From contig NZ_KE150421.1 in assembly GCF_000411295.1 (NCBI RefSeq), positions 809,478-873,477 on the forward strand: a stretch of 64,000 nucleotides of DNA, given 5' to 3'. This stretch comes from Paenisporosarcina sp. HGH0030. Lineage in GTDB: Bacteria > Bacillota > Bacilli > Bacillales_A > Planococcaceae. The first letter of the stretch is position 1, and each line of letters begins with the position of its first letter. The notes beneath the pieces were generated by a model. That model did not search any database. It was not told the DNA's origin and worked only from the letters and a program-made list of their open reading frames with translations. This document shows, in pieces, positions 1 through 64,000 of the stretch. The position numbers and the translations under genes are program-made.

Positions 1-268
1 CTGGGACAGCTGGTTTTGCTGGGACAGCTGGTTTTTGTGTTGGAACTTTAAATCCTGCAGCAAATAGCTGTGCATAAAGTTGATCTATCAATTGTTTTTC
101 CATGGCTGAGTTCGCCACCGGTTTTACTAGAGTACGTGTTGACCAGTCATAACTTGTATTAGTTAGACACGTGGGTTGATTTGATGAAAATGAAGCTTCT
201 GCGGTCGTACCTTGACTGAATGAGAACACCATAGCTCCCATTGTTAAACCTAGTAACATTTTTTTCAT
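1..268 (-). CDS. Secreted protein, N-terminal part only (gene runs off the window)
   Basis: An open frame on the minus strand starts at ATG 266-268 and continues past base 1, giving 89 codons. A good ribosome binding site (GAGGGAATAAC) precedes it. The first 25 residues form a signal peptide (MKKMLLGL then a hydrophobic stretch ending in TTAEA). Residues 60-75 resemble a short helical segment (KQLIDQLYAQLFAAG), followed by a Pro/Ala/Lys linker with repeated KPAVPA units. Bacillales proteins with this layout often carry a C-terminal CAP/SCP (YkwD-like) or cell-wall-binding domain, but that part lies outside the window, so function is unassigned. The linker repeat is also visible as a short direct repeat at bases 1-30. 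Confidence 0.75.
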   Translation of the reverse strand, partial: MKKMLLGLTMGAMVFSFSQGTTAEASFSSNQPTCLTNTSYDWSTRTLVKPVANSAMEKQLIDQLYAQLFAAGFKVPTQKPAVPAKPAVP

Positions 269-430
269 TTGTTATTCCCTCCTCTGCCACCTAGTCTATC
301 GGCTAAAACTATGAAAAAAATACCCATTCATTTCCACTGTTGCCAGAAGAAATGAAAAGGTACTCTTCAAGCGGTTTACACGACATCAATATTGAGTGGT
401 TTTAGGGAAATTACCATATCTTTCATTGAA

Positions 431-688
431 TTAACTATTGACGGACTGATAAACAGCCTCATAAACCTTCTTTAACCCCTCTTTTTCTACAGAAATGAGG
501 CTACTTCTATCGATTCTATCAAAAGCAATTTGTAATTTTTCATCAGCGCTTTTCCTAACACGTGGGTGGGTGAGCTCATCTAATAATTCGATTCTTATGC
601 TGTCTGATAATTGATCCATCGTTTCAATCAACTTAGTTCCTTGACGATATGGGAACAATGATTGATAAGCTAGTATCGTTTCATTCAT
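431..688 (-). CDS. Small hypothetical protein (85 aa) downstream of the G3E GTPase
   Basis: An 85-residue, mostly helical, soluble and charged protein with no signal peptide, membrane segment or metal-binding motif that I recognise. It starts 7 bases after the stop of the COG0523 GTPase and has the same orientation, so the two are probably co-transcribed and perhaps translationally coupled. The sequence before the start (AGGAAGCGAGTG) is a weak ribosome binding site. Several Leu/Ile heptad-like positions (MDQLSDSIRIELLDEL) suggest an all-alpha fold. I do not recognise the family. The link with a metallochaperone GTPase is inference from spacing only. Confidence 0.6.
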   Translation of the reverse strand: MNETILAYQSLFPYRQGTKLIETMDQLSDSIRIELLDELTHPRVRKSADEKLQIAFDRIDRSSLISVEKEGLKKVYEAVYQSVNS

Positions 689-695
689 GACTTAA

Positions 696-1592
696 TCACT
701 CGCTTCCTGGAACTTGCAGTTGTGCAATTTGTTCACCAATGACTATAATTGATGGCTCCATTTTCACATACTCAGGCAACCACTGCACCATTCCATACGA
801 ATATTGGAAAAGCATAGGGTTTTTCATGCCAATGATAGGAACGTAACCTTTCATGCGATATACGGAAGACGGCAATGTACGTAACCATTCTTCAAACTCT
901 TCTTTATCAATCGATTGTTTAAATGTAACTAGTCTTGTGGACAAGGCAAGTTCTTCACCGATACGGGCTTGATTAACATCTGTCTTTTGCACAGTGCCTT
1001 TCATTCTTTCTAACATGGCAAACGGACATTTTCCGTGAGATGTTTGAATAATTGTCGCAGAAGGATTGAAACTTTGTAATTCATATGTAATTTTCGCCTG
1101 TTGTGCATCAGACAGCAAATCCATTTTATTGGCTAACAATAAGTGCGCATGACGAATTTGTTCCAAAAAGAGAGCACGAATTTGTGGACGTAATGCTTGA
1201 CGATCTAACCAAAGCAAGCTGTCAACCACTGTCACGATTCCTTTGACATTTAATTGTTTCGCAAATAATGGTGAATAGACAGCATCCAGCGCTTCAACAG
1301 GATGTGCTGCACCGGTTGTTTCAATAATCAGTACATCGAATGCTTCGCCTGCCAACAATGTTTGTAATTGAGCCTCTGTCTGTTCAGAGCCTGTACAGCA
1401 GATGCATCCTTCCAACATTTCCTTCAATGGAATGTCTTCATCTACTGCCTGAGAATCAAATGGAAGTTTTCCTAGTTCATTCATCAATATCGCGGGTTTT
1501 AATCCTTTTTCTTTCAACTGTCGAATCGTATCTGTTAATAATGAGGTTTTTCCGCTTCCCAAAAAACCGCTGAATAAATAAACGTCTTTCAT
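696..1592 (-). CDS. COG0523 / CobW-family G3E GTPase, putative metallochaperone (YciC/YjiA-like)
   Basis: A 298-residue P-loop GTPase. Walker A is at residues 9-16 (GFLGSGKT), the family metal-binding motif CxCC is at C63, C65 and C66 (GCICC), the switch region reads TGAAHPVEALDA, and the base-specificity motif is NKMD. A short C-terminal CobW_C-like domain follows. COG0523 proteins use GTP hydrolysis to deliver metals, often zinc or cobalt, to client enzymes in the cytosol. The client is unknown here. The start ATG has an AAAGGGCG ribosome binding site. Upstream lies the ctpB terminator, so this gene and the 85-aa gene behind it probably form their own unit. I see no clear Zur box in the 20 bases between terminator and start. 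Confidence 0.88.
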   Translation of the reverse strand: MKDVYLFSGFLGSGKTSLLTDTIRQLKEKGLKPAILMNELGKLPFDSQAVDEDIPLKEMLEGCICCTGSEQTEAQLQTLLAGEAFDVLIIETTGAAHPVEALDAVYSPLFAKQLNVKGIVTVVDSLLWLDRQALRPQIRALFLEQIRHAHLLLANKMDLLSDAQQAKITYELQSFNPSATIIQTSHGKCPFAMLERMKGTVQKTDVNQARIGEELALSTRLVTFKQSIDKEEFEEWLRTLPSSVYRMKGYVPIIGMKNPMLFQYSYGMVQWLPEYVKMEPSIIVIGEQIAQLQVPGSE

Positions 1593-1612
1593 CGTGTACG
1601 CCCTTTCTGGTG

Positions 1613-1646
1613 AAAAAAGCTGGCCTCAAGTTGCAGGCCAGCTTTT
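1613..1646 (-). terminator. Rho-independent terminator after ctpB
   Basis: Perfect 8-bp arms GCTGGCCT (1619-1626) and AGGCCAGC (1635-1642) with an A-run at 1613-1618, which reads as a U-tract on the minus strand. It lies 3 bases after the ctpB stop. Confidence 0.85.
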
Positions 1647-1648
1647 GT

Positions 1649-3172
1649 TTATTTTGCTAGTTCTTCTAATACCAAATCTTTTGCTTTCAAAAGTTGTGGA
1701 TCATCCTTTTTGATTTTCACACGTAAACGGTCCATTAAGGCAAACGTAGAATCACCCGTCAAGACGCCCGTTTCTTCAAGTTTTGCTTCTTTTTGAACTT
1801 GTTTTACAGCAGCTTCAGTTTGATCATCAAACAGTCCATCCACTTTTCCTGTATCAATGCCAATTGCAGTAAGCATTTCTTCTGCAGCTTTCACTTGATC
1901 AGATAAAACGCCATTTTTCATTTCGATAGACGCATCCAAAAACGCAAGCTGCGTATAAGCTGGATATTCTACTTTCACGTCAGGGGCAATCCCTTTTTCG
2001 TGAATCCAATTGCCTTCAGGAGTTAACCATTTCGCAGTTGTGAATTTCATATTAGATCCATCTTTTAATTCATTTGCTGTTTGTACCGTTCCCTTACCGA
2101 ATGAATTTAAGCCTACCAATTTTGTACCGGCCGATTCACTCATTGCAGCTGCAAGAATCTCAGAAGCAGAAGCACTACCTTCATCTATTAATAAAGAAAC
2201 AGGTACTTTAACTTTCGTTCCATTCGTTGCATAGTAAATTTCTGCTTCCTTCCCTTTTTCCTGGGTCTGGAATAAAGGTTTGCCATCATCAACAAACAAA
2301 TTGGAGATATCAATAGCTGAAGTCAACAAGCCACCTGGATTTTGGCGTACGTCCAGCACTAATGCTTTCATTCCCGCTTCCTCCATATCAGTTATGGCTG
2401 CAAGCAGTTCATCATACGTATTGGTTGAGAAACTTGTAATTTGAATGTGTGCAACTTTACCTTCCAATAGCTCTGCATAAACAGTTTCAATCGGAATTTC
2501 GTCACGCACAATTTCAATTTCAAGCGGTTCTTTCATTTCACCACGTTGAATAGTCAACGAAACGGATGTGCCTTTTTCTCCACGAATCAGCAATACGGCT
2601 TCTGAAGCACTCATACCATGAATGTTTTTCCCATCAACAGCAATGATTTTGTCATTTGGCAAAATCCCTGCTTTTTCAGCTGGTGAATTTTTAATGGGTG
2701 ACACTACAGAGATAACTCCATTGCGTTCTTGTATTTCAGCACCGATACCCTGGAAACTTGAAGAAATACTTTCTTCGAATTGAGCAGCCTCATCTTGGTT
2801 CATATAATCGGAGTAAGGATCCCCCAGGGCTTCAATCATTCCATTGATTGCTCCATTGACAATAGCGTCTTGGTCAATATCAGCGTAGTAGCCAGCCTTC
2901 AATTCATCATACGCCTGGTATAACTTTGTAAACTCTCTTCTTTCAGGAGCTCCGACTTCGACTACCTTTTCATCGCCAAATGTTAAAGCAAAAATCGTTA
3001 ATCCTGCTGTACTCAAAATTAATGTGAAAATCAGCATGATGAAAAAGAAAGGTTTCAAGCGTATATACTTTCCTGCTGGTCCATCATGTTGTACATGTTC
3101 CGGTTGTTCAGGTTGTCCTTCTGTTTGTTCCGTATTGTTTTTCATTTCCTCCAAGTCATTCACCACTTTCAA
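1649..3172 (-). CDS. ctpB: S41-family C-terminal processing protease with PDZ and peptidoglycan-binding domains (CtpB-like)
   Basis: A 507-residue membrane-anchored serine protease. One transmembrane segment lies at about residues 42-64, a PDZ domain at about 135-215 (GIGAEIQERNGVISVVSPI), and the S41 catalytic core at 235-400 with the Ser-rich nucleophile motif GSASASEI (332-339) and catalytic Lys360 (FGKGTVQ). A PG_binding_1 domain is at about 425-480. In Bacillus, CtpB cuts SpoIVFA during sporulation; the family also trims other extracytoplasmic proteins. The start is uncertain: the listed TTG has no clear ribosome binding site, whereas ATG at codon 10 (base 3145) has GGAGG only 2 bases upstream. 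The protein would keep all domains either way. Confidence 0.9.
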   Translation of the reverse strand: MKVVNDLEEMKNNTEQTEGQPEQPEHVQHDGPAGKYIRLKPFFFIMLIFTLILSTAGLTIFALTFGDEKVVEVGAPERREFTKLYQAYDELKAGYYADIDQDAIVNGAINGMIEALGDPYSDYMNQDEAAQFEESISSSFQGIGAEIQERNGVISVVSPIKNSPAEKAGILPNDKIIAVDGKNIHGMSASEAVLLIRGEKGTSVSLTIQRGEMKEPLEIEIVRDEIPIETVYAELLEGKVAHIQITSFSTNTYDELLAAITDMEEAGMKALVLDVRQNPGGLLTSAIDISNLFVDDGKPLFQTQEKGKEAEIYYATNGTKVKVPVSLLIDEGSASASEILAAAMSESAGTKLVGLNSFGKGTVQTANELKDGSNMKFTTAKWLTPEGNWIHEKGIAPDVKVEYPAYTQLAFLDASIEMKNGVLSDQVKAAEEMLTAIGIDTGKVDGLFDDQTEAAVKQVQKEAKLEETGVLTGDSTFALMDRLRVKIKKDDPQLLKAKDLVLEELAK

Positions 3173-3242
3173 ATCGAAACCATTAAAATAAATGCTTCAA
3201 TAGTTATGTATAGTTTATCAGTTACTTCAAGTAAACGGAAAG

Positions 3243-3277
3243 AAAAAGGCTGTCAAAAAATGATATGACAGCCTTTT
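3243..3277 (-). terminator. Terminator after deoD
   Basis: Arms AAAAAGGCTGTCA and TGACAGCCTTTT around a 10-base loop, just beyond the deoD stop. The A-run gives a U-tract on the minus strand. Confidence 0.85.
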
Positions 3278-3289
3278 AAAATATTCTAA

Positions 3290-3994
3290 TTAATCTTGAA
3301 TTGCAGCATCCAATGCTACTTCAATCATGTCGTTAAATGTCAATTGACGTTCTTCAGAAGATGTTACTTCCCCTGTTAACAAGTGATCACTTACTGTTAG
3401 GATTGAAAGAGCTTGACGGCCAAATTTAGCTGCTAATGTATACAGAGCAGCTGACTCCATTTCAAGTGCCAAAATTCCATATTGAGCCCATTTTTCATGC
3501 TCAGCATGCTCGTTGTAGAATACATCCTCAGTGAATACATTACCTACTTTTAGATTCAAGCCTTTTTCTTTACCAGCATTGTAAGCTTTTAATAGTAAAT
3601 CGAAATCTGCTGTCGGTGCAAAGGTAACGCCGTTGAAAATGATATCGTTCATTTTGGAATCCGTTGAAGCACTTTGTGCAATGATTACATCACGGAGTTT
3701 AACGTCTTGGTGAATTGAACCACAAGTCCCTACACGAATTAATTTTTGAACATCATATTCAGCCATTAATTCTGTAACGTAAATCGAAATTGAAGGTACG
3801 CCCATTCCTGTTCCTTGTACAGAAATACGTTTCCCTTTGTAAGTTCCAGTGTATCCGAACATATTACGTACTTCATTGTACTGAACAACGTCTTCCAAAA
3901 ACGTTTCTGCAATGTATTTAGCACGTAGTGGATCTCCCGGTAATAAAATCGTATCAGCGATATCGCCTTTTTTAGCATTAATATGAACACTCAT
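3290..3994 (-). CDS. deoD: Purine nucleoside phosphorylase DeoD
   Basis: A 234-residue cytosolic phosphorylase of the PNP/UDP family (trimer-of-dimers DeoD type). It cleaves purine (deoxy)ribonucleosides with phosphate to base and (deoxy)ribose-1-phosphate in purine salvage. Recognisable segments are the N-terminal phosphate-binding loop ([14 protein letters not shown]), the RVGTCGSI motif and the nucleoside-binding [14 protein letters not shown] segment, followed by [11 protein letters not shown] with the catalytic Asp. Length and sequence match the family end to end. The gene is monocistronic with its own terminator; the ATG has a GAGG ribosome binding site. Confidence 0.96.
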
Positions 3995-4063
3995 CTTTGT
4001 AACCTCACTTTATAAACATTTCCGTACTATCATACTGTTTTTTGTGTCGATATGCAAACTGTG

Positions 4064-4834
4064 TTAAACGTAACGAGCAATTTCCTGATTTAATCGGGAC
4101 TCAAGAGATGATAAATCAGTTTTTGACAAAGTCATACGGATATATGACTCATCCATATTCAGTGCTTCCGAGAACAAGCTACCCAAGCCTCGCACTTTAC
4201 GATCGACTTGGATAAGTAATTCAACCTGATCCAATCCTTTTGGAATAAACGTAAGTTCAATTTCATCAAATTTCCCTCTAAATGGTCCAGATGCTACAAA
4301 AAACTCGAATTCCTGAACGAAAGGAGTAATACCTCTGTATGCACGCGGTGCTTCTTCACAATCCACTTTACGTAATTTAAGACCTAAATTTTGAGCAGCA
4401 GTCAACCCAGCCTGTACAAAAGCATTCGGTCGGATTTCAATTATATCTTTATCTCCAGGATCCACTGCATTTTTAATGTCAAGACCGGTTTGTAACCAAA
4501 CTCTCGTTCTTCCCATGGTGACCGGAGTAATGAGCGGAAGATTGAATGAAAATGGAAATGCCTTTTTCTCTCCTTTTTCAATCGTGAATGGTTCGTTTAA
4601 TTTGTGTGAATAAATTGCGACTGAATCTGTGTATTTATTGTCGTTCGATTCGCGTTCGTACGTGGTATAAACTTTAATATAAATACTATCCACGTTTTGA
4701 GATGTGTTTCCCCCAACCACTTCAGTGACTCCTGAGATCAATTCACCTGCAACAAAAGCAGAATCGTTCAGTTTTGTATCTACTCTTGCATTACCCACAC
4801 CTACAGATGCTAATACTTTATTGAAAATCGACAT
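4064..4834 (-). CDS. spo0M: Sporulation-control protein Spo0M
   Basis: A Spo0M-family protein with an arrestin-like beta-sandwich fold (SVGVGNARVDTKL near the N-terminus, PGDKDIIEI in the middle, FSEALNMDES near the C-terminus). In B. subtilis Spo0M influences sporulation and cell division; its biochemical role is not settled. The frame opens at 4840, but AGGAGG at 4842-4847 sits only 1 base before that ATG and 7 bases before the ATG at 4832-4834, so I place the start at 4834 (256 aa, beginning MSIFNKV). Presence of spo0M agrees with a spore-forming lineage but does not prove sporulation. Confidence 0.9.
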   Translation of the reverse strand: MSIFNKVLASVGVGNARVDTKLNDSAFVAGELISGVTEVVGGNTSQNVDSIYIKVYTTYERESNDNKYTDSVAIYSHKLNEPFTIEKGEKKAFPFSFNLPLITPVTMGRTRVWLQTGLDIKNAVDPGDKDIIEIRPNAFVQAGLTAAQNLGLKLRKVDCEEAPRAYRGITPFVQEFEFFVASGPFRGKFDEIELTFIPKGLDQVELLIQVDRKVRGLGSLFSEALNMDESYIRMTLSKTDLSSLESRLNQEIARYV

Positions 4835-4866
4835 ATACATTCCTCCTAATTAGTTTCTATACATAT

Positions 4867-5097
4867 TTACGATTGAGAAAGGACATTTGTTTCATATAAC
4901 GACCAAATTTCATCAAAAATACTTGCGCTCATATCGGGGTGCGCCAATTCTTCAATGTAACGGGAAATTTCTTCAAAATCGGAAGATTGCTTTGGGAAAG
5001 GCAAATCCTGAAACATAACTTCCGCAAACATAGCCTTAAGATCCGATTTTGGTCCTCCTCTGAAAGTCAGGGTGTATTTATAGAATGTATGATTCAT
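4867..5097 (-). CDS. YozE-family (UPF0346) SAM-like small protein
   Basis: A protein of 76 residues starting MNHTFYKY. It matches the YozE/DUF1250 family by the pattern FYKYTLTFRGG, FPKQSSDFEEISRYIE and FDEIWSLYE; the B. subtilis homologue has a SAM-like helical fold of unknown function. The frame can be extended 4 codons upstream to a TTG that overlaps the ribosome binding site GGAGG, but the ATG at 5095-5097 lies 5 bases after GGAGG and is the better start. It stands alone between spo0M and msrB. Confidence 0.82.
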   Translation of the reverse strand: MNHTFYKYTLTFRGGPKSDLKAMFAEVMFQDLPFPKQSSDFEEISRYIEELAHPDMSASIFDEIWSLYETNVLSQS

Positions 5098-5170
5098 ATT
5101 AACCTCCAAAGAAAGTGTTCTTATATTCTATATATACAGGTTTTCCAACATAAAGTAAAAGTCTAAGCAG

Positions 5171-5212
5171 AGGAAAAAGCTAAACTCTTAGTTATTCGAG
5201 TTTAGCTTTTCC
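5171..5212 (-). terminator. Terminator after msrB
   Basis: Long arms AGGAAAAAGCTAAACTC and GAGTTTAGCTTTTCCT around a 10-base loop. The structure is near-symmetric and could also stop transcription entering from the plus strand. Confidence 0.8.
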
Positions 5213-5213
5213 T

Positions 5214-5636
5214 TTAAAAGTAACTTAAATATTCACTGTATCCTTCTTCTTGCAACTTCTCTTTCGGAATGAATTTCAATGCCGCTGAATTAATGCAATA
5301 ACGTAAACCTTCAGGACCTGGCCCATCCGGAAAAACGTGTCCTAAATGCGAATTGGCTGTTTTACTTCTTACTTCAGTCCTAGTCATGCCGTGAGAAACA
5401 TCCGTATGTTCAGTTACTTCCGGACCATCGATAGGCTTAGTGAAACTTGGCCATCCGCAGCCAGCATCATATTTATCTTTTGAACTGAACAAGGGTATTC
5501 CGGAAACAATATCAACATAAATACCTTCATTAAAATGTTGATCAAATTCATTGCGATGTGGCGGCTCTGTTCCATTTTCTTGAGTTACGTGATATTGCAT
5601 AGGTGTCAGTTTATTTTTTAAATCTTCTTTAGTCAT
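5214..5636 (-). CDS. msrB: Peptide-methionine (R)-S-oxide reductase MsrB
   Basis: A 140-residue MsrB. The fold is recognisable from the start ([12 protein letters not shown]), the GCGWPSF motif, and the catalytic region [13 protein letters not shown] with the nucleophilic Cys. The CxxC zinc pairs of many MsrBs are absent, as in the B. subtilis-type short form. It reduces methionine-R-sulfoxide in oxidised proteins using thioredoxin. Its ATG overlaps the msrA stop (ATGA overlap at 5633-5636), so the two stereospecific repair enzymes are translationally coupled. Ribosome binding site GGGGTG lies 7 bases upstream. Confidence 0.95.
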
Positions 5637-6163
5637 TTTTGGTCACCCCACATTTTTTGTTTAAATCCTGCTCTTCCGGATCCTACCTGATACCGTTCGT
5701 AGTGTGTTGGATTTTTTTTATAATAGTCCTGATGATACTGTTCTGCTGGATAAAATGCTTTCACTTCCACAATCGGGGTGACAATTGGATGCGAGAATTT
5801 TCCGCTGTCTTGTAATTCTTGTTTGGATCTTTCAGCAATCTGTCTTTGTTCTTCACTATGGTAAAAAATTGCGGTCTCATAGGATGATCCGCGATCAAAA
5901 AATTGACCTCCAGGATCTGTCGGGTCAATTTGCATCCAAAACAGTTCAACAAGTTGTTCGTAAGGAAACAAATTTGAATCAAAGGTAATCTGTACAGCTT
6001 CTTTATGTCCAGTAGAATTCGTGCATACTTGTTCGTACGTCGGATTCTCTACATCTCCACCTGTATATCCTGAAATAACTGAATGGATGCCTTCATACGA
6101 GTCAAATGGCTTCACCATGCACCAGAAACATCCACCTGCAAATGTTGCTTTTTCAATGGTCAT
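5633..6163 (-). CDS. msrA: Peptide-methionine (S)-S-oxide reductase MsrA
   Basis: A 176-residue MsrA with the hallmark GGCFWC motif at residues 9-14 holding the catalytic Cys. Further family segments are [15 protein letters not shown], the [20 protein letters not shown] region and [12 protein letters not shown]. It reduces methionine-S-sulfoxide, complementing MsrB. The frame is open to 6214, but AAAGGAGG lies 7 bases before the ATG at 6161-6163, which gives the family-typical N-terminus [11 protein letters not shown]. Order ypmS-msrA-msrB with small gaps suggests one operon; B. subtilis keeps these genes together as well. Confidence 0.96.
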
Positions 6164-6176
6164 GAGTAGACCTCCT

Positions 6177-6749
6177 TTAGTTACTCGGAACAAGTATCTC
6201 GAGAGTGATTTCATCTTTTTGTAGATTAAATTCTTTTGCTTTAACTTTCACATTGGATTTCATCGGAATACGGGATAGATCGATATACACATCTTCTTCA
6301 TCCGGTCGTACAATCATCCATTCAGGCAAAGTTACGGAATCCTTCAGTAAGTTTAACACGTATTTTGGATCAAGCTCTAATGGACCGACTTCTACGCCTG
6401 TTTGAACCAGTCTCAAGTTGCCATTCGGCTCGACCAGCGGATCAAATTTCATGATGACGGGAAGTTTGGTTGAAAAAATAGTAAGTTCAGTAGACAGAAG
6501 TATTTGATCCTCCACACTTAGAACGACTGGCATCGGCTTTATATTTATCGCTTCACTTATGTACGAATTAGCAATGCCTTCAAAATCTTCTTTGGTGGTC
6601 TTTAGCGTCAACACATTTCCATCGGAAGTTGCCTGTGGTTCAGGAATAATCGTTTTTTCAGAAGGTGAAGTCATCCAAATAACAAAAACAACTACAGAAG
6701 TGATTATTAGTGCAATTAATAGTAAAAAAGCAACTTTCCATCCATTCAT
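6177..6749 (-). CDS. ypmS: YpmS-family membrane-anchored protein (DUF2140)
   Basis: A 190-residue protein with one N-terminal transmembrane helix (about residues 5-27) and an extracytoplasmic beta-rich domain. It matches YpmS in length, topology and in segments such as GVEVGPLELDPKYVLNLL and LPEWMIVRPDEEDVYIDLS. Function is unknown. It lies between the SGNH lipoprotein YpmR and msrA with 15- and 13-base gaps, probably in one transcript, so YpmR and YpmS may act together at the outer face of the membrane; that is inference from conserved linkage. Confidence 0.82.
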   Translation of the reverse strand: MNGWKVAFLLLIALIITSVVVFVIWMTSPSEKTIIPEPQATSDGNVLTLKTTKEDFEGIANSYISEAINIKPMPVVLSVEDQILLSTELTIFSTKLPVIMKFDPLVEPNGNLRLVQTGVEVGPLELDPKYVLNLLKDSVTLPEWMIVRPDEEDVYIDLSRIPMKSNVKVKAKEFNLQKDEITLEILVPSN

Positions 6750-6764
6750 TAATATGTCAACTCC

Positions 6765-7580
6765 TTAAAAATCCTTTTCCCCTTTTGCTAAGTGTTTTAA
6801 ACCGCAAGATTCAAGGGATTCCAGTATGCGGTCTTTCATTTGTTCATAGCCTTTACTATTTGGATGAAAAAAATCCGTATGATATACCATGTTTTCGTTC
6901 GAGTTGAATAAATCGCTTACAGGTACAAAACAAGCATTTACGTCGGTGTAAGAAGTGTTAAGAATTGCTTCGTTCCAATTCATCATGATTTGATCAAACT
7001 CATTTTTTTCATTTGTCACAACCGTAAACGGATTGTATAAGCCAACCATGAGAATGGGTGAATTCGGGTTGACTTTTCTGATTTCCATGAGAATTTCCGA
7101 ATAACGCTCAGAGAATTTCACTAACTCTTTCTGAAAAGCAGCAATTCGCAATTGAAATAAATCTTGCTTGACGATGCGCATGATGTCGTTTCCACCGATT
7201 GTCACAATGATTAAATCAGCTTCCTGAATGGGTTCGTTAATGTCACCAGATTTAAGTTGCTTCAATAATTGGTCACTTCGCTTTCCCCTCTTCGCTTCGT
7301 TCCTTAAGTCAACTTCACGGATTCCTTGAAAATTTTCCATTTCAGACGCCAGGCGTCCCAAATACCCTCCCAATTTCCGTTCATCCCCTACTCCTTGTGT
7401 TAAAGAATCGCCTAAACCAACTAGCATGATATCATCTGGAAAGAACGTTTCACTTATAAAGAAATCTTTCATTGCAAATGGTTGTCTTGATGAAAAATCG
7501 GGGCTGCTTATTTGGCCAAATTGACATCCTGTCAAGATGAATACGCTCACCAAGATGACAAGTATCAATCGTTTTATCAT
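6765..7580 (-). CDS. ypmR: YpmR-like SGNH/GDSL hydrolase lipoprotein
   Basis: A 271-residue lipoprotein. The true start is the ATG at 7578-7580, preceded by GGGAGAGG; an upstream extension to 7691 overlaps degV and its terminator and is not credible. The N-terminus MIKRLILVILVSVFILTGC ends in a lipobox (LTGC). SGNH blocks are present: GLGDSLTQG (catalytic Ser), GGND (oxyanion Asn), and TDFFHPNSKGY (Asp/His pair). The family comprises esterases and acyl hydrolases working outside the cell membrane; the substrate is unknown. It is probably co-transcribed with ypmS. Confidence 0.9.
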   Translation of the reverse strand: MIKRLILVILVSVFILTGCQFGQISSPDFSSRQPFAMKDFFISETFFPDDIMLVGLGDSLTQGVGDERKLGGYLGRLASEMENFQGIREVDLRNEAKRGKRSDQLLKQLKSGDINEPIQEADLIIVTIGGNDIMRIVKQDLFQLRIAAFQKELVKFSERYSEILMEIRKVNPNSPILMVGLYNPFTVVTNEKNEFDQIMMNWNEAILNTSYTDVNACFVPVSDLFNSNENMVYHTDFFHPNSKGYEQMKDRILESLESCGLKHLAKGEKDF

Positions 7581-7599
7581 TTTCCCTCTCCCTCTCATT

Positions 7600-7625
7600 A
7601 TAAAAGCAGGGATCTCTCCCTGCTC
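7600..7625 (-). terminator. Terminator between degV and ypmR
   Basis: Perfect 8-bp arms AGCAGGGA (7605-7612) and TCCCTGCT (7617-7624) with a 4-base loop and a short U-tract on the minus strand (TTTTAT). It lies 11 bases after the degV stop and overlaps the leader of ypmR, so it may only partly separate the two. Confidence 0.75.
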
Positions 7626-7635
7626 GTTTCCTTCT

Positions 7636-8475
7636 TTATTCGACGGTGTACATAAAACCAATAGCGCCCATACCAGTATGGGTACTAACAATTGGCGTCG
7701 TATATCCTATTGAAACATCATGAAAACTGGATTCCTCAATTAATTTTTTCAATGGATCTGCCATCGCAAAGCCGTTAGCTTGGGAGATGCCCACAGCTTT
7801 CACTTTTTTACCTTTTGTGTCTTCTAAAAACTGCTTATATAAATATTGAACCACTTGTTTATGGCTTCTTGCTTTATGGACGGGAGTGTATTCTCCTCCT
7901 TCTAGCGAGGCAATTGGTTTAATTGACAACAATGAGCCTACTAATGCTTTCCCTTTGCCAATACGGCCACCTTTAACCAAATTTTCCAACGTATCAACAA
8001 CAACAAAAAGATTTGTGTTCTCACGCATGATGTCCAGCTTCTTTACAATTTCCTCAACTGTCGCACCTTGTTGTGCCAATTGTGCTGCTTCTAAAACTTG
8101 AAATGATAAAGCATATGAAATAAATCGTGAGTCAATCACTGTTACGTCAGAATTGGTCATTTCAGCAGCTGCTTGTGCTGATTTAACCGTTCCACTCATA
8201 CCACCAGTCATGTGTATGGAAATGATTTGATCCCCATTCTTCCCTAACTCATCGTAGAGTTCCTGGAATACGCCAACTGCCGGCTGTGAACTTTTTGGCA
8301 GTTCCTTTGATGTCTTCATCATTTCCAAAAACGAATCTCCCTGGATGTCCACTCTATCAATGTATGTCTTTCCATCGATTTGTATCGTTAAGGGTACAAC
8401 ATGGATTGAATGCTGAGTAATTTGTTCAGCCGTTAAATCTGCTGTTGAATCGGTTACGATATGTATTTTCGCCAA
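7636..8475 (-). CDS. DegV-family fatty-acid-binding protein (FakB-like)
   Basis: A protein of about 279 residues. The N-terminal IHIVTDSTADLT and the GGMSGTVKSA motif are diagnostic of DegV/FakB proteins, which bind a fatty acid and present it to the FakA kinase for phosphorylation. The first half is an EDD fold; the second half includes FVVVDTLENLVKGGRIGKG. The start is probably TTG at 8473-8475, because AAAGGTG lies about 8 bases upstream and the product then begins LAKIHIVTDS; a GTG at 8484 is too close to that site. fakA is not in the window. Confidence 0.88.
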   Translation of the reverse strand: MAKIHIVTDSTADLTAEQITQHSIHVVPLTIQIDGKTYIDRVDIQGDSFLEMMKTSKELPKSSQPAVGVFQELYDELGKNGDQIISIHMTGGMSGTVKSAQAAAEMTNSDVTVIDSRFISYALSFQVLEAAQLAQQGATVEEIVKKLDIMRENTNLFVVVDTLENLVKGGRIGKGKALVGSLLSIKPIASLEGGEYTPVHKARSHKQVVQYLYKQFLEDTKGKKVKAVGISQANGFAMADPLKKLIEESSFHDVSIGYTTPIVSTHTGMGAIGFMYTVE

Positions 8476-8592
8476 GCCGGTCACACCTTTCTCTTCATAT
8501 AGTTATTATAAAAAAGATTTGAAGGAAATGTAAACTATTAGAGCTGTCCAATATGAGCCATGTACTTACAAAACAGACGATTGTCATCAGCA

Positions 8593-8846
8593 TCAAATTT
8601 TTGAGTGTTGTAACAGCTCTACTTCATTTGAAATTTTTTGTTGGACAAGATCAATCAATTCTTTTCGAAGGTGCTTTTCGTCCGCTTTAAAATACCGTCA
8701 GCCCATTTCTTAGGCTGACGGTGTACAAGTACATCATAATCTTCTGTTGACAAAAGATGGCGTTGATTTTGCACTTTACGTAAATCTTTCAAACTAAAGG
8801 GCAAATAACCAAATAAAAATGAAAAAGTCCGTACAGAATTAAACAA
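8593..8846 (-). pseudogene. Internally deleted lysophospholipid acyltransferase (PlsC-like) remnant
   Basis: The minus-strand frame from 8846 encodes 63 residues whose end (QPKKWADGILKRTKST) resembles the leader of Bacillales PlsC-type 1-acylglycerol-3-phosphate acyltransferases, then stops at 8655. A second minus-strand frame continues to the stop at 8593-8595 and encodes a tail (DEKHLRKELIDLVQQKI) like the C-terminus of the same family. The entire catalytic middle (HxxxxD, EGTR) is missing, and the two ends are out of frame across a junction near 8675-8690. The TTG start overlaps the dfrA stop by 8 bases, so the intact ancestor was probably coupled to dfrA. The family assignment rests on my reading of short terminal segments. 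Confidence 0.6.
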
Positions 8847-9339
8847 GCTCCTGCACCCTGTTTTTCTTTTTATAAATCATGTATTGGTATTGTAACCCGC
8901 TATCTGTTGTAATGGTTTCTGAAGTGGAAGCAACATCCCAGCCGTCTTCATAAGGAGGGAAAAACGTATCTCCTTCAAACTCATTCTGAATAAGCGTGAC
9001 ATAAATCAAGTCTGTATATGGTAGGACTTCCTTAAAAATTTGCTCCCCACCAATGACCATGACTTCTTCATGATGCTTTCTTGCAATCTCAATCGCTTCT
9101 TCAATCGAATGGACAACGGTTACTCCTTCAGGATTATAAGAAGTATTCCTTGTAATCACTATGTTCAAACGGCCAGGCAAAGGACGTCCAATGGATTCAA
9201 ACGTATTGCGTCCCATCACAATGGCCTTCCCCATCGTTTTTTCCTTAAAATAAGCCAGTTCATTTGGAATATGCCATGGCATTTTATTATCCTTGCCAAT
9301 TACGCGATTCATATCATGTGCAACGATTAATGAAATCAT
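8839..9339 (-). CDS. dfrA: Dihydrofolate reductase
   Basis: A 166-residue DHFR with the canonical MISLIVAHDMNRVIGKDN start, the MPWHIPNEL substrate-binding helix, MGRNTFESIGRPLPGR (NADPH-binding) and VIGGEQIF. It reduces dihydrofolate to tetrahydrofolate with NADPH, regenerating the cofactor consumed by ThyA. It lies 14 bases after thyA in the same direction, the usual thyA-dfrA operon. The ATG is preceded by GAAGGAG. Confidence 0.97.
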   Translation of the reverse strand: MISLIVAHDMNRVIGKDNKMPWHIPNELAYFKEKTMGKAIVMGRNTFESIGRPLPGRLNIVITRNTSYNPEGVTVVHSIEEAIEIARKHHEEVMVIGGEQIFKEVLPYTDLIYVTLIQNEFEGDTFFPPYEDGWDVASTSETITTDSGLQYQYMIYKKKNRVQELV

Positions 9340-9353
9340 AAAACTCCTTCTCT

Positions 9354-10298
9354 CTACACCGCAATCGGTGCTTTAATTCGTGGATGTGGATTGTATCCTT
9401 CTACTGAAATATCCGAGGTTTCCAAATCAAATATGGACTTCTTATCACTTGAAATCGACAATGTGGGCAAATCACGAGGCTCCCTCGCAAGTTGTTCATT
9501 CACTTGATCCATATGATTTGAATAAATGTGCGCGTCGCCTAGTGTATGGACAAATTCGCCGACTTCCAGATTGCATTCCCTTGCAATCAAATGGGTCAAT
9601 AAAGCGTAAGAAGCAATGTTAAAAGGTACACCCAAGAACACATCAGCACTGCGCTGATACAATTGACATGACAGCTTGTTGTCGGCAACATAAAACTGGA
9701 AAAATGTATGACACGGAGGCAAGGCCATTTGATCGACTTCAGATGGATTCCATGCAGTGACAATATGTCGTCTAGAATCTGGATTGTTTTTTAGTGACGT
9801 GATGAGATTCTTCAACTGATCAATTGATGTCCCATCAGCCGATGGCCATGAACGCCATTGACGGCCATACACAGGACCTAGGTCCCCATAGTTTTTCGCA
9901 AACTCATCATCGGACAGAATTTTCTCTCTGAAAACGGTCATTTGTTCATCCACAATTTGCTGAAATGCTTCATCTTGGGCTGCACGCAAACCAAAGTCCG
10001 TCATATCCGGACCATTATAGTCTTCGCTATTTACCCATTTTTCAAAAGCCCATTCATCCCAAATATGGTTGTTTTCAGCGATTAACGTTTTTACATTGGT
10101 ATCCCCTTTTAAAAACCAAAGCAATTCAGAAACAATCAATCTCATTGCTGTCCGTTTTGTTGTCATTAAAGGAAATCCTTTCGTTAAATCGAAACGCATT
10201 TGATAGCCGAAAATACTTTTTGTACCGGTTCCCGTACGGTCATCTTTTACTGCACCATTAGCCAGAATTGTTTTACAAAGTTGCAAATACTGATCCAT
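9354..10298 (-). CDS. thyA: Thymidylate synthase ThyA
   Basis: A 314-residue ThyA of the longer Lactobacillus casei type, with an insertion of about 50 residues after the first third (segment around [20 protein letters not shown]). The catalytic Cys is in [11 protein letters not shown], and the folate/dUMP-binding [20 protein letters not shown] segment is intact. It converts dUMP to dTMP using methylene-tetrahydrofolate. An upstream extension to 10352 is rejected because CTGGAGG sits 8 bases before ATG 10296-10298. Followed directly by dfrA. Confidence 0.97.
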
Positions 10299-10325
10299 AT
10301 ATATAACCTCCAGAAATTTAGATGT

Positions 10326-10363
10326 GAAAAAACCTTTTTCAGCGACATGCATTGAAAAAGGTC
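10326..10363 (-). terminator. Terminator after ypjP
   Basis: Arms AAAAACCTTTTTC and GAAAAAGGTCTT around a 14-base loop; the minus-strand product ends in TTTTTTC. It lies 8 bases beyond the ypjP stop and separates it from thyA. Confidence 0.8.
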
Positions 10364-10370
10364 TTATGCA

Positions 10371-10949
10371 TTATGATAACCACTTTGGTGGCATGTTTTT
10401 CGACCAATAAATATCACCTAACATGTAGTGTTTGGCGAATTCATCTGACGATGTATGGTAATGAAAATTAAAATAATAACCGTCTTGAGGTCGGTTCTCC
10501 GTTCTTACATGAAAACGGATTACATCGGATTTCGTTGTTGTATCAAAAATGTGGAAAATCTTTTCACTGTGATCCCCGGATGGGTTTTCACTAATTGCCA
10601 ATGAGTTGAGTGTTTTGTTGTCCATTTCAAATAAAGTCATTTCAATCGCTTCTTGAATTTTCGGGAAGATGACTTCGTCAAATTCATTGGTGATAACGGG
10701 ACCAATACGTGAGCCGAACTTAACTAATGATTGCTCTTTTGCTTGAACAATGGCATCTTCAAGAAAAGTAGATGGTGCTTCTTCAGACCATTCCACAGCA
10801 TATGTAGGTTGCGTATTGTGGGAAGAAATCGATTTTTGGTTCGCTTTTTCATCCAGTAAGTTTTCCCAAATTACATGGTTAGGCGATATTACACCAAATG
10901 TCAGAAGTGCAACTGCAATTACTAACGTTTTCTGAATCCAATTTTTCAT
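10371..10949 (-). CDS. ypjP: YpjP-family secreted or membrane-anchored protein
   Basis: A 192-residue protein with an N-terminal hydrophobic segment (residues 6-22) that acts as a signal or anchor. The C-terminal signature GYYFNFHYHTSSDEFAKHY followed by GDIYWSKNMPPKW identifies the YpjP family. Function is unknown. Its position upstream of thyA-dfrA matches B. subtilis, where ypjP neighbours thyB-dfrA. Confidence 0.85.
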   Translation of the reverse strand: MKNWIQKTLVIAVALLTFGVISPNHVIWENLLDEKANQKSISSHNTQPTYAVEWSEEAPSTFLEDAIVQAKEQSLVKFGSRIGPVITNEFDEVIFPKIQEAIEMTLFEMDNKTLNSLAISENPSGDHSEKIFHIFDTTTKSDVIRFHVRTENRPQDGYYFNFHYHTSSDEFAKHYMLGDIYWSKNMPPKWLS

Positions 10950-11094
10950 CCATTATCACCTTCAAGTTTGTACAATTTTTAACAAGATTCTATAAGTTAT
11001 ACGAATTGAATCACGAAAAGGTTTCATCTTTCTATAATTCATTGTACAATAAAAATGTAGAAATCGCTTCGTTTTTTAAGTAGGAGGAATTATT

Positions 11095-11172
11095 ATGGAC
11101 ATGCATACAGTGATTGGAATTGGAATGTTACTTTTGCTCGCGTACTTGACTTCTTTAAACTTTACAGACTGA
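11095..11172 (+). CDS. 25-residue hydrophobic membrane peptide
   Basis: A short plus-strand frame (MDMHTVIGIGMLLLLAYLTS and five more residues) preceded by a very strong ribosome binding site (TAGGAGG, 7 bases before the ATG) and followed after 5 bases by a clear terminator. Residues 5-20 form one transmembrane helix. A possible promoter is TTTCAT (11022-11027), 17 bases, TACAAT (11045-11050). The complete small transcription unit argues that it is real. Function and family are unknown to me. It is divergent from ypjP and convergent with the ypiP-like methyltransferase gene. Confidence 0.65.
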   Translation: MDMHTVIGIGMLLLLAYLTSLNFTD

Positions 11173-11177
11173 ACATG

Positions 11178-11213
11178 AAAAGCTGCAACTCATTCATTGA
11201 GTTGCAGCTTTTT
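11178..11213. terminator. Bidirectional terminator between the 25-aa gene and the ypiP-like gene
   Basis: Arms AAAAGCTGCAACTCA (11178-11192) and TGAGTTGCAGCTTTTT (11198-11213) with a 5-base loop, flanked by A and T runs so it works on both strands. The TGA stop of the minus-strand methyltransferase (11194-11196) lies in the loop, so its last codons form one arm of the stem. Confidence 0.88.
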
Positions 11214-11985
11214 CTATGAATCCATAATGAAATTTTGTATTTGGCCGTTTGATTTGTTCAAAACCAAACTGTTCGAACCAAGGTGAGCCAAAATGCGCCT
11301 TTAACACTACTCGCTTTTTAGCAACGCGTTTTGCTTCCTCTACCCATTCTTCGTTTAAAGCATCCTGAATCCCCAATGCCCGCAACGGACTTATATTTAC
11401 TGACTCCGTAATCGAAGTTTCAAACATAGGGTCCATATAAATGACATCAACAGATTTGTCTGCTAGCTGCTTCAAATAAGTAACAGCATCAGAAGAAATC
11501 ACTTGAATACGATTCATGAGGCTTTGATATTCCGTATGATCAGTTCGCCCTCTATGAAAAGCTTCTTTTAAAATAAACGCAAGCACAGGATTAGCTTCGC
11601 AGCCATGAATGGTGCCAGTCTCCCCTACTGCATACGCGGCCAACAAACTATCTGATGCATAACCAAGTGTACAATCCAAGAAAGAATCCCCGGTTTGCAG
11701 TTGACATACATCCAGCAAAGGATCATGTTCTCCTCTTGACACTCGTTTCAATCGGAACATTGCGGAGCTTGGATGATAAAAGAACGGTTCTTTTGAGTTT
11801 AACGCATGATACTCCCAGCGACTTTTAGCCGCCACGAGCACATAACTTTGATAATGTTGCTGTAATTGTGTGACGGTTCTTTTCTGACGGTCAACATAAG
11901 ACAATCCCAACTTCGCTGATGCATTTTTCGCGAACTGTATCGTCAAATCGGTTGGCCTGCCAGCAGTAGTTACAATCGCTTTCAC
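11194..11985 (-). CDS. YpiP-family class I SAM-dependent methyltransferase (RsmJ-like)
   Basis: A 263-residue protein with a central Rossmann methyltransferase core: the SAM-binding motif is GDSFLDCTLGYASDSLLAA and the catalytic-site motif is YMDPMF in place of NPPY. The same core is found in RsmJ (16S rRNA m2G1516) and in B. subtilis YpiP, which I think is the orthologue. The first 75 residues form a separate N-terminal region. The GTG start overlaps the stop of brxA by 4 bases, so translation is coupled. The substrate is not established; rRNA is the most likely guess. Confidence 0.8.
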   Translation of the reverse strand: MKAIVTTAGRPTDLTIQFAKNASAKLGLSYVDRQKRTVTQLQQHYQSYVLVAAKSRWEYHALNSKEPFFYHPSSAMFRLKRVSRGEHDPLLDVCQLQTGDSFLDCTLGYASDSLLAAYAVGETGTIHGCEANPVLAFILKEAFHRGRTDHTEYQSLMNRIQVISSDAVTYLKQLADKSVDVIYMDPMFETSITESVNISPLRALGIQDALNEEWVEEAKRVAKKRVVLKAHFGSPWFEQFGFEQIKRPNTKFHYGFIEKAATQ

Positions 11986-12419
11986 GCAGATGTAACTTGG
12001 TTCAATACTTGAACTAAATGATCTTTGATTTGTTCCATCGGAAACCCTTCAATTTGTTCACGCGGAATGAAGTAAGCTAGTTGACCATCTTTCACAACTG
12101 CAATTGAAGGTGAACTTGGTGGCACTTCTTCAAAGTAAGTGCGCATTTGATAAGTCGCTTCCTGGTCCTGTCCTGCAAAAACAGTTACCAAATGTTCAGG
12201 CTTATTTTCCACTTCTGTTAATGCCTCAGAGACTGCCGGACGTGCCAATCCAGCTGCACAACCACAAACGGAATTAATTACGACTAAAGATGTTCCTTTA
12301 ACCTCCGCCATATGTTCATTCACCATATCGGCAGTCGTCAATTCCTTGAAGCCAACATTCACTAGTTCTGCTCTCATGGGTTTAACTACTTCTTTCATGT
12401 ATTCATCGTATGCATTCAT
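11982..12419 (-). CDS. brxA: Bacilliredoxin BrxA (YphP-type)
   Basis: A 145-residue thioredoxin-fold protein with the unusual CGC active site (NSVCGCAAGLARP) that defines BrxA/BrxB. Bacilliredoxins remove bacillithiol from S-bacillithiolated proteins, so the host probably makes bacillithiol. Synteny (ypiP-yphP-ypgR) supports YphP/BrxA rather than YqiW/BrxB. The ATG at 12417-12419 has GAGG 9 bases upstream; the frame is open 8 codons further but without a ribosome binding site. Confidence 0.9.
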   Translation of the reverse strand: MNAYDEYMKEVVKPMRAELVNVGFKELTTADMVNEHMAEVKGTSLVVINSVCGCAAGLARPAVSEALTEVENKPEHLVTVFAGQDQEATYQMRTYFEEVPPSSPSIAVVKDGQLAYFIPREQIEGFPMEQIKDHLVQVLNQVTSA

Positions 12420-12546
12420 ATATTTCGCCTCTTTCGTTTTCAATTGCTATATTTGGCGTAATCTTTTTCAATCTTTATCATAACGTGTATTTCGAATGAT
12501 TTCACTTATTCTAGATGTTTTAATAGAAATGGTAATGAGAATTGCA

Positions 12547-12590
12547 AAAATGTTAGCAAATGTGATACGAATCACTTATGCTAACATTTT
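12547..12590 (-). terminator. Terminator after the YpgR-like gene
   Basis: Long arms AAAATGTTAGCAAATGTGAT and ATCACTTATGCTAACATTTT around a 4-base loop, with two central mismatches. It lies 23 bases past the stop of the YpgR-like gene; the U-tract on the minus strand is TTTTTG. Confidence 0.75.
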
Positions 12591-12612
12591 CCCAAAAAAC
12601 TTCACTTAAAAA

Positions 12613-13731
12613 CTACTGATTTCTCGCTTCAGTCATCTGTTTCCAAACAGAGCCTTTTGCTTCTTCGCCTTGCTCGATGCGGGCAATGGCCATATTGACT
12701 TGGAGCTTCACTTCAAATTCAGTATCCTCTTTCGCCTGATGAAGGGCAGGTAAAGAATTTTCAGTTCCTGTCTCATATAAGTACATTGCCGCGCGCCAGC
12801 GTACGAGTTTATTTTTATCAGCTAAAGCATGTTGCATCGCTTTTTCAAATTGTGGGAACCCAAGATCGCTCATGCAATCTCCTGCTGTCCGTCTAACTGA
12901 TGGACTTTTATCCTGTAACGCCTTTTCCATATAATGAATGACTTCTTCGTTATCAATCATACCTAGATAAACGGTAGCTAGTCGGCGAATTGACATTTGT
13001 TCATCTTCCAATGCTTTGGCCAGTAGTGGCAAGTCTTCGACTGATGGGTCTGCAATTTGATCAAGCAATTGGAATCGTTCTTCCCATGCATCTACTTGGA
13101 ATTCTTCGAGACTTACTTTGTGACCACGAACAATCGTTTCATTTTTCGGACTCTTCGCTGCTTCTACCAACATACTCAGACGAGAATCAGGATAAGTGGC
13201 TTCGATTTCTTCTTTGATCTGTTCGGCAATTTCTTTTATCTCACCGTAACGGACTCCGAAATCTGTCCATTTGCGCTGCAATATATAGTTTTCATCCTGA
13301 TCTTGCATGCTTGCATTCATGGCTTCAACAAACCGAGGAGACAGGCCGATACGTTCTTCAGATGTTTGGTCAAATATTTTCACTTGAAGAGGAATTCCTT
13401 TGATTTGTTGTACATGTACATAAACTTCCCCGAAGTGTTCGTCCACTTGTACTTCACTTGCAATGGCTTGGTCATTTTCGCCAAATACGTTTCGTACTTC
13501 AGCTAATATTTGTTCCCAGTCATTTTTAGCCAACCGTTCAATCGCTAAAAAATCCGCTACATGATAAATCCCTTTAACGCCAGGTATATTTAAAATGGAG
13601 ACGATTTCCTGAGGTGCCTCTGACGTTTCATCCTTTTTATAATTAAAACTTTTTCCAAAAGGAAGTTCATGGTCAACAATTACTTTCATGGTATTCGGAC
13701 TTGGTGTCGGTTCAATTGTGAGTATTTTCAT
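12613..13731 (-). CDS. YpgR / conserved virulence factor C-like protein: Nfu N-terminal domain plus HEAT repeats
   Basis: A 372-residue cytosolic protein. Residues 1-85 form a NifU/Nfu N-terminal domain (EPTPSPNTMKVIVD, then GVKGIYHVADFLAIER). The middle holds a domain of unknown role, and about 215-360 consists of HEAT-like repeats (PLLAKALEDEQMSIRRLATV; SPSVRRTAGDCMSDLGFPQF; NKLVRWRAAMYLYETGTENS). This architecture is that of B. subtilis YpgR and Staphylococcus CvfC. The function is unclear; an Fe-S or protein-scaffold role is plausible from the domains but there is no CxxC cluster motif. AGGAGG lies 8 bases before the ATG. Confidence 0.85.
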   Translation of the reverse strand: MKILTIEPTPSPNTMKVIVDHELPFGKSFNYKKDETSEAPQEIVSILNIPGVKGIYHVADFLAIERLAKNDWEQILAEVRNVFGENDQAIASEVQVDEHFGEVYVHVQQIKGIPLQVKIFDQTSEERIGLSPRFVEAMNASMQDQDENYILQRKWTDFGVRYGEIKEIAEQIKEEIEATYPDSRLSMLVEAAKSPKNETIVRGHKVSLEEFQVDAWEERFQLLDQIADPSVEDLPLLAKALEDEQMSIRRLATVYLGMIDNEEVIHYMEKALQDKSPSVRRTAGDCMSDLGFPQFEKAMQHALADKNKLVRWRAAMYLYETGTENSLPALHQAKEDTEFEVKLQVNMAIARIEQGEEAKGSVWKQMTEARNQ

Positions 13732-13757
13732 GCAAAACGCCTCCTACTTGGATATTA

Positions 13758-15638
13758 TCATGACCCAATAATTTCTTGCAGATAACCCCATCGCTCAATT
13801 AAGTGGTTATATTGCTCATTTAAAGCCTCGAGTTGATTCGTTGCTTTTTGTAATTTTTCGAAGTCTGCACCCGCAGATTCCACTTCTTTTTCGGCAACGA
13901 TAATCGCCTCTTCTATTTTTTCGATATCTGATTCAATGGTTTCCCATTCTTTTTGTTCTTTGAATGACAATTTTTTCTTTTGTTCTTTCGGCTTTACAGG
14001 TTCGGTTTTTTCGATAACAACCGTATCTTCCACAATCACTTCAGGAGATTGCAGTAAAAAGTCAGAATAAATTTCCTGTACTTCTCGAGTATTCCCTTTG
14101 CCGTCTAGTACCCATAATTTTTTCGCAATACGATCCAAGAAGAAACGATCATGCGAAATTGTGATGACAACACCTGGGAATTGTTCGATGAAATCTTCCA
14201 ACACCGACAATGTTTGAATGTCCAGGTCATTTGTTGGCTCATCCAATAGCAAGACATTTGGTTGTTCCATAAGAAGTTTTAGCAAATGAAGTCTTTTGCG
14301 TTCTCCACCAGACAATTTCCCAATTGGCGTTCCATGAACTTTTAGTGGGAACAAGAATCGTTCAAGCATTTGGGCAGCTGAATGTCTTACTCCATCCGAT
14401 CCTTCAATATCATTTGAAGACTCTCGAACATATTCAATCATACGAGTGTTCGGATTCATTGGTGGGATGGTTTGCTCGAAATGAGCGATTTTGACCGTTT
14501 GCCCAATACTCAATTCACCACTGTCTGGCTCTATTTTTTCTGCCAGCATATTGATTAATGTACTTTTCCCGGCACCATTTGGTCCAACAATACCAATTCG
14601 ATCTCCTGGTTGCAGTAAAAACGAAAAATCTTTGATGATTTGTTTTCCTGCATATGCTTTTGATAAATCAATGCCTTCAAGCACTTTTTTACCTAATCGC
14701 GTCGTTGCCAGTTTCATGTCTAGAGATGTGTTGTCATTGTTACGGTCCATTTGGTCGTCCAATTGCTCAAATCGCTGAATACGCGCTTTTTGTTTAGTTG
14801 TTCTCGCTTTGGCACCGCGTCGGATCCATTTCAGTTCAGAACGGAATCGGTTCTGCAATTTCAATTGAGAAGATGCTGCCATTTCTTCACGAATGGCTTT
14901 CGCTTCCAAATAATCTCCATAATTTCCACGGTGAGTGTACATTGTTTGGTCAGCAATTTCATAAATATGAGTAGATACGCCATCCAGGAAATATCTATCA
15001 TGGGTTACGAATATAATAGCACTGGACAAACGTGCCAAGCTTTCTTGTAACCATTCTGATGATTGAACATCCAAATGGTTGGTAGGCTCGTCCAATAATA
15101 TTAAGTCTGCAGGTTCTATTAATACTTTAGCTAACGCCACACGTTTCAATTGTCCACCCGAAAGTTCATTTACTTTTTGGTCGAACATATCAATTCCAAG
15201 TTTCGATAAGGCTGTTTTAGCGACTGCATTGATATCCCAAGCATTATATTGGTCCATTTCCTGCTGTATTTTCATGTAGGCGTCCTGATTTTCGACAGAT
15301 GACGAATCTTCAGTTAATTTTTCAAGAGCATCTTCGTACTTTCTATTAATCTGTAATACAGGTGCATCTCCACTGAACACCGCTTGTAATACCGTTAAAT
15401 CCTCTGCGAATTGAGGGTCCTGTTCTAAAAACGATATACGGTATTGGTTCGGATGGTCCATTGAGAGTTGATCTGCCTCTATCTGATTGGCAAGAATGGA
15501 AAGAAACGTTGATTTACCTGTTCCATTAACACCAATCAGTCCAGCACGTTCGCCAGCGTATATTGTAAAATCGATGTTTTCAAATAACGTTTTTTCTCCA
15601 ACCGTTTTTGTTAAGTTTGATACGATTAAATGGCTCAT
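13758..15638 (-). CDS. ABC-F family ATPase (Uup/YfmR type)
   Basis: A 626-residue soluble protein with two ABC domains and no membrane segments. Domain 1 has Walker A GVNGTGKST (36-44), signature LSGGQ and LLDEPTNHLD; domain 2 has GPNGAGKST, LSGGERKR and LLDEPTNDLD. The linker between them is rich in Arg/Lys (RRGAKARTTKQKARIQ), typical of a P-site tRNA interaction motif, and a C-terminal coiled coil (about 545-620) follows. ABC-F proteins act on ribosomes; the coiled-coil C-terminus places this with Uup/YfmR, which helps ribosomes stalled on hard-to-translate sequences. The HD gene upstream overlaps its start by 4 bases. Confidence 0.9.
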   Translation of the reverse strand: MSHLIVSNLTKTVGEKTLFENIDFTIYAGERAGLIGVNGTGKSTFLSILANQIEADQLSMDHPNQYRISFLEQDPQFAEDLTVLQAVFSGDAPVLQINRKYEDALEKLTEDSSSVENQDAYMKIQQEMDQYNAWDINAVAKTALSKLGIDMFDQKVNELSGGQLKRVALAKVLIEPADLILLDEPTNHLDVQSSEWLQESLARLSSAIIFVTHDRYFLDGVSTHIYEIADQTMYTHRGNYGDYLEAKAIREEMAASSQLKLQNRFRSELKWIRRGAKARTTKQKARIQRFEQLDDQMDRNNDNTSLDMKLATTRLGKKVLEGIDLSKAYAGKQIIKDFSFLLQPGDRIGIVGPNGAGKSTLINMLAEKIEPDSGELSIGQTVKIAHFEQTIPPMNPNTRMIEYVRESSNDIEGSDGVRHSAAQMLERFLFPLKVHGTPIGKLSGGERKRLHLLKLLMEQPNVLLLDEPTNDLDIQTLSVLEDFIEQFPGVVITISHDRFFLDRIAKKLWVLDGKGNTREVQEIYSDFLLQSPEVIVEDTVVIEKTEPVKPKEQKKKLSFKEQKEWETIESDIEKIEEAIIVAEKEVESAGADFEKLQKATNQLEALNEQYNHLIERWGYLQEIIGS

Positions 15639-16270
15639 TTTTCTTCACTCGTTTCTATTTTCAGTTGGTCGATAAATGCCAACATAAATTCATGACGCTG
15701 CAACGCTAATTTTTTTCCTGTTTCGGTTACCATTAAATCTTTCAGTAAAAGCAATTTCTCGTAAAAATGTGTGACGGATGCTGTTTCTTTATTGCGGTAT
15801 TCCGATACGGACATGTTCATTCTTGCCGTTTCAGACCAATCGTACAACTTTCTACCCTTAGCTCCGCCATATGCAAACGTTCTGGCGATTCCCACCGCAC
15901 CGATTGCATCCAGACGATCTGCATCACGGACAATCTTGGCTTCAATTGTTTTGGCTTCTTTTTCGTGTCCACCACTGAAGGAAACAGATTCAATAATCTC
16001 AACTATTTGTTGTCGATCACTCAATGGCAAGTCTAGTTCGTCCAAAATGGCATTTTCTTTCGCCTTGCCTTCTATGCCACTATATTTAACATCACTGACA
16101 TCATGAAGAAGTACAGCTAGTTCTATTAAATCTGTACGAACGGTCCCTTCTTCCTGACTGATGATTTGGGCGTTTTTTCTCACACGTTCAATATGTTGAA
16201 AATCATGACTTGCGTCAAATTGATTGTATATATCTTTTACTAGTCGTTCACATTTTTCAATCGCATTCAA
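15635..16270 (-). CDS. ypgQ: HD-domain phosphohydrolase (YpgQ)
   Basis: A 211-residue HD-superfamily protein. Metal ligands are visible as the H of SHDFQHIERV, the HD pair of LLHDVSD, and a distal D in IVRDADRLDAIGAVG. It matches YpgQ, a metal-dependent pyrophosphohydrolase acting on (d)NTPs in published work on the B. subtilis protein. The start is TTG with AGGAAG 6 bases upstream. The stop overlaps the start of the ABC-F gene (ATGA type), so the two are in one operon. Confidence 0.88.
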   Translation of the reverse strand: MNAIEKCERLVKDIYNQFDASHDFQHIERVRKNAQIISQEEGTVRTDLIELAVLLHDVSDVKYSGIEGKAKENAILDELDLPLSDRQQIVEIIESVSFSGGHEKEAKTIEAKIVRDADRLDAIGAVGIARTFAYGGAKGRKLYDWSETARMNMSVSEYRNKETASVTHFYEKLLLLKDLMVTETGKKLALQRHEFMLAFIDQLKIETSEEK

Positions 16271-16361
16271 TTTGATCTTCCTTCCTTAACAGACAATACT
16301 TCACTATTAGTATCATTGCATAAATCAAGCTCAAACCGCAACACACTGAATCGACAGAAAA

Positions 16362-16390
16362 TTGACTAGTTTCGACAATTCATGTATAGT
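16362..16390 (+). promoter_or_regulatory. Sigma-A-type promoter of the first cold-shock gene
   Basis: TTGACT (16362-16367), 17-base spacer, TATAGT (16385-16390). The inferred transcript start is near 16397, leaving a leader of about 75 bases before the csp start, in keeping with the long regulatory leaders of cold-shock mRNAs. Confidence 0.75.
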
Positions 16391-16473
16391 ATATCCATCC
16401 ATTCACGGAATATTTTGTAATCTGTGGTTGTGGAAATTGACATTTCACTCGAATAGTATGAGGAGGAACGTTC

Positions 16474-16677
16474 ATGCACCAAGGCAAGGTAAAATGGTTC
16501 AACAATGAAAAAGGTTACGGATTTATTGAATACAATGATGGTGAAGATGTGTTCGTCCATTTTACTGGAATTCAAGGTGATGGATTCCGAACGTTAGATG
16601 AAGGTCAAGTTGTCTCCTTCGAAATTATCGATGGCAATCGAGGTCCACAAGCCGCAAACGTTCTATTGATTACATAA
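16474..16677 (+). CDS. Cold-shock protein (CspA family)
   Basis: A 67-residue OB-fold nucleic-acid chaperone with RNP1 (KGYGFIE) and RNP2 (VFVHF) intact. It binds single-stranded RNA and DNA and prevents mRNA structure at low temperature. GAGGAGG lies 7 bases before the ATG. It has its own promoter and terminator, so it is monocistronic. Its position next to the ypeQ-like gene matches B. subtilis cspD, but I do not assign an exact orthologue. A second Csp (18381-18581) is about 1.7 kb away in the opposite direction. Confidence 0.95.
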
Positions 16678-16685
16678 TAAAGTCG

Positions 16686-16715
16686 ACCCACCAATCAGAT
16701 GATTGGTGGGTTTTA
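16686..16715. terminator. Terminator between csp and the ypeQ-like gene
   Basis: Arms ACCCACCAATC and GATTGGTGGGT around a 4-base loop followed by TTTT on the plus strand, serving csp; the minus-strand ypeQ-like gene ends 9 bases further. Confidence 0.82.
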
Positions 16716-16724
16716 TATGGTAGA

Positions 16725-16916
16725 CTATTTGGTTTTTACTTTATTGAGTTCTTGCCCTAGAAACTGCAATTGGTCACCAACGGTACAGCTATTTATACAG
16801 AAACGGTGAGCCAATGTTTTTCCGCCGTTTATCTTGAGTTCTCTTTTAATGAAGCAACCATCGCAATAAGTCTCAAGCAAATCGTCAATTTCACTGATTA
16901 CTGTTAGTTTGTTCAA
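16725..16916 (-). CDS. ypeQ: YpeQ-like zinc-finger protein
   Basis: A 63-residue protein with a probable zinc site: CDGC (18 and 21), HRFC and a further C in INSCTVG. The pattern YCDGCFIKRELK, then AHRFCINSCTVG, is that of YpeQ (zinc-finger domain protein) of Bacillales. Function unknown. The start is TTG with AAAGG about 12 bases upstream, so the exact start is less certain. Located between csp and ypdP exactly as in B. subtilis. Confidence 0.8.
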   Translation of the reverse strand: MNKLTVISEIDDLLETYCDGCFIKRELKINGGKTLAHRFCINSCTVGDQLQFLGQELNKVKTK

Positions 16917-17003
16917 AATTGCTTCATCCTTTCATAGAAGTCACACACTTCTTAATTTTACACTCTATTCACTAAGAAAGTGCTACTTTATCTTACACCC
17001 TCA

Positions 17004-17032
17004 TTGCTTTTGCTTGCAACTGACATTATAAT
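17004..17032 (+). promoter_or_regulatory. Sigma-A-type promoter of ypdP
   Basis: TTGCTT (17004-17009), 17-base spacer, perfect TATAAT (17027-17032). Transcription would begin near 17039 and run into the candidate preQ1 riboswitch. Confidence 0.75.
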
Positions 17033-17060
17033 AGTCAAGTTGGAAATCAACACGTTTTTT

Positions 17061-17101
17061 CGCGGTTCGTAACCTTCTCGCGTTATCAAAACTTCAGGAG
17101 G
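17061..17101 (+). promoter_or_regulatory. Candidate preQ1-I riboswitch in the ypdP leader
   Basis: The leader has a short stem CGCG (17061-17064) with CGCG (17079-17082), a loop containing GUAACC, then an A-rich tail TTATCAAAAC leading into AGGAGG. This resembles the compact translational preQ1-I aptamers of Thermoanaerobacter type (loop GUAACC, tail UUAACAAAAC, then the ribosome binding site). The downstream gene encodes a queuosine-precursor transporter, the expected target. preQ1 binding would fold the tail into an H-type pseudoknot and hide AGGAGG. The loop is 3-4 bases longer than in the textbook aptamer, so folding needs checking. Confidence 0.6.
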
Positions 17102-17107
17102 ATATCT

Positions 17108-17791
17108 ATGTTTAATGAAGTACTTGGATTAGGATTTGCAATAGTCAATATGATATTCGTGTTAATCATGTATAAATTTTTTGGAAGAACGGGATTATTT
17201 GTCTGGGTTGGATTCGCCACTGTTTTAGCAAATATACAAGTAACAAAGCTTATTGAAATTTTTGGCTTGACCGCTACACTCGGCAATGCCATTTATGGAA
17301 GCATTTTTTTGGTAACTGACATTTTAAATGAAAAATACGGCAAGAAAGAAGCCAAAAAAGCAGTATGGTTAGGTTTCACTTCTTTATTAATGATGACTGC
17401 CATCATGCAATTCGTCATCCAGTTCCAGCCAGCCCCTGATGATATTGCACAGGAATCCCTATCGACGATTTTCGGATTGATTCCGCGTATTGCACTTGGA
17501 AGTATGATTGCCTATCTTGTCAGTCAATACACCGATGTTCTCATTTTCAGTTTCATACGCAAACTGTTTCCATCTGACGGTGCATTCTGGATTCGCAATA
17601 ATGGATCGACTATGCTCAGTCAATTACTGGATACACTAATTTTCACCTCTATTGCTTTCTTAGGTGTTTACCCTACTGAAGTTTGGTTAAGTGTATTTGT
17701 ATCAACTTATGTCTTGAAGTTCTTGGTGTCTATACTCGGAACGCCTTTTGGTTACATGGCCAAACGAATGACACCGCTGGATGAAAAATAA
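17108..17791 (+). CDS. ypdP: Queuosine precursor transporter, VUT/YhhQ family (YpdP)
   Basis: A 227-residue membrane protein with about six hydrophobic segments and the family region GNAIYGSIFLVTDILNEKYG (acidic residues plus ILNEKYG). The family (COG1738, YhhQ/QueT-like role) takes up queuosine precursors such as preQ0/preQ1 for tRNA modification. Synteny with ypeQ and an RNase H gene matches B. subtilis ypdP. AGGAGG lies 6 bases before the ATG and is part of the candidate riboswitch, so expression is likely repressed when preQ1 is plentiful. Confidence 0.9.
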   Translation: MFNEVLGLGFAIVNMIFVLIMYKFFGRTGLFVWVGFATVLANIQVTKLIEIFGLTATLGNAIYGSIFLVTDILNEKYGKKEAKKAVWLGFTSLLMMTAIMQFVIQFQPAPDDIAQESLSTIFGLIPRIALGSMIAYLVSQYTDVLIFSFIRKLFPSDGAFWIRNNGSTMLSQLLDTLIFTSIAFLGVYPTEVWLSVFVSTYVLKFLVSILGTPFGYMAKRMTPLDEK

Positions 17792-17803
17792 GGAGTTGTT
17801 TTC

Positions 17804-18199
17804 ATGCTTGAAGTGTATATTGATGGAGCAAGTGCAGGAAACCCAGGTCCGAGCGGTATTGGTATATTCATCAAAGGCGAAGGTCATCAACTTCGCTTTT
17901 CAGAATATATAGGGATTTATGATAATCATACGACAGAATTCATTGCCTTATTACGAGGTCTTGAAGAAGCACAGAAGCTGTCAAAAGAATTGATATCCGT
18001 CAGATCAGATTCACAGATTGTTGTTGCTGCCGTTGAAAAACGATACGCTAAAAACCCAGTGTTTAAGGAATTGCTCGATAAGGCACTTGAAATTGCCGAT
18101 ACTTTTGATTTCTTCTTTATTAAATGGGTGCCGGACAGCTCTAATCTAACTGCCGATCAATTAGCACGAAAAGCCATTATAAAACAAAAGGACTCATAA
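17804..18199 (+). CDS. RNase HI-like protein (YpdQ/YpeP family)
   Basis: A 131-residue RNase H fold protein. The catalytic acidic residues are in place: D7 (YIDGASAGNPGP), E45 (HTTEFIALLRGL), D68 (RSDSQIVV) and a distal D in TADQLARKA. It should cut RNA in RNA:DNA hybrids if active; B. subtilis relatives have been reported as poorly active or inactive, so activity is not assured. It begins 12 bases after ypdP with an AAGGAG ribosome binding site and is probably in the same transcript, thus also under the riboswitch. Confidence 0.88.
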   Translation: MLEVYIDGASAGNPGPSGIGIFIKGEGHQLRFSEYIGIYDNHTTEFIALLRGLEEAQKLSKELISVRSDSQIVVAAVEKRYAKNPVFKELLDKALEIADTFDFFFIKWVPDSSNLTADQLARKAIIKQKDS

Positions 18200-18225
18200 G
18201 CGTAATACGCTTTTGAGTCCTTTTG
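18186..18225 (+). terminator. Terminator of the ypdP operon
   Basis: Arms AAAAGGACTCA and TGAGTCCTTTT around an 18-base loop that itself contains GCG/CGC; it begins inside the last codons of the RNase H gene. Confidence 0.82.
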
Positions 18226-18331
18226 TCTCTTTTTATTAATGGTTTGTGTTATATGTGAGCAATACAATAAAAGCTTCCGAAATATTAACCCTTCAGCTAA
18301 ATTGCAGTGCATCTAATCATTAATTTTGCAC

Positions 18332-18364
18332 AAAAAAACAGATTCTCCGAAGAGAATCTGTTTA
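18332..18364 (-). terminator. Terminator of the second cold-shock gene
   Basis: Arms ACAGATTCTC and GAGAATCTGT around a CGAA loop, with seven A residues at 18332-18338 giving a U-tract on the minus strand. Confidence 0.88.
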
Positions 18365-18380
18365 TAGGTTATTCTTAAAA

Positions 18381-18581
18381 TTAAGCTTTGTTTACGTTAG
18401 TAGCTTGTAGGCCACGTTGTCCTTGCTCGATTTCAAAAGTAACTTCTTGACCTTCGTCAAGAGATTTGAAACCTTCGCTTTGGATAGCGCTGAAATGTAC
18501 GAATACATCGTCTCCGCCGTCACGTTCGATGAATCCAAAACCTTTTTCTGAGTTAAACCATTTTACTTTACCTTGTTCCAT
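18381..18581 (-). CDS. Cold-shock protein (CspA family), second copy
   Basis: A 66-residue cold-shock protein with RNP1 KGFGFIE and RNP2 VFVHF. The start at 18579-18581 ([14 protein letters not shown]) is set by GAGGAGG 8 bases upstream; the frame extension to 18611 covers the leader. Its promoter (18696-18724) leaves a leader of about 110 bases, typical of cold-responsive csp transcripts. It is more acidic and closer to the common CspB/CspC type than the plus-strand copy. Confidence 0.95.
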
Positions 18582-18695
18582 GTGTGTTTCCTCCTCGTGT
18601 ACTAAGTACACATTGTGTTACTATCCTTGCTCAAATCGTGGAGATAAAATCTCTTACAAGTCTTACTCTTATCCGAACAAAAATAATCCTCTATA

Positions 18696-18724
18696 AATGT
18701 AACATGAAACCTGGGTTAATGCAA
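18696..18724 (-). promoter_or_regulatory. Sigma-A-type promoter of the second cold-shock gene
   Basis: On the minus strand TTGCAT (18724-18719), 17-base spacer, TACATT (18701-18696). The transcript would carry a long 5' leader before the csp start. Confidence 0.6.
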
Positions 18725-18770
18725 ATGAAAAGTTCATGTATTTTCCTAAAAATCAGTTTTTTATTAAGAA

Positions 18771-19601
18771 TTATTTTCCATCAAATTTGCTCAATAGAGC
18801 TCCGATAGCCCCGCTGTATCCATTGTCACTCAAAAACACTGGTGTCCTGTTTTTTCGTCTTGTATAGCTACCAATAACCTTTTGAAGAGGGTCGTTTTCT
18901 GCCAGAGTTGATCCAATATATACAATATGTTCCACATTTTCAGCATCAGCACATTGAATACTTAAAGTTGAAATGACTTCACCAACCAGACCTTGAACTG
19001 TCGCTAGAATATCTTCTCTTGACCGTTCAAGGAACGGCCTTAATCCTGCATCACCAAAATTGCTTGCAGTCAGCCCTCCATCAATAGGCGTTTTATTGCC
19101 ATAATAGATATCACTTACCAACATGTCGACTTCAGCGCGGCTTCCAGTGGCAGATAGCTCAACAATTTGTTTGAACTCATTAACGCCAGTCATTAATGCT
19201 GACATTCCAAGTAATGTCCCCCCACCAATTCCAGTCCCGGCAATTCGTACATGAGCATCTCCTTTAAGAGAATGAATGGATGTACCAGTTCCGATATTGG
19301 TGATGACAGCTTCTTCGAAATTTTGGCCGTCCTTTTTCAACTGATATTTGACACCAGCAACTGTTGCATCAAATTCCACCAGATAATGTAGATTTTCATG
19401 GGATTTCAAAAAAGTCTTTAATTGTTCAGCACGGCCACCGGTAAGTCCGATTTGAATATCATCTTTAAATGTAGTAATCCAATCACTTACCTTTTGCAAA
19501 TCTGCGGAAGGAAAGTGTATCAAATTCAACTGTTGGTCTTCTTCAAAGTAAGCGATTTTGGTTAAAGTACCACCGACATCTATTCCAATTGCTTGTACCA
19601 T
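18771..19601 (-). CDS. coaW: Type II pantothenate kinase CoaW
   Basis: A 276-residue ASKHA-fold kinase: phosphate-1 motif GIDVGGTLTK (6-15), the region TNIGTGTS with the adenosine/phosphate loop, and IAGTGIGGGTLLGMSALM. It phosphorylates pantothenate, the first step of CoA synthesis, and belongs to the staphylococcal/eukaryotic-like type II class rather than CoaA or CoaX. The ATG is preceded by AAAGGAG. It stands alone between a terminator and the csp leader. Confidence 0.9.
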   Translation of the reverse strand: MVQAIGIDVGGTLTKIAYFEEDQQLNLIHFPSADLQKVSDWITTFKDDIQIGLTGGRAEQLKTFLKSHENLHYLVEFDATVAGVKYQLKKDGQNFEEAVITNIGTGTSIHSLKGDAHVRIAGTGIGGGTLLGMSALMTGVNEFKQIVELSATGSRAEVDMLVSDIYYGNKTPIDGGLTASNFGDAGLRPFLERSREDILATVQGLVGEVISTLSIQCADAENVEHIVYIGSTLAENDPLQKVIGSYTRRKNRTPVFLSDNGYSGAIGALLSKFDGK

Positions 19602-19623
19602 ATCTATTCTCCTTTAAACACAC

Positions 19624-19651
19624 GAAAAAGCGTCGCTTTCGGGCGACGCTC
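19624..19651 (-). terminator. Terminator after the SRPBCC gene
   Basis: Perfect arms AGCGTCGC (19629-19636) and GCGACGCT (19643-19650), U-tract TTTTT on the minus strand. Confidence 0.82.
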
Positions 19652-19658
19652 AAAGTTG

Positions 19659-20111
19659 TTATGTGCGATTGCTCTCTGCCACTTGTTTTACACGTTCTAC
19701 GAATTCGACAATTACTTTGTCATTGCCAAATAACAAGAATAGTTTAATGAACCATTTTAACGGATTATTTGTGGTTATATAAACAAATTTCGTTTTAGAA
19801 TCAGGTAATGCTTCGACTTCATATTTCGCAGTAATCTCAAATAATTTCGCAAGCGTAAATGCTACTTTCATATGTTTGTGAGTTGGAGTGTTTTCGTATT
19901 CGGTAACGTGCACATCATAGGCTTCTACACGATTGCCTTCACGGTATTCTTGGCGATAAACACTGCCCACAACTTCTTGCGTTTCAGTGACGGGCGTATT
20001 GCTGACTACTTTCGGCATGATTTGTTGCATCTTTTCCAAGTCGCCGTCCAAATACTTCCACACATCTTCAATTGGTGCATCAATAACAATTGATTTCGTC
20101 CATCGTTTCAA
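19659..20111 (-). CDS. SRPBCC-superfamily (START-like) protein
   Basis: A protein of about 150 residues with the polyketide-cyclase/START-like pattern: a basic first strand (KRWTKSIVIDAPIEDVWKYL), a beta-rich middle (VGSVYRQEYREGNRVEAYDV) and a long C-terminal helix (NDKVIVEFVERVKQVAE). These proteins bind hydrophobic ligands; the ligand here is unknown. The start is probably TTG at 20109-20111, about 8 bases after GAGGAA; a TTG six codons upstream overlaps that site. Not in an obvious operon. Confidence 0.75.
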   Translation of the reverse strand: MKRWTKSIVIDAPIEDVWKYLDGDLEKMQQIMPKVVSNTPVTETQEVVGSVYRQEYREGNRVEAYDVHVTEYENTPTHKHMKVAFTLAKLFEITAKYEVEALPDSKTKFVYITTNNPLKWFIKLFLLFGNDKVIVEFVERVKQVAESNRT

Positions 20112-20175
20112 GTGGACACTTCCTCTCAAACTTCATACATATAGTTTAGAGAAAACTCCACATTTAGACAACCTC

Positions 20176-21111
20176 TTATTTTCGATACACATGTATTTTA
20201 TAGGCACTCCATTGTTCTTCCAACTCTCTCATGTGAACGGTTTTCCATGGGTTGAAAAATACTTGACCATTTTTATTGAAGAAGTAGTTTTGATCGATAT
20301 GGAAACTTGCATGAATGATTTGATTTTTGTCATCTTTCCACACGAGGATATCATGTTGGAAAATGGCATCCATGGACAAAGGCACTTCTTTATAACCAAG
20401 TTGTGTCAGGCCATTAATAAATGTGGTCGGGTGAACCCATTCCTTAATAATCCAGTCTAACGTATAACCCTCCTGAATCGATGCCGCAGCAAATAAAGTG
20501 GATGACAAACAATTGGCTCCATGTTCATTTGGATACGTGTTGACATATGTACTTGTGACACTTTCCGTAGGTACATACGGATCAAATATTCCTGGAGTAT
20601 CGTAATCAAAGGCAATGCGATTCAGTAAATCCGATTTTAACGACTTCGGCAATTGGTTCCATACTTCTTTCTGAATAGCTGTGTATTGTCGACTATTCGA
20701 AAAAAATTCGTATGGTGCCAACAGCGATTTAGCAGGCTCTCTCAAAATCCCTTCGAAATAACGAGCTTCAAATACCAGTCCTCTTCCTACCTGTTGCTGA
20801 ATTTTCAATATCGCTGTCTTTACCTTTTGATCCAAAGAAGGAAAGACACGATGTGGCAAGACAACTACTGTAGTAATGTCTTTCGACAATGTCCAATACG
20901 TGTAGCAGCTGGCATATGAAACCGCAGTATATGTCGGATGCTTCATAAATTCTTCTTTTGAAAAAAGTAAACAATTCTTGCCAAACTCTTTCAATAAATG
21001 TTTATCTTGCTCTCTTAGAAAGAACACATCTTTTTCTGGGATGAATGCCTCTTCCCATTTTTCCAATTTCCCTTGACTCAAATTAATACGCTTACTCAAA
21101 AAAACCACCAA
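20176..21111 (-). CDS. Uncharacterised protein with a possible NlpC/P60-like cysteine-hydrolase half
   Basis: A 311-residue protein without signal peptide or membrane segment. I do not recognise the family. In the C-terminal half the order Cys201 (GANCLSSTLFAAAS), HDILVWKD (253-260), His267 (IIHASFHID) and a polar residue near 279 (FFNKNG) imitates the Cys-His-polar triad and the GDxVxF strand of NlpC/P60-type papain-like enzymes. Residues 20-125 appear to be a separate alpha/beta part. The start is uncertain: TTG, GTG or a TTG four codons in (21099) follow the GAGG/GGTGG sites. It sits between an SRPBCC gene and a UvrD-like helicase with no operon partner. Confidence 0.6.
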   Translation of the reverse strand: MVVFLSKRINLSQGKLEKWEEAFIPEKDVFFLREQDKHLLKEFGKNCLLFSKEEFMKHPTYTAVSYASCYTYWTLSKDITTVVVLPHRVFPSLDQKVKTAILKIQQQVGRGLVFEARYFEGILREPAKSLLAPYEFFSNSRQYTAIQKEVWNQLPKSLKSDLLNRIAFDYDTPGIFDPYVPTESVTSTYVNTYPNEHGANCLSSTLFAAASIQEGYTLDWIIKEWVHPTTFINGLTQLGYKEVPLSMDAIFQHDILVWKDDKNQIIHASFHIDQNYFFNKNGQVFFNPWKTVHMRELEEQWSAYKIHVYRK

Positions 21112-21164
21112 CCTCTATAGATTCCTACCTATACTACCAATACTTCATGACGTTCCTGTAACAT

Positions 21165-23327
21165 TCACTTTACAATCAAGTCCTTCTGAACCGCACTGTC
21201 CTTTGCAAGCAAACCTTTGTCTAAAATCATTTGAATCACCAGTTCTTTTTGAGTTTCCCCAAATTGCAGGATGATTCGATCACTTTTTAGTTGAACGATA
21301 TGACCTTCACCAAATTTCTTATGAACAATCTTAAGACCAACTGTCATTTCTCGTATTTCACGAATGGTATTTGGATTCTCGGGGTCTACCTGTTTCGTCA
21401 CAGCTTCACTTTGTTTCGAATTTTTCAGCAGAATGCTTCTTACTTCACTAATAAACCGCGATTCAACCTTTTCTTTCCCATCCTTCTCTGCATACGTCAA
21501 CAATTCCAGATGTTGTCGTGCTCTCGTCATTCCCACGTAAAATAAGCGTCTCGCTTCCTCAAGCTTTTCGGTGTCCCGCTGGTCTTCGTCAGATGGAATC
21601 GTTCCATTATGACAATCAATCATGTACACATGATCGAATTCCAACCCTTTTGCACTGTGAAAAGTGGATAACGTGACGGCGTTTGGATCTTTGATCTTTT
21701 TTGCTTTTTGCGTAAGCTCATCCAATTCTTTTAATCGCTTGGCAAATGCCTCCATCGTCGTGAATGGCTCAGCGATTTGTTCGAGTGTACGGATCATGTC
21801 GAGAAGCACTTCAATACGAAATCCAAATTTCTCTGCACGGTTTTGTAAAACTTGTTCATAACCGAGTTTTTCTCTTATTAAACGAATGACGCTTTTCGGA
21901 CGCGATTCTTTCATTTGCTCATAGATCGTTGCATAGCTCTGCAATGATTTAATTTGATAATCCTTTAACGGGACGTGTCTAGAAAGAAGCTGAAAGACAT
22001 TTCCTGCTTCTTCAATGCGCTCAAATTTGCGAATTTGGTCGTTTGATAAATACAGATTGAATTTCCGTGCAATTTTCAGGAAAATATCTTTTCGTTCTAA
22101 ATTAAAACTTAATCGCATGAAATTCAATATATCGTCAACTACCCAATGAGAAAAAAATCGTTGATCGACATCTTTCATATAAAACGGAATGCCTCTTCGT
22201 TCCAACTCGCTTATATAAAGAATGGCACTTGCATTATTCCGGAAAAGAATGGCTGCACTGCTCGTTTCCTTTAAATCAAGCAGTCCATATATGACATATC
22301 TCATTTGGGCTTGATCGTCATGCAATCGTTTCAATTCAATATCCAATACAGGGCTGTTTTTTGTAAACATTTCTTTCTTGTACCTGATAGTGTTTCTTTT
22401 GATGAATTGATTGGCAACCGAGACGATATTGGCAGATGAACGATAGTTTTGTTCCATCTTCAATATTTTGGCGTCTGGATACGTCTCTTTAAAGTTAAGT
22501 AAGTATGAAGGGTCTGCAGCTCGCCACGAATAAATCGTTTGATCATCATCTGCCACGACACATAAATTCCGATGCCCTTCAACAAGCTTTTCAACAATTG
22601 CATGTTGAACTCTCGAAGTATCTTGGCTTTCATCTGTTAACACGTAATCATACAATTTCGAGAAACTTTCCATGATGTGTCTGTCTGTAGATAAAGCTTC
22701 GTAAGCAATTACGAGCAAATCATCAAAATCCAGCCAAAGATGAGAAGGATTTTGTGTTTTAATCGCTTCATATTGAATCGCAATTTTTACGGCTTCCGGA
22801 TTTGGAAGTGCTTCGTCTTTCCATCGTGCTTCTGGAATCATTTTGTTTTTGATGAAACTGATAAACTGAATCATCTCTTGCAACTGATCGTCAGTACAAT
22901 CTTCTTTTAGCGCTTGTTTATATAAATCCTTCAGAATTTGTGATTTCATCGGTGCATTATTGGTAGGAGTTCCTTCTATTAATGTAAATGAAATCCCTTG
23001 GCTCTTTAAAAAGCGTGATGTAATCGAAAAAGCCAAGCTATGAATGGTTGAAAAAGCGACTTGATTTAATGAAGGAAAAAACTGTTCAAAGCGTGATTTC
23101 ATATCTTGGGCAGAAGCTCGACTGAATGTTATGGCTTTAATACGTCGGGGTTCTACACCTTTCTCTTCAATTAAATATCCTATGCGCATAATCAACGTCG
23201 TTGTCTTACCGGAACCTGGACATGCCAATAACAGAAGTGGTCCTTCCGTTTGGCAAACTGCTTTTTGTTGTACTTTATTTAAATGAACATTATGACTGAT
23301 CGCTTGTCTTTCAAAAAACGTAGGCAT
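21165..23327 (-). CDS. Superfamily 1 DNA helicase, UvrD/PcrA-like (YjcD type)
   Basis: A 720-residue SF1A helicase. Walker A is ACPGSGKTTTL (35-45), motif Ia AITFSRASAQDMK, motif II TDESQDTS (DExQ), motif III VVADDDQTIYSWRAADP, motif IV MEQNYRSS, motif V VTLSTFHSAKGLEFDHVYM and motif VI FYVGMTRARQHLEL. A small C-terminal beta-barrel (KIVHKKFGEGHIVQL) resembles the PcrA Tudor-like RNA-polymerase-binding end. It should unwind DNA 3'-5' in repair or recombination. The closest named relative I can offer is B. subtilis YjcD; canonical pcrA would lie beside ligA, which is absent here. AAAGGAG lies 7 bases before the ATG. Confidence 0.88.
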   Translation of the reverse strand: MPTFFERQAISHNVHLNKVQQKAVCQTEGPLLLLACPGSGKTTTLIMRIGYLIEEKGVEPRRIKAITFSRASAQDMKSRFEQFFPSLNQVAFSTIHSLAFSITSRFLKSQGISFTLIEGTPTNNAPMKSQILKDLYKQALKEDCTDDQLQEMIQFISFIKNKMIPEARWKDEALPNPEAVKIAIQYEAIKTQNPSHLWLDFDDLLVIAYEALSTDRHIMESFSKLYDYVLTDESQDTSRVQHAIVEKLVEGHRNLCVVADDDQTIYSWRAADPSYLLNFKETYPDAKILKMEQNYRSSANIVSVANQFIKRNTIRYKKEMFTKNSPVLDIELKRLHDDQAQMRYVIYGLLDLKETSSAAILFRNNASAILYISELERRGIPFYMKDVDQRFFSHWVVDDILNFMRLSFNLERKDIFLKIARKFNLYLSNDQIRKFERIEEAGNVFQLLSRHVPLKDYQIKSLQSYATIYEQMKESRPKSVIRLIREKLGYEQVLQNRAEKFGFRIEVLLDMIRTLEQIAEPFTTMEAFAKRLKELDELTQKAKKIKDPNAVTLSTFHSAKGLEFDHVYMIDCHNGTIPSDEDQRDTEKLEEARRLFYVGMTRARQHLELLTYAEKDGKEKVESRFISEVRSILLKNSKQSEAVTKQVDPENPNTIREIREMTVGLKIVHKKFGEGHIVQLKSDRIILQFGETQKELVIQMILDKGLLAKDSAVQKDLIVK

Positions 23328-23345
23328 TCTTAGACTCCTTTACAA

Positions 23346-23382
23346 GAAAAAAATCGCTATCTTTTTATAGATAACGATTTTA
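23346..23382 (-). terminator. Terminator after the AHSA1-like gene
   Basis: Arms AAATCGCTATCT and AGATAACGATTT (one mismatch) around TTTTAT, with a U-tract on the minus strand. Confidence 0.7.
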
Positions 23383-23458
23383 CATATTTTCGAGTATAAC
23401 AGAACGTTTATTCTATGGCGAACGTTCATCACGCCTAATAAAAAGAGAATAAAAGGAT

Positions 23459-23914
23459 TTATGCTTGAATTGCTTTAAGTGTTTCTCCTGTTTCCAAATA
23501 ACTTTTCAAATTGCTCATAATTGCCGGCCATCCGTTATTAGCCCCCAAAAAAGTATCTGATGAATCGACTATATCACTTACCGCTAAATTCGAGTGAATG
23601 AGCGTAAGTTTCACTGTATCATCCATCTCTTTTAGTGAAAATGTAACGACTGAGGGTTCATTACGTAAAGTAGGATTCTCAGGAGCTGACCACGTATACG
23701 ACAGCTTTTCATAGGGAATGACTTCCACAAGTTCACCTGTTACATCCAGTTTTTCTGCTCTAAAAAAAGAAACATACTCTCCCAATTTCCAAGATGATTG
23801 AAGTTTACTACCAAAGAAATAGCGCTCGGTATCTTCACTGTTTGTCAGTGCTTGCCAAAGTCTTTCCGGGTTGGTTCGGATATACGTGGTATAAACAAAA
23901 GTTTGGTTTGACAA
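23459..23914 (-). CDS. AHSA1-family SRPBCC protein
   Basis: A 151-residue protein with the activator-of-Hsp90-ATPase-homologue-1 pattern: VYTTYIRTNPERLWQALTN at the start, SWKLGEYVSFF, and W-rich C-terminus GWPAIMSNLKSYLETG. In bacteria these are small-ligand-binding or stress-linked proteins of unknown role, often next to ArsR regulators; no ArsR gene is adjacent here. The start is TTG with a GGGGGTG ribosome binding site 7 bases upstream. It is transcribed away from the lipid-kinase gene. Confidence 0.82.
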   Translation of the reverse strand: MSNQTFVYTTYIRTNPERLWQALTNSEDTERYFFGSKLQSSWKLGEYVSFFRAEKLDVTGELVEVIPYEKLSYTWSAPENPTLRNEPSVVTFSLKEMDDTVKLTLIHSNLAVSDIVDSSDTFLGANNGWPAIMSNLKSYLETGETLKAIQA

Positions 23915-23993
23915 TTTCTTTCACCCCCACTAAGTATGTTAAAGTAATTTCAAATGATTTTATCAATATTATACTTCAAGAGAAGGTGAAAAG

Positions 23994-24893
23994 ATGTCCC
24001 GTTTCAATCATGGCGTTCTGTTATTTAATGGGCAAGCTGGACAGGACTCTGAAGAAGAAGCTTTATCACTTGTCGTTCCGGTTATTGCGACCCATTGTCA
24101 CAAACTGACCATTGTACAGACATTATCTCCTGACGAGTTTAAACAAGCATGCATGGACGCATCGTATGCGGATGTTTTATTTATAATGGGTGGAGATGGA
24201 ACGCTGCATACAGCTGTTCAAGTATTAGAAAAGATTGAAAATCTCCCTATCATCGGTTTACTTCCTGGAGGGACATGCAATGATTTTGCACGTACATTAG
24301 ACATCCCGCCTTTTCTTAAAGAAGCAGCTGAAACAATTGTTACCGGAGTCGTTCAAGATGTAGATTTAGCACAAATAAATGATGGCTTATTTATGAACTT
24401 CGCTGGAATTGGATTAATTGCCGACGCTTCCGAGAACATTAATCCCAATCTCAAAGAAAAGTACGGTAAGCTAAGCTATTTCATGAGTGCTTTACAAACG
24501 TTTAGTCAAAGTGAACCGTTTTCTATTCATTTGGAGATTGATGGCACTACGTATAATGAAGAAGCTGTCATGTTACTCGTTATGAATGGAAAATCCATCG
24601 GAACCCATCGCTTCCCTCTCGACATCATTGATCCTAGTGATGGACAATTGGATGTGGTGCTCATACAATCGTCAACTATGGCAGCCATACGTGAATGGTT
24701 TTCATTAAATCAACCAGATATAATGCCGGATGATTTGAAGAATGTGACCCATTATACCGGTAAACATATTGTGATTCGTACCGATGAACCGAAAAAAGTG
24801 GATACTGACGGAGAGATTTATTTAGAAACGCCTGTTGAAATAACAGTAAAGCCAAAATCCGTTCGATTTTTGGTGCCGAATAAGAACAATTAA
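23994..24893 (+). CDS. Diacylglycerol kinase-like lipid kinase (YegS/BmrU family)
   Basis: A 299-residue cytosolic/peripheral lipid kinase with the DAGK catalytic signature: LFIMGGDGTLHTA (the GGDGT loop) and LLPGGTCNDFARTL. The C-terminal beta-sandwich includes VDTDGEIYLETPVEITVKPKSVRFLVP. The family includes DgkB and uncharacterised YegS/BmrU/YtlR proteins; the substrate here (diacylglycerol or another lipid) is not determined. AAGGTG lies 6 bases before the ATG; monocistronic with its own terminator. Confidence 0.87.
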   Translation: MSRFNHGVLLFNGQAGQDSEEEALSLVVPVIATHCHKLTIVQTLSPDEFKQACMDASYADVLFIMGGDGTLHTAVQVLEKIENLPIIGLLPGGTCNDFARTLDIPPFLKEAAETIVTGVVQDVDLAQINDGLFMNFAGIGLIADASENINPNLKEKYGKLSYFMSALQTFSQSEPFSIHLEIDGTTYNEEAVMLLVMNGKSIGTHRFPLDIIDPSDGQLDVVLIQSSTMAAIREWFSLNQPDIMPDDLKNVTHYTGKHIVIRTDEPKKVDTDGEIYLETPVEITVKPKSVRFLVPNKNN

Positions 24894-24925
24894 AAAAGCA
24901 GCTGCCTTTTTGGCAACTGCTTTTC
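24893..24925 (+). terminator. Terminator after the lipid kinase gene
   Basis: Arms AAAAGCAGCTGCC and GGCAACTGCTTTT with a short T-rich loop, directly after the stop codon. Confidence 0.85.
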
Positions 24926-24960
24926 GTTTTATTTTTAGTTTACATAATATTATTATCTTA

Positions 24961-26406
24961 TTATTTGTTAGCGATATGAACTTTTAACAGTTTTCCTTTG
25001 ATTGTCGTGTTTCTCATTTGCTTCAATACGAGCGGTCCTTTACCATTCAATATTTCCACATAAGAAACATTATCCTGAATGGTAATGATGCCGATGTCTT
25101 GTGCAGTCATTCCATCAAGTTTTGCAATGGTCCCAACAAAGTCCACAGCACGGATTTTCTTTTTCTTCCCGCCGTTAAAATACAATTTCGTAATATCTTC
25201 ATTTAATTGTTCTTTCTTATCCACTTTGATTTCAGGTTGCTCATTCATTTTTTGTTTAAATGCAGCTTTCGCTCTAACTACTTGTTCTTTTGAAGGAGCA
25301 TCTTTCAACGGGATGTCAAAACCAATATACTTTTCAACCGATGCAAGGAAACGATCTTCGTAAGGTGTAACAAGTGTAATTGCTTTACCGACTTCGCCTG
25401 CTCTACCTGTTCGACCAGTACGATGAACGTAGCTTTCATTTTCCAAAGGCATATCGTAATTGATGACATGCGTAATACGGTCAATATCAATTCCTCGAGC
25501 AGCAACATCAGTAGCGATTAAATAGCGGAAATCCCCACGTTTGAAATCGTTCATTACATCGAAACGCTCATTTTGTTCCATCCCGCCATGAATTTTATCA
25601 ACTGTATAGCCTTCATCATCCAGTAAGTCCACCAACTGATCGACGTTATCTTTCGTACGGCAAAAAATGATACAGCTATCTGGATTTTCTACCATCGTAA
25701 TATCTTTCAGCAACGCAAATTTCTCTGCTTCTTTTACGATATATACAGAGTGCTCTATTTGTTGGTTTACACTTTCTGTTTTTTCAATTTCGATGTCCAC
25801 CGGATTGTCCATATATTTATGGCATAGTTTTTCCACGTCTTTTGGAAGTGTTGCCGAGAACAACATCGTTAATCGTTTTTTTGGCAAGTGACTGATTATG
25901 GACTCGACCAATTCAATAAAGCCCATGCTCAACATTTCGTCCGCTTCGTCAATGACAAGAATTTCAACTTTGCTTAAATCCAGTGTATGGCGCTCAATGT
26001 GATCCATGACACGACCTGGGGTTCCCACAACAACATGTGATTTTTGTTTTAACTCAGTGCGTTGAAAAGCGAATGGCTGTTTCCCATAAATCGCCGTAGC
26101 TTTAATACGCTTAAAACGACCAAAACTCATGATATCTTGCGAAACTTGCATAGCTAATTCGCGTGTCGGGGTTAATACTAAAGCTTGTGGTTTGTTTTCA
26201 TCCCAGTCCACCATCTCACAAATCGGAATACCGAAAGCAGCTGTTTTACCACTTCCTGTTTGAGATTTAACTGAAACATCCCGCTTTGATAGTGCTGTAG
26301 GTATCACTTTTGATTGCACTTCTGTTGGGGATGTAAATCCCAGACCTTCGAGTGCGCGAATTATGTCGTCTGAAATACCAAAATCTTTAAATTGTGTGTT
26401 TATCAT
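24961..26406 (-). CDS. dbpA: DEAD-box RNA helicase DbpA/YxiN
   Basis: A 481-residue DEAD-box helicase. Motifs: Q motif ([13 protein letters not shown]), [11 protein letters not shown], Ia PTRELAMQV, Ib [48 protein letters not shown]. The C-terminal 75 residues form the DbpA-type RRM ([20 protein letters not shown]), which binds hairpin 92 of 23S rRNA, so it likely acts in large-subunit assembly. AAGGGAG precedes the ATG. It has a divergent neighbour, the DUF2187 gene. Confidence 0.92.
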
Positions 26407-26497
26407 TAAAATCTCCCTTTATTTAAGAGTTGTCCACTCTTCTTTGTATCATAAGTATACCAATGAATCGGGTGTGATAGATTAAAACTGAAAACTA

Positions 26498-26506
26498 TGT
26501 TATAAT
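26498..26506 (+). promoter_or_regulatory. Extended -10 promoter of the DUF2187 gene
   Basis: TGT followed by perfect TATAAT (26501-26506) forms an extended -10; no good -35 is seen at 17 bases. The inferred leader is about 100 bases. Confidence 0.55.
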
Positions 26507-26615
26507 AGATACATAATAACTTCATAATACGACAAATTTTCATAAGAATCTTTCGACTTGTTTCGAGTAGTTTGTATTCGACATGACATCAGTGTTATAG
26601 AAATGGGGAATTCAA

Positions 26616-26840
26616 ATGACGTTCCAAAAACATGAAAAAGAAGTATCTGAATTTGTACAAGCACGAAGAATTCGTGAAAAAATCACATTCGTTCGTCGTG
26701 ATGTAGAAGTTGAAGGAGCTATCTTCAAAATCCTTGAAAATTCTTGCATCGTTGAAATTTCTCAAGAAGACGCAAAAAAAATTGGTGCCGCATCAACTTT
26801 AACAGTAGTATCACATAAAAATTATAAAGTATTCTCATAA
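26616..26840 (+). CDS. DUF2187 (YkvS-like) small protein
   Basis: A 74-residue protein. The C-terminal 50 residues (VEGAIFKILENSCIVEIS and LTVVSHKNYKVFS) match the KOW/SH3-like DUF2187 family. The N-terminus (HEKEVSEFVQARRIREKITF) is a charged helix. Function unknown; the fold suggests nucleic acid or protein binding. GGGGAATTC is a moderate ribosome binding site. It has its own promoter and terminator. Confidence 0.8.
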   Translation: MTFQKHEKEVSEFVQARRIREKITFVRRDVEVEGAIFKILENSCIVEISQEDAKKIGAASTLTVVSHKNYKVFS

Positions 26841-26843
26841 AAC

Positions 26844-26878
26844 AAAAAACGAAGAGCAAATTGCTTTTCGTTTTTTTG
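26844..26878 (+). terminator. Terminator after the DUF2187 gene
   Basis: A-rich arm AAAAAACGAAGAGCAA pairs with TTGCTTTTCGTTTTTTT; it could act on both strands and so also end the rhodanese transcript, whose stop is at 26898. Confidence 0.8.
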
Positions 26879-26897
26879 TTGATTATTTTTATTTTAG

Positions 26898-27716
26898 CTA
26901 AGTCAATTTATTGTCCACTGGATAAGCCGTAATCCAGTCACTATAACTGCCTACATATAATTTCACTTTTGGATATCCCGCTTCTTTAAGCATTGCATAT
27001 AGAGGAGCTGCAGTTACTCCACTCCCGCAATACACCGTGATATCTTCATCTTGCTTAACAACCGCTTCTACTTCCGATAAAACATCGACTGCTTCTTTAA
27101 AACGACCATCTTCTTTCAACAGTTCCCAGTCCAAATTTCTCGCAGTCGGAATATGACCAGCTACTGAATCAATCGGCTCATGAATGCCTGCATATCTTTC
27201 TGCTGATCGGGCATCCAGAAGAACACCATTTGACGTTTCCGATACTACTTTTACTTGCTCGCGAGTCGAAAGAATGTCTTCATTCCACTGAAGGATTAAT
27301 GTCGAAGCCGGGTATGACGATGTTTCAGTTGACACTTCTAAACCCATTTCAACCAATTCTTCATAGCCTTCCTTCACCAATGTTACTTGTGGGAAACCTG
27401 CGAAACAAAACATCCAGTAAGCTCGAGGTGCAAATGGCATTCCGCCTTGGTCATAAATCACGACATGATCTGTATACTGTAAACCATTTGATTCAAAAAG
27501 ATATTTCAACTTGTCTTTGTCAGGCAGTGGATGACGTCCATTTGTCTTATTCATATCGGATAAATCTTTTTCTAGATCAAGATAGATGGCACCAGCTATA
27601 TGACCTTTATCATATAGCTTTTTGCCAGCATTAGGATCTTGTAGTGAAAAGCGAGTATCAATCCATCGAACATTAGATTCTTTCAGTTCTTTTGCAGACT
27701 TCCAAACTTTACCCAT
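26898..27716 (-). CDS. Thiosulfate/3-mercaptopyruvate sulfurtransferase (tandem rhodanese)
   Basis: A 272-residue protein with two rhodanese domains. The N-terminal domain is the inactive type (DTRFSLQDPNAGKKLYDKGHI); the C-terminal one has LLDARSAERYAG and the catalytic loop VYCGSGVTAAPLY with Cys, of the CGSGVTA class typical of mercaptopyruvate sulfurtransferases. It transfers sulfane sulfur to a thiol or cyanide acceptor. The ATG at 27714-27716 is fixed by AAGGGG 9 bases upstream and lies 4 bases after the dynA stop, so the two genes form an operon. A functional link to the dynamin is not evident. Confidence 0.9.
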   Translation of the reverse strand: MGKVWKSAKELKESNVRWIDTRFSLQDPNAGKKLYDKGHIAGAIYLDLEKDLSDMNKTNGRHPLPDKDKLKYLFESNGLQYTDHVVIYDQGGMPFAPRAYWMFCFAGFPQVTLVKEGYEELVEMGLEVSTETSSYPASTLILQWNEDILSTREQVKVVSETSNGVLLDARSAERYAGIHEPIDSVAGHIPTARNLDWELLKEDGRFKEAVDVLSEVEAVVKQDEDITVYCGSGVTAAPLYAMLKEAGYPKVKLYVGSYSDWITAYPVDNKLT

Positions 27717-27720
27717 CAGC

Positions 27721-30700
27721 TCATTCCCCTTCAGATAAATTCTTGTAAACAGCTTTCCACTCTTCAAGGCGGCTACCTTCTTGCATTGCCGCTCTTTCAG
27801 AGTCAAGTTGTTGCAGTGACTCACGGAGTAAATGTTGTCTTAATCCTTCTGCTTCCAAATCAATTACACCTCTAGCCCAATCTCTCATGCGGACATTTTG
27901 AGTATTTAAATATTTCTCAGCTTCCGGTTTTGTTGCATCCTGCAATGCATCTCTTAGCTTTTCTTTTTCATTTTTCTCGAAGAAAGATTTATTGTTTTTA
28001 TAATGTGACTTCACATGTGAATACTTAGTTGAATCCTCGAAAGGTCCTTCAAAATCAAGTAGTTTTGCTTCCGCTATTTCATACGGCATAAATGAAAAAC
28101 TGTTGTTGCTTTCTTTCAGTTCATGCATTTCATCTTTTTGTCGTTGTTGCAGTGCTTTGCCAATCCATTGATTTAAACGGAAATTCGTTACACGCATTTC
28201 CTGCTCAAAATCAAAACTTAACATGGCAAGTGTTTCTTTCAAGGCAAAATCAAGTGCTTCTACTGATGATTTGTTCGAAAAAACAGACGGGTTATACGAT
28301 TCTTTAAAGAAGTCGGGGTATCTGTAATAGACTCTTTGCAATACATAGTAAAGCAGTTCGTCCAGTTCCTGATAGGAATTTTTTGTGATTACTCCTGCAG
28401 CTGAACTCGTAAAACGTTGACGGATCTTTTGTTCCAACAGACGTAGTTCCTGCAACCGTTCTTCTTTTCTGGATAGATTGACTTCAGTTTGTTCAATCAA
28501 GGAAGCCAATCGGGCAACTGTTTTCTCCGTTTCTTCAGCGAGTGCTTGAACAGCCATAGCTTTTAAATCTTCGGACAAAAATTGTTCGAAAGATTGTTCG
28601 AAAACTTCCATTCCTGAATTCAATTGAACCGACTCTTCTTTTTCTTTTAGCGCTTGAAGGCTCGAAACTCCATATACTCGTGGGAAGCGTATACCGAATC
28701 GTTGCAATTCATTCGTCACATAATTTTTGACATCATTTGCTTCCTCTTCGTTTGCAGCCAAGTCAATGGCGTTCACGATAAAGAACATTTTATCCAATTC
28801 AAAGGCATCTTTCACGCGACCAAGCTGAATCAAAAATTCTCTATCAGCACGAGCAAATGCGTGATTATAATACGTAATGAAAAGAATAGCGTCCGCATTA
28901 CGGATGTATTCAAATGCCACGCCTGTGTGTCGTGCATTAATAGAGTCTGCTCCTGGCGTATCCACCAGAGTGACCCCCATTCTCGTTAACTGACAATCAT
29001 AGTAGAAATCAATGGTATCGACAAAACAGCTCTTGTTTTCCTGGGCAACAAACGCTTCAAATTCATCTCTATTTACGCGCAAAGTTTCACCAAGTTGTTC
29101 TTTGAACGTAGAATACCCTTCTTTAAAAGCACGAATGAATGCTTTGTGTACTTGCAAGCCTTCGTTTTCTAAAGTCATATTTTCTATATCGGTCGCCTTT
29201 TTGTACGCTTCATCTAAAGAAACGACATTGATTCCGATGGCATGGAATGAAGAAGCAACATCTTCAAAAAATTGATCTTTCGTTTTCAGCTTTACATCAG
29301 CTGTTTCGTGCGGATGATGTTCAGTGACGGGACGAATCTTATTTATTGCGGCAGTTGTTGGATTTGGGGAAACTGGCAACACATTTGCCCCCATTAAAGC
29401 ATTTGAGAACGACGATTTGCCTGCACTAAAAGCCCCGAATAAGGCAATGGTAAAGTCCTGTTTCTCAAGACGCTGAGATTTAGTTTGCAGATACTGTGCA
29501 ACCTCAGAGAAGCCTTGGATATGTTCAATCTGATTGGCAATGTATTTCGCACGTGACAGTGTATCATTCACTGCAATACCTACAGTTTCCGGTCTGTCAG
29601 ACGGATGTTCCATAACATTATCTTCCGTGTCTTTTTCGACAATCATGGAAGAATCGAAAGGTACCATTTGTTGTTCAGCCAACTCATGATTTTGCACCCA
29701 TTTTTTCACCAACTCAGCAGAGTTACTATTCGTATTTCTTGAAGGGTTGTCCCATTCTTTTGTGAAACCTACATGCTGTTTATGCAATTGTTCCAGCGTT
29801 TCAATCGCTAATAATTTTTCTTGATAAGCACGAGATTTAGAATCAGCTTGACCAAAATCATCTTCCGGTAAGTCCTCTATAACTTTTACGTGCACGTTTT
29901 TCCAGCCATCGGTTTGTTGGATGAACCATTTTTTCGTCGCATCTGTAACTCGGTTAGCAAAATTCAATACAGAATCAGCGGTAACCAGTGACCCTTTTTG
30001 AATTTGTTCATCAATAATTTGTATAGGTGGATGGAATTCCATCTGATCAATTGCCAGTGATTGTTCATCACTCAATAAGCCCACATCTTTTAAAGACTGT
30101 TTCATTAATGAACGCATATGTCCGGCAATTTGAGATTGTATGACCGTATCGTATTCTTTTTCGACTAGCTGTCCACGAGTATTTCTCTCTTCTTCCGTTT
30201 TCTTCCCACTGAAGAATAGGCCAACCTTAAAGTTTTCTTGTTTTGCTTCCAAATACGACTTTAATTTGTCTCGTAACTCGTATGGCATCATGGTGGCATT
30301 ATCCAGTAAATTTTTTCGATTGGCTTCAAAGTTATCTGACCACGCTTTAGAACTAAGTAATTTGGCTTGGTTTTGATAGTGTGCGGCCGTCTTTCTGATT
30401 TCTTCTTTATCTTCCCATTCATCCTCAGATAGTACGTTGGCGAAAGTTGACTGGCACTCTTCTATTTCATCCGTTAAATATTCAAGATGTTCATCGTGTA
30501 ATTTGATTAATGTATTGGTCGACGACTTCACTAATTGGTCTTGCCAATTATTCATGCTGTACATCACGATTTCCCGAACTTCGGTAAAGTCGTTGTAAGG
30601 ATGATTGGCATCTTTTAAAGAAGTGAAAAAGATATCTTTTGGTATTACGCCCCATGCCTTGAAGGAGTCGTGTACAGACTCTTTAAATTGCGTAAACGTC

Positions 30701-31335
30701 AACTCATTTTCACGGTGTTTATCAATCTGATTTACAATCAAATAGAGATTGTCGTTATATTTCATAAGTTGTTTTGTAAACCCAAAGTTCAACTCTGATT
30801 GTACGTGGTTATAGTCCATCATATAGAAAACGATATCTGCCAAGTGTAACGATGATTCTGTCGACATACGGTGTGCATCGTCAGTAGAATCAACTCCTGG
30901 TGTATCCATGACCGTTATTCCTTCAGGTAGGACCGAAGATTCATGTCCAATTTCAATTTGCGAAACTGCATGTCCATCCTTACAAAATTCTTTTACCGTT
31001 TCAAAATCATAATCTCCCGAAAATTTAACTGGTTGTTGATCTTGCATGTACACAATGGCAAAATCGTTTGTTGCTTTATGTATTTTAACGATATTCGCGC
31101 TTGTTGGTATGGGACTGGATGGAAGGAGTTGCTCTCCCGTCAAGGCGTTGATCATACTCGACTTGCCCGCAGAAAAGTGACCTGCAAAACCAATTGTAAA
31201 TTCCCGGTTCATTAATTTTTGTGAGAACAAATTCGTTTTGTTCATTCGTTCCACATCGTCTACTTCTTTAAATAATGTATAGGCTCTTGCCGTTTCTTGT
31301 AATAGGTGATTAATTTGATCTTCAAATGAATGCAT
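27721..31335 (-). CDS. dynA: Double dynamin-like GTPase DynA
   Basis: A 1204-residue protein (B. subtilis DynA/YpbR is similar in size) made of two fused dynamin-like units. Unit 1 has P-loop GHFSAGKSS (52-60) and DTPGVDSTD; unit 2, from about residue 615, has P-loop GAFSAGKSS and DTPGADSIN. Each is followed by helical stalk and hydrophobic paddle regions. DynA tethers and fuses membranes and protects against membrane stress from antibiotics and phage in B. subtilis. The frame is open to 31512, but the family start MHSFEDQINH at 31333-31335 has AAAGGAG about 11 bases upstream. Synteny agrees with ypbR. Confidence 0.93.
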   Translation of the reverse strand: MHSFEDQINHLLQETARAYTLFKEVDDVERMNKTNLFSQKLMNREFTIGFAGHFSAGKSSMINALTGEQLLPSSPIPTSANIVKIHKATNDFAIVYMQDQQPVKFSGDYDFETVKEFCKDGHAVSQIEIGHESSVLPEGITVMDTPGVDSTDDAHRMSTESSLHLADIVFYMMDYNHVQSELNFGFTKQLMKYNDNLYLIVNQIDKHRENELTFTQFKESVHDSFKAWGVIPKDIFFTSLKDANHPYNDFTEVREIVMYSMNNWQDQLVKSSTNTLIKLHDEHLEYLTDEIEECQSTFANVLSEDEWEDKEEIRKTAAHYQNQAKLLSSKAWSDNFEANRKNLLDNATMMPYELRDKLKSYLEAKQENFKVGLFFSGKKTEEERNTRGQLVEKEYDTVIQSQIAGHMRSLMKQSLKDVGLLSDEQSLAIDQMEFHPPIQIIDEQIQKGSLVTADSVLNFANRVTDATKKWFIQQTDGWKNVHVKVIEDLPEDDFGQADSKSRAYQEKLLAIETLEQLHKQHVGFTKEWDNPSRNTNSNSAELVKKWVQNHELAEQQMVPFDSSMIVEKDTEDNVMEHPSDRPETVGIAVNDTLSRAKYIANQIEHIQGFSEVAQYLQTKSQRLEKQDFTIALFGAFSAGKSSFSNALMGANVLPVSPNPTTAAINKIRPVTEHHPHETADVKLKTKDQFFEDVASSFHAIGINVVSLDEAYKKATDIENMTLENEGLQVHKAFIRAFKEGYSTFKEQLGETLRVNRDEFEAFVAQENKSCFVDTIDFYYDCQLTRMGVTLVDTPGADSINARHTGVAFEYIRNADAILFITYYNHAFARADREFLIQLGRVKDAFELDKMFFIVNAIDLAANEEEANDVKNYVTNELQRFGIRFPRVYGVSSLQALKEKEESVQLNSGMEVFEQSFEQFLSEDLKAMAVQALAEETEKTVARLASLIEQTEVNLSRKEERLQELRLLEQKIRQRFTSSAAGVITKNSYQELDELLYYVLQRVYYRYPDFFKESYNPSVFSNKSSVEALDFALKETLAMLSFDFEQEMRVTNFRLNQWIGKALQQRQKDEMHELKESNNSFSFMPYEIAEAKLLDFEGPFEDSTKYSHVKSHYKNNKSFFEKNEKEKLRDALQDATKPEAEKYLNTQNVRMRDWARGVIDLEAEGLRQHLLRESLQQLDSERAAMQEGSRLEEWKAVYKNLSEGE

Positions 31336-31467
31336 TCTTGGTTGAACTCCTTTATCAAAAACTATGTCTATCATATCATGTTTAAAACTGTCGCATCTTG
31401 TAGAAATGTAAGTTGTTGCGAATTTATGGAGAAGACTTCTATGATACATGAAAGTCCAGGAACACGA

Positions 31468-31504
31468 AAAGACCGGTAACGGAATTTCCGCACCGGTCTT
31501 TCTT
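31468..31504 (-). terminator. Terminator after the small cytochrome-oxidase-like gene
   Basis: Perfect arms AAAGACCGGT (31468-31477) and ACCGGTCTTT (31492-31501); an inner GGAA/TTCC extends the stem. It lies between this gene and dynA. Confidence 0.82.
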
Positions 31505-31512
31505 CTGTTCAT

Positions 31513-31902
31513 TTACTCTTTCACTGTTATTACTGGAAACTTGACGTTCATTAAAACATTGAAAGCAAACAGGATAACGCTGATTACGACTAGCGTAGCA
31601 CCTATTGAAATAAATGTTACTGCCTGCTCTGCTCCGCTGAGTAAGAGTGTAGACAGGCCAACCATCATTAGTAGCAGGCCGATGTTAGATGCCCAAAAAT
31701 GTACTTTGGCAAGCGTATGATTTCCCGCTTTTGGAAATAAATAATAAATGAGTCCCGCTAGTGCAAATGAAACCCAACCTAATAAACTGATGTGAACATG
31801 GACGCCTTTAAGCGTATAGTCATGCCCCATGGACATATACATGCCCAGTATTACGCCAATGGTAAAATAAACGACCGAAACCTTGATAAATTTAATTCCC
31901 AC
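31513..31902 (-). CDS. Small haem-copper-oxidase subunit I-like membrane protein
   Basis: A 129-residue protein with four transmembrane helices. The segment LKGVHVHISLLGWVSFALAG resembles the N-terminal helices of subunit I of haem-copper oxidases, including the His residues that ligate haem there, but the remaining eight helices and the copper site are absent. Similar stand-alone proteins are annotated as cytochrome-c oxidase in Bacillales; their role (haem binding, sensing or oxidase assembly) is unknown. Start GTG with AGGAGAG upstream. Confidence 0.75.
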   Translation of the reverse strand: MGIKFIKVSVVYFTIGVILGMYMSMGHDYTLKGVHVHISLLGWVSFALAGLIYYLFPKAGNHTLAKVHFWASNIGLLLMMVGLSTLLLSGAEQAVTFISIGATLVVISVILFAFNVLMNVKFPVITVKE

Positions 31903-32138
31903 GCCTCATTCTCTCCTTTCAAAGTAAAAACATTAAAATTCCTTTATATAATGTATTTTTGAAAGTATAAGACTATTCATTAACGAACTATTAATCACAT
32001 TTACAGGTTCTGTTAAATAAGAAATAAATCGATAATAATCTAAGAATTCTTACATTCGAAAATCTTAATCAAAAGGTTGCTCTAATTCATACTTCAATGG
32101 TATGTTTTTAAGCGGATTACATTATAAGGAGGCTTTTT

Positions 32139-32972
32139 ATGAAGAAAAAAAGATTATCACTATATATCGGGTTGGCTTCGATGGTATTTTTGACTGCATG
32201 TGGAAACGATAATGCAAAAGAATCAGCCAAATCAACTACAGCTTGGGATACAATCCAAGAAGAAGGTTCAATAACTGTTGCAACTTCTGGTACACTTTTC
32301 CCAACTTCTTACCGAGACGAACAATCGGATGAATTAACTGGATTTGAAGTGGAAGTTGTACGTGAACTCGCAAAACGCTTGGAGTTGGATATAGAGTTCA
32401 AAGAACTTGGATTTGATGAAATGCTTACAAGTGTCAAAACTGGGCAAGTTGATTTAGCCGCCAATGACATTGAAATCAGCGAAGACAGACTTGAAAATTT
32501 CATCTTCTCCACTCCGATTAAATATTCATATGGCACAGCAGTAGTTCGCAAGGATGATTTATCAGGCATTAAATCTTTGGAAGATTTAAAAGGTAAAAAA
32601 GCGGCTGGGGCATCTACATCAGTTTATATGGAAATGGCCCGTCAATATGGAGCAGAAGAAGTTACGTATGATAATGTACCGAACGAAGTTTACTTACGTG
32701 ACGTATCCATTGGGCGAACAGACGTTATTTTAAATGATTATTATCTTCAAACACTTGCTGTAGCTGCATTTCCTGAATTGAACATCACCATTCATCCGGA
32801 TATCAAATACAGTCCATCCAAGATTGGTCTTGTCATCAACAAAGAAAATTCAGAGCTCGAAGACAACGTGAATCGAGTGTTGAAAGAAATGCTTGAAGAT
32901 GGAACCATCAGTGAAATTTCCGCAAAATTCTTTAATGGTGCGGATGTTTCCAAAGAAGTTAATATTGATTAA
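32139..32972 (+). CDS. Amino-acid ABC transporter substrate-binding lipoprotein
   Basis: A 277-residue SBP_bac_3-family protein. The lipobox LTAC places the lipidated Cys at residue 21. The family segments GSITVATSGTLFPTSYRD, LTGFEVEVVRELAKRL and DLAANDIEISEDR are present. It should bind a polar amino acid (cystine- or glutamine-type SBPs look like this) outside the membrane. AAGGAGG precedes the ATG. It is followed 21 bases later by the permease gene; no ATPase gene follows. Confidence 0.9.
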   Translation: MKKKRLSLYIGLASMVFLTACGNDNAKESAKSTTAWDTIQEEGSITVATSGTLFPTSYRDEQSDELTGFEVEVVRELAKRLELDIEFKELGFDEMLTSVKTGQVDLAANDIEISEDRLENFIFSTPIKYSYGTAVVRKDDLSGIKSLEDLKGKKAAGASTSVYMEMARQYGAEEVTYDNVPNEVYLRDVSIGRTDVILNDYYLQTLAVAAFPELNITIHPDIKYSPSKIGLVINKENSELEDNVNRVLKEMLEDGTISEISAKFFNGADVSKEVNID

Positions 32973-32993
32973 TTGAGCCAGGGGGATTAACGG

Positions 32994-33671
32994 ATGAATG
33001 AAATTGAATGGGGACTTCTATTTGATCCTCAATTAGCTCTTGATTCTTTCCCCTACGTTCTTAGTGGCATTTGGTATACGCTTCTCATCGCAATTGTCAG
33101 TATGGTAGTCGGACTGATTATCGGATTTTTCATTGCTCTGGCAAGAACATCAAATCTCCCGTTCTTACAATGGCCAGCGAGATTGTACATTTCATTTATG
33201 AGAGGCGTTCCAATTCTGGTCATACTGTTCTTGTTATACTTTGGGTTTCCAGTCATCGGAGTTGAATTTACTGCGATGCAGGCTGCGCTGATTGGATTCA
33301 GTTTGAATAGCGCGGCATACATGGCTGAAATTCTTAGATCTTCACTATCTTCCGTTGATATTGGACAATGGGAATCTTCCAAAGCTCTTGGACTTACGTA
33401 TTGGCAGTCCATGAGAAGAATTATTCTCCCACAATCCGTAAGAATCGCCGTACCTCCACTATCCAATGTATTAATGGATTTAATCAAAGCCTCTTCATTG
33501 GCAGCAATGATTACGGTGCCAGAAATGTTTCAAAAAGCACGAAGCGTTGGGGCAAGGGAATATGATTTATTAACCCTACTCATCCTTGTAGCTCTTATGT
33601 ACTGGGCGATTTGTTCAGTCATGACTGTTCTACAGAACTATTTGGAAAAACGTTATGCGAAATATCTTTGA
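32994..33671 (+). CDS. Amino-acid ABC transporter permease (His/Glu/Gln/Arg family)
   Basis: A 225-residue membrane protein with about five helices. The N-terminal GIWYTLLIAIVSMVVGLIIG and the EAA-like loop AEILRSSLSSVDIGQWESSK mark the HEQRo permease family. It forms a homodimer that works with the lipoprotein upstream and needs an ATPase subunit. The usual third gene (ATP-binding protein) is missing: a terminator follows 55 bases after the stop, then palindromic repeats and an IS element. Confidence 0.92.
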   Translation: MNEIEWGLLFDPQLALDSFPYVLSGIWYTLLIAIVSMVVGLIIGFFIALARTSNLPFLQWPARLYISFMRGVPILVILFLLYFGFPVIGVEFTAMQAALIGFSLNSAAYMAEILRSSLSSVDIGQWESSKALGLTYWQSMRRIILPQSVRIAVPPLSNVLMDLIKASSLAAMITVPEMFQKARSVGAREYDLLTLLILVALMYWAICSVMTVLQNYLEKRYAKYL

Positions 33672-33725
33672 ATTCGATGTACCGTTCTTGAATCCAAAGT
33701 AATGAATAAGTATTTTCAAACGAAT

Positions 33726-33760
33726 AAGGAGCCAAAACATAAACTGTTTTGGCTCCTTTC
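33726..33760 (+). terminator. Terminator after the ABC permease
   Basis: Perfect arms AAGGAGCCAAAACA (33726-33739) and TGTTTTGGCTCCTT (33745-33758) with a 5-base loop and a T-tail. Confidence 0.9.
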
Positions 33761-33842
33761 AGCTTGTTGACAAAAGAATATTAATCAATATAAAAGTATA
33801 AAAATTCGCATTCTTATCTATTGCACTCTATCGAAAAAATTT

Positions 33843-33974
33843 ATGGTCGGCTATTTCTTTCGCTTTCCGCGGACGAAACGCTAGCCTCCTCGGCTCAGCT
33901 GTCTACGACAGCTGAGCCTGTGGGGTCTAGCTTATTTCGTTTTTCCGCAGGAGTCTTCAGAAATAGCCGACCAT
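33843..33974. repeat. Large palindromic repeat element A
   Basis: Outer perfect 16-bp inverted arms (ATGGTCGGCTATTTCT at 33843-33858 and its complement at 33959-33974) enclose a GC-rich core with a perfect 12-bp inner hairpin (GGCTCAGCTGTC 33892-33903, GACAGCTGAGCC 33907-33918) and further CTAG-centred pairing. It resembles the dispersed Bacillaceae intergenic repeats carrying CTTTCCGCGG and CCGCAGGAGTCT blocks. No coding capacity. Confidence 0.82.
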
Positions 33975-34022
33975 CTTTCTAATGAAATAATATGAAGATA
34001 TACGCTTACAGAAGTAAAGTCT

Positions 34023-34142
34023 GTTGATTGTGGAGGCGGCGACTTCAGCGGGAACAGCACGAGCTGAAGGCCCCGCAGGAACGTAGTGACGAGGAGACTG
34101 AAGCCGTGCCCGCGAAACGCGTCCGCCGCAATGGAAATCAAC
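34023..34142. repeat. Large palindromic repeat element B
   Basis: Starts GTTGATT (34023) and ends AATCAAC (34142), with GGCGG/CCGCC inner pairing and blocks GACTTCAGCGGGA, GCCCCGCAGGA, GACGAGGAGACTGAAG and CCCGCGAAACGCG. These blocks correspond to those of element A read in reverse complement, so the two belong to one repeat family in opposite orientations. The GC content is clearly higher than the surrounding sequence. Confidence 0.75.
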
Positions 34143-34397
34143 ATTTTCTTACATACGCTCTTTTTCATTAGTATACAGTTATATTCACTCTTTTTATTGT
34201 TTGTCTACAGTCTGAAGGAGACAACTATCAGGGATTTACATTCTTTCCTCTAGGTTTCTATTTCTAAGACCACGAAATGTTTTCGGAATATTATTGAAAT
34301 TAATATTCGTTCTCGAGATGCAGTGAAAAAACCTTCCCAACGTCTGAACTGCCCCATAAAAGTTAGACACCAATCTAACTTTTATGGGGTGTTTATT

Positions 34398-34904
34398 TTG
34401 GCCAAATTTACAAAAGAACAAAAAATTTCAGCAGTTAAACGATACTTGGATGGCAACGAGGGATATTCAACTCTCTCAAAAGAAATTGGTGTGTCACAAG
34501 TTATTCTTCGAGAGTGGGTTGGACTTTACAAGGTTTGGGGTCCTGACATCTTTGATGTATCCTATACAACGTATTCTGCAGAGTTTAAACTGGAGGTACT
34601 AAACAATATGGCGGATACAGAAAGTTCTTCTCTCGATATTGCGGTCGAATATGGCATTACCTCACCAGCAATGATTAGAAGTTGGAGAAGAGCCTTCGAA
34701 AAAGAAGGTTACGACGCCCTGTTTCCCAATAGAAAGGTTCGTCCTCCTATGAAAAAGAAATCAGAAGATAAGAAAGAGTTAACAGAGATTGATCAGTTGA
34801 AGGAGAAGGTCAAACTTTTAGAGATGGAAAACGCGTACCTAAAAAAGTTGAAAGCTTTGGTTCAAGAACAGGAAAGGTCACAAATAAAATCAAGACGCAA
34901 GTAA
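34398..34904 (+). CDS. IS3-family transposase OrfA
   Basis: A protein of about 168 residues. The N-terminal part is a helix-turn-helix DNA-binding unit ([15 protein letters not shown] and [18 protein letters not shown]), repeated once in diverged form ([20 protein letters not shown]), followed by a leucine-rich coiled coil ([18 protein letters not shown]) used for multimerisation. The start is probably TTG at 34398-34400 with TGGGGTG upstream. The upstream extension to 34323 runs out of the IS and is not real. The A_AAA_AAG site near its end allows fusion to OrfB. Confidence 0.88.
34841..34847 (+). other. Programmed -1 frameshift site A_AAA_AAG of the IS transposase
   Basis: The heptamer lies in the orfA frame as ctA AAA AAG. 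Shifting to -1 gives an open frame ([18 protein letters not shown]) that runs without a stop into orfB, producing the OrfAB transposase. Confidence 0.82.
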
Positions 34905-34948
34905 TCCTTGAACTGAAGCATCTCTACCAGGTCACCGACCTTATTAAA

Positions 34949-35743
34949 GTGGCCAGTATCAAACGGAGTGTCTATTACTACTGGGAACAGCGGTTGAATG
35001 CGCCAGACAAATATGAACTGGTAAAGAAGGCCATCACGGAGATCTACCACGAGCATAAGGGACGTTACGGGTATCGACGTATCACGATAGAACTCGAAAA
35101 CAGAGGCTTCAAACATAATCCCAAGACCATCCTTCGTCTCATGAATGACATGGGACTGAAGTGCCTGGTCCGTATGAAAAAGTACCGTTCTTACAAAGGG
35201 AATGTCGGTCATATCGCTCCAAATCATCTGAATCGTGATTTCCGTGCGGATAAAATGAACCAGAAGTGGGTCACGGACGTGACAGAGTTCCACCTGTTTG
35301 GAGAGAAACGCTACCTGTCACCCATCATGGATCTGTGCAATGGGGAAATCATCGCTTTCAAGGTCATGGCACGCCCAGTATATGAACTCGTAAGTGATAT
35401 GTTAGATCAGGCTTTGGAAAAGTTGTGTCCTGAGGATAACGTCATCCTCCACTCAGATCAAGGCTGGCATTATCAACATGCGAAATTCGTCAAGACACTC
35501 GATGCACACGGCATCACCCAGAGCATGTCCCGTAAGGGAAACTGTCTCGACAACGCAGCCATGGAGAGTTTCTTTGCCATCTTGAAGTCCGAACTTCTCT
35601 ATCTGCAAGACTTTCGAGACATCGCTCATTTTGAGAGAGAACTGGACGAGTTTATGGATTACTACAACAACAAGCGTATCAAGGCAAAATTAAAGAACCT
35701 GAGCCCAGTGAAATACCGGAGTCAGGTCCTTAAATCTGCATAA
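34949..35743 (+). CDS. IS3-family transposase OrfB (DDE catalytic domain)
   Basis: A 264-residue frame from a GTG, expressed mainly as the C-terminal part of OrfAB. It has the HTH_21 segment ([12 protein letters not shown] and [18 protein letters not shown]) and an rve integrase core with the DDE triad: D in WVTDVTEF, D in LHSDQGWHY, and E in [14 protein letters not shown]; the tail [20 protein letters not shown] is typical of IS3. All catalytic residues are intact. Confidence 0.92.
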
Positions 35744-35811
35744 TTTTCATGTTTAACTTTTTTGGTTCAGTTCAGTCATCAGGAAGGCTTTTTATACAAT
35801 TTTTATGGCTT

Positions 35812-36606
35812 TTATTTCTCCAAAACTTGGTTAATGATTATATGTGGTTTGCTGTTATTCAAGTTTTTATAGATACAGCTGTTCGGTTTTTCACTTAAGG
35901 TTTCTGCGAACGCAATCGCCAATTCCGTTTCACCAATAACATGGACTTCTTTCCAGCCTCGCTCTTTCTTCAATTTTTTAACATTTGCTGCCATCCCTTT
36001 ATAAAATCTGTGCAAATTTTCTTTTAGTCGGGACTCGATAAAATCAACTTTACTGCCCCCAATTTTATGAGGTCCAGTTGGATCCATATCTTTATCCTGA
36101 CCCCAAAATTCAAGTTTCGGGTCGAAAATATATACCATATCTTCTTTAACAAATCCCATCGAAGTATCCAAAACACGGACTTCACCGAAACTCGGCAAAA
36201 TTATTCCCGCTTCTGGATATGCTTTGTACATATATTCAAATTGTTCAACCACAGGACGATCTTCCCAATGGAAACCTGATTTTACTGGCACTTGAACATA
36301 ATGAACGGACCATAAAGGTGGATTTTCCGAGGCAAATATAACAGCCCCTTTGTGCAAATCATCTTTGTTTTGTTCAATTTCATCCATCACTTTTTTCTTG
36401 GTTTCCTTAAAGTACTTAAGCTCAGTATCTTTTTCAGAAGCATTTAGACTCTTATCAATTTCTTTTAAGCCATTTTTCAAATGTATTTTCCATGCTCCAT
36501 TTAATTGGTCAGGATCGCCTGGATTTGTATTCAAATAAACACTCAATACATTACGATCACCGCTACGATGGTCCTTTAAATCCTGGATTTCTTTGCTCAA
36601 TCCCAT
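35812..36606 (-). CDS. VLRF1-like (aeRF1-type) peptide-release factor homologue
   Basis: A 264-residue cytosolic protein of the bacterial eRF1-like (baeRF/VLRF1) group: N-terminal LSVYLNTNPGDPDQLNGAWK, a middle domain with a KIGGSKVDFIESRLKEN loop at the place of the eRF1/Vms1 catalytic loop, and a C-terminal alpha/beta domain (KEVHVIGETELAIAF). No GGQ is present; the GGS(K) loop is in keeping with Vms1-like rather than classical release factors. The family is linked to rescue of stalled ribosomes by release of nascent chains or tRNA. AAGGAGG lies 10 bases before the ATG. Assignment rests on overall pattern. Confidence 0.72.
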   Translation of the reverse strand: MGLSKEIQDLKDHRSGDRNVLSVYLNTNPGDPDQLNGAWKIHLKNGLKEIDKSLNASEKDTELKYFKETKKKVMDEIEQNKDDLHKGAVIFASENPPLWSVHYVQVPVKSGFHWEDRPVVEQFEYMYKAYPEAGIILPSFGEVRVLDTSMGFVKEDMVYIFDPKLEFWGQDKDMDPTGPHKIGGSKVDFIESRLKENLHRFYKGMAANVKKLKKERGWKEVHVIGETELAIAFAETLSEKPNSCIYKNLNNSKPHIIINQVLEK

Positions 36607-36680
36607 AATGATTAAACCTCCTTGATATTCTCTACGCTTGTAGGATGCCCCGAGAGCCTTGAAATTAATAGTACTTCCTT

Positions 36681-37871
36681 CTATTCATTTTTCTTACCGC
36701 TTTTTACATGATGTATTAAATAAGCCACAAACGTGTCATCTCTTACTAACCATGCCGAATGATTTCTTTTTAAGTGATTTTCTACTTCATCAAAGCTTGT
36801 AAATTTCTGGTCTAATATATGGTTATTATGATCAATTTTCCATTCTTGATCACTGATTGCATGAATAAAGAATGTTTCTTCCATAATATTTTTATAAAGA
36901 GATCCGAATGATGATTTTTTCAGGTTATATCGATTTCGCTGTGCATCTTCACGAATTGGTTCCAACTGAAACGTATCCGTCACAAACTGCTTGTATGCTG
37001 AATCAGTTAATGAACTACCGGATGCTTTGGCGTGCCCACCACCACCGTATCTTCCCGCTATTTCTGATACATCAACATGGTCATGAACTGTTCGAAACCC
37101 CACTCTCTTTCCACCCATATTTAAAATCACGATATAATCGAGATGTGGATATACTTTGCCCAAGTCATTTCCGAGTTCTGAATGATATGATTCTGCATAA
37201 ACAATACCAACCAAATGCTCTCCAACCTGTGCTTGTACGATTTCTTTTTTCTTGCGTCTTATATAGCGTTCGATCTTATTTTCTTCCATGTCCAGTAGTT
37301 TCTTTTCAAAATCGTCAAAATCGAAATGATCGATAATTCTAAGCCGTTCAATCATTTTTTCTTCGAATTCTTCTATTGAAATTAAATAAAAGAGCGCATT
37401 CAATCGTTGCGCTTCAAAGTTTTCATTTTTCTCCCATTCCCATGTATCATACTGTCTGACAAGCTCAACAAACTCTGAAATGGCTTCCCTGTTCTCCAAT
37501 AATTGTTGAGACACAAGGTAATGATGAAATAAAGAAGTTGCAGAAGTTAATTTTCCTTGTTCATCTTCAACCAGAACATGTCCCCACTCATAATCATTGA
37601 AGTGAAGTGATGTTTTATGATGATCGATAAGTTGGACATTTCCAGTAGTTTGATAAAAATCATTCAGCTTTTGTTCATTTTCTTTATTTACAGACAGGTC
37701 AGTTATGAATAATAGCGTGTTTTTGTCATCATTCTCCAAAAACCAACCAACTTCACGATCCAGACTTGATACCGAATTATATCTGACCTTCACCTGCTTG
37801 CCAAAAGCAAGTTTCGCGAGAATCCCACACCCAACTCCATCTAGATCGTTGTGCGACAAAAGTTTATACAA
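36681..37871 (-). CDS. nrnB: NanoRNase NrnB (DHH-family oligoribonuclease)
   Basis: A protein of about 396 residues closely following B. subtilis NrnB/YngD. DHH motifs: SHNDLDGVGCGILAKLAFGK near the N-terminus, FITDLS, LIDHHKT (the DHH motif), and the C-terminal DHHA1 segment VSEIAGRYGGGGHAKASG. It degrades 2-5-nt RNA and pAp-like substrates with Mn2+. The start is best placed at TTG 37869-37871 (LYKLLSHNDLDG), 7 bases after GAGGT; the GTG three codons upstream overlaps that site. Confidence 0.93.
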   Translation of the reverse strand: MYKLLSHNDLDGVGCGILAKLAFGKQVKVRYNSVSSLDREVGWFLENDDKNTLLFITDLSVNKENEQKLNDFYQTTGNVQLIDHHKTSLHFNDYEWGHVLVEDEQGKLTSATSLFHHYLVSQQLLENREAISEFVELVRQYDTWEWEKNENFEAQRLNALFYLISIEEFEEKMIERLRIIDHFDFDDFEKKLLDMEENKIERYIRRKKKEIVQAQVGEHLVGIVYAESYHSELGNDLGKVYPHLDYIVILNMGGKRVGFRTVHDHVDVSEIAGRYGGGGHAKASGSSLTDSAYKQFVTDTFQLEPIREDAQRNRYNLKKSSFGSLYKNIMEETFFIHAISDQEWKIDHNNHILDQKFTSFDEVENHLKRNHSAWLVRDDTFVAYLIHHVKSGKKNE

Positions 37872-38047
37872 TTGATTCACCTCAACAGATAGTATGGATA
37901 AAAATGTTGAAAATTATTGATACTTTTTTTGTTCATATTAACAAATTCGACTAATTGATAGGTAGGATGATTAAGACGTGATGACTTATCATTTTTATTC
38001 TTGGAGTGCATTTAATTCAAGAGTGATACCCAAAATCAAAGACAAAC

Positions 38048-38086
38048 AAAAAAACACCAAAGAGAAGGTTATCTTCTCTTTGGTAT
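38048..38086 (-). terminator. Terminator after the first subtilase
   Basis: Perfect arms ACCAAAGAGAAG (38056-38067) and CTTCTCTTTGGT (38073-38084); U-tract from the A-run at 38048-38054 on the minus strand. Confidence 0.88.
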
Positions 38087-38101
38087 CTTTCTCATAGAAC
38101 T

Positions 38102-41100
38102 CTACTTATTACTGTTACCTTTAATGTTCAGATATAGTTTACCTTTTGCCGTCTGGCGTGTTTCGTTATTGAAGCTATCGACTGCTTTTACTTCGATTAC
38201 CGCACCATTAGCTACTGTACCTTTTGGAACCGTATAATAGCCAACATAATGGCCGTTCGCTTGCTCTGTCATTGGCAATTCTGTAGCGTTTTGAAGTTGT
38301 CCGCCCATATTTGTTAGTGGCATATGGATTACAAAAGTTGATTTTAATCCAGGTTCACTATCAAATTCGATTTTGACAGTCTTGCCAGTTTTAAGATTGA
38401 GATCTTGGTCTGGTTTTAAGTTTGTAATGTCAGGTGAAACATATTTTGCATGTACTGTCACTGTTTTCGACATGCTGTTGTTTGCTTTATCTCTTGCTAC
38501 AACAGTAATTTCATTTGCACCAGTATCCAAAAGTATACGTTTTGAATATTTTCCGTTTACAACTGCTGCAATTTGACCGTTTACTTTCACCCAATCAAGG
38601 TTGGCATCTGCGACACTACCTTCTACTGTAACCGTTTCCCGATTTGTTTTATCTCCGTTTTTCGGGCTGTCGATTGTTAGATTTGGTTTCACTGTGTCCA
38701 AGATAACAGATACCGGAGCAGATTCGCCCGTTACTTTACCATCAAGAGATGAAGTCGCTGTAAATACATTCAATCCTTCTGTCAATTCGGTTTGAATGGC
38801 AAATTTACCATCATTTCCTACTACTACAGAACCTGCAACTCCACCATTATTTTTAAGTTTAATTGTTGTTGTAGGTGATGCACTGCCTTCAATAGTAATA
38901 GCTGACTTATTCGTTGCTAAATCAGAAGTTGGCGAAGTAATGACAGGTGCACTTACTTCATAACTTACACGAGCACGGATCATATAGTTTCCTTCCTCTG
39001 CAGGGGAAGCTGTCCATGTACCTGAAACAGATTGGTAACTTCTTTCCGCGTTTGTTCCATCTTCATCAGCAGCAAGTCCTGGTGAGTTTGGATTCGCAAC
39101 TGTTTGTCTGTAAACCATGTAGAAGTCACCATTTACAACGATGTTATGTTCAGATAAGTCTACTACCGTCCATTGACCGTTGCGTAATGCTGTTGCATTA
39201 ATTGATTCTGTGAGTTTTTTACCTGGTGTTCCATCAGGACCAGTAGCATCCCAAACTTCCACTGCAAATGCTGTTCCACCTGGTACTGGCCACTCAGTGT
39301 CCCAGAAACGGAATACGCCATCAGTAACAATGCCATTTTCTTTCCCTTCAGGAAGAGACATTTTCACTGCCCAAGCATTACCCGCTGCATTGAATGCGTG
39401 TGCATTTTCAGCTGTTCCATCATCATAACCAATTTCACCACCTGGATATGTGTAGAACGGATCAAGTGCAAGACTTAATTCAAGTGCGTTTGCACCGATT
39501 GTAACGGATGTTTCTTTACTATGGTAGCCGCGTGCAATTACCTTGAGTGTATAATTTCCTTCGTAAGCTGTGATGCTGTAGTTTCCTGATGCATCTGTTT
39601 CAACAGGAGTGATATTGGCATCTTCAACAAGTAGAAGTGTCGCGCCTTCGATTCCTTCTCCTGTCGATTCGTCAGTAATTGTTCCACTTACAGTGTTTTG
39701 TGCAATTTCATCCAAAGTGAAATTCGCTTGTGCTGTTGCGTCAGCTTCGATTGTCACCGTCTGTTGATTTGTGTGGTATCCATAAGCTTCCGCTTTCATT
39801 TTGAATGTACCAGGAACATGCGTCATTGAATATGTGCCATCTGCAGGATTTGTATATACTGAACGTCCTGATTCAAGCACACTGACTTGTGCACCAATAG
39901 GCAATAAAGTCGGATTAATCGGTGCCTCAGATACTGGCAATTCTTCTTTTACAGGCATTGAAGGTCTGATTTTTGTTGGATCAATCGCTTCTTTCATTGC
40001 TTCTTTATCATCAACTTTGATTAAGTCTAGACCAATGTTGCCTTTATTATCTTTTGAAACATTCTCAGTTTGGGCAATATCGGTTAAAGCAACATCATCG
40101 ATATACCAACCGTCTCTCACAACACTGCCATCGGAGAATGCATTGAATGCCAAGTAAACTCGTTGTCCACTATACGCTGACAAGTCTACTTCACCATCTA
40201 TCCATGAACCCGAATCACCTTGGTACTTCTGTAATTGAGTCCACTCTTGTTGGTCAGTGGAAATAAAAACATGACCATAATCCCATGCTCTTCCTGTTGA
40301 AGATTGTTCAAAATTATGCCAGTGTTTAAACTGCAGATACGAATTACCTTCTGGCAGATCAACTGGAGGGAGAACAAGTGTTGCGTTCATGTTACTGTCA
40401 TACTTACCTTCTAAATTTGTTGCATATACTTTTTCACCAGATGCCGCATTTCCTGGTCCAGAAGTAGGAACTCCCCACTCCCAGCTGTTCATATTTCCGA
40501 ATGAACTCCAGCCTGTTGCAGCAGTTTCAAAATCTTGGAAGTAACCAACAGTAATACCCGGTTTCACTTCAACCAAATATTCTTCACTATTGACAACGTT
40601 GTTTCCGAAATCATTGATGATCCATTTATAAGTGAATGATCCCCCTGTTACTGAAGTTCCAGGAACCGTAACAGCGTATTCACCAACTTTGTAGTCTCCA
40701 GAAATTCGTGGAGCCACCATAGTTTGCCATTCATTGTTTCCATCCAAATAACTTAATTCAACTGATGAAACGCTGATGTTATCTGTTACTGTTACAGCCA
40801 AGTCTAGATCCATACCTTCATACGTTTCTATAGGAGAACTATGTTCAAAGACTGGTGCTTCATCATCTTCACCTTGTTTCGTAACTTGTCCACCAATTTT
40901 TCCAATACCGTTCATGATTGAAGACACCGCTTCATACGCATTAACTAAACCATATCCATACCCGTGATTCGGTGTTTGTGGATATTGTGAGTCAGTTAAT
41001 GGGATTGCTGTTTCAAGTAAAATTTGTTCCATTTCTTCAACGGTTAAGTTAGCGTTTACTTGGCGCAACAATGCCGCGACCCCGGATATAGCTGGTCCAG

Positions 41101-42442
41101 CCATTGATGTTCCATTCCAGCCGCCTTCATAGCCACCACCAGGTACAGAAGAACGGATATTTACTCCTGGAGCCGAGATATCTGGTTTGATTTCAGCATA
41201 AGGAGAAGGTCCTCGTAAAGAGAAATTACCTACTACGTTGTTAATATCAGTTGCACCTGTTGCAAATGATTCAGGATAGTTTGCAGGTGATGCAACAGAA
41301 CCCGGACCACCTGGATTTGTTGGCGTTGTGTTTCCTGCTGAAAATTCAGGGAAAATTTCTGCTGCACGCCAGTTTCTGACTACATCACGATACCATTCGT
41401 CAAGACCTGGACCACCGCCCCACGAGTTGTTTACAACATCTGGTGCTAAGTCTACGCGTGCATTTCCTTCAGAATCTGTTGGTGCTAAAATCCATTGTGC
41501 AGCTTCTAATAAATCCGCATCTGTACCACCATTTGCAGTAAAAGCTTTTACAGAAATGAATTTAGCACCAGGAGCTACTCCAACCTGGTTGGAACCGTTT
41601 GTTTCACTACCTACCATTGTTCCAGTCACGTGAGTACCATGACCATGATCATCATAAGGTGTAGCTCGTCCAGCTGTAGCGTCAAACCAGTTAAAGTCAT
41701 GATCTGTTTGACCTGTTGAAGAATTATAACCACGGTATTTTTCTTTTAATGCTGGATGATCCCATTGAACCCCCGTATCAATGCTCGCTACAACCGTTCC
41801 TGCTCCATCAATTCCCATCGCCCATACATCTGGAGCTTTAACGCGTTGAACATTCCATTCAATATTGGCAACTTCAGATTCAGGCGCCACAGCTTCTTTC
41901 GTTTTTGTTGTGAAAAGTTGTCGCATTTCATTCGGTAGCACTTTTTCAACTTCTGCAAATGATGCTACCTTTTCTGCAACTTCTTTCGTTGCTGTTACAG
42001 CCATCCCATTTACAATATAATACGAATTAATATCCTTAACATTTCCTTTAGCTTCTTCTTGTTCAAGATAATCTTTTACATTTTGCTGCTCTTGAAGGGA
42101 AGTCGCTTTTAGCTCAGACACTAATGCAGAACGCTGGACCATTAATGATTTTTTAGAAGATAATTTCGCTTTTTTAGAACTTTTCCTAGCCTCTTCCACC
42201 ACTTTTTTCGTATCCGCTTTTTCTTTGAATTTTATTAAGAAGGTAACTTTCTCATCTTCTTTAAAATCCGACAGCAAACGTTTGCTCACTTTTTCGATTG
42301 TATTCACGTTCGAATTATTAAGCGACTGGTGCAGTTTACTAGTTGTTTCGGCACTCGCGACTCCAGGTGCGATTAGAGACAAGGTCATGAGTAAAGAAAC
42401 AGCAATGTTGAAAGACTTTTTAGAACTAATTTTCTTCGTCAT
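38102..42442 (-). CDS. Bacillopeptidase-F-like secreted subtilase 1 (S8, multidomain, 1446 aa)
   Basis: A secreted 1446-residue serine protease. Order: signal peptide (cut near 31, VASA/E), Lys-rich I9-type propeptide (60-180), S8 domain (205-505) with complete triad D222 (SIDTGVQW), H268 (GHGTH), S446 (NGTSMAGP) and oxyanion N371 (SAGN), an Ig-like region, a MAM/immune-inhibitor-A-like lectin fold (640-790, ending WYIDDVAL), two carboxypeptidase-regulatory-like modules (850-1010), an EIGYDDGTAEN module, Ig-like repeats (1170-1340) and a C-terminal beta domain. No LPxTG or S-layer anchor, so it is released. Matches Bpr (1433 aa) of B. subtilis in size and layout. GGGAGG precedes the ATG; monocistronic. 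Confidence 0.92.
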   Translation of the reverse strand: MTKKISSKKSFNIAVSLLMTLSLIAPGVASAETTSKLHQSLNNSNVNTIEKVSKRLLSDFKEDEKVTFLIKFKEKADTKKVVEEARKSSKKAKLSSKKSLMVQRSALVSELKATSLQEQQNVKDYLEQEEAKGNVKDINSYYIVNGMAVTATKEVAEKVASFAEVEKVLPNEMRQLFTTKTKEAVAPESEVANIEWNVQRVKAPDVWAMGIDGAGTVVASIDTGVQWDHPALKEKYRGYNSSTGQTDHDFNWFDATAGRATPYDDHGHGTHVTGTMVGSETNGSNQVGVAPGAKFISVKAFTANGGTDADLLEAAQWILAPTDSEGNARVDLAPDVVNNSWGGGPGLDEWYRDVVRNWRAAEIFPEFSAGNTTPTNPGGPGSVASPANYPESFATGATDINNVVGNFSLRGPSPYAEIKPDISAPGVNIRSSVPGGGYEGGWNGTSMAGPAISGVAALLRQVNANLTVEEMEQILLETAIPLTDSQYPQTPNHGYGYGLVNAYEAVSSIMNGIGKIGGQVTKQGEDDEAPVFEHSSPIETYEGMDLDLAVTVTDNISVSSVELSYLDGNNEWQTMVAPRISGDYKVGEYAVTVPGTSVTGGSFTYKWIINDFGNNVVNSEEYLVEVKPGITVGYFQDFETAATGWSSFGNMNSWEWGVPTSGPGNAASGEKVYATNLEGKYDSNMNATLVLPPVDLPEGNSYLQFKHWHNFEQSSTGRAWDYGHVFISTDQQEWTQLQKYQGDSGSWIDGEVDLSAYSGQRVYLAFNAFSDGSVVRDGWYIDDVALTDIAQTENVSKDNKGNIGLDLIKVDDKEAMKEAIDPTKIRPSMPVKEELPVSEAPINPTLLPIGAQVSVLESGRSVYTNPADGTYSMTHVPGTFKMKAEAYGYHTNQQTVTIEADATAQANFTLDEIAQNTVSGTITDESTGEGIEGATLLLVEDANITPVETDASGNYSITAYEGNYTLKVIARGYHSKETSVTIGANALELSLALDPFYTYPGGEIGYDDGTAENAHAFNAAGNAWAVKMSLPEGKENGIVTDGVFRFWDTEWPVPGGTAFAVEVWDATGPDGTPGKKLTESINATALRNGQWTVVDLSEHNIVVNGDFYMVYRQTVANPNSPGLAADEDGTNAERSYQSVSGTWTASPAEEGNYMIRARVSYEVSAPVITSPTSDLATNKSAITIEGSASPTTTIKLKNNGGVAGSVVVGNDGKFAIQTELTEGLNVFTATSSLDGKVTGESAPVSVILDTVKPNLTIDSPKNGDKTNRETVTVEGSVADANLDWVKVNGQIAAVVNGKYSKRILLDTGANEITVVARDKANNSMSKTVTVHAKYVSPDITNLKPDQDLNLKTGKTVKIEFDSEPGLKSTFVIHMPLTNMGGQLQNATELPMTEQANGHYVGYYTVPKGTVANGAVIEVKAVDSFNNETRQTAKGKLYLNIKGNSNK

Positions 42443-43263
42443 CTTCTTTCCTCCCTTTTAATCTTCCTTTCTTGCCTTTCGTAAAGCGGATTGCATTTTA
42501 CATTCCCACAAAAATGACCAAACAAAAACACCTATGGCCCCCTTTCCCTAATTATTTAGGCAAACAGTATCAGTGGTGTCGATCGTGAAGCTCTAGTTGT
42601 TAATCAAACTATAAAAGAAAGAAAGTAGTTTTTTTGTCATAATTTGTCGCTAAAATTCATCGTTTTCAGAATTGATATTTAGTACCTATCTGGAGTTGGG
42701 TATAATGATACATTACATGATTTAATACGAGATCAATAAAATTCTATAACCTCATGCTAGGATTGAGTTTTGATGTATAGATATTATTTCCCAATCACTA
42801 CTCTATGTATAAAAAACCTATAAAATAAGTAATATAGACTAATTGCTTGCATAATTGGGAAATTTGTATGTTCTTATGAGTTTTCCTCATACAAGACTTT
42901 TGTGCTATTTAATCCCCTTTGAATTTCCATTTTACAGTTAAATAAATGGCTAAATTTTCAAGTTTATCCTACTGCTTTAACAAATTTTTGAATTTCTTAT
43001 TTAAGGTAAACTACTCCTCCTTCAAAACTATATTTTTATAAAAGTTTCATTTGCACCTATGCCTAAAGAACCAACTTTACAATAATTGGAAATTTATTTA
43101 TTTTAAAAATTATGTTAGTATACTCGTTCTAAAACAAAAAAAAATATAAAAAGTCACCTTGTCAAACTCTCATCTCTTATTAATGAGTAATGATATTGGT
43201 GGAAAGTCTGGATTGGTTGCAACTGATTATCCCACTTTATCTCTATAATTCCCTTTTCAAAGC
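42443..43263. other. AT-rich intergenic region without a supported gene
   Basis: About 820 bases between the first subtilase and a terminator. It should hold the subtilase promoter (minus strand), but I cannot pick one with confidence. A plus-strand 21-codon frame at 43182-43247 (MSNDIGGKSGLVATDYPTLS) lacks a ribosome binding site. No RNA gene or repeat recognised. Confidence 0.5.
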
Positions 43264-43308
43264 CAACAAAAAAAGAAGCTCATGTTGCCTGAGCTTCTTT
43301 TTTTGTTG
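43264..43308. terminator. Strong symmetric terminator next to the phosphoesterase remnant
   Basis: Perfect 19-bp arms (CAACAAAAAAAGAAGCTCA and its complement) around TGTTGCC; A- and T-runs allow it to work on both strands. It lies directly downstream of the remnant at 43310-43541. Confidence 0.88.
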
Positions 43309-43309
43309 A

Positions 43310-43541
43310 CCTATATATATGTAATCCATAATCTCTGCTTTATATACATCTATGTTCTGCATCCCGAGATCTTTTGCTTTTTGTAATACCGCTTGCTTAT
43401 CATATGGTACCCGTACAAGTTGAACACTGATACTGTTTCCAACATGCTCGATAATTCCGTATGAAGTTGAATATCCTCAAAAACCGCTTCCAGGGCAGGC
43501 ATATTTCCATGAATATCTGAAATAATTGCAATTCTCTTCAT
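43310..43541 (-). pseudogene. Internally deleted metallophosphoesterase remnant
   Basis: The minus strand starts MKRIAIISDIHGNMPALEAV, the metal-binding opening of calcineurin-like phosphoesterases (D-x-H), but after about 26 codons it loses similarity and stops after 63. In another minus-strand frame the DNA continues as IIEHVGNSISVQLVRVPYD and KAKDLGMQNIDVYKAEIMDY, like the C-terminus of the same family (usual length about 240 aa). Thus roughly two thirds of the gene, with the GNH and GHTH motifs, have been deleted. The ATG is preceded by a GGGGG ribosome binding site, so a short product may still be made. Confidence 0.75.
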
Positions 43542-43570
43542 GTGCGTCCCCCCATAGCAATCCTCCGATA

Positions 43571-45076
43571 TTATGAATTCAATTTATATAAACGAGAATA
43601 CTTTTCCTCCAAATACTCAGCAAGATATGTTGCGTTCAACCCTTCACCTGTAGCTTCTGTTAGAATTTCCAAGGGCTTTTTCATACTGCCGTGACGGTGT
43701 ACTTTATCTGTCAGCCAGTTTTTCACTGGTTCCAAATCACCATTAGCACATAATTCATCGAAGTTAGGCAAATCTTTCAACATCGCTGCTTTTAATTGAG
43801 ATGCATACATATAGCCGAGTGCGTAAGATGGGAAATAACCGAAGGCCCCTCCGGCCCAGTGCACATCCTGCAAAATTCCTTCTCCATCATTGGAAGGTTT
43901 AACCCCCAAATACTCTTCATATTTATCGTTCCAGATTTGAGGCAGATCTTCTACTTTCATGTCTCCATTGAAGAGACCTTTTTCAATTTCATAACGAATC
44001 ATGATATGCAATGGATATGTTAACTCATCCGCTTCAATTCGAATAAGCGAAGATTTTGATTCATTGATTGCTGCCAGGAAATCTTCAACTGCAATATGAC
44101 CAAACTGTTCCGGAGCATAGGACTGAAGTGTTTCATAATTATGCTCCCAGAACTTTTCATTACGCCCGACAAAATTCTCGTAAAACAAGGATTGGGATTC
44201 ATGAATACCCATAGATGTGCCACTTGCTAATGGGAGACCTTCGAGTTCCTCTGCGATATTTTGTTCATATAGTGCATGGCCACATTCATGAATCGTTCCA
44301 AATACCGCTGAACGGAAATCATTCTCATCATATTTTGTTGTAATGCGGACATCTCCACGGTTCAAACCAGTAGCAAAAGGATGGACCGTTTCGTCCAAGC
44401 GTCCCGCTTCGAAATCATAACCTAGCTGCTTTAAAATATCCAAGCTGAATTGCTTTTGTTTATCTTTCGGGAACGTCTTGAATAAGAAATTAGTTTTTGG
44501 TTGATTTTGAGAATCTGCAATCTTTTTCGCCAATGGCACGATTCGGTTTCTTAATTCGCCAAATACTTCATCCAATATTTCAGTTGTCATTCCTGGTTCA
44601 TATTCATCAAGGAGCGTATTGTAAGGATTGTTATCCTTTACACCCCAATAAGTAACGAATCTTTTTGTCGTTTCTACGATTTCTTTTAAATACGGATAGA
44701 ACATCTTAAAGTCCGATTTGTCTTTTGCTTCTTCCCATGCGGATTCAGATTTCGAAGTCAAAATTACAAATGCTTTGTATTCATCAGCAGGAATTTTTTT
44801 GTTCATATCATATTCTTTTTTTACTTTTTTGTACGTTTGTTTTGTAATTGGATCCAGTGATTCTAAATTATTTTCAAGTTCTTCAAGCATGCCCGCCAGT
44901 TCATCAGATGTTTGCATTGCAAATAATTCTGATGACATTGTCCCTATCACTTCGGAACGTTGATTGACTCCTTTTTTCGGAGCACCAGTACGTAAATCCC
45001 AATACATCAGACCAATTACTTCCGTGTAGGCCTGCATTTTTTTAACATAGTCTATAAATCTCTCTGTCGTTTCCAT
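43571..45076 (-). CDS. ypwA: M32 metallocarboxypeptidase YpwA (carboxypeptidase Taq)
   Basis: A 501-residue zinc carboxypeptidase, the same length as B. subtilis YpwA. The zinc site HECGH is in FGTIHECGHALYEQ, with the third ligand Glu in GIHESQSLFYENFVGR. It removes C-terminal amino acids (not Pro) in the cytosol. The start is ATG 45074-45076 with AAGGGGG 6 bases upstream; a longer frame to 45112 has no such site. In B. subtilis ypwA lies near ypvA; here two large subtilase genes separate it from the DinG-like helicase (YpvA). Confidence 0.95.
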   Translation of the reverse strand: METTERFIDYVKKMQAYTEVIGLMYWDLRTGAPKKGVNQRSEVIGTMSSELFAMQTSDELAGMLEELENNLESLDPITKQTYKKVKKEYDMNKKIPADEYKAFVILTSKSESAWEEAKDKSDFKMFYPYLKEIVETTKRFVTYWGVKDNNPYNTLLDEYEPGMTTEILDEVFGELRNRIVPLAKKIADSQNQPKTNFLFKTFPKDKQKQFSLDILKQLGYDFEAGRLDETVHPFATGLNRGDVRITTKYDENDFRSAVFGTIHECGHALYEQNIAEELEGLPLASGTSMGIHESQSLFYENFVGRNEKFWEHNYETLQSYAPEQFGHIAVEDFLAAINESKSSLIRIEADELTYPLHIMIRYEIEKGLFNGDMKVEDLPQIWNDKYEEYLGVKPSNDGEGILQDVHWAGGAFGYFPSYALGYMYASQLKAAMLKDLPNFDELCANGDLEPVKNWLTDKVHRHGSMKKPLEILTEATGEGLNATYLAEYLEEKYSRLYKLNS

Positions 45077-45148
45077 AAATATCCCCCTTAACAATTCAAA
45101 CACCTCTCTCATTTTACCATAATGACTGAAAAGTTCTTCAATTCTTTA

Positions 45149-45194
45149 CAAAAAAACAAGACCATTTATCAGGGATAAGTGGTCTTGTTTTTTA
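45149..45194 (-). terminator. Terminator after subtilase 2
   Basis: Arms AAAAAACAAGACCATTTATC (45151-45170) and GATAAGTGGTCTTGTTTTTT (45174-45193) with two mismatches; the U-tract is on the minus strand. It lies about 65 bases past the subtilase 2 stop. Confidence 0.85.
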
Positions 45195-45257
45195 AAGTAT
45201 TATTTGAGTCACGGAAATTTTTTATCAGCCATTGCAATTCTAATTGGGATATAGGTT

Positions 45258-48200
45258 TTACTTGACATACACTTTACCAGCGGCTGTTCGACGAGATTCA
45301 TTTCCATAAGCATCTCTCAACGCCACTTCGATCACAGCACCGTTGATCCTGTCTTTTGGTGCCTTCCAGGTACCAACATAGTGACCTTTTCCTTGTTCTG
45401 TTAATGGTATTTCAACAGAAGCGGCGGTTGCGGATGCAAAGGCTGAAGGTACGCTTAACGAGAAGAAACCACTAATTCCTGGCTCACTATCTAGTTCGAC
45501 GGTCAACGTCGTACCCCTTTTTATCACCACATCTTGAGCTGGTTTTAAGTTTTCGATCGCAGGTGGATTAAACTTGGCGTAAACAGTGACTACATTGCTA
45601 GTTTCGTTTCCAGCACGGTCCTTTGCAGTGACAGTAAATTTATTTTCTCCATTATTGAGCAGTACATCTAGGGAGTAGAAGCCATCTTTTGTGACATTCA
45701 CTTTTTGACCATTTATAGTGACTTCTGCTAGATATGGATCGGTCGCTTTTCCTTCGATCGTAACTGCTTGTTTATTTGTCTTTAAGCCATCAGCAGGTTT
45801 GGTGGTTAGTTCTGGTTTTGCTTGGTCAAGGGTAATCTTCACTGGCTCGGACGGATCCGTACTGCCTCGATCAGTAGAAGATGAAGCTGTCAGCACGTTC
45901 TCACCATCTTGAAGGGTAACATCTACAGAGAAGGTACCATCCTTTTTAGCTGTTGTGATAGCTACTTCTTCGCCTTTATTGAAAAGATGAACTTGAGTAG
46001 TTGGTGAAGCGGTCCCTTCTACTGTGAAAGTAGATTGATTGGTGTGGGCTGCATCTTTAGGCGTTGTGATCACTGGAGCCGACGCATCATATTTTACCCG
46101 TGCCCGAATCATTACGTTTTCGTAACGGTCTGGGGAGAAAACTCCGTCAACCAGTTGCCAGCTGCGACTAGCGGTTGGACTGCTTTTATCAACACCGAGT
46201 CCTGGTGTATTCGGGTAGGAGCCTACTTGGATATAGACCATATAGAAGGTGTCGGTTACCACGACTCCTTCGCTTTCCAGATCGACAACCGTCCATTCTC
46301 CATTACGCAGAGCAGTCGCATCAAATGGACCCGCAATTTTTTTACCAGGAGTATTATTTGGTCCATTATCATAGATGGCAACCTTAAAGGCTGTTCTACC
46401 TGGATCCGGCCAACTTTCATCCCAGAAGCGGAATAGACCAGCGGTGACTAAGGCGCTTTTTTTACCTTCAGGTAAAAACATTTTTACAGCCCAACCATCT
46501 CCAGCAGTAAACGAAGCATTATGATTTTCTGCTGTCCCATCATCATAGCCGATCTCATCAGGATAGCCGACAAATGGTTGTAACGGAACGTTTTGTTCGA
46601 TATTTCCGTTTGCTGGTATGGTGATCGTGATATCTTGACTATGATAGAAAGGCGCGGTTACATGCAAGGAATAGGTTCCTTCATAGGCAGTGATGGAAAA
46701 GTGTCCGTTTTCATCTGTTTGTACAGGTTGAATGAGCGCGTCTTCGAGCAGAGAGAGCGTTGCGTTAGCTAGCGGCTGACCTGTTTGCTTATTTGTGACA
46801 GTTCCGCTAACCGTTCCTTTCGGGATCGGGTTTATAGTAAAGTTGGCTTCTACTGTACCATTTTTAGGAATCGTCACTCGTTGATCTGCAGATTCATATC
46901 CATATGTTTCAGCACGTAAGGTGAACTCACCAGCAGGATGAGTCATACCATAGCTACCATCCGCTGGGTTGGTGGCAACAGAACGTCCTGATTCGAGCAC
47001 GCTCACTGTAGCTCCAAGTGGCAGGGACATGGGTTGGACTGCTGTCGGCGTGATTGTCGCGGCGGGTGCCATCACGTTTTGTATTTTGGTTGGTTGGATG
47101 GTATCCGGGTTGACTGCTTTTTTATTGGTTTGTGGCTCATTTTCCAGTTGTTTAGCTAACAGTTTTTGTTGTTGTACATCTTCTAGTTCTACATTGGCTG
47201 TGGTATGTGGTGTATTGCTTAAGGCGACATCATCGATATACCAACCTGCGCTCCCATAAGCAGCGTCTGTAGTGACGTTAAAGGCGATATAGATTTGTTG
47301 ACCAGCATATGCGGATAGATCGATCTGGCGCTCCGTCCATGTGTCAGATTTACCAGTGAAGCGGGACAGCTGTTGCCAATTTTGTTTGTCTGTCGACACA
47401 AGCACATGACCATAGTCGGCGAAGCCGTCCGCTGTGGCGTTGTCAAGTCGATACCAGTCTTTAAACTGTAGATAGGCGTTACCTTCAGGCAAGTCGATTG
47501 GAGGCATCATCAAGTTCATATTGGCATAGTTGGCATAGTTGCCATTTAATTTGGTTCCGTATACTTTTTCACCAGAAGCGGCCATTCCTGGTCCACCGGT
47601 AGGTACTCCCCACTCCCAGCTGTTGTTGGTACCGTAGGAGATCCAACCACTTGGTTGAGATTCAAAATCTTGATGGTACCCGGTGCTGATTCCAGATTTG
47701 ACTGGTACTGCGTAATTGTCAGAAGTAACCACATGTTGCGCATAGTCCGTGATGCGCCAATGATAGGTAAGGGTTGGGACCTGTACGGCATCAGCCGGAA
47801 TCACGGCTTGGTAAGTTCCGCTCTTATAGTCACCTGCTGTACGAGTTGCAGCTACAGTTTGCCATTCGGCAGATTCGCTTGCACGATATTTTAGCTCAAC
47901 ACTTCTTACATTGACATTATCTTGTACTTGAATAGTAAGAGGTAATGTCATATTCGCATATAATTCAGTTGGAGCGGTATGCTGATAAGTTGGATTCTCT
48001 GTATCTTGACCTTCACGAACCACTTGTCCCTGAACTCGGCCTATTCCGTTGACAATGGCGGAGACAGCGTTATAGGCGTTTACTAGACCATGACCATAAC
48101 CATTGTTTGGTGAAGTTGGATAGGTGGAGTCAGTTAATGGTATTGCCGAATTCATTAAAATTGCTTCCATTTCATCAACGGTAAGAGAGGCATTCGCCTG

Positions 48201-49598
48201 CTTCATCAAAGCAACGACTCCAGCAACGGCTGGTGCAGCCATCGAAGTTCCTTGCATGCCTCGATATAGACTACCTGGTACGGAAGATCGGATGGCCACA
48301 CCTGGAGCGGAAATGTCTGGCTTCCCTTCTCCATATGGCGAAGGACCGCGTGAGGAGAAACCAGCAATCCGATTCTCACTATCAGTTGCGCCAACAGCGA
48401 ACGATTCCGGATAGTTGGCTGGGATAGAGATGCTTCCAGCATTCGGACCGACATTTCCAGCAGAGAAATTAGGGAAAATATCGGCTGCACGCCAGTTTTG
48501 CACCATTAGGCGGTACCATTCATTTATTCCATTTCCACCGCCCCAGGAGTTGTTCACTACGTCAGGTGCTTTTTCTGGATGTGGGTTGCCTTCTGCATCT
48601 TTTGGAGCTAGAATCCATTCTCCAGCTTTCAGTAGATCTTCGGCGGTTCCACCGGCCGAGGTAAAGGCTTTCACCGCGATCCATTTTGCACCTGGAGCGA
48701 CACCGATTTGGTTCGTGCCATTAGGCTCAGAACCCACCATCGTACCCACGGTGTGAGTTCCGTGACCAAGATCATCAAAAGGTGCAGATTTTCCCGTAAT
48801 AGCGTCATACCAGTTGTAAGTGTTATCAGGTTGATTTGGATTGGCTGGGTTGTAACCCCGATACTTTTCTTTTAAAGCAGGGTGATTCCACTGGACTCCT
48901 GTATCGATACTAGCGACTACAGTTCCCGCACCATCAATGCCCATATTCCAGACATGTGGTACGTCGATTTTTGCAATATTCCATTCGATTGAAGTGGTGT
49001 CTGCTTGGGTATCAGCTGTTGGTTGGATGGGTGTTTTACTGCTTTCATTTGAGATCAGCTGTACCGTTTCGTTGGGCTGGATTTTTTCGACTTCAGGGAA
49101 GGCAGCAAGCTTCTCCATCACTTCTTTGGTTCCTGTCACCGCCATGCCATTGACGATATAGAAGGATTGAAACTCTTTGACATTTCCCTTCTTTTTTTCT
49201 TGATCCAGATAGGTTTTGATCGAGTATTGAGTTTCGCTAGCTTTAGTGCGAAGGGAAGAAACGACAGCAGAGCGTTTCATCAATTCGGTTTTGGCAGCCG
49301 TTTGTTTTTGAGCTTTAGCCTTTTTAGCTGTTTCGGTGGCAACTTCTTTTGTATCCACTTGATCTTTTAATTTTACTAAAAAGGTAACCGTATCATTCTC
49401 ACTAAACTGATCATTCAGTTTTTTATCTACCTTTGCTTTCACGTTTTCAGATGCTACATCCGAACTTTCAAGAAGAGAAATACTTTCTTCGGAGTTGGAA
49501 TTAGCAAAGGTGAGTTGAGTTAGAAAGGTTGAGAGCAACAATAATGCACATAAAATAAAACTAAATGCAATGCGGTAATGTCTGTTCCTTTTTATCAA
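45258..49598 (-). CDS. Bacillopeptidase-F-like secreted subtilase 2 (S8, multidomain, 1446 aa)
   Basis: Paralogue of subtilase 1 with the same domain order: signal peptide (residues 10-32, cut after FA/N), I9-like propeptide (65-180), S8 domain with full triad D232 (SIDTGVQW), H279 (GHGTH), S452 (QGTSMAAP) and oxyanion N382 (SAGN), MAM/immune-inhibitor-A-like domain (ending WYIDDVAL), two CarboxypepD_reg-like modules, Ig-like repeats and a C-terminal beta domain. Predicted to be an active, released endoprotease. The start is TTG: GGGGGG lies about 8 bases upstream, and the next codon, ATG in the neighbour paralogue, has become ATA here. It follows subtilase 3 after 105 bases with a hairpin between, so it may be read from the same promoter. 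Confidence 0.92.
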   Translation of the reverse strand: MIKRNRHYRIAFSFILCALLLLSTFLTQLTFANSNSEESISLLESSDVASENVKAKVDKKLNDQFSENDTVTFLVKLKDQVDTKEVATETAKKAKAQKQTAAKTELMKRSAVVSSLRTKASETQYSIKTYLDQEKKKGNVKEFQSFYIVNGMAVTGTKEVMEKLAAFPEVEKIQPNETVQLISNESSKTPIQPTADTQADTTSIEWNIAKIDVPHVWNMGIDGAGTVVASIDTGVQWNHPALKEKYRGYNPANPNQPDNTYNWYDAITGKSAPFDDLGHGTHTVGTMVGSEPNGTNQIGVAPGAKWIAVKAFTSAGGTAEDLLKAGEWILAPKDAEGNPHPEKAPDVVNNSWGGGNGINEWYRLMVQNWRAADIFPNFSAGNVGPNAGSISIPANYPESFAVGATDSENRIAGFSSRGPSPYGEGKPDISAPGVAIRSSVPGSLYRGMQGTSMAAPAVAGVVALMKQANASLTVDEMEAILMNSAIPLTDSTYPTSPNNGYGHGLVNAYNAVSAIVNGIGRVQGQVVREGQDTENPTYQHTAPTELYANMTLPLTIQVQDNVNVRSVELKYRASESAEWQTVAATRTAGDYKSGTYQAVIPADAVQVPTLTYHWRITDYAQHVVTSDNYAVPVKSGISTGYHQDFESQPSGWISYGTNNSWEWGVPTGGPGMAASGEKVYGTKLNGNYANYANMNLMMPPIDLPEGNAYLQFKDWYRLDNATADGFADYGHVLVSTDKQNWQQLSRFTGKSDTWTERQIDLSAYAGQQIYIAFNVTTDAAYGSAGWYIDDVALSNTPHTTANVELEDVQQQKLLAKQLENEPQTNKKAVNPDTIQPTKIQNVMAPAATITPTAVQPMSLPLGATVSVLESGRSVATNPADGSYGMTHPAGEFTLRAETYGYESADQRVTIPKNGTVEANFTINPIPKGTVSGTVTNKQTGQPLANATLSLLEDALIQPVQTDENGHFSITAYEGTYSLHVTAPFYHSQDITITIPANGNIEQNVPLQPFVGYPDEIGYDDGTAENHNASFTAGDGWAVKMFLPEGKKSALVTAGLFRFWDESWPDPGRTAFKVAIYDNGPNNTPGKKIAGPFDATALRNGEWTVVDLESEGVVVTDTFYMVYIQVGSYPNTPGLGVDKSSPTASRSWQLVDGVFSPDRYENVMIRARVKYDASAPVITTPKDAAHTNQSTFTVEGTASPTTQVHLFNKGEEVAITTAKKDGTFSVDVTLQDGENVLTASSSTDRGSTDPSEPVKITLDQAKPELTTKPADGLKTNKQAVTIEGKATDPYLAEVTINGQKVNVTKDGFYSLDVLLNNGENKFTVTAKDRAGNETSNVVTVYAKFNPPAIENLKPAQDVVIKRGTTLTVELDSEPGISGFFSLSVPSAFASATAASVEIPLTEQGKGHYVGTWKAPKDRINGAVIEVALRDAYGNESRRTAAGKVYVK

Positions 49599-49642
49599 TT
49601 TGATTTCCCCCCTAAAATTTGCTTACATTAAGACTTCATTTT

Positions 49643-49690
49643 AGAATCATCTTTCACCTTTCACCTAAAAGGTAAGTGAAAGATGATTCT
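49643..49690. repeat. Perfect 15-bp inverted repeat between subtilases 3 and 2
   Basis: AGAATCATCTTTCAC (49643-49657) and its exact complement (49676-49690), with a smaller ACCT/AGGT pairing inside the 18-base loop. Neither side has a U-tract (AAAATG and ATCAAT follow), so it is not a classical terminator. It begins 14 bases after the stop of subtilase 3 and ends about 45 bases before the start of subtilase 2. Confidence 0.85.
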
Positions 49691-49703
49691 ATCAATCTAT
49701 GAT

Positions 49704-52700
49704 TTACTGAGGTTTTACGTTGACATACACTTTACCAGCGGCTGTTTGACGAGATTCGTTTCCATGATCATCTCTCATCACCACTTCGATCACAGCACCG
49801 TTGATTTTTTCTTTTGGTGCCTTCCAGATACCAACATAGTGACCTTTTCCTTGCTCTGTTAATGGTATTTCAACAGAAGTGGCGGCTGTCGTTGCGGTTG
49901 CAAAGGTTGAAGGTAATCGGACCAAGAAGAAGCCATTAATTCCTTGCTCACTATCTAGTTCGACGGTCAACGTTTTACCCGTTTTTATCACCACATTTTG
50001 AGCTGGTTTTAAGTTTTCGATCGCAGGTAGATTAAACTTGGCGTAAACAGTGACTTCCTTGCTAGTTTCGTTTCCAGCACGATCCTTTGCAGTGACAGTA
50101 AATTTATTTTCTCCATTATTGAGTAGTACGCGTAGGGAGTAGGAGCCATCTTCTGTGAGATTCGCATTTTGACCATTTATAGTGACTTCTGCTAGATATG
50201 GATCGGTCGCTTTTCCTTCGACCGTAACCGCTTTCTGATTCGTTTTGAAGCCTTCAGCAGGTTTGGTGGTTAGTTCTGGTTTTGCTTGGTCAAGGATGAT
50301 CTTCACTGGCTCGGACGGATCTGTACTACCTCGATCAGTAGAAGAGGTAGCTGTCAGCTCGTTTTCACCATCTTGAAGGGTAACATCTACAGAGAAGGTA
50401 CCATCCTTTCTAGCTGTTGTGGCAGCAACTTCTTCGCCTTTATTGAAAAGATGAACTTGAGTAGTTGGTGAAGCTTTCCCTTCTACTGTGAAAGTAGATT
50501 GATTGGTGTGGGCTGCATCTTTAGGCGTTGTAATCACTGGAACCGACGCTTCATATTTTACCCGTGCCCGAATCATAAAGTTTCCAGTCGTTCTACCCCA
50601 TGGCCCTTCCACCTTTTGCCAGCTACGACCCGCGCTTGGACTGCTTTGATCAATAGCAAGACCTGGTGTATTCGGGGCGACGCCTACTTGGATATAGACC
50701 ATATAGAAGTCGTCGTTTACTAGAACTGGGTTTACCAGATCGACAACCGTCCATTCTCCATTACGCAGAGCAGTCGCATCTAATGGACCCGCCAATTTTC
50801 TACCAGGAGCACCATTCGGTCCACTGGTATCATAGATGGCAACCTTAAAGGCTGTTCCACCTGGATCCGGCCAACTTTCATCCCAAAAGCGGAAGAGACC
50901 AGCGGTGACGAAGGCGCTATTTTTGCCTTTAGGTAGAGACATTTTTACAGCCGCAACGTTGTTTTCTGCATTAGGAGCACCGAAAGCGCGAGCGTTTTCC
51001 GCTGTCCCATCATCATAGCCGATCTCATCAGGATAGCCGATAAATGGTTGTAACGGAACATTTTGTTCGATATTTCCACTTTCTAGGATAGTGATCGTTA
51101 AATCTTGGCTATGATAGATAGGCCCAGATACATGTAAGGTATAGGTTCCTTCATAGGCAGTGATGGAAAAGTGTCCGTTTTCATCTGTTTGTACAGGTTG
51201 AATGAGCGCGTCTTCGAGCAGAGAGAGTGTTGCGTTAGCTAGTGGCTCACCTGTTTGCTTGTTTGTGACAGTTCCGCTAACCGTTCCTTTTGGGATCGGG
51301 TTTAAGGTAAAGTTGGCTTCTACTGTACCATTTTTAGGAATCGTCACTCGTTGATCTGCAGATTCATATCCATATGTTTCAGCACGTAAGGTGAACTCAC
51401 CAGAAGGATGAGAATTAATAACATAGCTACCATCAATTGGGTTGGTGGTAACAGAACGTCCTGATTCGAGCACACTTACTGTAGCTCCAAGTGGCAGGGA
51501 CATGGGTTGGACTGCTGTCGGCGTGATCGTGGCGGTAGGTGCCATCACGTTTTGTATTTTGGTTGGTTGGATGGTATCCGGGTTGACTGCTTTTTTATTG
51601 GTTTGTAGCTCATTTTCCAGTTGTCTAGCTAACATTTTTTGTTGTTGTACATCTTCTAGTTCTACATTGGCTGTGGTAAGTGGTGTATTACTTAAGGCGA
51701 CATCATCGATATACCAACCTGCTCTCTCGCCAATCTCGTCTGTGGTGACGTTAAAGGCGACATAGATTTGTTGACCAGCATATGCGGATAGATCGATTTG
51801 GCGCTCCGTCCATGTCATAGAGTTACCAGTGAACCTCGACAGCAGTTGCCAGTTTTGTTTATCTGTCGACACAAGCACATAACCATAATCGTAGCCGCTT
51901 TCAATTTGATACCAGTCTTTAAACTGCAGATAGGCGTTACCTTCAGGCAGGACGATTGGAGGCATCATCAAGCTCATATTGGCAAAATTGTTATAGTTAC
52001 CATCTAAATTGGTTCCGTACACTTTTTCACCAGAAGCGGCCTTTTCCGGTCCAGAGTCAAAGGCAGGCACTCCCCACTCCCAAGTGTTTTTGGTACCGTA
52101 GGAGATCCAACCAATTGGTTGAGATTCAAAATCTTGATGGTAACCGGTGTTGATTCCAGATTTGACTGGTACTGCGTAATTGTCAGAAGTAACCACGTGT
52201 TCCCCATGGTCCGTGATGCGCCAATGATAGGTAAGGGTTGGGACCTGTACGGCATCAGCCGGAATCACGGCCTGGTACGTTCCGCTCTTATAGTCACCTG
52301 CGGTAAGAGTTGCCGCCGCTGTTTGCCATTCGGCAGTTTCGCTTGCACGATATTGTAGCTCTACACTTCTTACACTGACAGTGTCTTGTACTTGAACAGT
52401 AAGAGGTAATGTCATATTCGAATATGTTTCAGATGGAGCGGTATGCTGATAAGTTGGATCCTCAGTATCTTGACCTTCACGAACCACTTGTCCCTGAACT
52501 CGGCCAAGTCCGCTGACAATGGAGGAGACAGCGTTATAGGCGTTTACTAGACCATAACCATAACCATTGTTTGGTGAATCTGGATAGGTGGAATCAGTTA
52601 ATGGCATTGCCGTATCATGTAAAATTTGTTCAATTTCATCAACAGTAATAGATGGATTCGCCTGCTTCATCAAGGCAACGACTCCAGCAACGTGTGATGC

Positions 52701-54089
52701 ACCCGCCGAAGTCCCATTCAATGCTTGATAGCCGCTACCTGACCAGGCAGAGCGGACGCCCACACCTGGAGCGGAAATGTCTGGCTTCATTTCTCCATAT
52801 GGCGAAGGACCGCGTGGGGAGAAATAAGCACGCTGATTATTACTATCCGTTACGCCAACAGCGAACGATTCCGGATAGTTGGCCGGGTTCCAGATGTTTC
52901 CCTCAGTCAAACCTGCTCCATTTCCAGCAACGAACACAGGGAAAATCTCAGCTGCACGCCAGTTTTGCACCATTGGACGGTACCATTCATCGTTTTCTGC
53001 TAGTCGTTTACCCCAGGCGTTGTTCACTAAGTCAGGTGCTTTTTCTGGATGTGGGTTGCCTTCTGCATCTTTTGGAGCTAGAATCCATTCTCCAGCTTCC
53101 AGTAGATCGACTTGGGTTCCGGTTCCACCTCGACTGTTAAAGGCTTTCACGGCGATCCATTTTGCACCTGGAGCAACCCCAATTTGATTTGAACCATTAG
53201 GTCCAGAACCTACCATGATTCCTGTGACGTGGGTACCTTGTTCAGCGTCATCATATGGAGCCGACTTCCCATTAACAGCATCAAACCAGTTGAAGGTATT
53301 GTCAGGTTGATCTGGATTAGCTGGGTTGTAACCTCGATACTTTTCTTTTAACGTAGGGTGATTCCACTGGACTCCTGTATCGATACTAGCGACTACAGTT
53401 CCCGTACCATCAAAGCCCATATTCCAGGCTTGTGGTGCGTCGATTTTTGCTATATTCCATTCGATTGAAGTGGTGCCTGCTTGGGTATCAGCTGTTGGTT
53501 GGATATCAACTATTGGTTGGTTGGATGTTTCACTGCCTTCATTTGAGGCCAGCTGTACCGTTTCGTTGGGTGTTATTTTTTCGACTTCTGGGAAGGTAGC
53601 AAGCTTCTCCATCACTTCTTTGGTTCCTGTTACCGCCATGCCATTGACGATATAGAAGGATTGAAACTCTTCGACATTTCCCTTCTTTTTTTCTTGATCC
53701 AGATAGGTTTTAATCGAGTATTGAGTTTCGCTAGCTTTAGCGCGAAGGGAAGAAACGACAGCAGAGCGTTTCATCAATTCGGTTTTGGCAGCAGTTTGTT
53801 CTTGAGCTTTAGCTTTTTTAGCTGTTTCAATGGCAACTTCTTTTGTATCCACTTGATCTTTAAGTTTTAATAAAAAAGTAACCGTTTCATTCTTACTAAA
53901 CTGATCATTCAGTTTTTTATCTACCTTTTCTTTCATGTTTTTAGAAGCTACATCAGAACTTTCAAGCATAGAAATACTTGCTTTGGAGTTGGAATTAGCA
54001 AATGTGAGTTGAGGTAGAAAGGTAGTGAGCAACAATAATGCACATAAAATAAAACTAAATACGACGCGGTCATGTCTGTTCCTTTTCAT
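49704..54089 (-). CDS. Bacillopeptidase-F-like subtilase 3, predicted inactive (catalytic His replaced by Gln)
   Basis: A 1461-residue paralogue with the full architecture and signal peptide of subtilase 2, but an altered active site (numbering from the TTG frame at 54092): D238 is kept (SIDTGVQW), the HGTH motif reads QGTH so Gln285 (codon CAA, 53238-53240) stands where the catalytic His belongs, N391 is kept (VAGN) and S462 is kept (NGTSAGAS, with the usual Met of TSMA changed to Ala). NNSWGGG is changed to NNAWGKR. The reading frame is intact over 4.4 kb, which argues for selection as a pseudoprotease or for very recent loss. The start ATG (54087-54089) follows GAGAGGAG by 8 bases. The two C-terminal thirds are nearly identical to subtilase 2. 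Confidence 0.92.
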   Translation of the reverse strand: MKRNRHDRVVFSFILCALLLLTTFLPQLTFANSNSKASISMLESSDVASKNMKEKVDKKLNDQFSKNETVTFLLKLKDQVDTKEVAIETAKKAKAQEQTAAKTELMKRSAVVSSLRAKASETQYSIKTYLDQEKKKGNVEEFQSFYIVNGMAVTGTKEVMEKLATFPEVEKITPNETVQLASNEGSETSNQPIVDIQPTADTQAGTTSIEWNIAKIDAPQAWNMGFDGTGTVVASIDTGVQWNHPTLKEKYRGYNPANPDQPDNTFNWFDAVNGKSAPYDDAEQGTHVTGIMVGSGPNGSNQIGVAPGAKWIAVKAFNSRGGTGTQVDLLEAGEWILAPKDAEGNPHPEKAPDLVNNAWGKRLAENDEWYRPMVQNWRAAEIFPVFVAGNGAGLTEGNIWNPANYPESFAVGVTDSNNQRAYFSPRGPSPYGEMKPDISAPGVGVRSAWSGSGYQALNGTSAGASHVAGVVALMKQANPSITVDEIEQILHDTAMPLTDSTYPDSPNNGYGYGLVNAYNAVSSIVSGLGRVQGQVVREGQDTEDPTYQHTAPSETYSNMTLPLTVQVQDTVSVRSVELQYRASETAEWQTAAATLTAGDYKSGTYQAVIPADAVQVPTLTYHWRITDHGEHVVTSDNYAVPVKSGINTGYHQDFESQPIGWISYGTKNTWEWGVPAFDSGPEKAASGEKVYGTNLDGNYNNFANMSLMMPPIVLPEGNAYLQFKDWYQIESGYDYGYVLVSTDKQNWQLLSRFTGNSMTWTERQIDLSAYAGQQIYVAFNVTTDEIGERAGWYIDDVALSNTPLTTANVELEDVQQQKMLARQLENELQTNKKAVNPDTIQPTKIQNVMAPTATITPTAVQPMSLPLGATVSVLESGRSVTTNPIDGSYVINSHPSGEFTLRAETYGYESADQRVTIPKNGTVEANFTLNPIPKGTVSGTVTNKQTGEPLANATLSLLEDALIQPVQTDENGHFSITAYEGTYTLHVSGPIYHSQDLTITILESGNIEQNVPLQPFIGYPDEIGYDDGTAENARAFGAPNAENNVAAVKMSLPKGKNSAFVTAGLFRFWDESWPDPGGTAFKVAIYDTSGPNGAPGRKLAGPLDATALRNGEWTVVDLVNPVLVNDDFYMVYIQVGVAPNTPGLAIDQSSPSAGRSWQKVEGPWGRTTGNFMIRARVKYEASVPVITTPKDAAHTNQSTFTVEGKASPTTQVHLFNKGEEVAATTARKDGTFSVDVTLQDGENELTATSSTDRGSTDPSEPVKIILDQAKPELTTKPAEGFKTNQKAVTVEGKATDPYLAEVTINGQNANLTEDGSYSLRVLLNNGENKFTVTAKDRAGNETSKEVTVYAKFNLPAIENLKPAQNVVIKTGKTLTVELDSEQGINGFFLVRLPSTFATATTAATSVEIPLTEQGKGHYVGIWKAPKEKINGAVIEVVMRDDHGNESRQTAAGKVYVNVKPQ

Positions 54090-54533
54090 CAATTCGACTC
54101 CTCTCTGAAATCGCTTACATTAAGACTTGAGTTACAAGGATATTTTTAACTGTTGTAGATGACCACCGACTTTCTATGGATAGATTTGATCTTTGACCTT
54201 TGCTCTCTTTTCCCCCCTTGCATGATAATGAATACAATTCGAAGTGTACATCCGCCTTAAAAAATAGTAAATTGGGGGATTTCACATGAAACTATTAATA
54301 TATTTTTTGAAAATTCAATACTAAAAAATGTTAGTTAAGTCCTTATTTCAAAAGAATTTTCAGTTATTTTGTAGAAGAATGTTGTGAATATTGTCTGAAA
54401 TTTTAGTTTTTTAATGAACTTAGTTTTAAAATCTGGGGGAATATAGAAATTTCTCGTAATTTTTTAGAAATAAATTTAACAATAATAGATTAAAACAGGA
54501 AAAAAGTTCTAATTGTTGATATTCCAGATAAAT

Positions 54534-54567
54534 AAAAAAACCTTGATAACATATTGTTTACCAAGGC
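54534..54567 (-). terminator. Isolated terminator with no gene upstream
   Basis: CCTTGATAAC (54541-54550) pairs with GTTTACCAAGG (54556-54566), and the A-run 54534-54540 gives a seven-U tract on the minus strand. The nearest minus-strand gene upstream (DinG-like) already has its own terminator 400 bases away. Confidence 0.7.
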
Positions 54568-54963
54568 TCTGTATATAGTGGTTCACCCACATGTTAATTA
54601 GAAAAATCAAAGTAATTTCGCATTAATAATTTTGGCAAGCTCATTAAATCTTCAAATGAAATCTATTTCCCAATTTTCTTCGTATCAATTAGGAATAATT
54701 GGTCTTCAACCTGCCGTTAGTTTAAGTGAAGACCTTCACAATCTCAATGACATATTCAAACTCGAATAATCTAATAAAACACCCCTTTAGATAACCATAT
54801 CCAAAGGGATATAACGGTACATCTTTTTTATAAACGGTACGACTTTATTTCAAAGCTACACCATGGGGAGAAACTGGAGCACCTCATAAAGGATTTTGTA
54901 CGAAACAATATTTGAAAGGAAATCGCACTACTCCCCTTCAATGCTAACTTCCAAAAAATTTAA

Positions 54964-55008
54964 TAAAAAACTGAAGACAAACTCAAAAAATGCGAGTTTG
55001 TCTTCAGT
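54964..55008 (-). terminator. Terminator after the DinG-like helicase gene
   Basis: Perfect 14-bp arms CTGAAGACAAACTC (54971-54984) and GAGTTTGTCTTCAG (54994-55007), U-tract TTTTTT on the minus strand. Confidence 0.9.
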
Positions 55009-55038
55009 CTGAGCCTATTTATCAGGATGGGCTTTACT

Positions 55039-56949
55039 TTATACCCATGATATTTCTACTGGGAGTATATGTGTAAAATCTGTACTCAATTGCTTTTCAT
55101 CATCATTCAGTAACAAGTGGATGGATCCATGATCGGCAGATGTCCGTATCAAACGGCCAATTCCTTGTTGAAGGCGTAACAACATAAACGGCAATTCGAC
55201 TTCTGCAAAAGGATCATTAGAAAATTTTCGTTTCGCATCGAACAAAGGATCATGCGGAGGGAAAGGTAAATCAAATATAATCACGCGTGTTAAAGCTTCT
55301 GCAGGCAAATCAAGCCCTTCCCATAAATGGTATGAACATAATGTAGCGATATGCCCAGCTTGGAAATCACGCACAATGGATGATAATTCACGTTCTCCTT
55401 CAAAAACCATACCCATTCTTTCTTCAACTGAAAGGGAATTTTCAAAATTCACCATATCACTCTTCGACTTGAACAATAACAAAGTGGGCTCTTTAGATTG
55501 CAAGAGTAGTTCTCGTGCTTTCTTTGCTTTCGTTTCACTATCGACAGAATGACCAAATATCTGCATTACTTGGTCGTAATCAAATGGAGATGGAACACTA
55601 AACGAATGGTACTGATCGATACCCAAAGCATCTGAAATATAGGTGAAGTCTTTATTAACCGATAAAGTGGCTGAAGAGAAAACAACAGGTAATTTATTTG
55701 TGAATAATTTTTCATTTAAAATATCTGTTACTAGACGTGGCATGATGACTAATGTCTCAATACCGTCTTTTTCTTCCAACCAATCGACCGCATCTCCATT
55801 TTGAACAAATAATTGGAGTGAAAATACATATTGTTCCAAGTATTCTTCTACCATACGAAGATCATATTCATCAATCGTATAAAGCTCTGATTCAAATACA
55901 AATTCTTCTAAAATTTGTTCTACTAATTTCACAAGCTGTTGGCCAAGCTGAAGAACACGGTCTGTTTTATCTATATGGAGACGTTCTCCTTCTTCACCAT
56001 GTGCATGAGTAAGCAATTCTTTGAAGAAATCATCATGTAAGTCCTGCAATCTTTCTAGCAATTGCAATGTCTTTTCACGTACGCCATCTTGTGCGACACG
56101 GTCAATCAATGACACAAGCGTTTGGCTCTGTACTTCATAAGTCAATGCACGTTGAGCAGCGAATTCCAATAAATGACCTTCATCCAGTACAATCATCGAA
56201 ACGTCAGGAAGTAAAGGCATTTGTCCTTCACGTACACGCGATTCTTTTGTCCAAATGTGTTCCATTAAGAAATCATGCGAACAAATAATCAAATCTCCAG
56301 CTTCACGGTAATTTTGTCGATGAATAGTTTGACCGCAACGGTTGCGGATATCACAAACGGCACATTGCTGAATCGGATGATAATTTACTTTTTGCCAATC
56401 CTCGTCACTGACATCCGGAAAAGCACTGCGCTCTCCGTATGGGTAAACCGATTGGAGCGACTGATGACCGTACACAAAATCAGGAATTCCATCTTCAATT
56501 TGTTCCAGGAATTCTTCATCATTCGTTTTTTGTTCGTGCTCAAGTCTCTTTAAACATAAATATTGGTCACGTGATTTTGCTAGACGGACATCAATGTTCC
56601 ATCCTAGTGAATCTTGTAATTTTTGAATATCTCCTTCTTTTTTAACGAGCTGATCAATTAACGTCTCATCAGCACACGAAATCAAAGCAGGTTTTCCTGT
56701 GTATCGCGCATAGGAAATTGCCGGAAGTAAATAAGCAATCGTCTTCCCTGTTCCTACGCCAGCTTCGGCAAACAAAACATTTTTATTTTTCAAAGATTTT
56801 TCAATCTGATAGGCCATATAAATCTGCTCATCACGACATTCGAATCCTTTTTCAGGAAGTTCATCATAAAGAACGTCTCCCATCCAATCACCTAGTGATT
56901 CAAAAAAAGAGCGGTCTTTCGTTAGTGCAAATGGTAATGTTTGCTTCAT
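55039..56949 (-). CDS. ypvA: DinG/XPD-like Fe-S DNA helicase (YpvA)
   Basis: A 636-residue SF2 helicase of the DinG type without an exonuclease domain. Walker A is AEAGVGTGKTIAYL, motif II is LDEGH, motif III-like FSSATLS, motif VI GIGRLIRTSADHG. Four cysteines placed as in XPD/DinG Fe-S helicases (C in QYLCLKRL; C, C and C in QQCAVCDIRNRCG) probably hold a 4Fe-4S cluster. It should unwind 5'-3' and act on R-loops or damaged DNA. Length and position beside the RlmL-like gene match YpvA. Confidence 0.9.
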   Translation of the reverse strand: MKQTLPFALTKDRSFFESLGDWMGDVLYDELPEKGFECRDEQIYMAYQIEKSLKNKNVLFAEAGVGTGKTIAYLLPAISYARYTGKPALISCADETLIDQLVKKEGDIQKLQDSLGWNIDVRLAKSRDQYLCLKRLEHEQKTNDEEFLEQIEDGIPDFVYGHQSLQSVYPYGERSAFPDVSDEDWQKVNYHPIQQCAVCDIRNRCGQTIHRQNYREAGDLIICSHDFLMEHIWTKESRVREGQMPLLPDVSMIVLDEGHLLEFAAQRALTYEVQSQTLVSLIDRVAQDGVREKTLQLLERLQDLHDDFFKELLTHAHGEEGERLHIDKTDRVLQLGQQLVKLVEQILEEFVFESELYTIDEYDLRMVEEYLEQYVFSLQLFVQNGDAVDWLEEKDGIETLVIMPRLVTDILNEKLFTNKLPVVFSSATLSVNKDFTYISDALGIDQYHSFSVPSPFDYDQVMQIFGHSVDSETKAKKARELLLQSKEPTLLLFKSKSDMVNFENSLSVEERMGMVFEGERELSSIVRDFQAGHIATLCSYHLWEGLDLPAEALTRVIIFDLPFPPHDPLFDAKRKFSNDPFAEVELPFMLLRLQQGIGRLIRTSADHGSIHLLLNDDEKQLSTDFTHILPVEISWV

Positions 56950-56973
56950 AGTGATCCCCTTTCAAACGATAAG

Positions 56974-57001
56974 AAAACGGATAGGTTGACCTATCCGTTT
57001 T
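56974..57001 (-). terminator. Terminator after the RlmL-like gene
   Basis: Perfect 13-bp arms AAAACGGATAGGT and ACCTATCCGTTTT with a 2-base loop, as read, between the methyltransferase stop and the helicase start. Confidence 0.85.
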
Positions 57002-57006
57002 GGGTG

Positions 57007-58143
57007 CTATTCACGAGGTGATTTTTTACCCCAATATTGAAAATAGTTTGTTTCGATAAATCCATTAAATAATTTGCGTTTCTTAGTCGCTTTACGCCCG
57101 TATAACGTTTCGAAGTCTGCCATTGATGACAACATATAAACAGACCATGTAGGGTAACTATCCATTATACGCCCCATATCATGAATCATGTCTTCAATCG
57201 TTTCTTTTTCTCCGATACGCTCACCATAAGGTGGATTTCCAATCATAACACCGTCCAAAGACGAAGTTGTGAAATCTCTTAACTGACGCTGTTTAAAATG
57301 AATTAAATCGGCAAAGCCAGCTTCAATTGCATTGTTTTTTGCAACATCAATCATTCGCGCATCTATATCAGAACCTGTGATATCTAATGGCTGATCATAG
57401 TTCGCTAACTCTTCAGCTTCCAAGCGAACATCTTCCCATATTTTTTTTGACATCCATGGCCAGTCTTCACTAATAAAGCTACGGTTATACCCTGGAGCTA
57501 AGTTTTGACCAATCATCGCTGCCTCAATAGGAATTGTCCCAGACCCACAGAATGGATCAACAAACGGACGATTAGGATTCCATTTTGAAATATAGACCAG
57601 TGCAGCAGCCAATGTTTCTTTTAATGGAGCTTCCCCTTGATCTAAGCGATACCCTCGTTTATGTAAACCGACACCACTTGTATCAATGCTTAATTTTACT
57701 TGGTCTTTAAGTATACTAACTTCAATCTTAAATGTTGCACCGGACTCATCCAAAAAACCAATTCGTTTATGAGCCAATTTTAAACGTTCCACAATGGCCT
57801 TCTTAACAATTGCCTGACAATCGGGCACACTGAATAATTTTGATTTAACTGATTTCCCTTGAACAGGAAAAGCTGCATCTACCGGTAAATATTTTTCCCA
57901 AGGAATCGCTTTTGTTTGTTCAAATAATTGATCAAACGTGGTGGCTCTAAAGTCACCAGCTATTATTTTGACACGGTCCGCTACTCGTAGCCACATGTTG
58001 GCACGGGCAATGGCATGCTCGTCCCCTTCAAAATATATTTTTCCGTTTTCAGTCTGGGTTTCATACCCTAATTTTTTTACTTCATCTGCTACAATGGATT
58101 CTAACCCCATTGCTGATGTTGCTACTAATCGATGAGTCGTCAT
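57007..58143 (-). CDS. ypsC: 23S rRNA (guanine-N2)-methyltransferase, RlmL-like (YpsC)
   Basis: A protein of about 378 residues with an N-terminal THUMP domain (LVATSAMGLESIVADEVKKLGY to SIDTSGVGLHKRGYR) and a C-terminal class I methyltransferase: motif I PFVDPFCGSGTIPIEAAMIG and catalytic GNPPYGERIG. The N2-guanine RlmK/RlmL group fits, acting on 23S rRNA. The start is ATG at 58141-58143 or the adjacent ATG one codon up, both within reach of AAAGG. Located between rnpB and the DinG-like gene exactly as ypsC in B. subtilis. Confidence 0.9.
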   Translation of the reverse strand: MTTHRLVATSAMGLESIVADEVKKLGYETQTENGKIYFEGDEHAIARANMWLRVADRVKIIAGDFRATTFDQLFEQTKAIPWEKYLPVDAAFPVQGKSVKSKLFSVPDCQAIVKKAIVERLKLAHKRIGFLDESGATFKIEVSILKDQVKLSIDTSGVGLHKRGYRLDQGEAPLKETLAAALVYISKWNPNRPFVDPFCGSGTIPIEAAMIGQNLAPGYNRSFISEDWPWMSKKIWEDVRLEAEELANYDQPLDITGSDIDARMIDVAKNNAIEAGFADLIHFKQRQLRDFTTSSLDGVMIGNPPYGERIGEKETIEDMIHDMGRIMDSYPTWSVYMLSSMADFETLYGRKATKKRKLFNGFIETNYFQYWGKKSPRE

Positions 58144-58197
58144 CATCTCATCCTTTCTTTTAACGATCATTGTTTCATTTATTTGCTTATTTATTAA

Positions 58198-58226
58198 TAA
58201 AAGCTCTCCGAATTAGTGGAGAGCTT
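58198..58226 (-). terminator. Terminator after rnpB
   Basis: Arms AAGCTCTCC (58201-58209) and GGAGAGCTT (58218-58226), U-tract TTTTATT on the minus strand. Confidence 0.88.
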
Positions 58227-58237
58227 GTGTAGTCAAG

Positions 58238-58642
58238 TATACCCATTAGAAAACCCAATAAGCCATGTTTTGTTATCACGTACTCAAGCGGCTGATGCCT
58301 CGTACAAGTGAGTAGTAATCATCTATCTACAGACATTGTCTGTCCCTCAATTCGTTCAATTCCTGCATGAGAGTGCCCCTACCATAATTTGGGTTTCTCG
58401 CTCGTGGGGTTTACCTCGTTCCACCTGAAACGTTTCCGAATCAGCTCCGTCACTGTGGCACTTTCAGAGAACATAGACCATATCCGAAGACTTAGGTGTT
58501 GTTCCCGCCGTCAGCTGTAACACTGCCTTAGCTTATTTTTTGGCTAAGCACGAACACTACGGTCATCTCAGAACCGTGCGAGCATGGACTTTCCTCTACA
58601 ACGTCAAGCGTTGCAGCGATTACCTGGATTATCTAAATGGTT
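58238..58642 (-). ncRNA. rnpB: RNase P RNA, Bacillus (type B)
   Basis: The minus strand contains the universal RNase P blocks in order: GGTAATCGCTGCAA near the 5' end, GAGGAAAGTCCATGCTCGCA, GCTGACGGC, AGTGCCACAGTGACG, GGTAAACCCC then GAGCGAGAAACCCAAAT, GATAGATGATTACT (near 3') and ACATGGCTTATTGGG. P1 is closed by CCATTTAGA at the 5' end and TCTAATGG at the 3' end. It is the catalytic RNA that removes 5' leaders from pre-tRNA. Ends are estimated from P1 pairing and could be off by several bases. Confidence 0.95.
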
Positions 58643-58696
58643 TCTTCATTATACTTGATATTCATGTAATAAACAATCCATCCTTGGAATGTTGAA

Positions 58697-58990
58697 TTAT
58701 TCGTACAACTTACTGCCGAATACATGTTTTTCTAGATTTGAAAGTCTCTTTAAAATATCAAAGTTAGTTGTTCCTGTTGAAGGTGCAGCAACTTGACGTC
58801 TTGGAGCTTCATCCAATTCGTCTCTCAATCGTCTATTTTCAGCTTTTAGTGTTTCAATTGTTTGCATAAAAGTATTGTAATCTTGAATGACTTCATCCAA
58901 GAACTGATCTACTTCATCTTGGTGATAGCCGCGTAATCCAGTTTTAAATTCTTTTTCTAAAATGACTTCTGGCGTCAATTTCATATCCAT
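58697..58990 (-). CDS. gpsB: Cell division/elongation regulator GpsB
   Basis: A 97-residue DivIVA-like protein. The N-terminal lipid/PBP-binding domain is [31 protein letters not shown], followed by a coiled coil (about 35-65), a short disordered linker and the trimerising C-terminus [20 protein letters not shown]. GpsB shuttles PBPs between septum and side wall. The ATG at 58988-58990 is within reach of GGAAGG; the frame extension to 59008 is not needed. Position next to rnpB is conserved. Confidence 0.95.
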
Positions 58991-59064
58991 AATACATCGT
59001 CCTTCCATTGTTCATGCATGGATTTATTATAGCATAAAGAACGTTTTGTCGTTCATTTCCTCAC

Positions 59065-60339
59065 TCATTTTCTGTCGAAACCTGCGCTTGCCCGGGAAAT
59101 AGTTTGTTTCTTGATTATTCGTTCCAAACGCTTTTTACATGCATGTGTTCTTCTCTCTTTTTGTTGTTCTTTTAAAATCGGAGTTTTTTGTATGAGGATC
59201 AATGCTTCTTCAACATGAAGTTTGGCAAGATCAAAATCTTTTTTCACGTGTTCCGCTATTTTCGCCAGCTCTTCATACGTTTTTATTTTCAAACCATCTT
59301 GTACGTATCCGAGTGCCTTTTCAAATACTTCGTAAGCAAGGTCGTATTGCTTCGTGCGTTTATATTCATAGCCTAAATAGTAAAACGCCATAGCAGCTTC
59401 ATCAGTACTATATTGGGTTGTAATTTGCTCAAAAACACTTTGCCCTTTTTCAAAGTCTTTCAGATCCGAAAACCATTTTCCAATGTTCGTTGATGAGATA
59501 CTAGAATCGATGTACTGCTCTTTCAAAATCAATTTTGTCGTGTGAATAAACAATGTAAGTAATGAGAGGATGTCCCATTCGTTGTGGTGTAGAACTTTTA
59601 ATAAGGTCGCCGGATTCCCGCTTTTTACAGCATCCATATAAATAATCGGAGCCAGATGTCCTGGAATATCCCCAACACGTTTAAATCCAAGTTTATCTTC
59701 TTCAATTTTTGTTAGTTTGAATTGATCCAGTTCATTCCGCCAAACTCTTCTAGACCCATGAAGTAAATCGATATGTGTAGGATCAGACAGTTTAGGTAGA
59801 TGCTCTCGGTTCATTGTCCATCGTGTTTGCAATTGGGGCCAATCAAAACTTTTGCCATTATACGTTACGACGGTCTGGCCAGCTTTCCATAAGCCTGACT
59901 CGTACAACATTGCCGCTTCATGGCTCGGATCCGCTAAAACATGTTGAGTCATCTCAAAATGATCTTTATTCCATATTAACTGCCCGATTAAGAATATGTA
60001 GGTACCTGTTCCTTTTAGACCTGTTGTTTCCGTATCAAAAAAAACAACATGCTGTCCATCTGTTGATATGGGGTGAACACCTTGAAAAGAATTCCACAAT
60101 GCGAAAGCATCGAAGACTTCTTTTAATTGAAAATCACCGTGACAATATGTCCGGTCATAAACTATCTTTTTTTCAAAAACGATACCAAAATCATTTTCGA
60201 TGATTTTCAGACCTGCCCGTTCCCACTCTTCCGTATACTTCGGTTTTTCTGGTATGACGAAAGGAGCCAGCGATTGAGATTTCGTTGGCTTTTTCTTAAT
60301 CAGTTTCTTCATTTGTAAGAGATTTTTTTCAAATGACAT
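59065..60339 (-). CDS. mrfB: MrfB-like DEDD exonuclease with TPR-like C-terminus (YprB)
   Basis: A 424-residue protein. The DEDD exonuclease core has D/E in VVFFDTETTGLKGTG, D in VVTYNGKSFDWPQL, and later acidic residues near HNEWDILSLLTL. The C-terminal 130 residues form TPR-like helices (FYYLGYEYKRTKQYDLAYEVF). In B. subtilis YprB (MrfB) works with the helicase MrfA in a UvrABC-independent pathway that removes mitomycin C adducts. The start ATG (60337-60339) overlaps the end of mrfA by 11 bases; an alternative GTG three codons earlier exists. Confidence 0.9.
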   Translation of the reverse strand: MSFEKNLLQMKKLIKKKPTKSQSLAPFVIPEKPKYTEEWERAGLKIIENDFGIVFEKKIVYDRTYCHGDFQLKEVFDAFALWNSFQGVHPISTDGQHVVFFDTETTGLKGTGTYIFLIGQLIWNKDHFEMTQHVLADPSHEAAMLYESGLWKAGQTVVTYNGKSFDWPQLQTRWTMNREHLPKLSDPTHIDLLHGSRRVWRNELDQFKLTKIEEDKLGFKRVGDIPGHLAPIIYMDAVKSGNPATLLKVLHHNEWDILSLLTLFIHTTKLILKEQYIDSSISSTNIGKWFSDLKDFEKGQSVFEQITTQYSTDEAAMAFYYLGYEYKRTKQYDLAYEVFEKALGYVQDGLKIKTYEELAKIAEHVKKDFDLAKLHVEEALILIQKTPILKEQQKERRTHACKKRLERIIKKQTISRASAGFDRK

Positions 60340-62629
60340 ACGGATCACCAGTTGATTCTAATTGTAAATAAGCTAGAAGTTTCAACACTTCATCTTTCAT
60401 TCCAACGCTTGCTTCCTGGGGTCCGATGCATGCGGGACAACCTTGATCACACGGGCACGCCTCGACATGCTGTTCGACGTGTCCAAGTAATTCAGGCCAA
60501 ACGTCAAATACGCGTTCACTGATGCCGATCCCTCCTGGGTAGCTATCATAAACGAAAAATGTAGGGAGTTCAGCATGAATCGATTTCACTTGTGGTACAA
60601 CATGAATATCGCGACGATCACAATGGACGAACAATGGGATGAACGATGCGATGGAAGTCGCTGCACCTGTCATGGCATCTGTGAGCATTGCATCCGTCCA
60701 GCCAGAGGGTCGATTGAAACTTAACCAACTCGATGAAGTATGCAATTCTTCCGGAGGAAGCTGGATAGGGCCTGACCCGATATTGTCATGTGTATCAAAC
60801 CGAATTTTTTTGAATATGGTCGCCATCGCTAAAATCGATACATCCCCAAAAAACACAGAGCCGTGTTTAAACGTTTTTTCTTTGTCTTCACTCATCACTT
60901 TTAATTCAACTGCAAGATTTGCATCTGTAAAGTAGTCTACATCCACTTCTCTTACAAAGGCTTTCTTTTCTTCCCAGTCCAGCTTTTCCACTTGGAACTG
61001 AATGCCCTGATGCAAATAAATCGCTTCTTCATGCAATAATGTCATCGCACTGTAACGATCCATTTCTCCAATAACTTTAGTTGCAGCAGGGATGGTTTGG
61101 TCAATAATTACGACATTTTCCTGAGAGGCAGAACGTAAACTGATTTCATGTGCAGGAAAACGATCACTCATCCAATGCCATTTGTCAGAGGTTCGAACCA
61201 ATATTCCTTCTTCTTCCAAATAGGCAAGTAACTCTTGTATTTCAAATTCCCCGTACTGTTCAGTCGTTTTGAAAGGCAATTCAAAAGAAGCACACTTTAA
61301 ATGATCCATCAATATAACTAAATTGTCTGGATGAATGCGGGCTTCTTCTGGAGATTGACCGAGTAAGAATGAAGGGTGATTCACAATATATTGATCAAGT
61401 GCAGTTGATTGCGCAACATATATTATCAAGGCCTCATCCTGTCTACGTCCTGCACGGCCCGCCTGTTGCCAAGCACTTGCAATATTCCCAGGGTAACCGG
61501 TCATGATGCAGGCTTGGAGCTGACCAATATCCACACCCAGTTCCAATGCGTTTGTACTGACTACAGTCTGAATTGTTCCATCCCGCAAACCTTTTTCAAT
61601 TTGTCGCCGTTCAGAAGGTAAATACCCTCCTCGGTAGCCACGAATGGATTCATCATTTATTTTTTTCTTGGATAATTCTTTTAAGTACGTGACAAGCATC
61701 TCAACACGTACCCTGCTTTTCGCAAATACGATGGTTTGAATCCCTTCCTTGTATAGGCGTTTAGCTAGATCTCGAACTTCGAGAATAGCGCTACGTCTGA
61801 CACCAAAGGTTGGGTGAACGATTGGCGGATTATAAAAAATGAAATTTTTCTTACCCGACGGTGCACCGTTTTCATCGATCAGTGTATGAGTTTCATTAGT
61901 TAATGATTCGGCCAGTTCTTTCGGGTTTGCAATTGTTGCCGAAGTACAAATAAAAACCGGATTACTTCCATAATATTGACAGATGCGTTTTAATCGACGC
62001 AAAACATGTGCCACGTGACTTCCAAACACGCCTTTGTATGTATGCAGCTCATCGACCACTATATACTTCAAATTTTCGAACAAGGAAACCCATTTCGTAT
62101 GATGAGGTAATATACCCGAATGGAGCATATCAGGATTGGTCAAAACAATATGACCAGCCTTTCTTACTTTCGTACGAATTGCCGGTGAAGTGTCGCCATC
62201 ATAGGTGTAACTCAAAATATCTTGATTCATTTGTTCAATCAATAAATTCAAGTCGGATTTTTGGTCTTGAGCGAGCGCTTTCGTGGGAAATAAATAAAGT
62301 GCCCTTGAAGAACTGTCTTCGACGATTGATTGAAGGACAGGCAAATGATAGCAAAGGGATTTCCCCGAAGCAGTGGGGGTGATGGCTGTAAAGGATTGAC
62401 CCATACGCGCTATATCATATGCAATTCTCTGATGGCTATAGAGTTGTGTAATGCCCCGTTCGTTCAGTGCCTGCTGGATGGACGGATGTAAATCTTCGGG
62501 GAAATCAGACAAGAATGCCTCTTTTTTCTCAATCGTATGCCAATGAACAATTCGTTCTCGCATGACCGGGTCTTGCTTCCATTCACTTAATATGTCATTA
62601 ATTGATTGTTTCCTGATCAAGCTTTTCAC
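60329..62629 (-). CDS. mrfA: MrfA-like DEAD/DEAH-box helicase with C-terminal Zn-binding DUF1998 (YprA)
   Basis: A 766-residue SF2 helicase. Motif I PTASGKSLCY, Ia LFPTKALAQDQ, Ib TNPDMLHSGILPHHTKW, II DELHTYKG, III CTSATIANP, IV-VI VFAKSRVRVEML, STNALELGVDIGQL and QQAGRAGRRQDE. The C-terminus has the four-Cys metal site CPCDQGCPACIG. In B. subtilis MrfA unwinds mitomycin-damaged DNA for MrfB. The start is GTG at 62629 or TTG at 62620, the latter 6 bases after AAGGTG. It overlaps yppE by about 30 bases. Confidence 0.92.
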   Translation of the reverse strand: MKSLIRKQSINDILSEWKQDPVMRERIVHWHTIEKKEAFLSDFPEDLHPSIQQALNERGITQLYSHQRIAYDIARMGQSFTAITPTASGKSLCYHLPVLQSIVEDSSSRALYLFPTKALAQDQKSDLNLLIEQMNQDILSYTYDGDTSPAIRTKVRKAGHIVLTNPDMLHSGILPHHTKWVSLFENLKYIVVDELHTYKGVFGSHVAHVLRRLKRICQYYGSNPVFICTSATIANPKELAESLTNETHTLIDENGAPSGKKNFIFYNPPIVHPTFGVRRSAILEVRDLAKRLYKEGIQTIVFAKSRVRVEMLVTYLKELSKKKINDESIRGYRGGYLPSERRQIEKGLRDGTIQTVVSTNALELGVDIGQLQACIMTGYPGNIASAWQQAGRAGRRQDEALIIYVAQSTALDQYIVNHPSFLLGQSPEEARIHPDNLVILMDHLKCASFELPFKTTEQYGEFEIQELLAYLEEEGILVRTSDKWHWMSDRFPAHEISLRSASQENVVIIDQTIPAATKVIGEMDRYSAMTLLHEEAIYLHQGIQFQVEKLDWEEKKAFVREVDVDYFTDANLAVELKVMSEDKEKTFKHGSVFFGDVSILAMATIFKKIRFDTHDNIGSGPIQLPPEELHTSSSWLSFNRPSGWTDAMLTDAMTGAATSIASFIPLFVHCDRRDIHVVPQVKSIHAELPTFFVYDSYPGGIGISERVFDVWPELLGHVEQHVEACPCDQGCPACIGPQEASVGMKDEVLKLLAYLQLESTGDPYVI

Positions 62630-62981
62630 CTTCTTGCTCTATGGCATGTATAAAAGTTTGCAACGTGTAACAAGTTGACTGTATAGACTGCGCAAACCTC
62701 TTTTTTCCAGTCTCTTTATAAAATGATTGAACGACATATTGATTGAAAGCTTCAATTGCCGCATCTATTTGTTGGATTCGCATATACTTCGGACGGTGAT
62801 GGTTAATCCAAGAGTTGGCATTTGCTCTCCATTCAATTAGGAAAGCATGCCAATAATCGGCATGGGGCTTCACTTGTGAAAAAAAATCAGGAGATGCCTC
62901 CCTATCACGCATCTCTTGATGACGTATTAGACAGTTTTGACTTTCTTCCAAAATTAATTTAGTATGTTCGTTTAACTTCAT
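62598..62981 (-). CDS. yppE: YppE-family protein (DUF1798)
   Basis: A 127-residue helical protein. The pattern ASPDFFSQVKPHADYWHAFLIEW and HHRPKYMRIQQIDAAIEAFNQYVVQSFY matches YppE, a four-helix-bundle protein of unknown function from the recU-yppC-yppD-yppE region. The start ATG (62979-62981) has AAAGGGG 8 bases upstream; the frame extension to 63059 runs through a terminator and is rejected. It overlaps the mrfA start region, so the two are co-transcribed. Confidence 0.88.
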   Translation of the reverse strand: MKLNEHTKLILEESQNCLIRHQEMRDREASPDFFSQVKPHADYWHAFLIEWRANANSWINHHRPKYMRIQQIDAAIEAFNQYVVQSFYKETGKKRFAQSIQSTCYTLQTFIHAIEQEGEKLDQETIN

Positions 62982-63016
62982 GTTCTCAGCCCCTTTGTTA
63001 CTGTTTATAGTAACAA

Positions 63017-63042
63017 AAAAAAGTGGTTTTAACCACTTTTTT
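63017..63042 (-). terminator. Terminator at the end of the 61-codon gene
   Basis: Near-palindrome AAAAAAGTGGTTTTAACCAC followed by TTTTTT; a symmetric U-rich hairpin that includes the stop codon of the 61-codon gene (63029). Confidence 0.8.
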
Positions 63043-63214
63043 GCGAACAGGTATTCCATTCTATCATTTGTTCCGTTTCTTTTAATGCTTTTCCTACTTG
63101 ATGCCCTTTATCGATGACAGTTTGCGTTTGTGTAGATCTTTCCTGTATAAATCGTGCTTCCAAGATATGTTCAAGTAATGACAATTGTTCAATCAATTCT
63201 TCTATACGTTTCAT
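63029..63214 (-). CDS. Small coiled-coil protein (61 aa)
   Basis: A 61-residue, largely helical protein with leucine heptads (IEELIEQLSLLEHILEARFI). GGAGG lies 7 bases before the ATG and a terminator overlaps its stop, so it looks like a genuine short gene. It occupies the place of the small ypp genes next to recU in Bacillus, but I cannot match it to one of them. Function unknown. It is divergent from recU. Confidence 0.68.
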   Translation of the reverse strand: MKRIEELIEQLSLLEHILEARFIQERSTQTQTVIDKGHQVGKALKETEQMIEWNTCSQKSG

Positions 63215-63396
63215 GCTGCATCCCTCCAGTTGTTAGTGAAGTTCTCCATAACATGATGAAATCCTTTGCCAACGACAAAACTAGAAGGATTAAGCTAATA
63301 CTTACAACAATTCGACACACAAACTATGAAACCTTAAAGCGCGAATCACGTCTAGTAGGGTGTGGTTATGATAAACTGGTATGCGAGGTGACGAGC

Positions 63397-64000
63397 ATGG
63401 CATTTAACTACCCGAATGGTAAGATTTATACGCCCACAAAAAATAATTCGGAAAAACGTGCAAAGAAGGATTATACCTTCAGTAACCGGGGAAAAACCTT
63501 AGAGGATGAGATTAATGAAACAAATGACTTTTATATGCAAAAAGGTACGGCAGTCATTCATAAAAAACCTGTACCTATCCAAGTAGTAAAAGTAGAATAT
63601 CCTTCCCGAAGTGCAGCTGTCATAAGAGAAGCCTATTATCGGACTGCTTCGACAACAGACTTTAATGGTGTATGGCAAGGCATTCATGTGGATTTTGAAG
63701 CGAAAGAAACGAAAAATAAAACTTCCTTCCCTTTAAAGAATATCCATGCTCATCAAATTGACCACATGCGACTGGTAACGGAACAGAAAGGTCTTACCTT
63801 TTTAATCGTTCGTTTTTCATCCATCAATCGATATTTCATTTTACCTTATCGTCCCCTTCAAGATGCATGGGATGAAATGTGTAAAGGTGGTCGCAAATCA
63901 ATTCCGTTCGAATTTTTCGAACAACATGCCTTTGAAATAGTCCCAGGAGCTTATCCTCCAATTGACTATTTGCGGGGAGTAACAAAGATGCTTTCAGAGG
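63397..64000 (+). CDS. recU: Holliday junction resolvase RecU (3' end cut by the window)
   Basis: The first 201 codons of RecU; the family is about 200-210 residues, so only the last few are missing. The frame begins MAFNYPNGKIYTPTK, contains NRGKTLEDEINETNDFY and the nuclease active-site residues in TDFNGVWQGIHVDFEAKETK (Asp, Glu, Lys), followed by QIDHMRLV. It resolves recombination intermediates and modulates RecA. GAGGTG lies 6 bases before the ATG. It normally precedes ponA. Plus-strand, divergent from the ypp genes. Confidence 0.93.
   Translation, partial: MAFNYPNGKIYTPTKNNSEKRAKKDYTFSNRGKTLEDEINETNDFYMQKGTAVIHKKPVPIQVVKVEYPSRSAAVIREAYYRTASTTDFNGVWQGIHVDFEAKETKNKTSFPLKNIHAHQIDHMRLVTEQKGLTFLIVRFSSINRYFILPYRPLQDAWDEMCKGGRKSIPFEFFEQHAFEIVPGAYPPIDYLRGVTKMLSE

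Follow-up and report, generated by a model that had tools for sequence, protein, structure and literature searches.

The window, the whole stretch of 64,000 nucleotides of Paenisporosarcina sp. HGH0030 that was analysed, carries on its minus strand the subtilase-like gene A, its twin B and a resident subtilase of the same kind, C (Table 1). The reading frame of A gives 1462 residues from TTG 54092 or 1461 residues from ATG 54089. In the alignment TTG 54092 lines up with the TTG at which the A genes of relatives start, which makes 49704-54092 the better coordinates for the gene; an earlier note on this DNA had the frame right but began it at 54089. Its residue numbers Asp238, Asn391 and Ser462 hold with the TTG start (from ATG 54089: Asp 237, Gln 284, Asn 390 and Ser 461). 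The frame is open over about 4.4 kb with all accessory domains in place, as that note had also described.

Table 1. Coordinates within the window of the genes and features discussed.
Feature	Position	Strand	Details and basis
Gene A, secreted multidomain subtilase-like pseudoprotease	49704..54092	-	ORF, Pfam domains, His-less orthologues, AlphaFold model
S8 domain of A, degenerate cleft	52500..53474	-	residues 206-530; PF00082 at 228-513
Codon CAA, Gln at catalytic His position of A	53238..53240	-	read from sequence; CAA in all 8 Gln copies
Codon TCG, Ser at catalytic position of A, motif GTSAGAS	52707..52709	-	residue 461 from ATG 54089
Leader element GTCGGTGGTCATCTACAACA upstream of A	54151..54170	-	sequence comparison
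A-B gap, 105 bp	49599..49703	-	strong hairpin (z -4.6), no T run after hairpin; sequence/folding
Gene B, twin subtilase, TTG start	45258..49598	-	intact Asp-His-Asn-Ser; ORF, domains, motif reading, AlphaFold
Gene C, resident subtilase of same kind	38102..42442	-	intact motifs, ~52% identical to A; ORF, alignment; comparison only
Stretch bearing A and B	45113..55038	.	between DinG-like helicase and M32 carboxypeptidase genes; absent from same-genus genome G005
DinG-like helicase gene	55039-56949		flanks A-B stretch
M32 carboxypeptidase gene	43571-45112		flanks A-B stretch

Pfam analysis of A identified an I9 prodomain, a Peptidase_S8 domain (PF00082, 179.1 bits over positions 1-288 of 288, cut-off 21.8), an InhA-like MAM domain, two CarboxypepD_reg domains, Big_6 and two Glucodextran_B domains. 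We place A with the bacillopeptidase F-like secreted subtilases of the S08.017 type, an assignment made by domain order and full-length homology rather than by alignment to a named reference Bpr. Homologues in many Bacilli genomes are approximately 45-55% identical to A over the full length; in an NCBIfam profile search of A, no subtilase model reached its cut-off. AlphaFold predicts a subtilase fold with prodomain and a disordered linker for residues 40-545 (mean pLDDT 87.1), and the top Foldseek matches of this model are pro-subtilases.

The minus strand of A reads GAC GCT GAA CAA GGT ACC CAC (D-A-E-Q-G-T-H) where the twin has D-L-G-H-G-T-H, in agreement with the claim that HGTH is replaced by QGTH, preceded by AE. 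A lacks the Asp-His-Ser triad of an active peptidase, with Gln at the His position, and retains the Asp, the oxyanion Asn and the Ser. Alignment with the twin likewise bore out the SAG of the Ser motif and the NNAWGKR of the S1/S3-S4 segment. Among the 28 Peptidase_S8 regions of the same genome, that of A is the only one to lack a motif His or Ser (Asp was read for part of them).

The search for orthologues that the earlier note proposed returned ten copies of A in nine genomes, none with the catalytic His (Gln in eight, Arg in two), with the two best candidates per genome scored and matches below 1e-280 or 1e-300 listed, so that some copies may have escaped notice. The same CAA codon is present in a second genome of the species, and the copies of Cytobacillus, Neobacillus, Peribacillus, 'Sporosarcina' globispora and three further genomes also lack His, the Arg copies being those of Cytobacillus and G094. 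The catalytic Asp is kept in 10/10 copies and the Asn is lost in one, while the Ser, present in A of the window and in G309, has given way to Met, Gln or Tyr in the remaining eight. In the Gln copies, the GGTGTQ and SWGKxx loops contain insertions. All ten frames are open, nine over approximately 4.4 kb and the tenth, cut off by the end of its contig, over the part available. The fetched loci, in which the His state was read, gave 136 distinct domains: 103 were complete and intact, nine had His replaced, and 24, incomplete or poorly aligned, were counted neither way. No relative was found among the viral contigs, from which three stretches were retrieved, and none of the 244 plasmid records retrieved exceeded 60%. 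The loss of His is common to several genera and old. The chance that a sequencing or assembly error produced the Gln codon is negligible; nothing was found in favour of it, and the other genome of the species and six further copies carry the same codon.

B is modelled with a mean pLDDT of 87.8, and the triad and Asn are intact in 9/9 twins. A and B are 83% identical overall (76% in the S8 domain and 88% in the pro region), for which the description 'nearly identical accessory domains' was too strong. A lies directly 5' of B in all nine loci with downstream sequence, and none of these has A without B; the contig of the tenth copy stops 169 bases past A and was left out of this count. The pair is rare. 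The proposal of a likely pseudoprotease beside an active twin stands as regards the arrangement and the common, old loss; that B is active we infer from its intact catalytic residues. A and B are probably co-transcribed. A near-identical GTCGGTGGTCATCTACAACA element is present in the A-B gap of relatives, and the leader element has one copy in the genome of the window.

In the window the pair forms a two-gene insertion, the flanking genes adjoining one another in the same-genus genome G005. Four regions were searched for an empty site: G005 shows one, the contig of G003 stops too early, and inspection of G006 and G029 upstream of C found neither the DinG-like nor the M32 gene. The sequence ATTTATCAGG lies near both edges of the stretch (45164-45173 and 55017-55026) but occurs three times in the window, counting either strand, and its placement at the edges is therefore weak evidence. 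Taken across genomes, the comparisons indicate that A was acquired horizontally, together with B as a pair.

In a tree of the S8 domain, the eight Gln copies form one clade (support 100/99, and 99/98 after removal of the columns around the motifs), and the AU test rejects A and B of the window as a clade (p 0.0004). The two Arg copies group with B, and a single clade of all A copies is not rejected (p 0.234). His may have been lost once or twice among the A copies. In the accessory-domain tree A and B of each locus group together; homogenisation between the twins is suggestive only, because the AU test for these domains fails to reject a clade of Gln-type A (p 0.315).

Selection was assessed with our own Nei-Gojobori count of dN/dS. 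Fetched homologue pairs at 86-99.5% identity served as controls (140 pairs, of which one, formed by two A copies, fell below the dS filter, leaving 139). For the S8 domain, values of 0.44-1.93 among the Gln copies of A, approximately 13-58 times the control median of 0.033 (139 pairs), were accompanied by 0.31-2.26 among their twins. The contrasts involving A of the window gave 0.71-0.79, and in window-versus-Neobacillus contrasts the S8 values of A and of B stayed at or below 1. The Arg pair gave 3.77, from small counts (1 silent, 12 replacement), and their twins 0.24. At kappa 2, a ratio above 1 was significant for the S8 domain of B in one of three Neobacillus-type contrasts; at kappa 1 the A contrasts were borderline (p 0.03-0.06). 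The prodomain ranged from 0.16 to 0.52 in nine A contrasts. The comparison with the accessory domains, which had also been suggested, gave raised values there as well (0.33-0.94 against a control median of 0.075), and part of the signal may therefore be relaxed constraint.

Variable sites concentrate in the substrate cleft of both A and B but not in three control sets, but not every contrast has a higher dN/dS in the cleft than in the remainder of the S8 domain. The A of the window differs from its own B at 46% of cleft positions and 16% of the others; the corresponding figures are 31% and 11% for Cytobacillus and 53% and 23% for Neobacillus. The cleft segments, which we took to be the substrate-site positions of subtilisin BPN', were carried over by visual inspection of an alignment with M-protease rather than taken from structural distances.

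A is thus an intact, maintained pseudoprotease of the bacillopeptidase F-like subtilase type: a protease homologue that lacks catalytic residues and is kept by selection. Its intact retention in several lineages, beside a twin that looks able to work, suggests a role by binding rather than cutting. Our main reading, to which we give a probability of about 0.5, is that A may be a secreted non-catalytic companion of B that acts by binding. A would be secreted together with B and would fold on its own I9 prodomain, which it could not itself cleave. The shared accessory domains would dock A at the same targets as B, with the reshaped S8 cleft serving as a binding site in place of the active site. 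A may then engage cleft-directed ligands (propeptide, protein inhibitor or substrate segment) or B itself, and could thereby tune or protect the activity of B. The step from a maintained binding protein to one acting through B is taken because the genes are repeatedly paired; this pairing could also be inherited linkage from one duplication and transfer. A wider proposal, which we hold only tentatively, is that the pair is a horizontally mobile Bacilli module of a protease and its dead twin, in which the two clefts diversify and the prodomain and fold stay constrained; extracellular molecular conflict would have shaped the pair, the dead member being a regulatory subunit or ligand trap.

It is rather unlikely that A has become independent of B and binds a peptide, glycan or surface ligand by itself after secretion, its pairing being left over from a tandem duplication and the transfer of both genes together. 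Such a history accounts for the linkage, and it is the cleft of A, loop insertions included, that changes most; against this, A never occurs without B in the testable loci and the cleft of B diversifies too. A decoy, presenting a protease-like face to the soluble protease inhibitors of competitors and so sparing B, would be consistent with the predicted secretion and shared architecture of both twins and with change concentrated at both clefts, as protease-inhibitor conflict predicts. As a mimic of its own twin, such a decoy is nevertheless disfavoured because A and B differ most in the cleft, where a mimic should keep its positions, and we consider the idea improbable. Of the other roles listed in the earlier note, those of partner, scaffold and folding partner may apply.

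That A is a decaying pseudogene being lost is very improbable. S8 ratios near 1 in the window contrasts and the losses of Ser and Asn would fit decay, but A of the window and of Neobacillus differ by 647 substitutions with no stop, where approximately 25 would be expected without constraint. With every frame open, the prodomain constrained, the fold predicted intact and a His loss common to several genera and retained through transfer, decay is largely refuted and was rejected as a general answer. Weak or altered catalysis, for example by the retained Ser and Asp or by the second His of the QGTH motif, is scarcely to be expected. A of the window does keep Asp, Asn, Ser and this second His, which lies three residues after the Gln, but the six Gln copies from other species have Ser, Gly or Arg in place of the second His, which rejects its takeover of the catalytic role. 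The catalytic Ser is itself lost from 8/10 copies, and its neighbours are replaced as well.

Bacillopeptidase F-like subtilases share with A the I9, S8, MAM, carboxypeptidase-regulatory, Glucodextran_B and Big domains, as do B and, mainly, C; the A copies differ from them in the replaced His (10/10) and Ser (8/10), the altered cleft loops and the raised S8 dN/dS. Among protease-fold proteins acting by binding, the iRhoms have a fold other than subtilase, and PCSK9, unlike A, has a working triad, used for one self-cleavage. The likeness of PCSK9 to the role proposed for A lies in action by binding (available part of PMC12880746). According to the accessible portions of two reports, CspC and CspA of Clostridioides difficile are pseudoproteases with a subtilase fold whose genes accompany that of an active homologue, CspB; CspC keeps Asp, has Thr and Gly for His and Ser and an uncleaved prodomain, and the CspC:CspA heterodimer, both members of which are dead, controls germination (PMC6636752, PMC12880746). 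The A-B gene arrangement resembles this encoding of a pseudoprotease with an active homologue, but the Csp proteins described there belong to spores, carry a jelly-roll insertion and come from another lineage and compartment. A falls below the cut-offs of the Csp models (NF040808, NF040809), with 36.2 bits against 675 for the CspC model and 40.9 against 1250. PIMMS2, a subtilisin-like pseudoenzyme of Plasmodium, has the subtilase fold and degraded motifs as A does, lacks His in some orthologues and is still needed for function; it is eukaryotic, and the available part of that source does not mention a twin gene (PMC5520436). A literature search, with most subscription journals outside its scope, returned no published description of a bacillopeptidase F-like pseudoprotease or pseudosubtilase; the bacterial subtilase pseudoproteases met were those of C. 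difficile-type spores, and related titles concerned C. difficile germination and biology or Plasmodium proteases.

If the reading is right, a conserved, mobile pair of dead and active subtilases in Bacilli would be a tractable system for asking how a dead protease serves a living one. The A and B copies would also supply naturally occurring cleft variants of a fold that matters to industry. The order in which the catalytic residues decayed is informative in itself, His being gone from every copy, Ser from most and Asp from none.

Gene A, the subtilase-like pseudoprotease under study, is intact and maintained, has a reshaped cleft, has been transferred horizontally, and is accompanied by an intact twin wherever the locus could be checked. 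Its product carries an I9 prodomain followed by S8, MAM, carboxypeptidase-regulatory, Big_6 and glucodextranase-B domains. The earlier note's reading of Gln in place of the catalytic His was borne out (codon CAA at 53238–53240, context DAEQGTH), as was the retention of the Asp, oxyanion Asn and Ser, with GTSAGAS as the Ser motif and NNAWGKR as the substrate-strand segment. The 3.5 Mb genome is protease-rich, with 28 Peptidase_S8 regions, many within large frames, and A alone among them lacks a motif His or Ser.

Features of the window and of loci fetched from relatives (L numbers)
Feature	Position	Strand	Remarks
Gene A, subtilase-like, predicted secreted	49704–54092	minus	1462 aa; ORF and domain search
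Gene B, twin; Asp, His, Asn and Ser complete	45258–49598		105 bp downstream of A; 82% overall identity to A
Gene C, resident homologue, motifs intact	38102–42442		~52% identity to A
Strong hairpin without T run	49599–49703		A–B gap; folded stretch at −30.6 kcal/mol (z −4.6)
Leader element TTGGTGGYCATCTACAACA or close variant	54151–54170; L071:8901–8919; L073:13495–13513; L156:7729–7767
ATTTATCAGG, edges of insertion	45164–45173; 55017–55026
Transposase of two ORFs	34323–35743		HTH_Tnp_1 and rve domains
TPR proteins, ~350–407 aa	L071:2460–3521; L073:18426–19481; L074:3508–4731
Genes for a small secreted protein and a signal peptidase-like protein	L073:19804–21086

A scan of contigs identified relatives at 73–80% in Cytobacillus citreus, Bacillus sp. 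7884-1, Neobacillus niacini F8, Peribacillus alkalitolerans and Sporosarcina globispora DSM 4, together with two loci at 48–49% whose His and Ser motifs are intact. Genome searches added copies in G309 (another genome of the window's species), in G124 and in G094, giving 10 copies in 9 genomes. G094 has two separate dead/active pairs (L157 and L158), of which one is of the Gln type and the other of the Arg type. All ten retain the Asp and lack the His, which is replaced by Gln (CAA) in eight and Arg in two, while the Ser position is occupied by Met (5), Tyr (2), Gln (1) or Ser (2). At each of the nine loci having downstream sequence, A is followed directly by a B in which all four motif residues are intact; the tenth copy, where the contig ends, was left out of this count. 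The copy from Bacillus sp. 7884-1 (L072) has, besides its His and Ser losses, His for the oxyanion Asn. Two decayed homologues from this strain (L095 and L096, genome G062) contain in-frame stops, in contrast to the open frames of A.

Homologue searches covered 193, 261, 43 and 397 genomes (the order-level search for the window again 261), with the best two candidates per genome scored in the 193-, 261- and 397-genome searches and strong E-value matches listed in all four. Other homologues among the matches listed reached only ~45–55%, and the dead/active pair is rare.

Structures of the prodomain and S8 domain were predicted with AlphaFold2 (mean pLDDT: A, 87.1; B, 87.8). The two models largely share their order of elements, including the helices after the His and Ser positions, and the top Foldseek matches of the A model were the pro-forms of Tk-SP, subtilisin E and Tk-subtilisin. 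The subtilase fold is thus predicted to survive in A, with an altered catalytic centre and altered cleft loops.

Between the window and Neobacillus copies of A, 647 substitutions have introduced no stop codon where ~25 would be expected without constraint, indicating that the protein has been kept. Although the protein is maintained, its S8 domain evolves fast. S8 dN/dS was 0.44–1.93 across non-identical pairs of Gln copies and 0.31–2.26 for pairs of their twins; six contrasts between the two Neobacillus-type subgroups gave 1.41–1.93 (A) and 1.03–2.26 (B), and the window against Neobacillus niacini 0.75 and 0.56, respectively. Across 139 ordinary homologue pairs the median was 0.033 and the maximum 0.081, always below the accessory domains. 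With the transition/transversion setting (kappa) at 2, three A contrasts departed from neutrality toward positive selection (p 0.012–0.026) and three B contrasts gave p 0.009, 0.10 and 0.38; window contrasts did not reach such a departure. Within cleft segments, which we set from subtilisin positions, 31% of positions were variable in the Neobacillus-type sets of A (12% elsewhere) and 20% in those of B (11% elsewhere), and window A and B differed at 46% of cleft positions versus 16% elsewhere. Three control sets of 7–8 ordinary homologues each showed no such gathering of variable positions in the cleft.

The eight Gln copies group as a single clade in the S8 tree (100/99); the clade survives removal of the columns around the motifs (99/98), and a topology joining window A with window B was rejected (p 0.0004). 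At third codon positions of residues 241–300, window A is 92% alike to Neobacillus A and 58% to window B. Unlike the S8 tree, that of the accessory domains places each A with the B of its own locus, as if homogenised by gene conversion, though an AU topology test on these domains left the alternative grouping unrejected (p 0.315).

In the window's species the pair appears to have been acquired. Among the matches listed from 261 genomes of the family, relatives this close occur only in the two genomes of this species. In G005, of the same genus, the dinG-like and M32 genes adjoin, <100 bp apart (96% and 93% identical to their window counterparts), and it is between these neighbours that A and B sit in the window. 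Three further regions, retrieved to look for an empty site, were uninformative or without the neighbour genes. ATTTATCAGG stands at both edges of the insertion, inside inverted repeats, and occurs a third time elsewhere in the window. The GC content is 45–46% for A and B and 38–41% for DinG, M32 and C. Antisense frames inside A and B excepted, the stretch upstream of A contains no further frame >56 aa.

A would be exported together with B, folding through its own prodomain yet unable to cleave it, and would work as a binding protein, its most likely role being that of a companion tuning or protecting B. Simple decoy mimicry of its twin is a poor fit, given that A and B diverge most at the positions that a mimic should keep. 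The nearest working analogue is the C. difficile Csp set, in which, according to PMC6636752 and PMC12880746, CspC retains the Asp, carries Thr in place of the His and Gly in place of the Ser, does not have its prodomain cleaved off and forms a pair with CspA; A falls outside the Csp family. A pseudoprotease encoded beside an active homologue is already a known kind. We found no description of the A family, its mobility or the diversification of both clefts in the literature searched, which takes in few subscription journals, nor anything on dead subtilases in a passage search of a Bacillaceae subtilase survey (PMC9549277).

The TTGGTGGYCATCTACAACA element, found once in the genome, lies 5′ of A in the window and within the A–B gap in relatives, in some as two tandem copies; it is possibly a regulator or RNA element. 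This repeat element takes the place of the window's hairpin in the A–B gap of relatives. The transposase lying beyond gene C is presumably IS3-like. TPR proteins were observed near the pair in three genera, and similar frames also in L156 and L158; none was seen adjoining the pair in the window. When scanned from its HTH end, the L074 protein gave an HTH_3 match slightly under the curated cut-off, an arrangement that we take to resemble RRNPP quorum-sensing regulators. The two further genes beside the Neobacillus pair (L073) are presumably camelysin/SipW-like.
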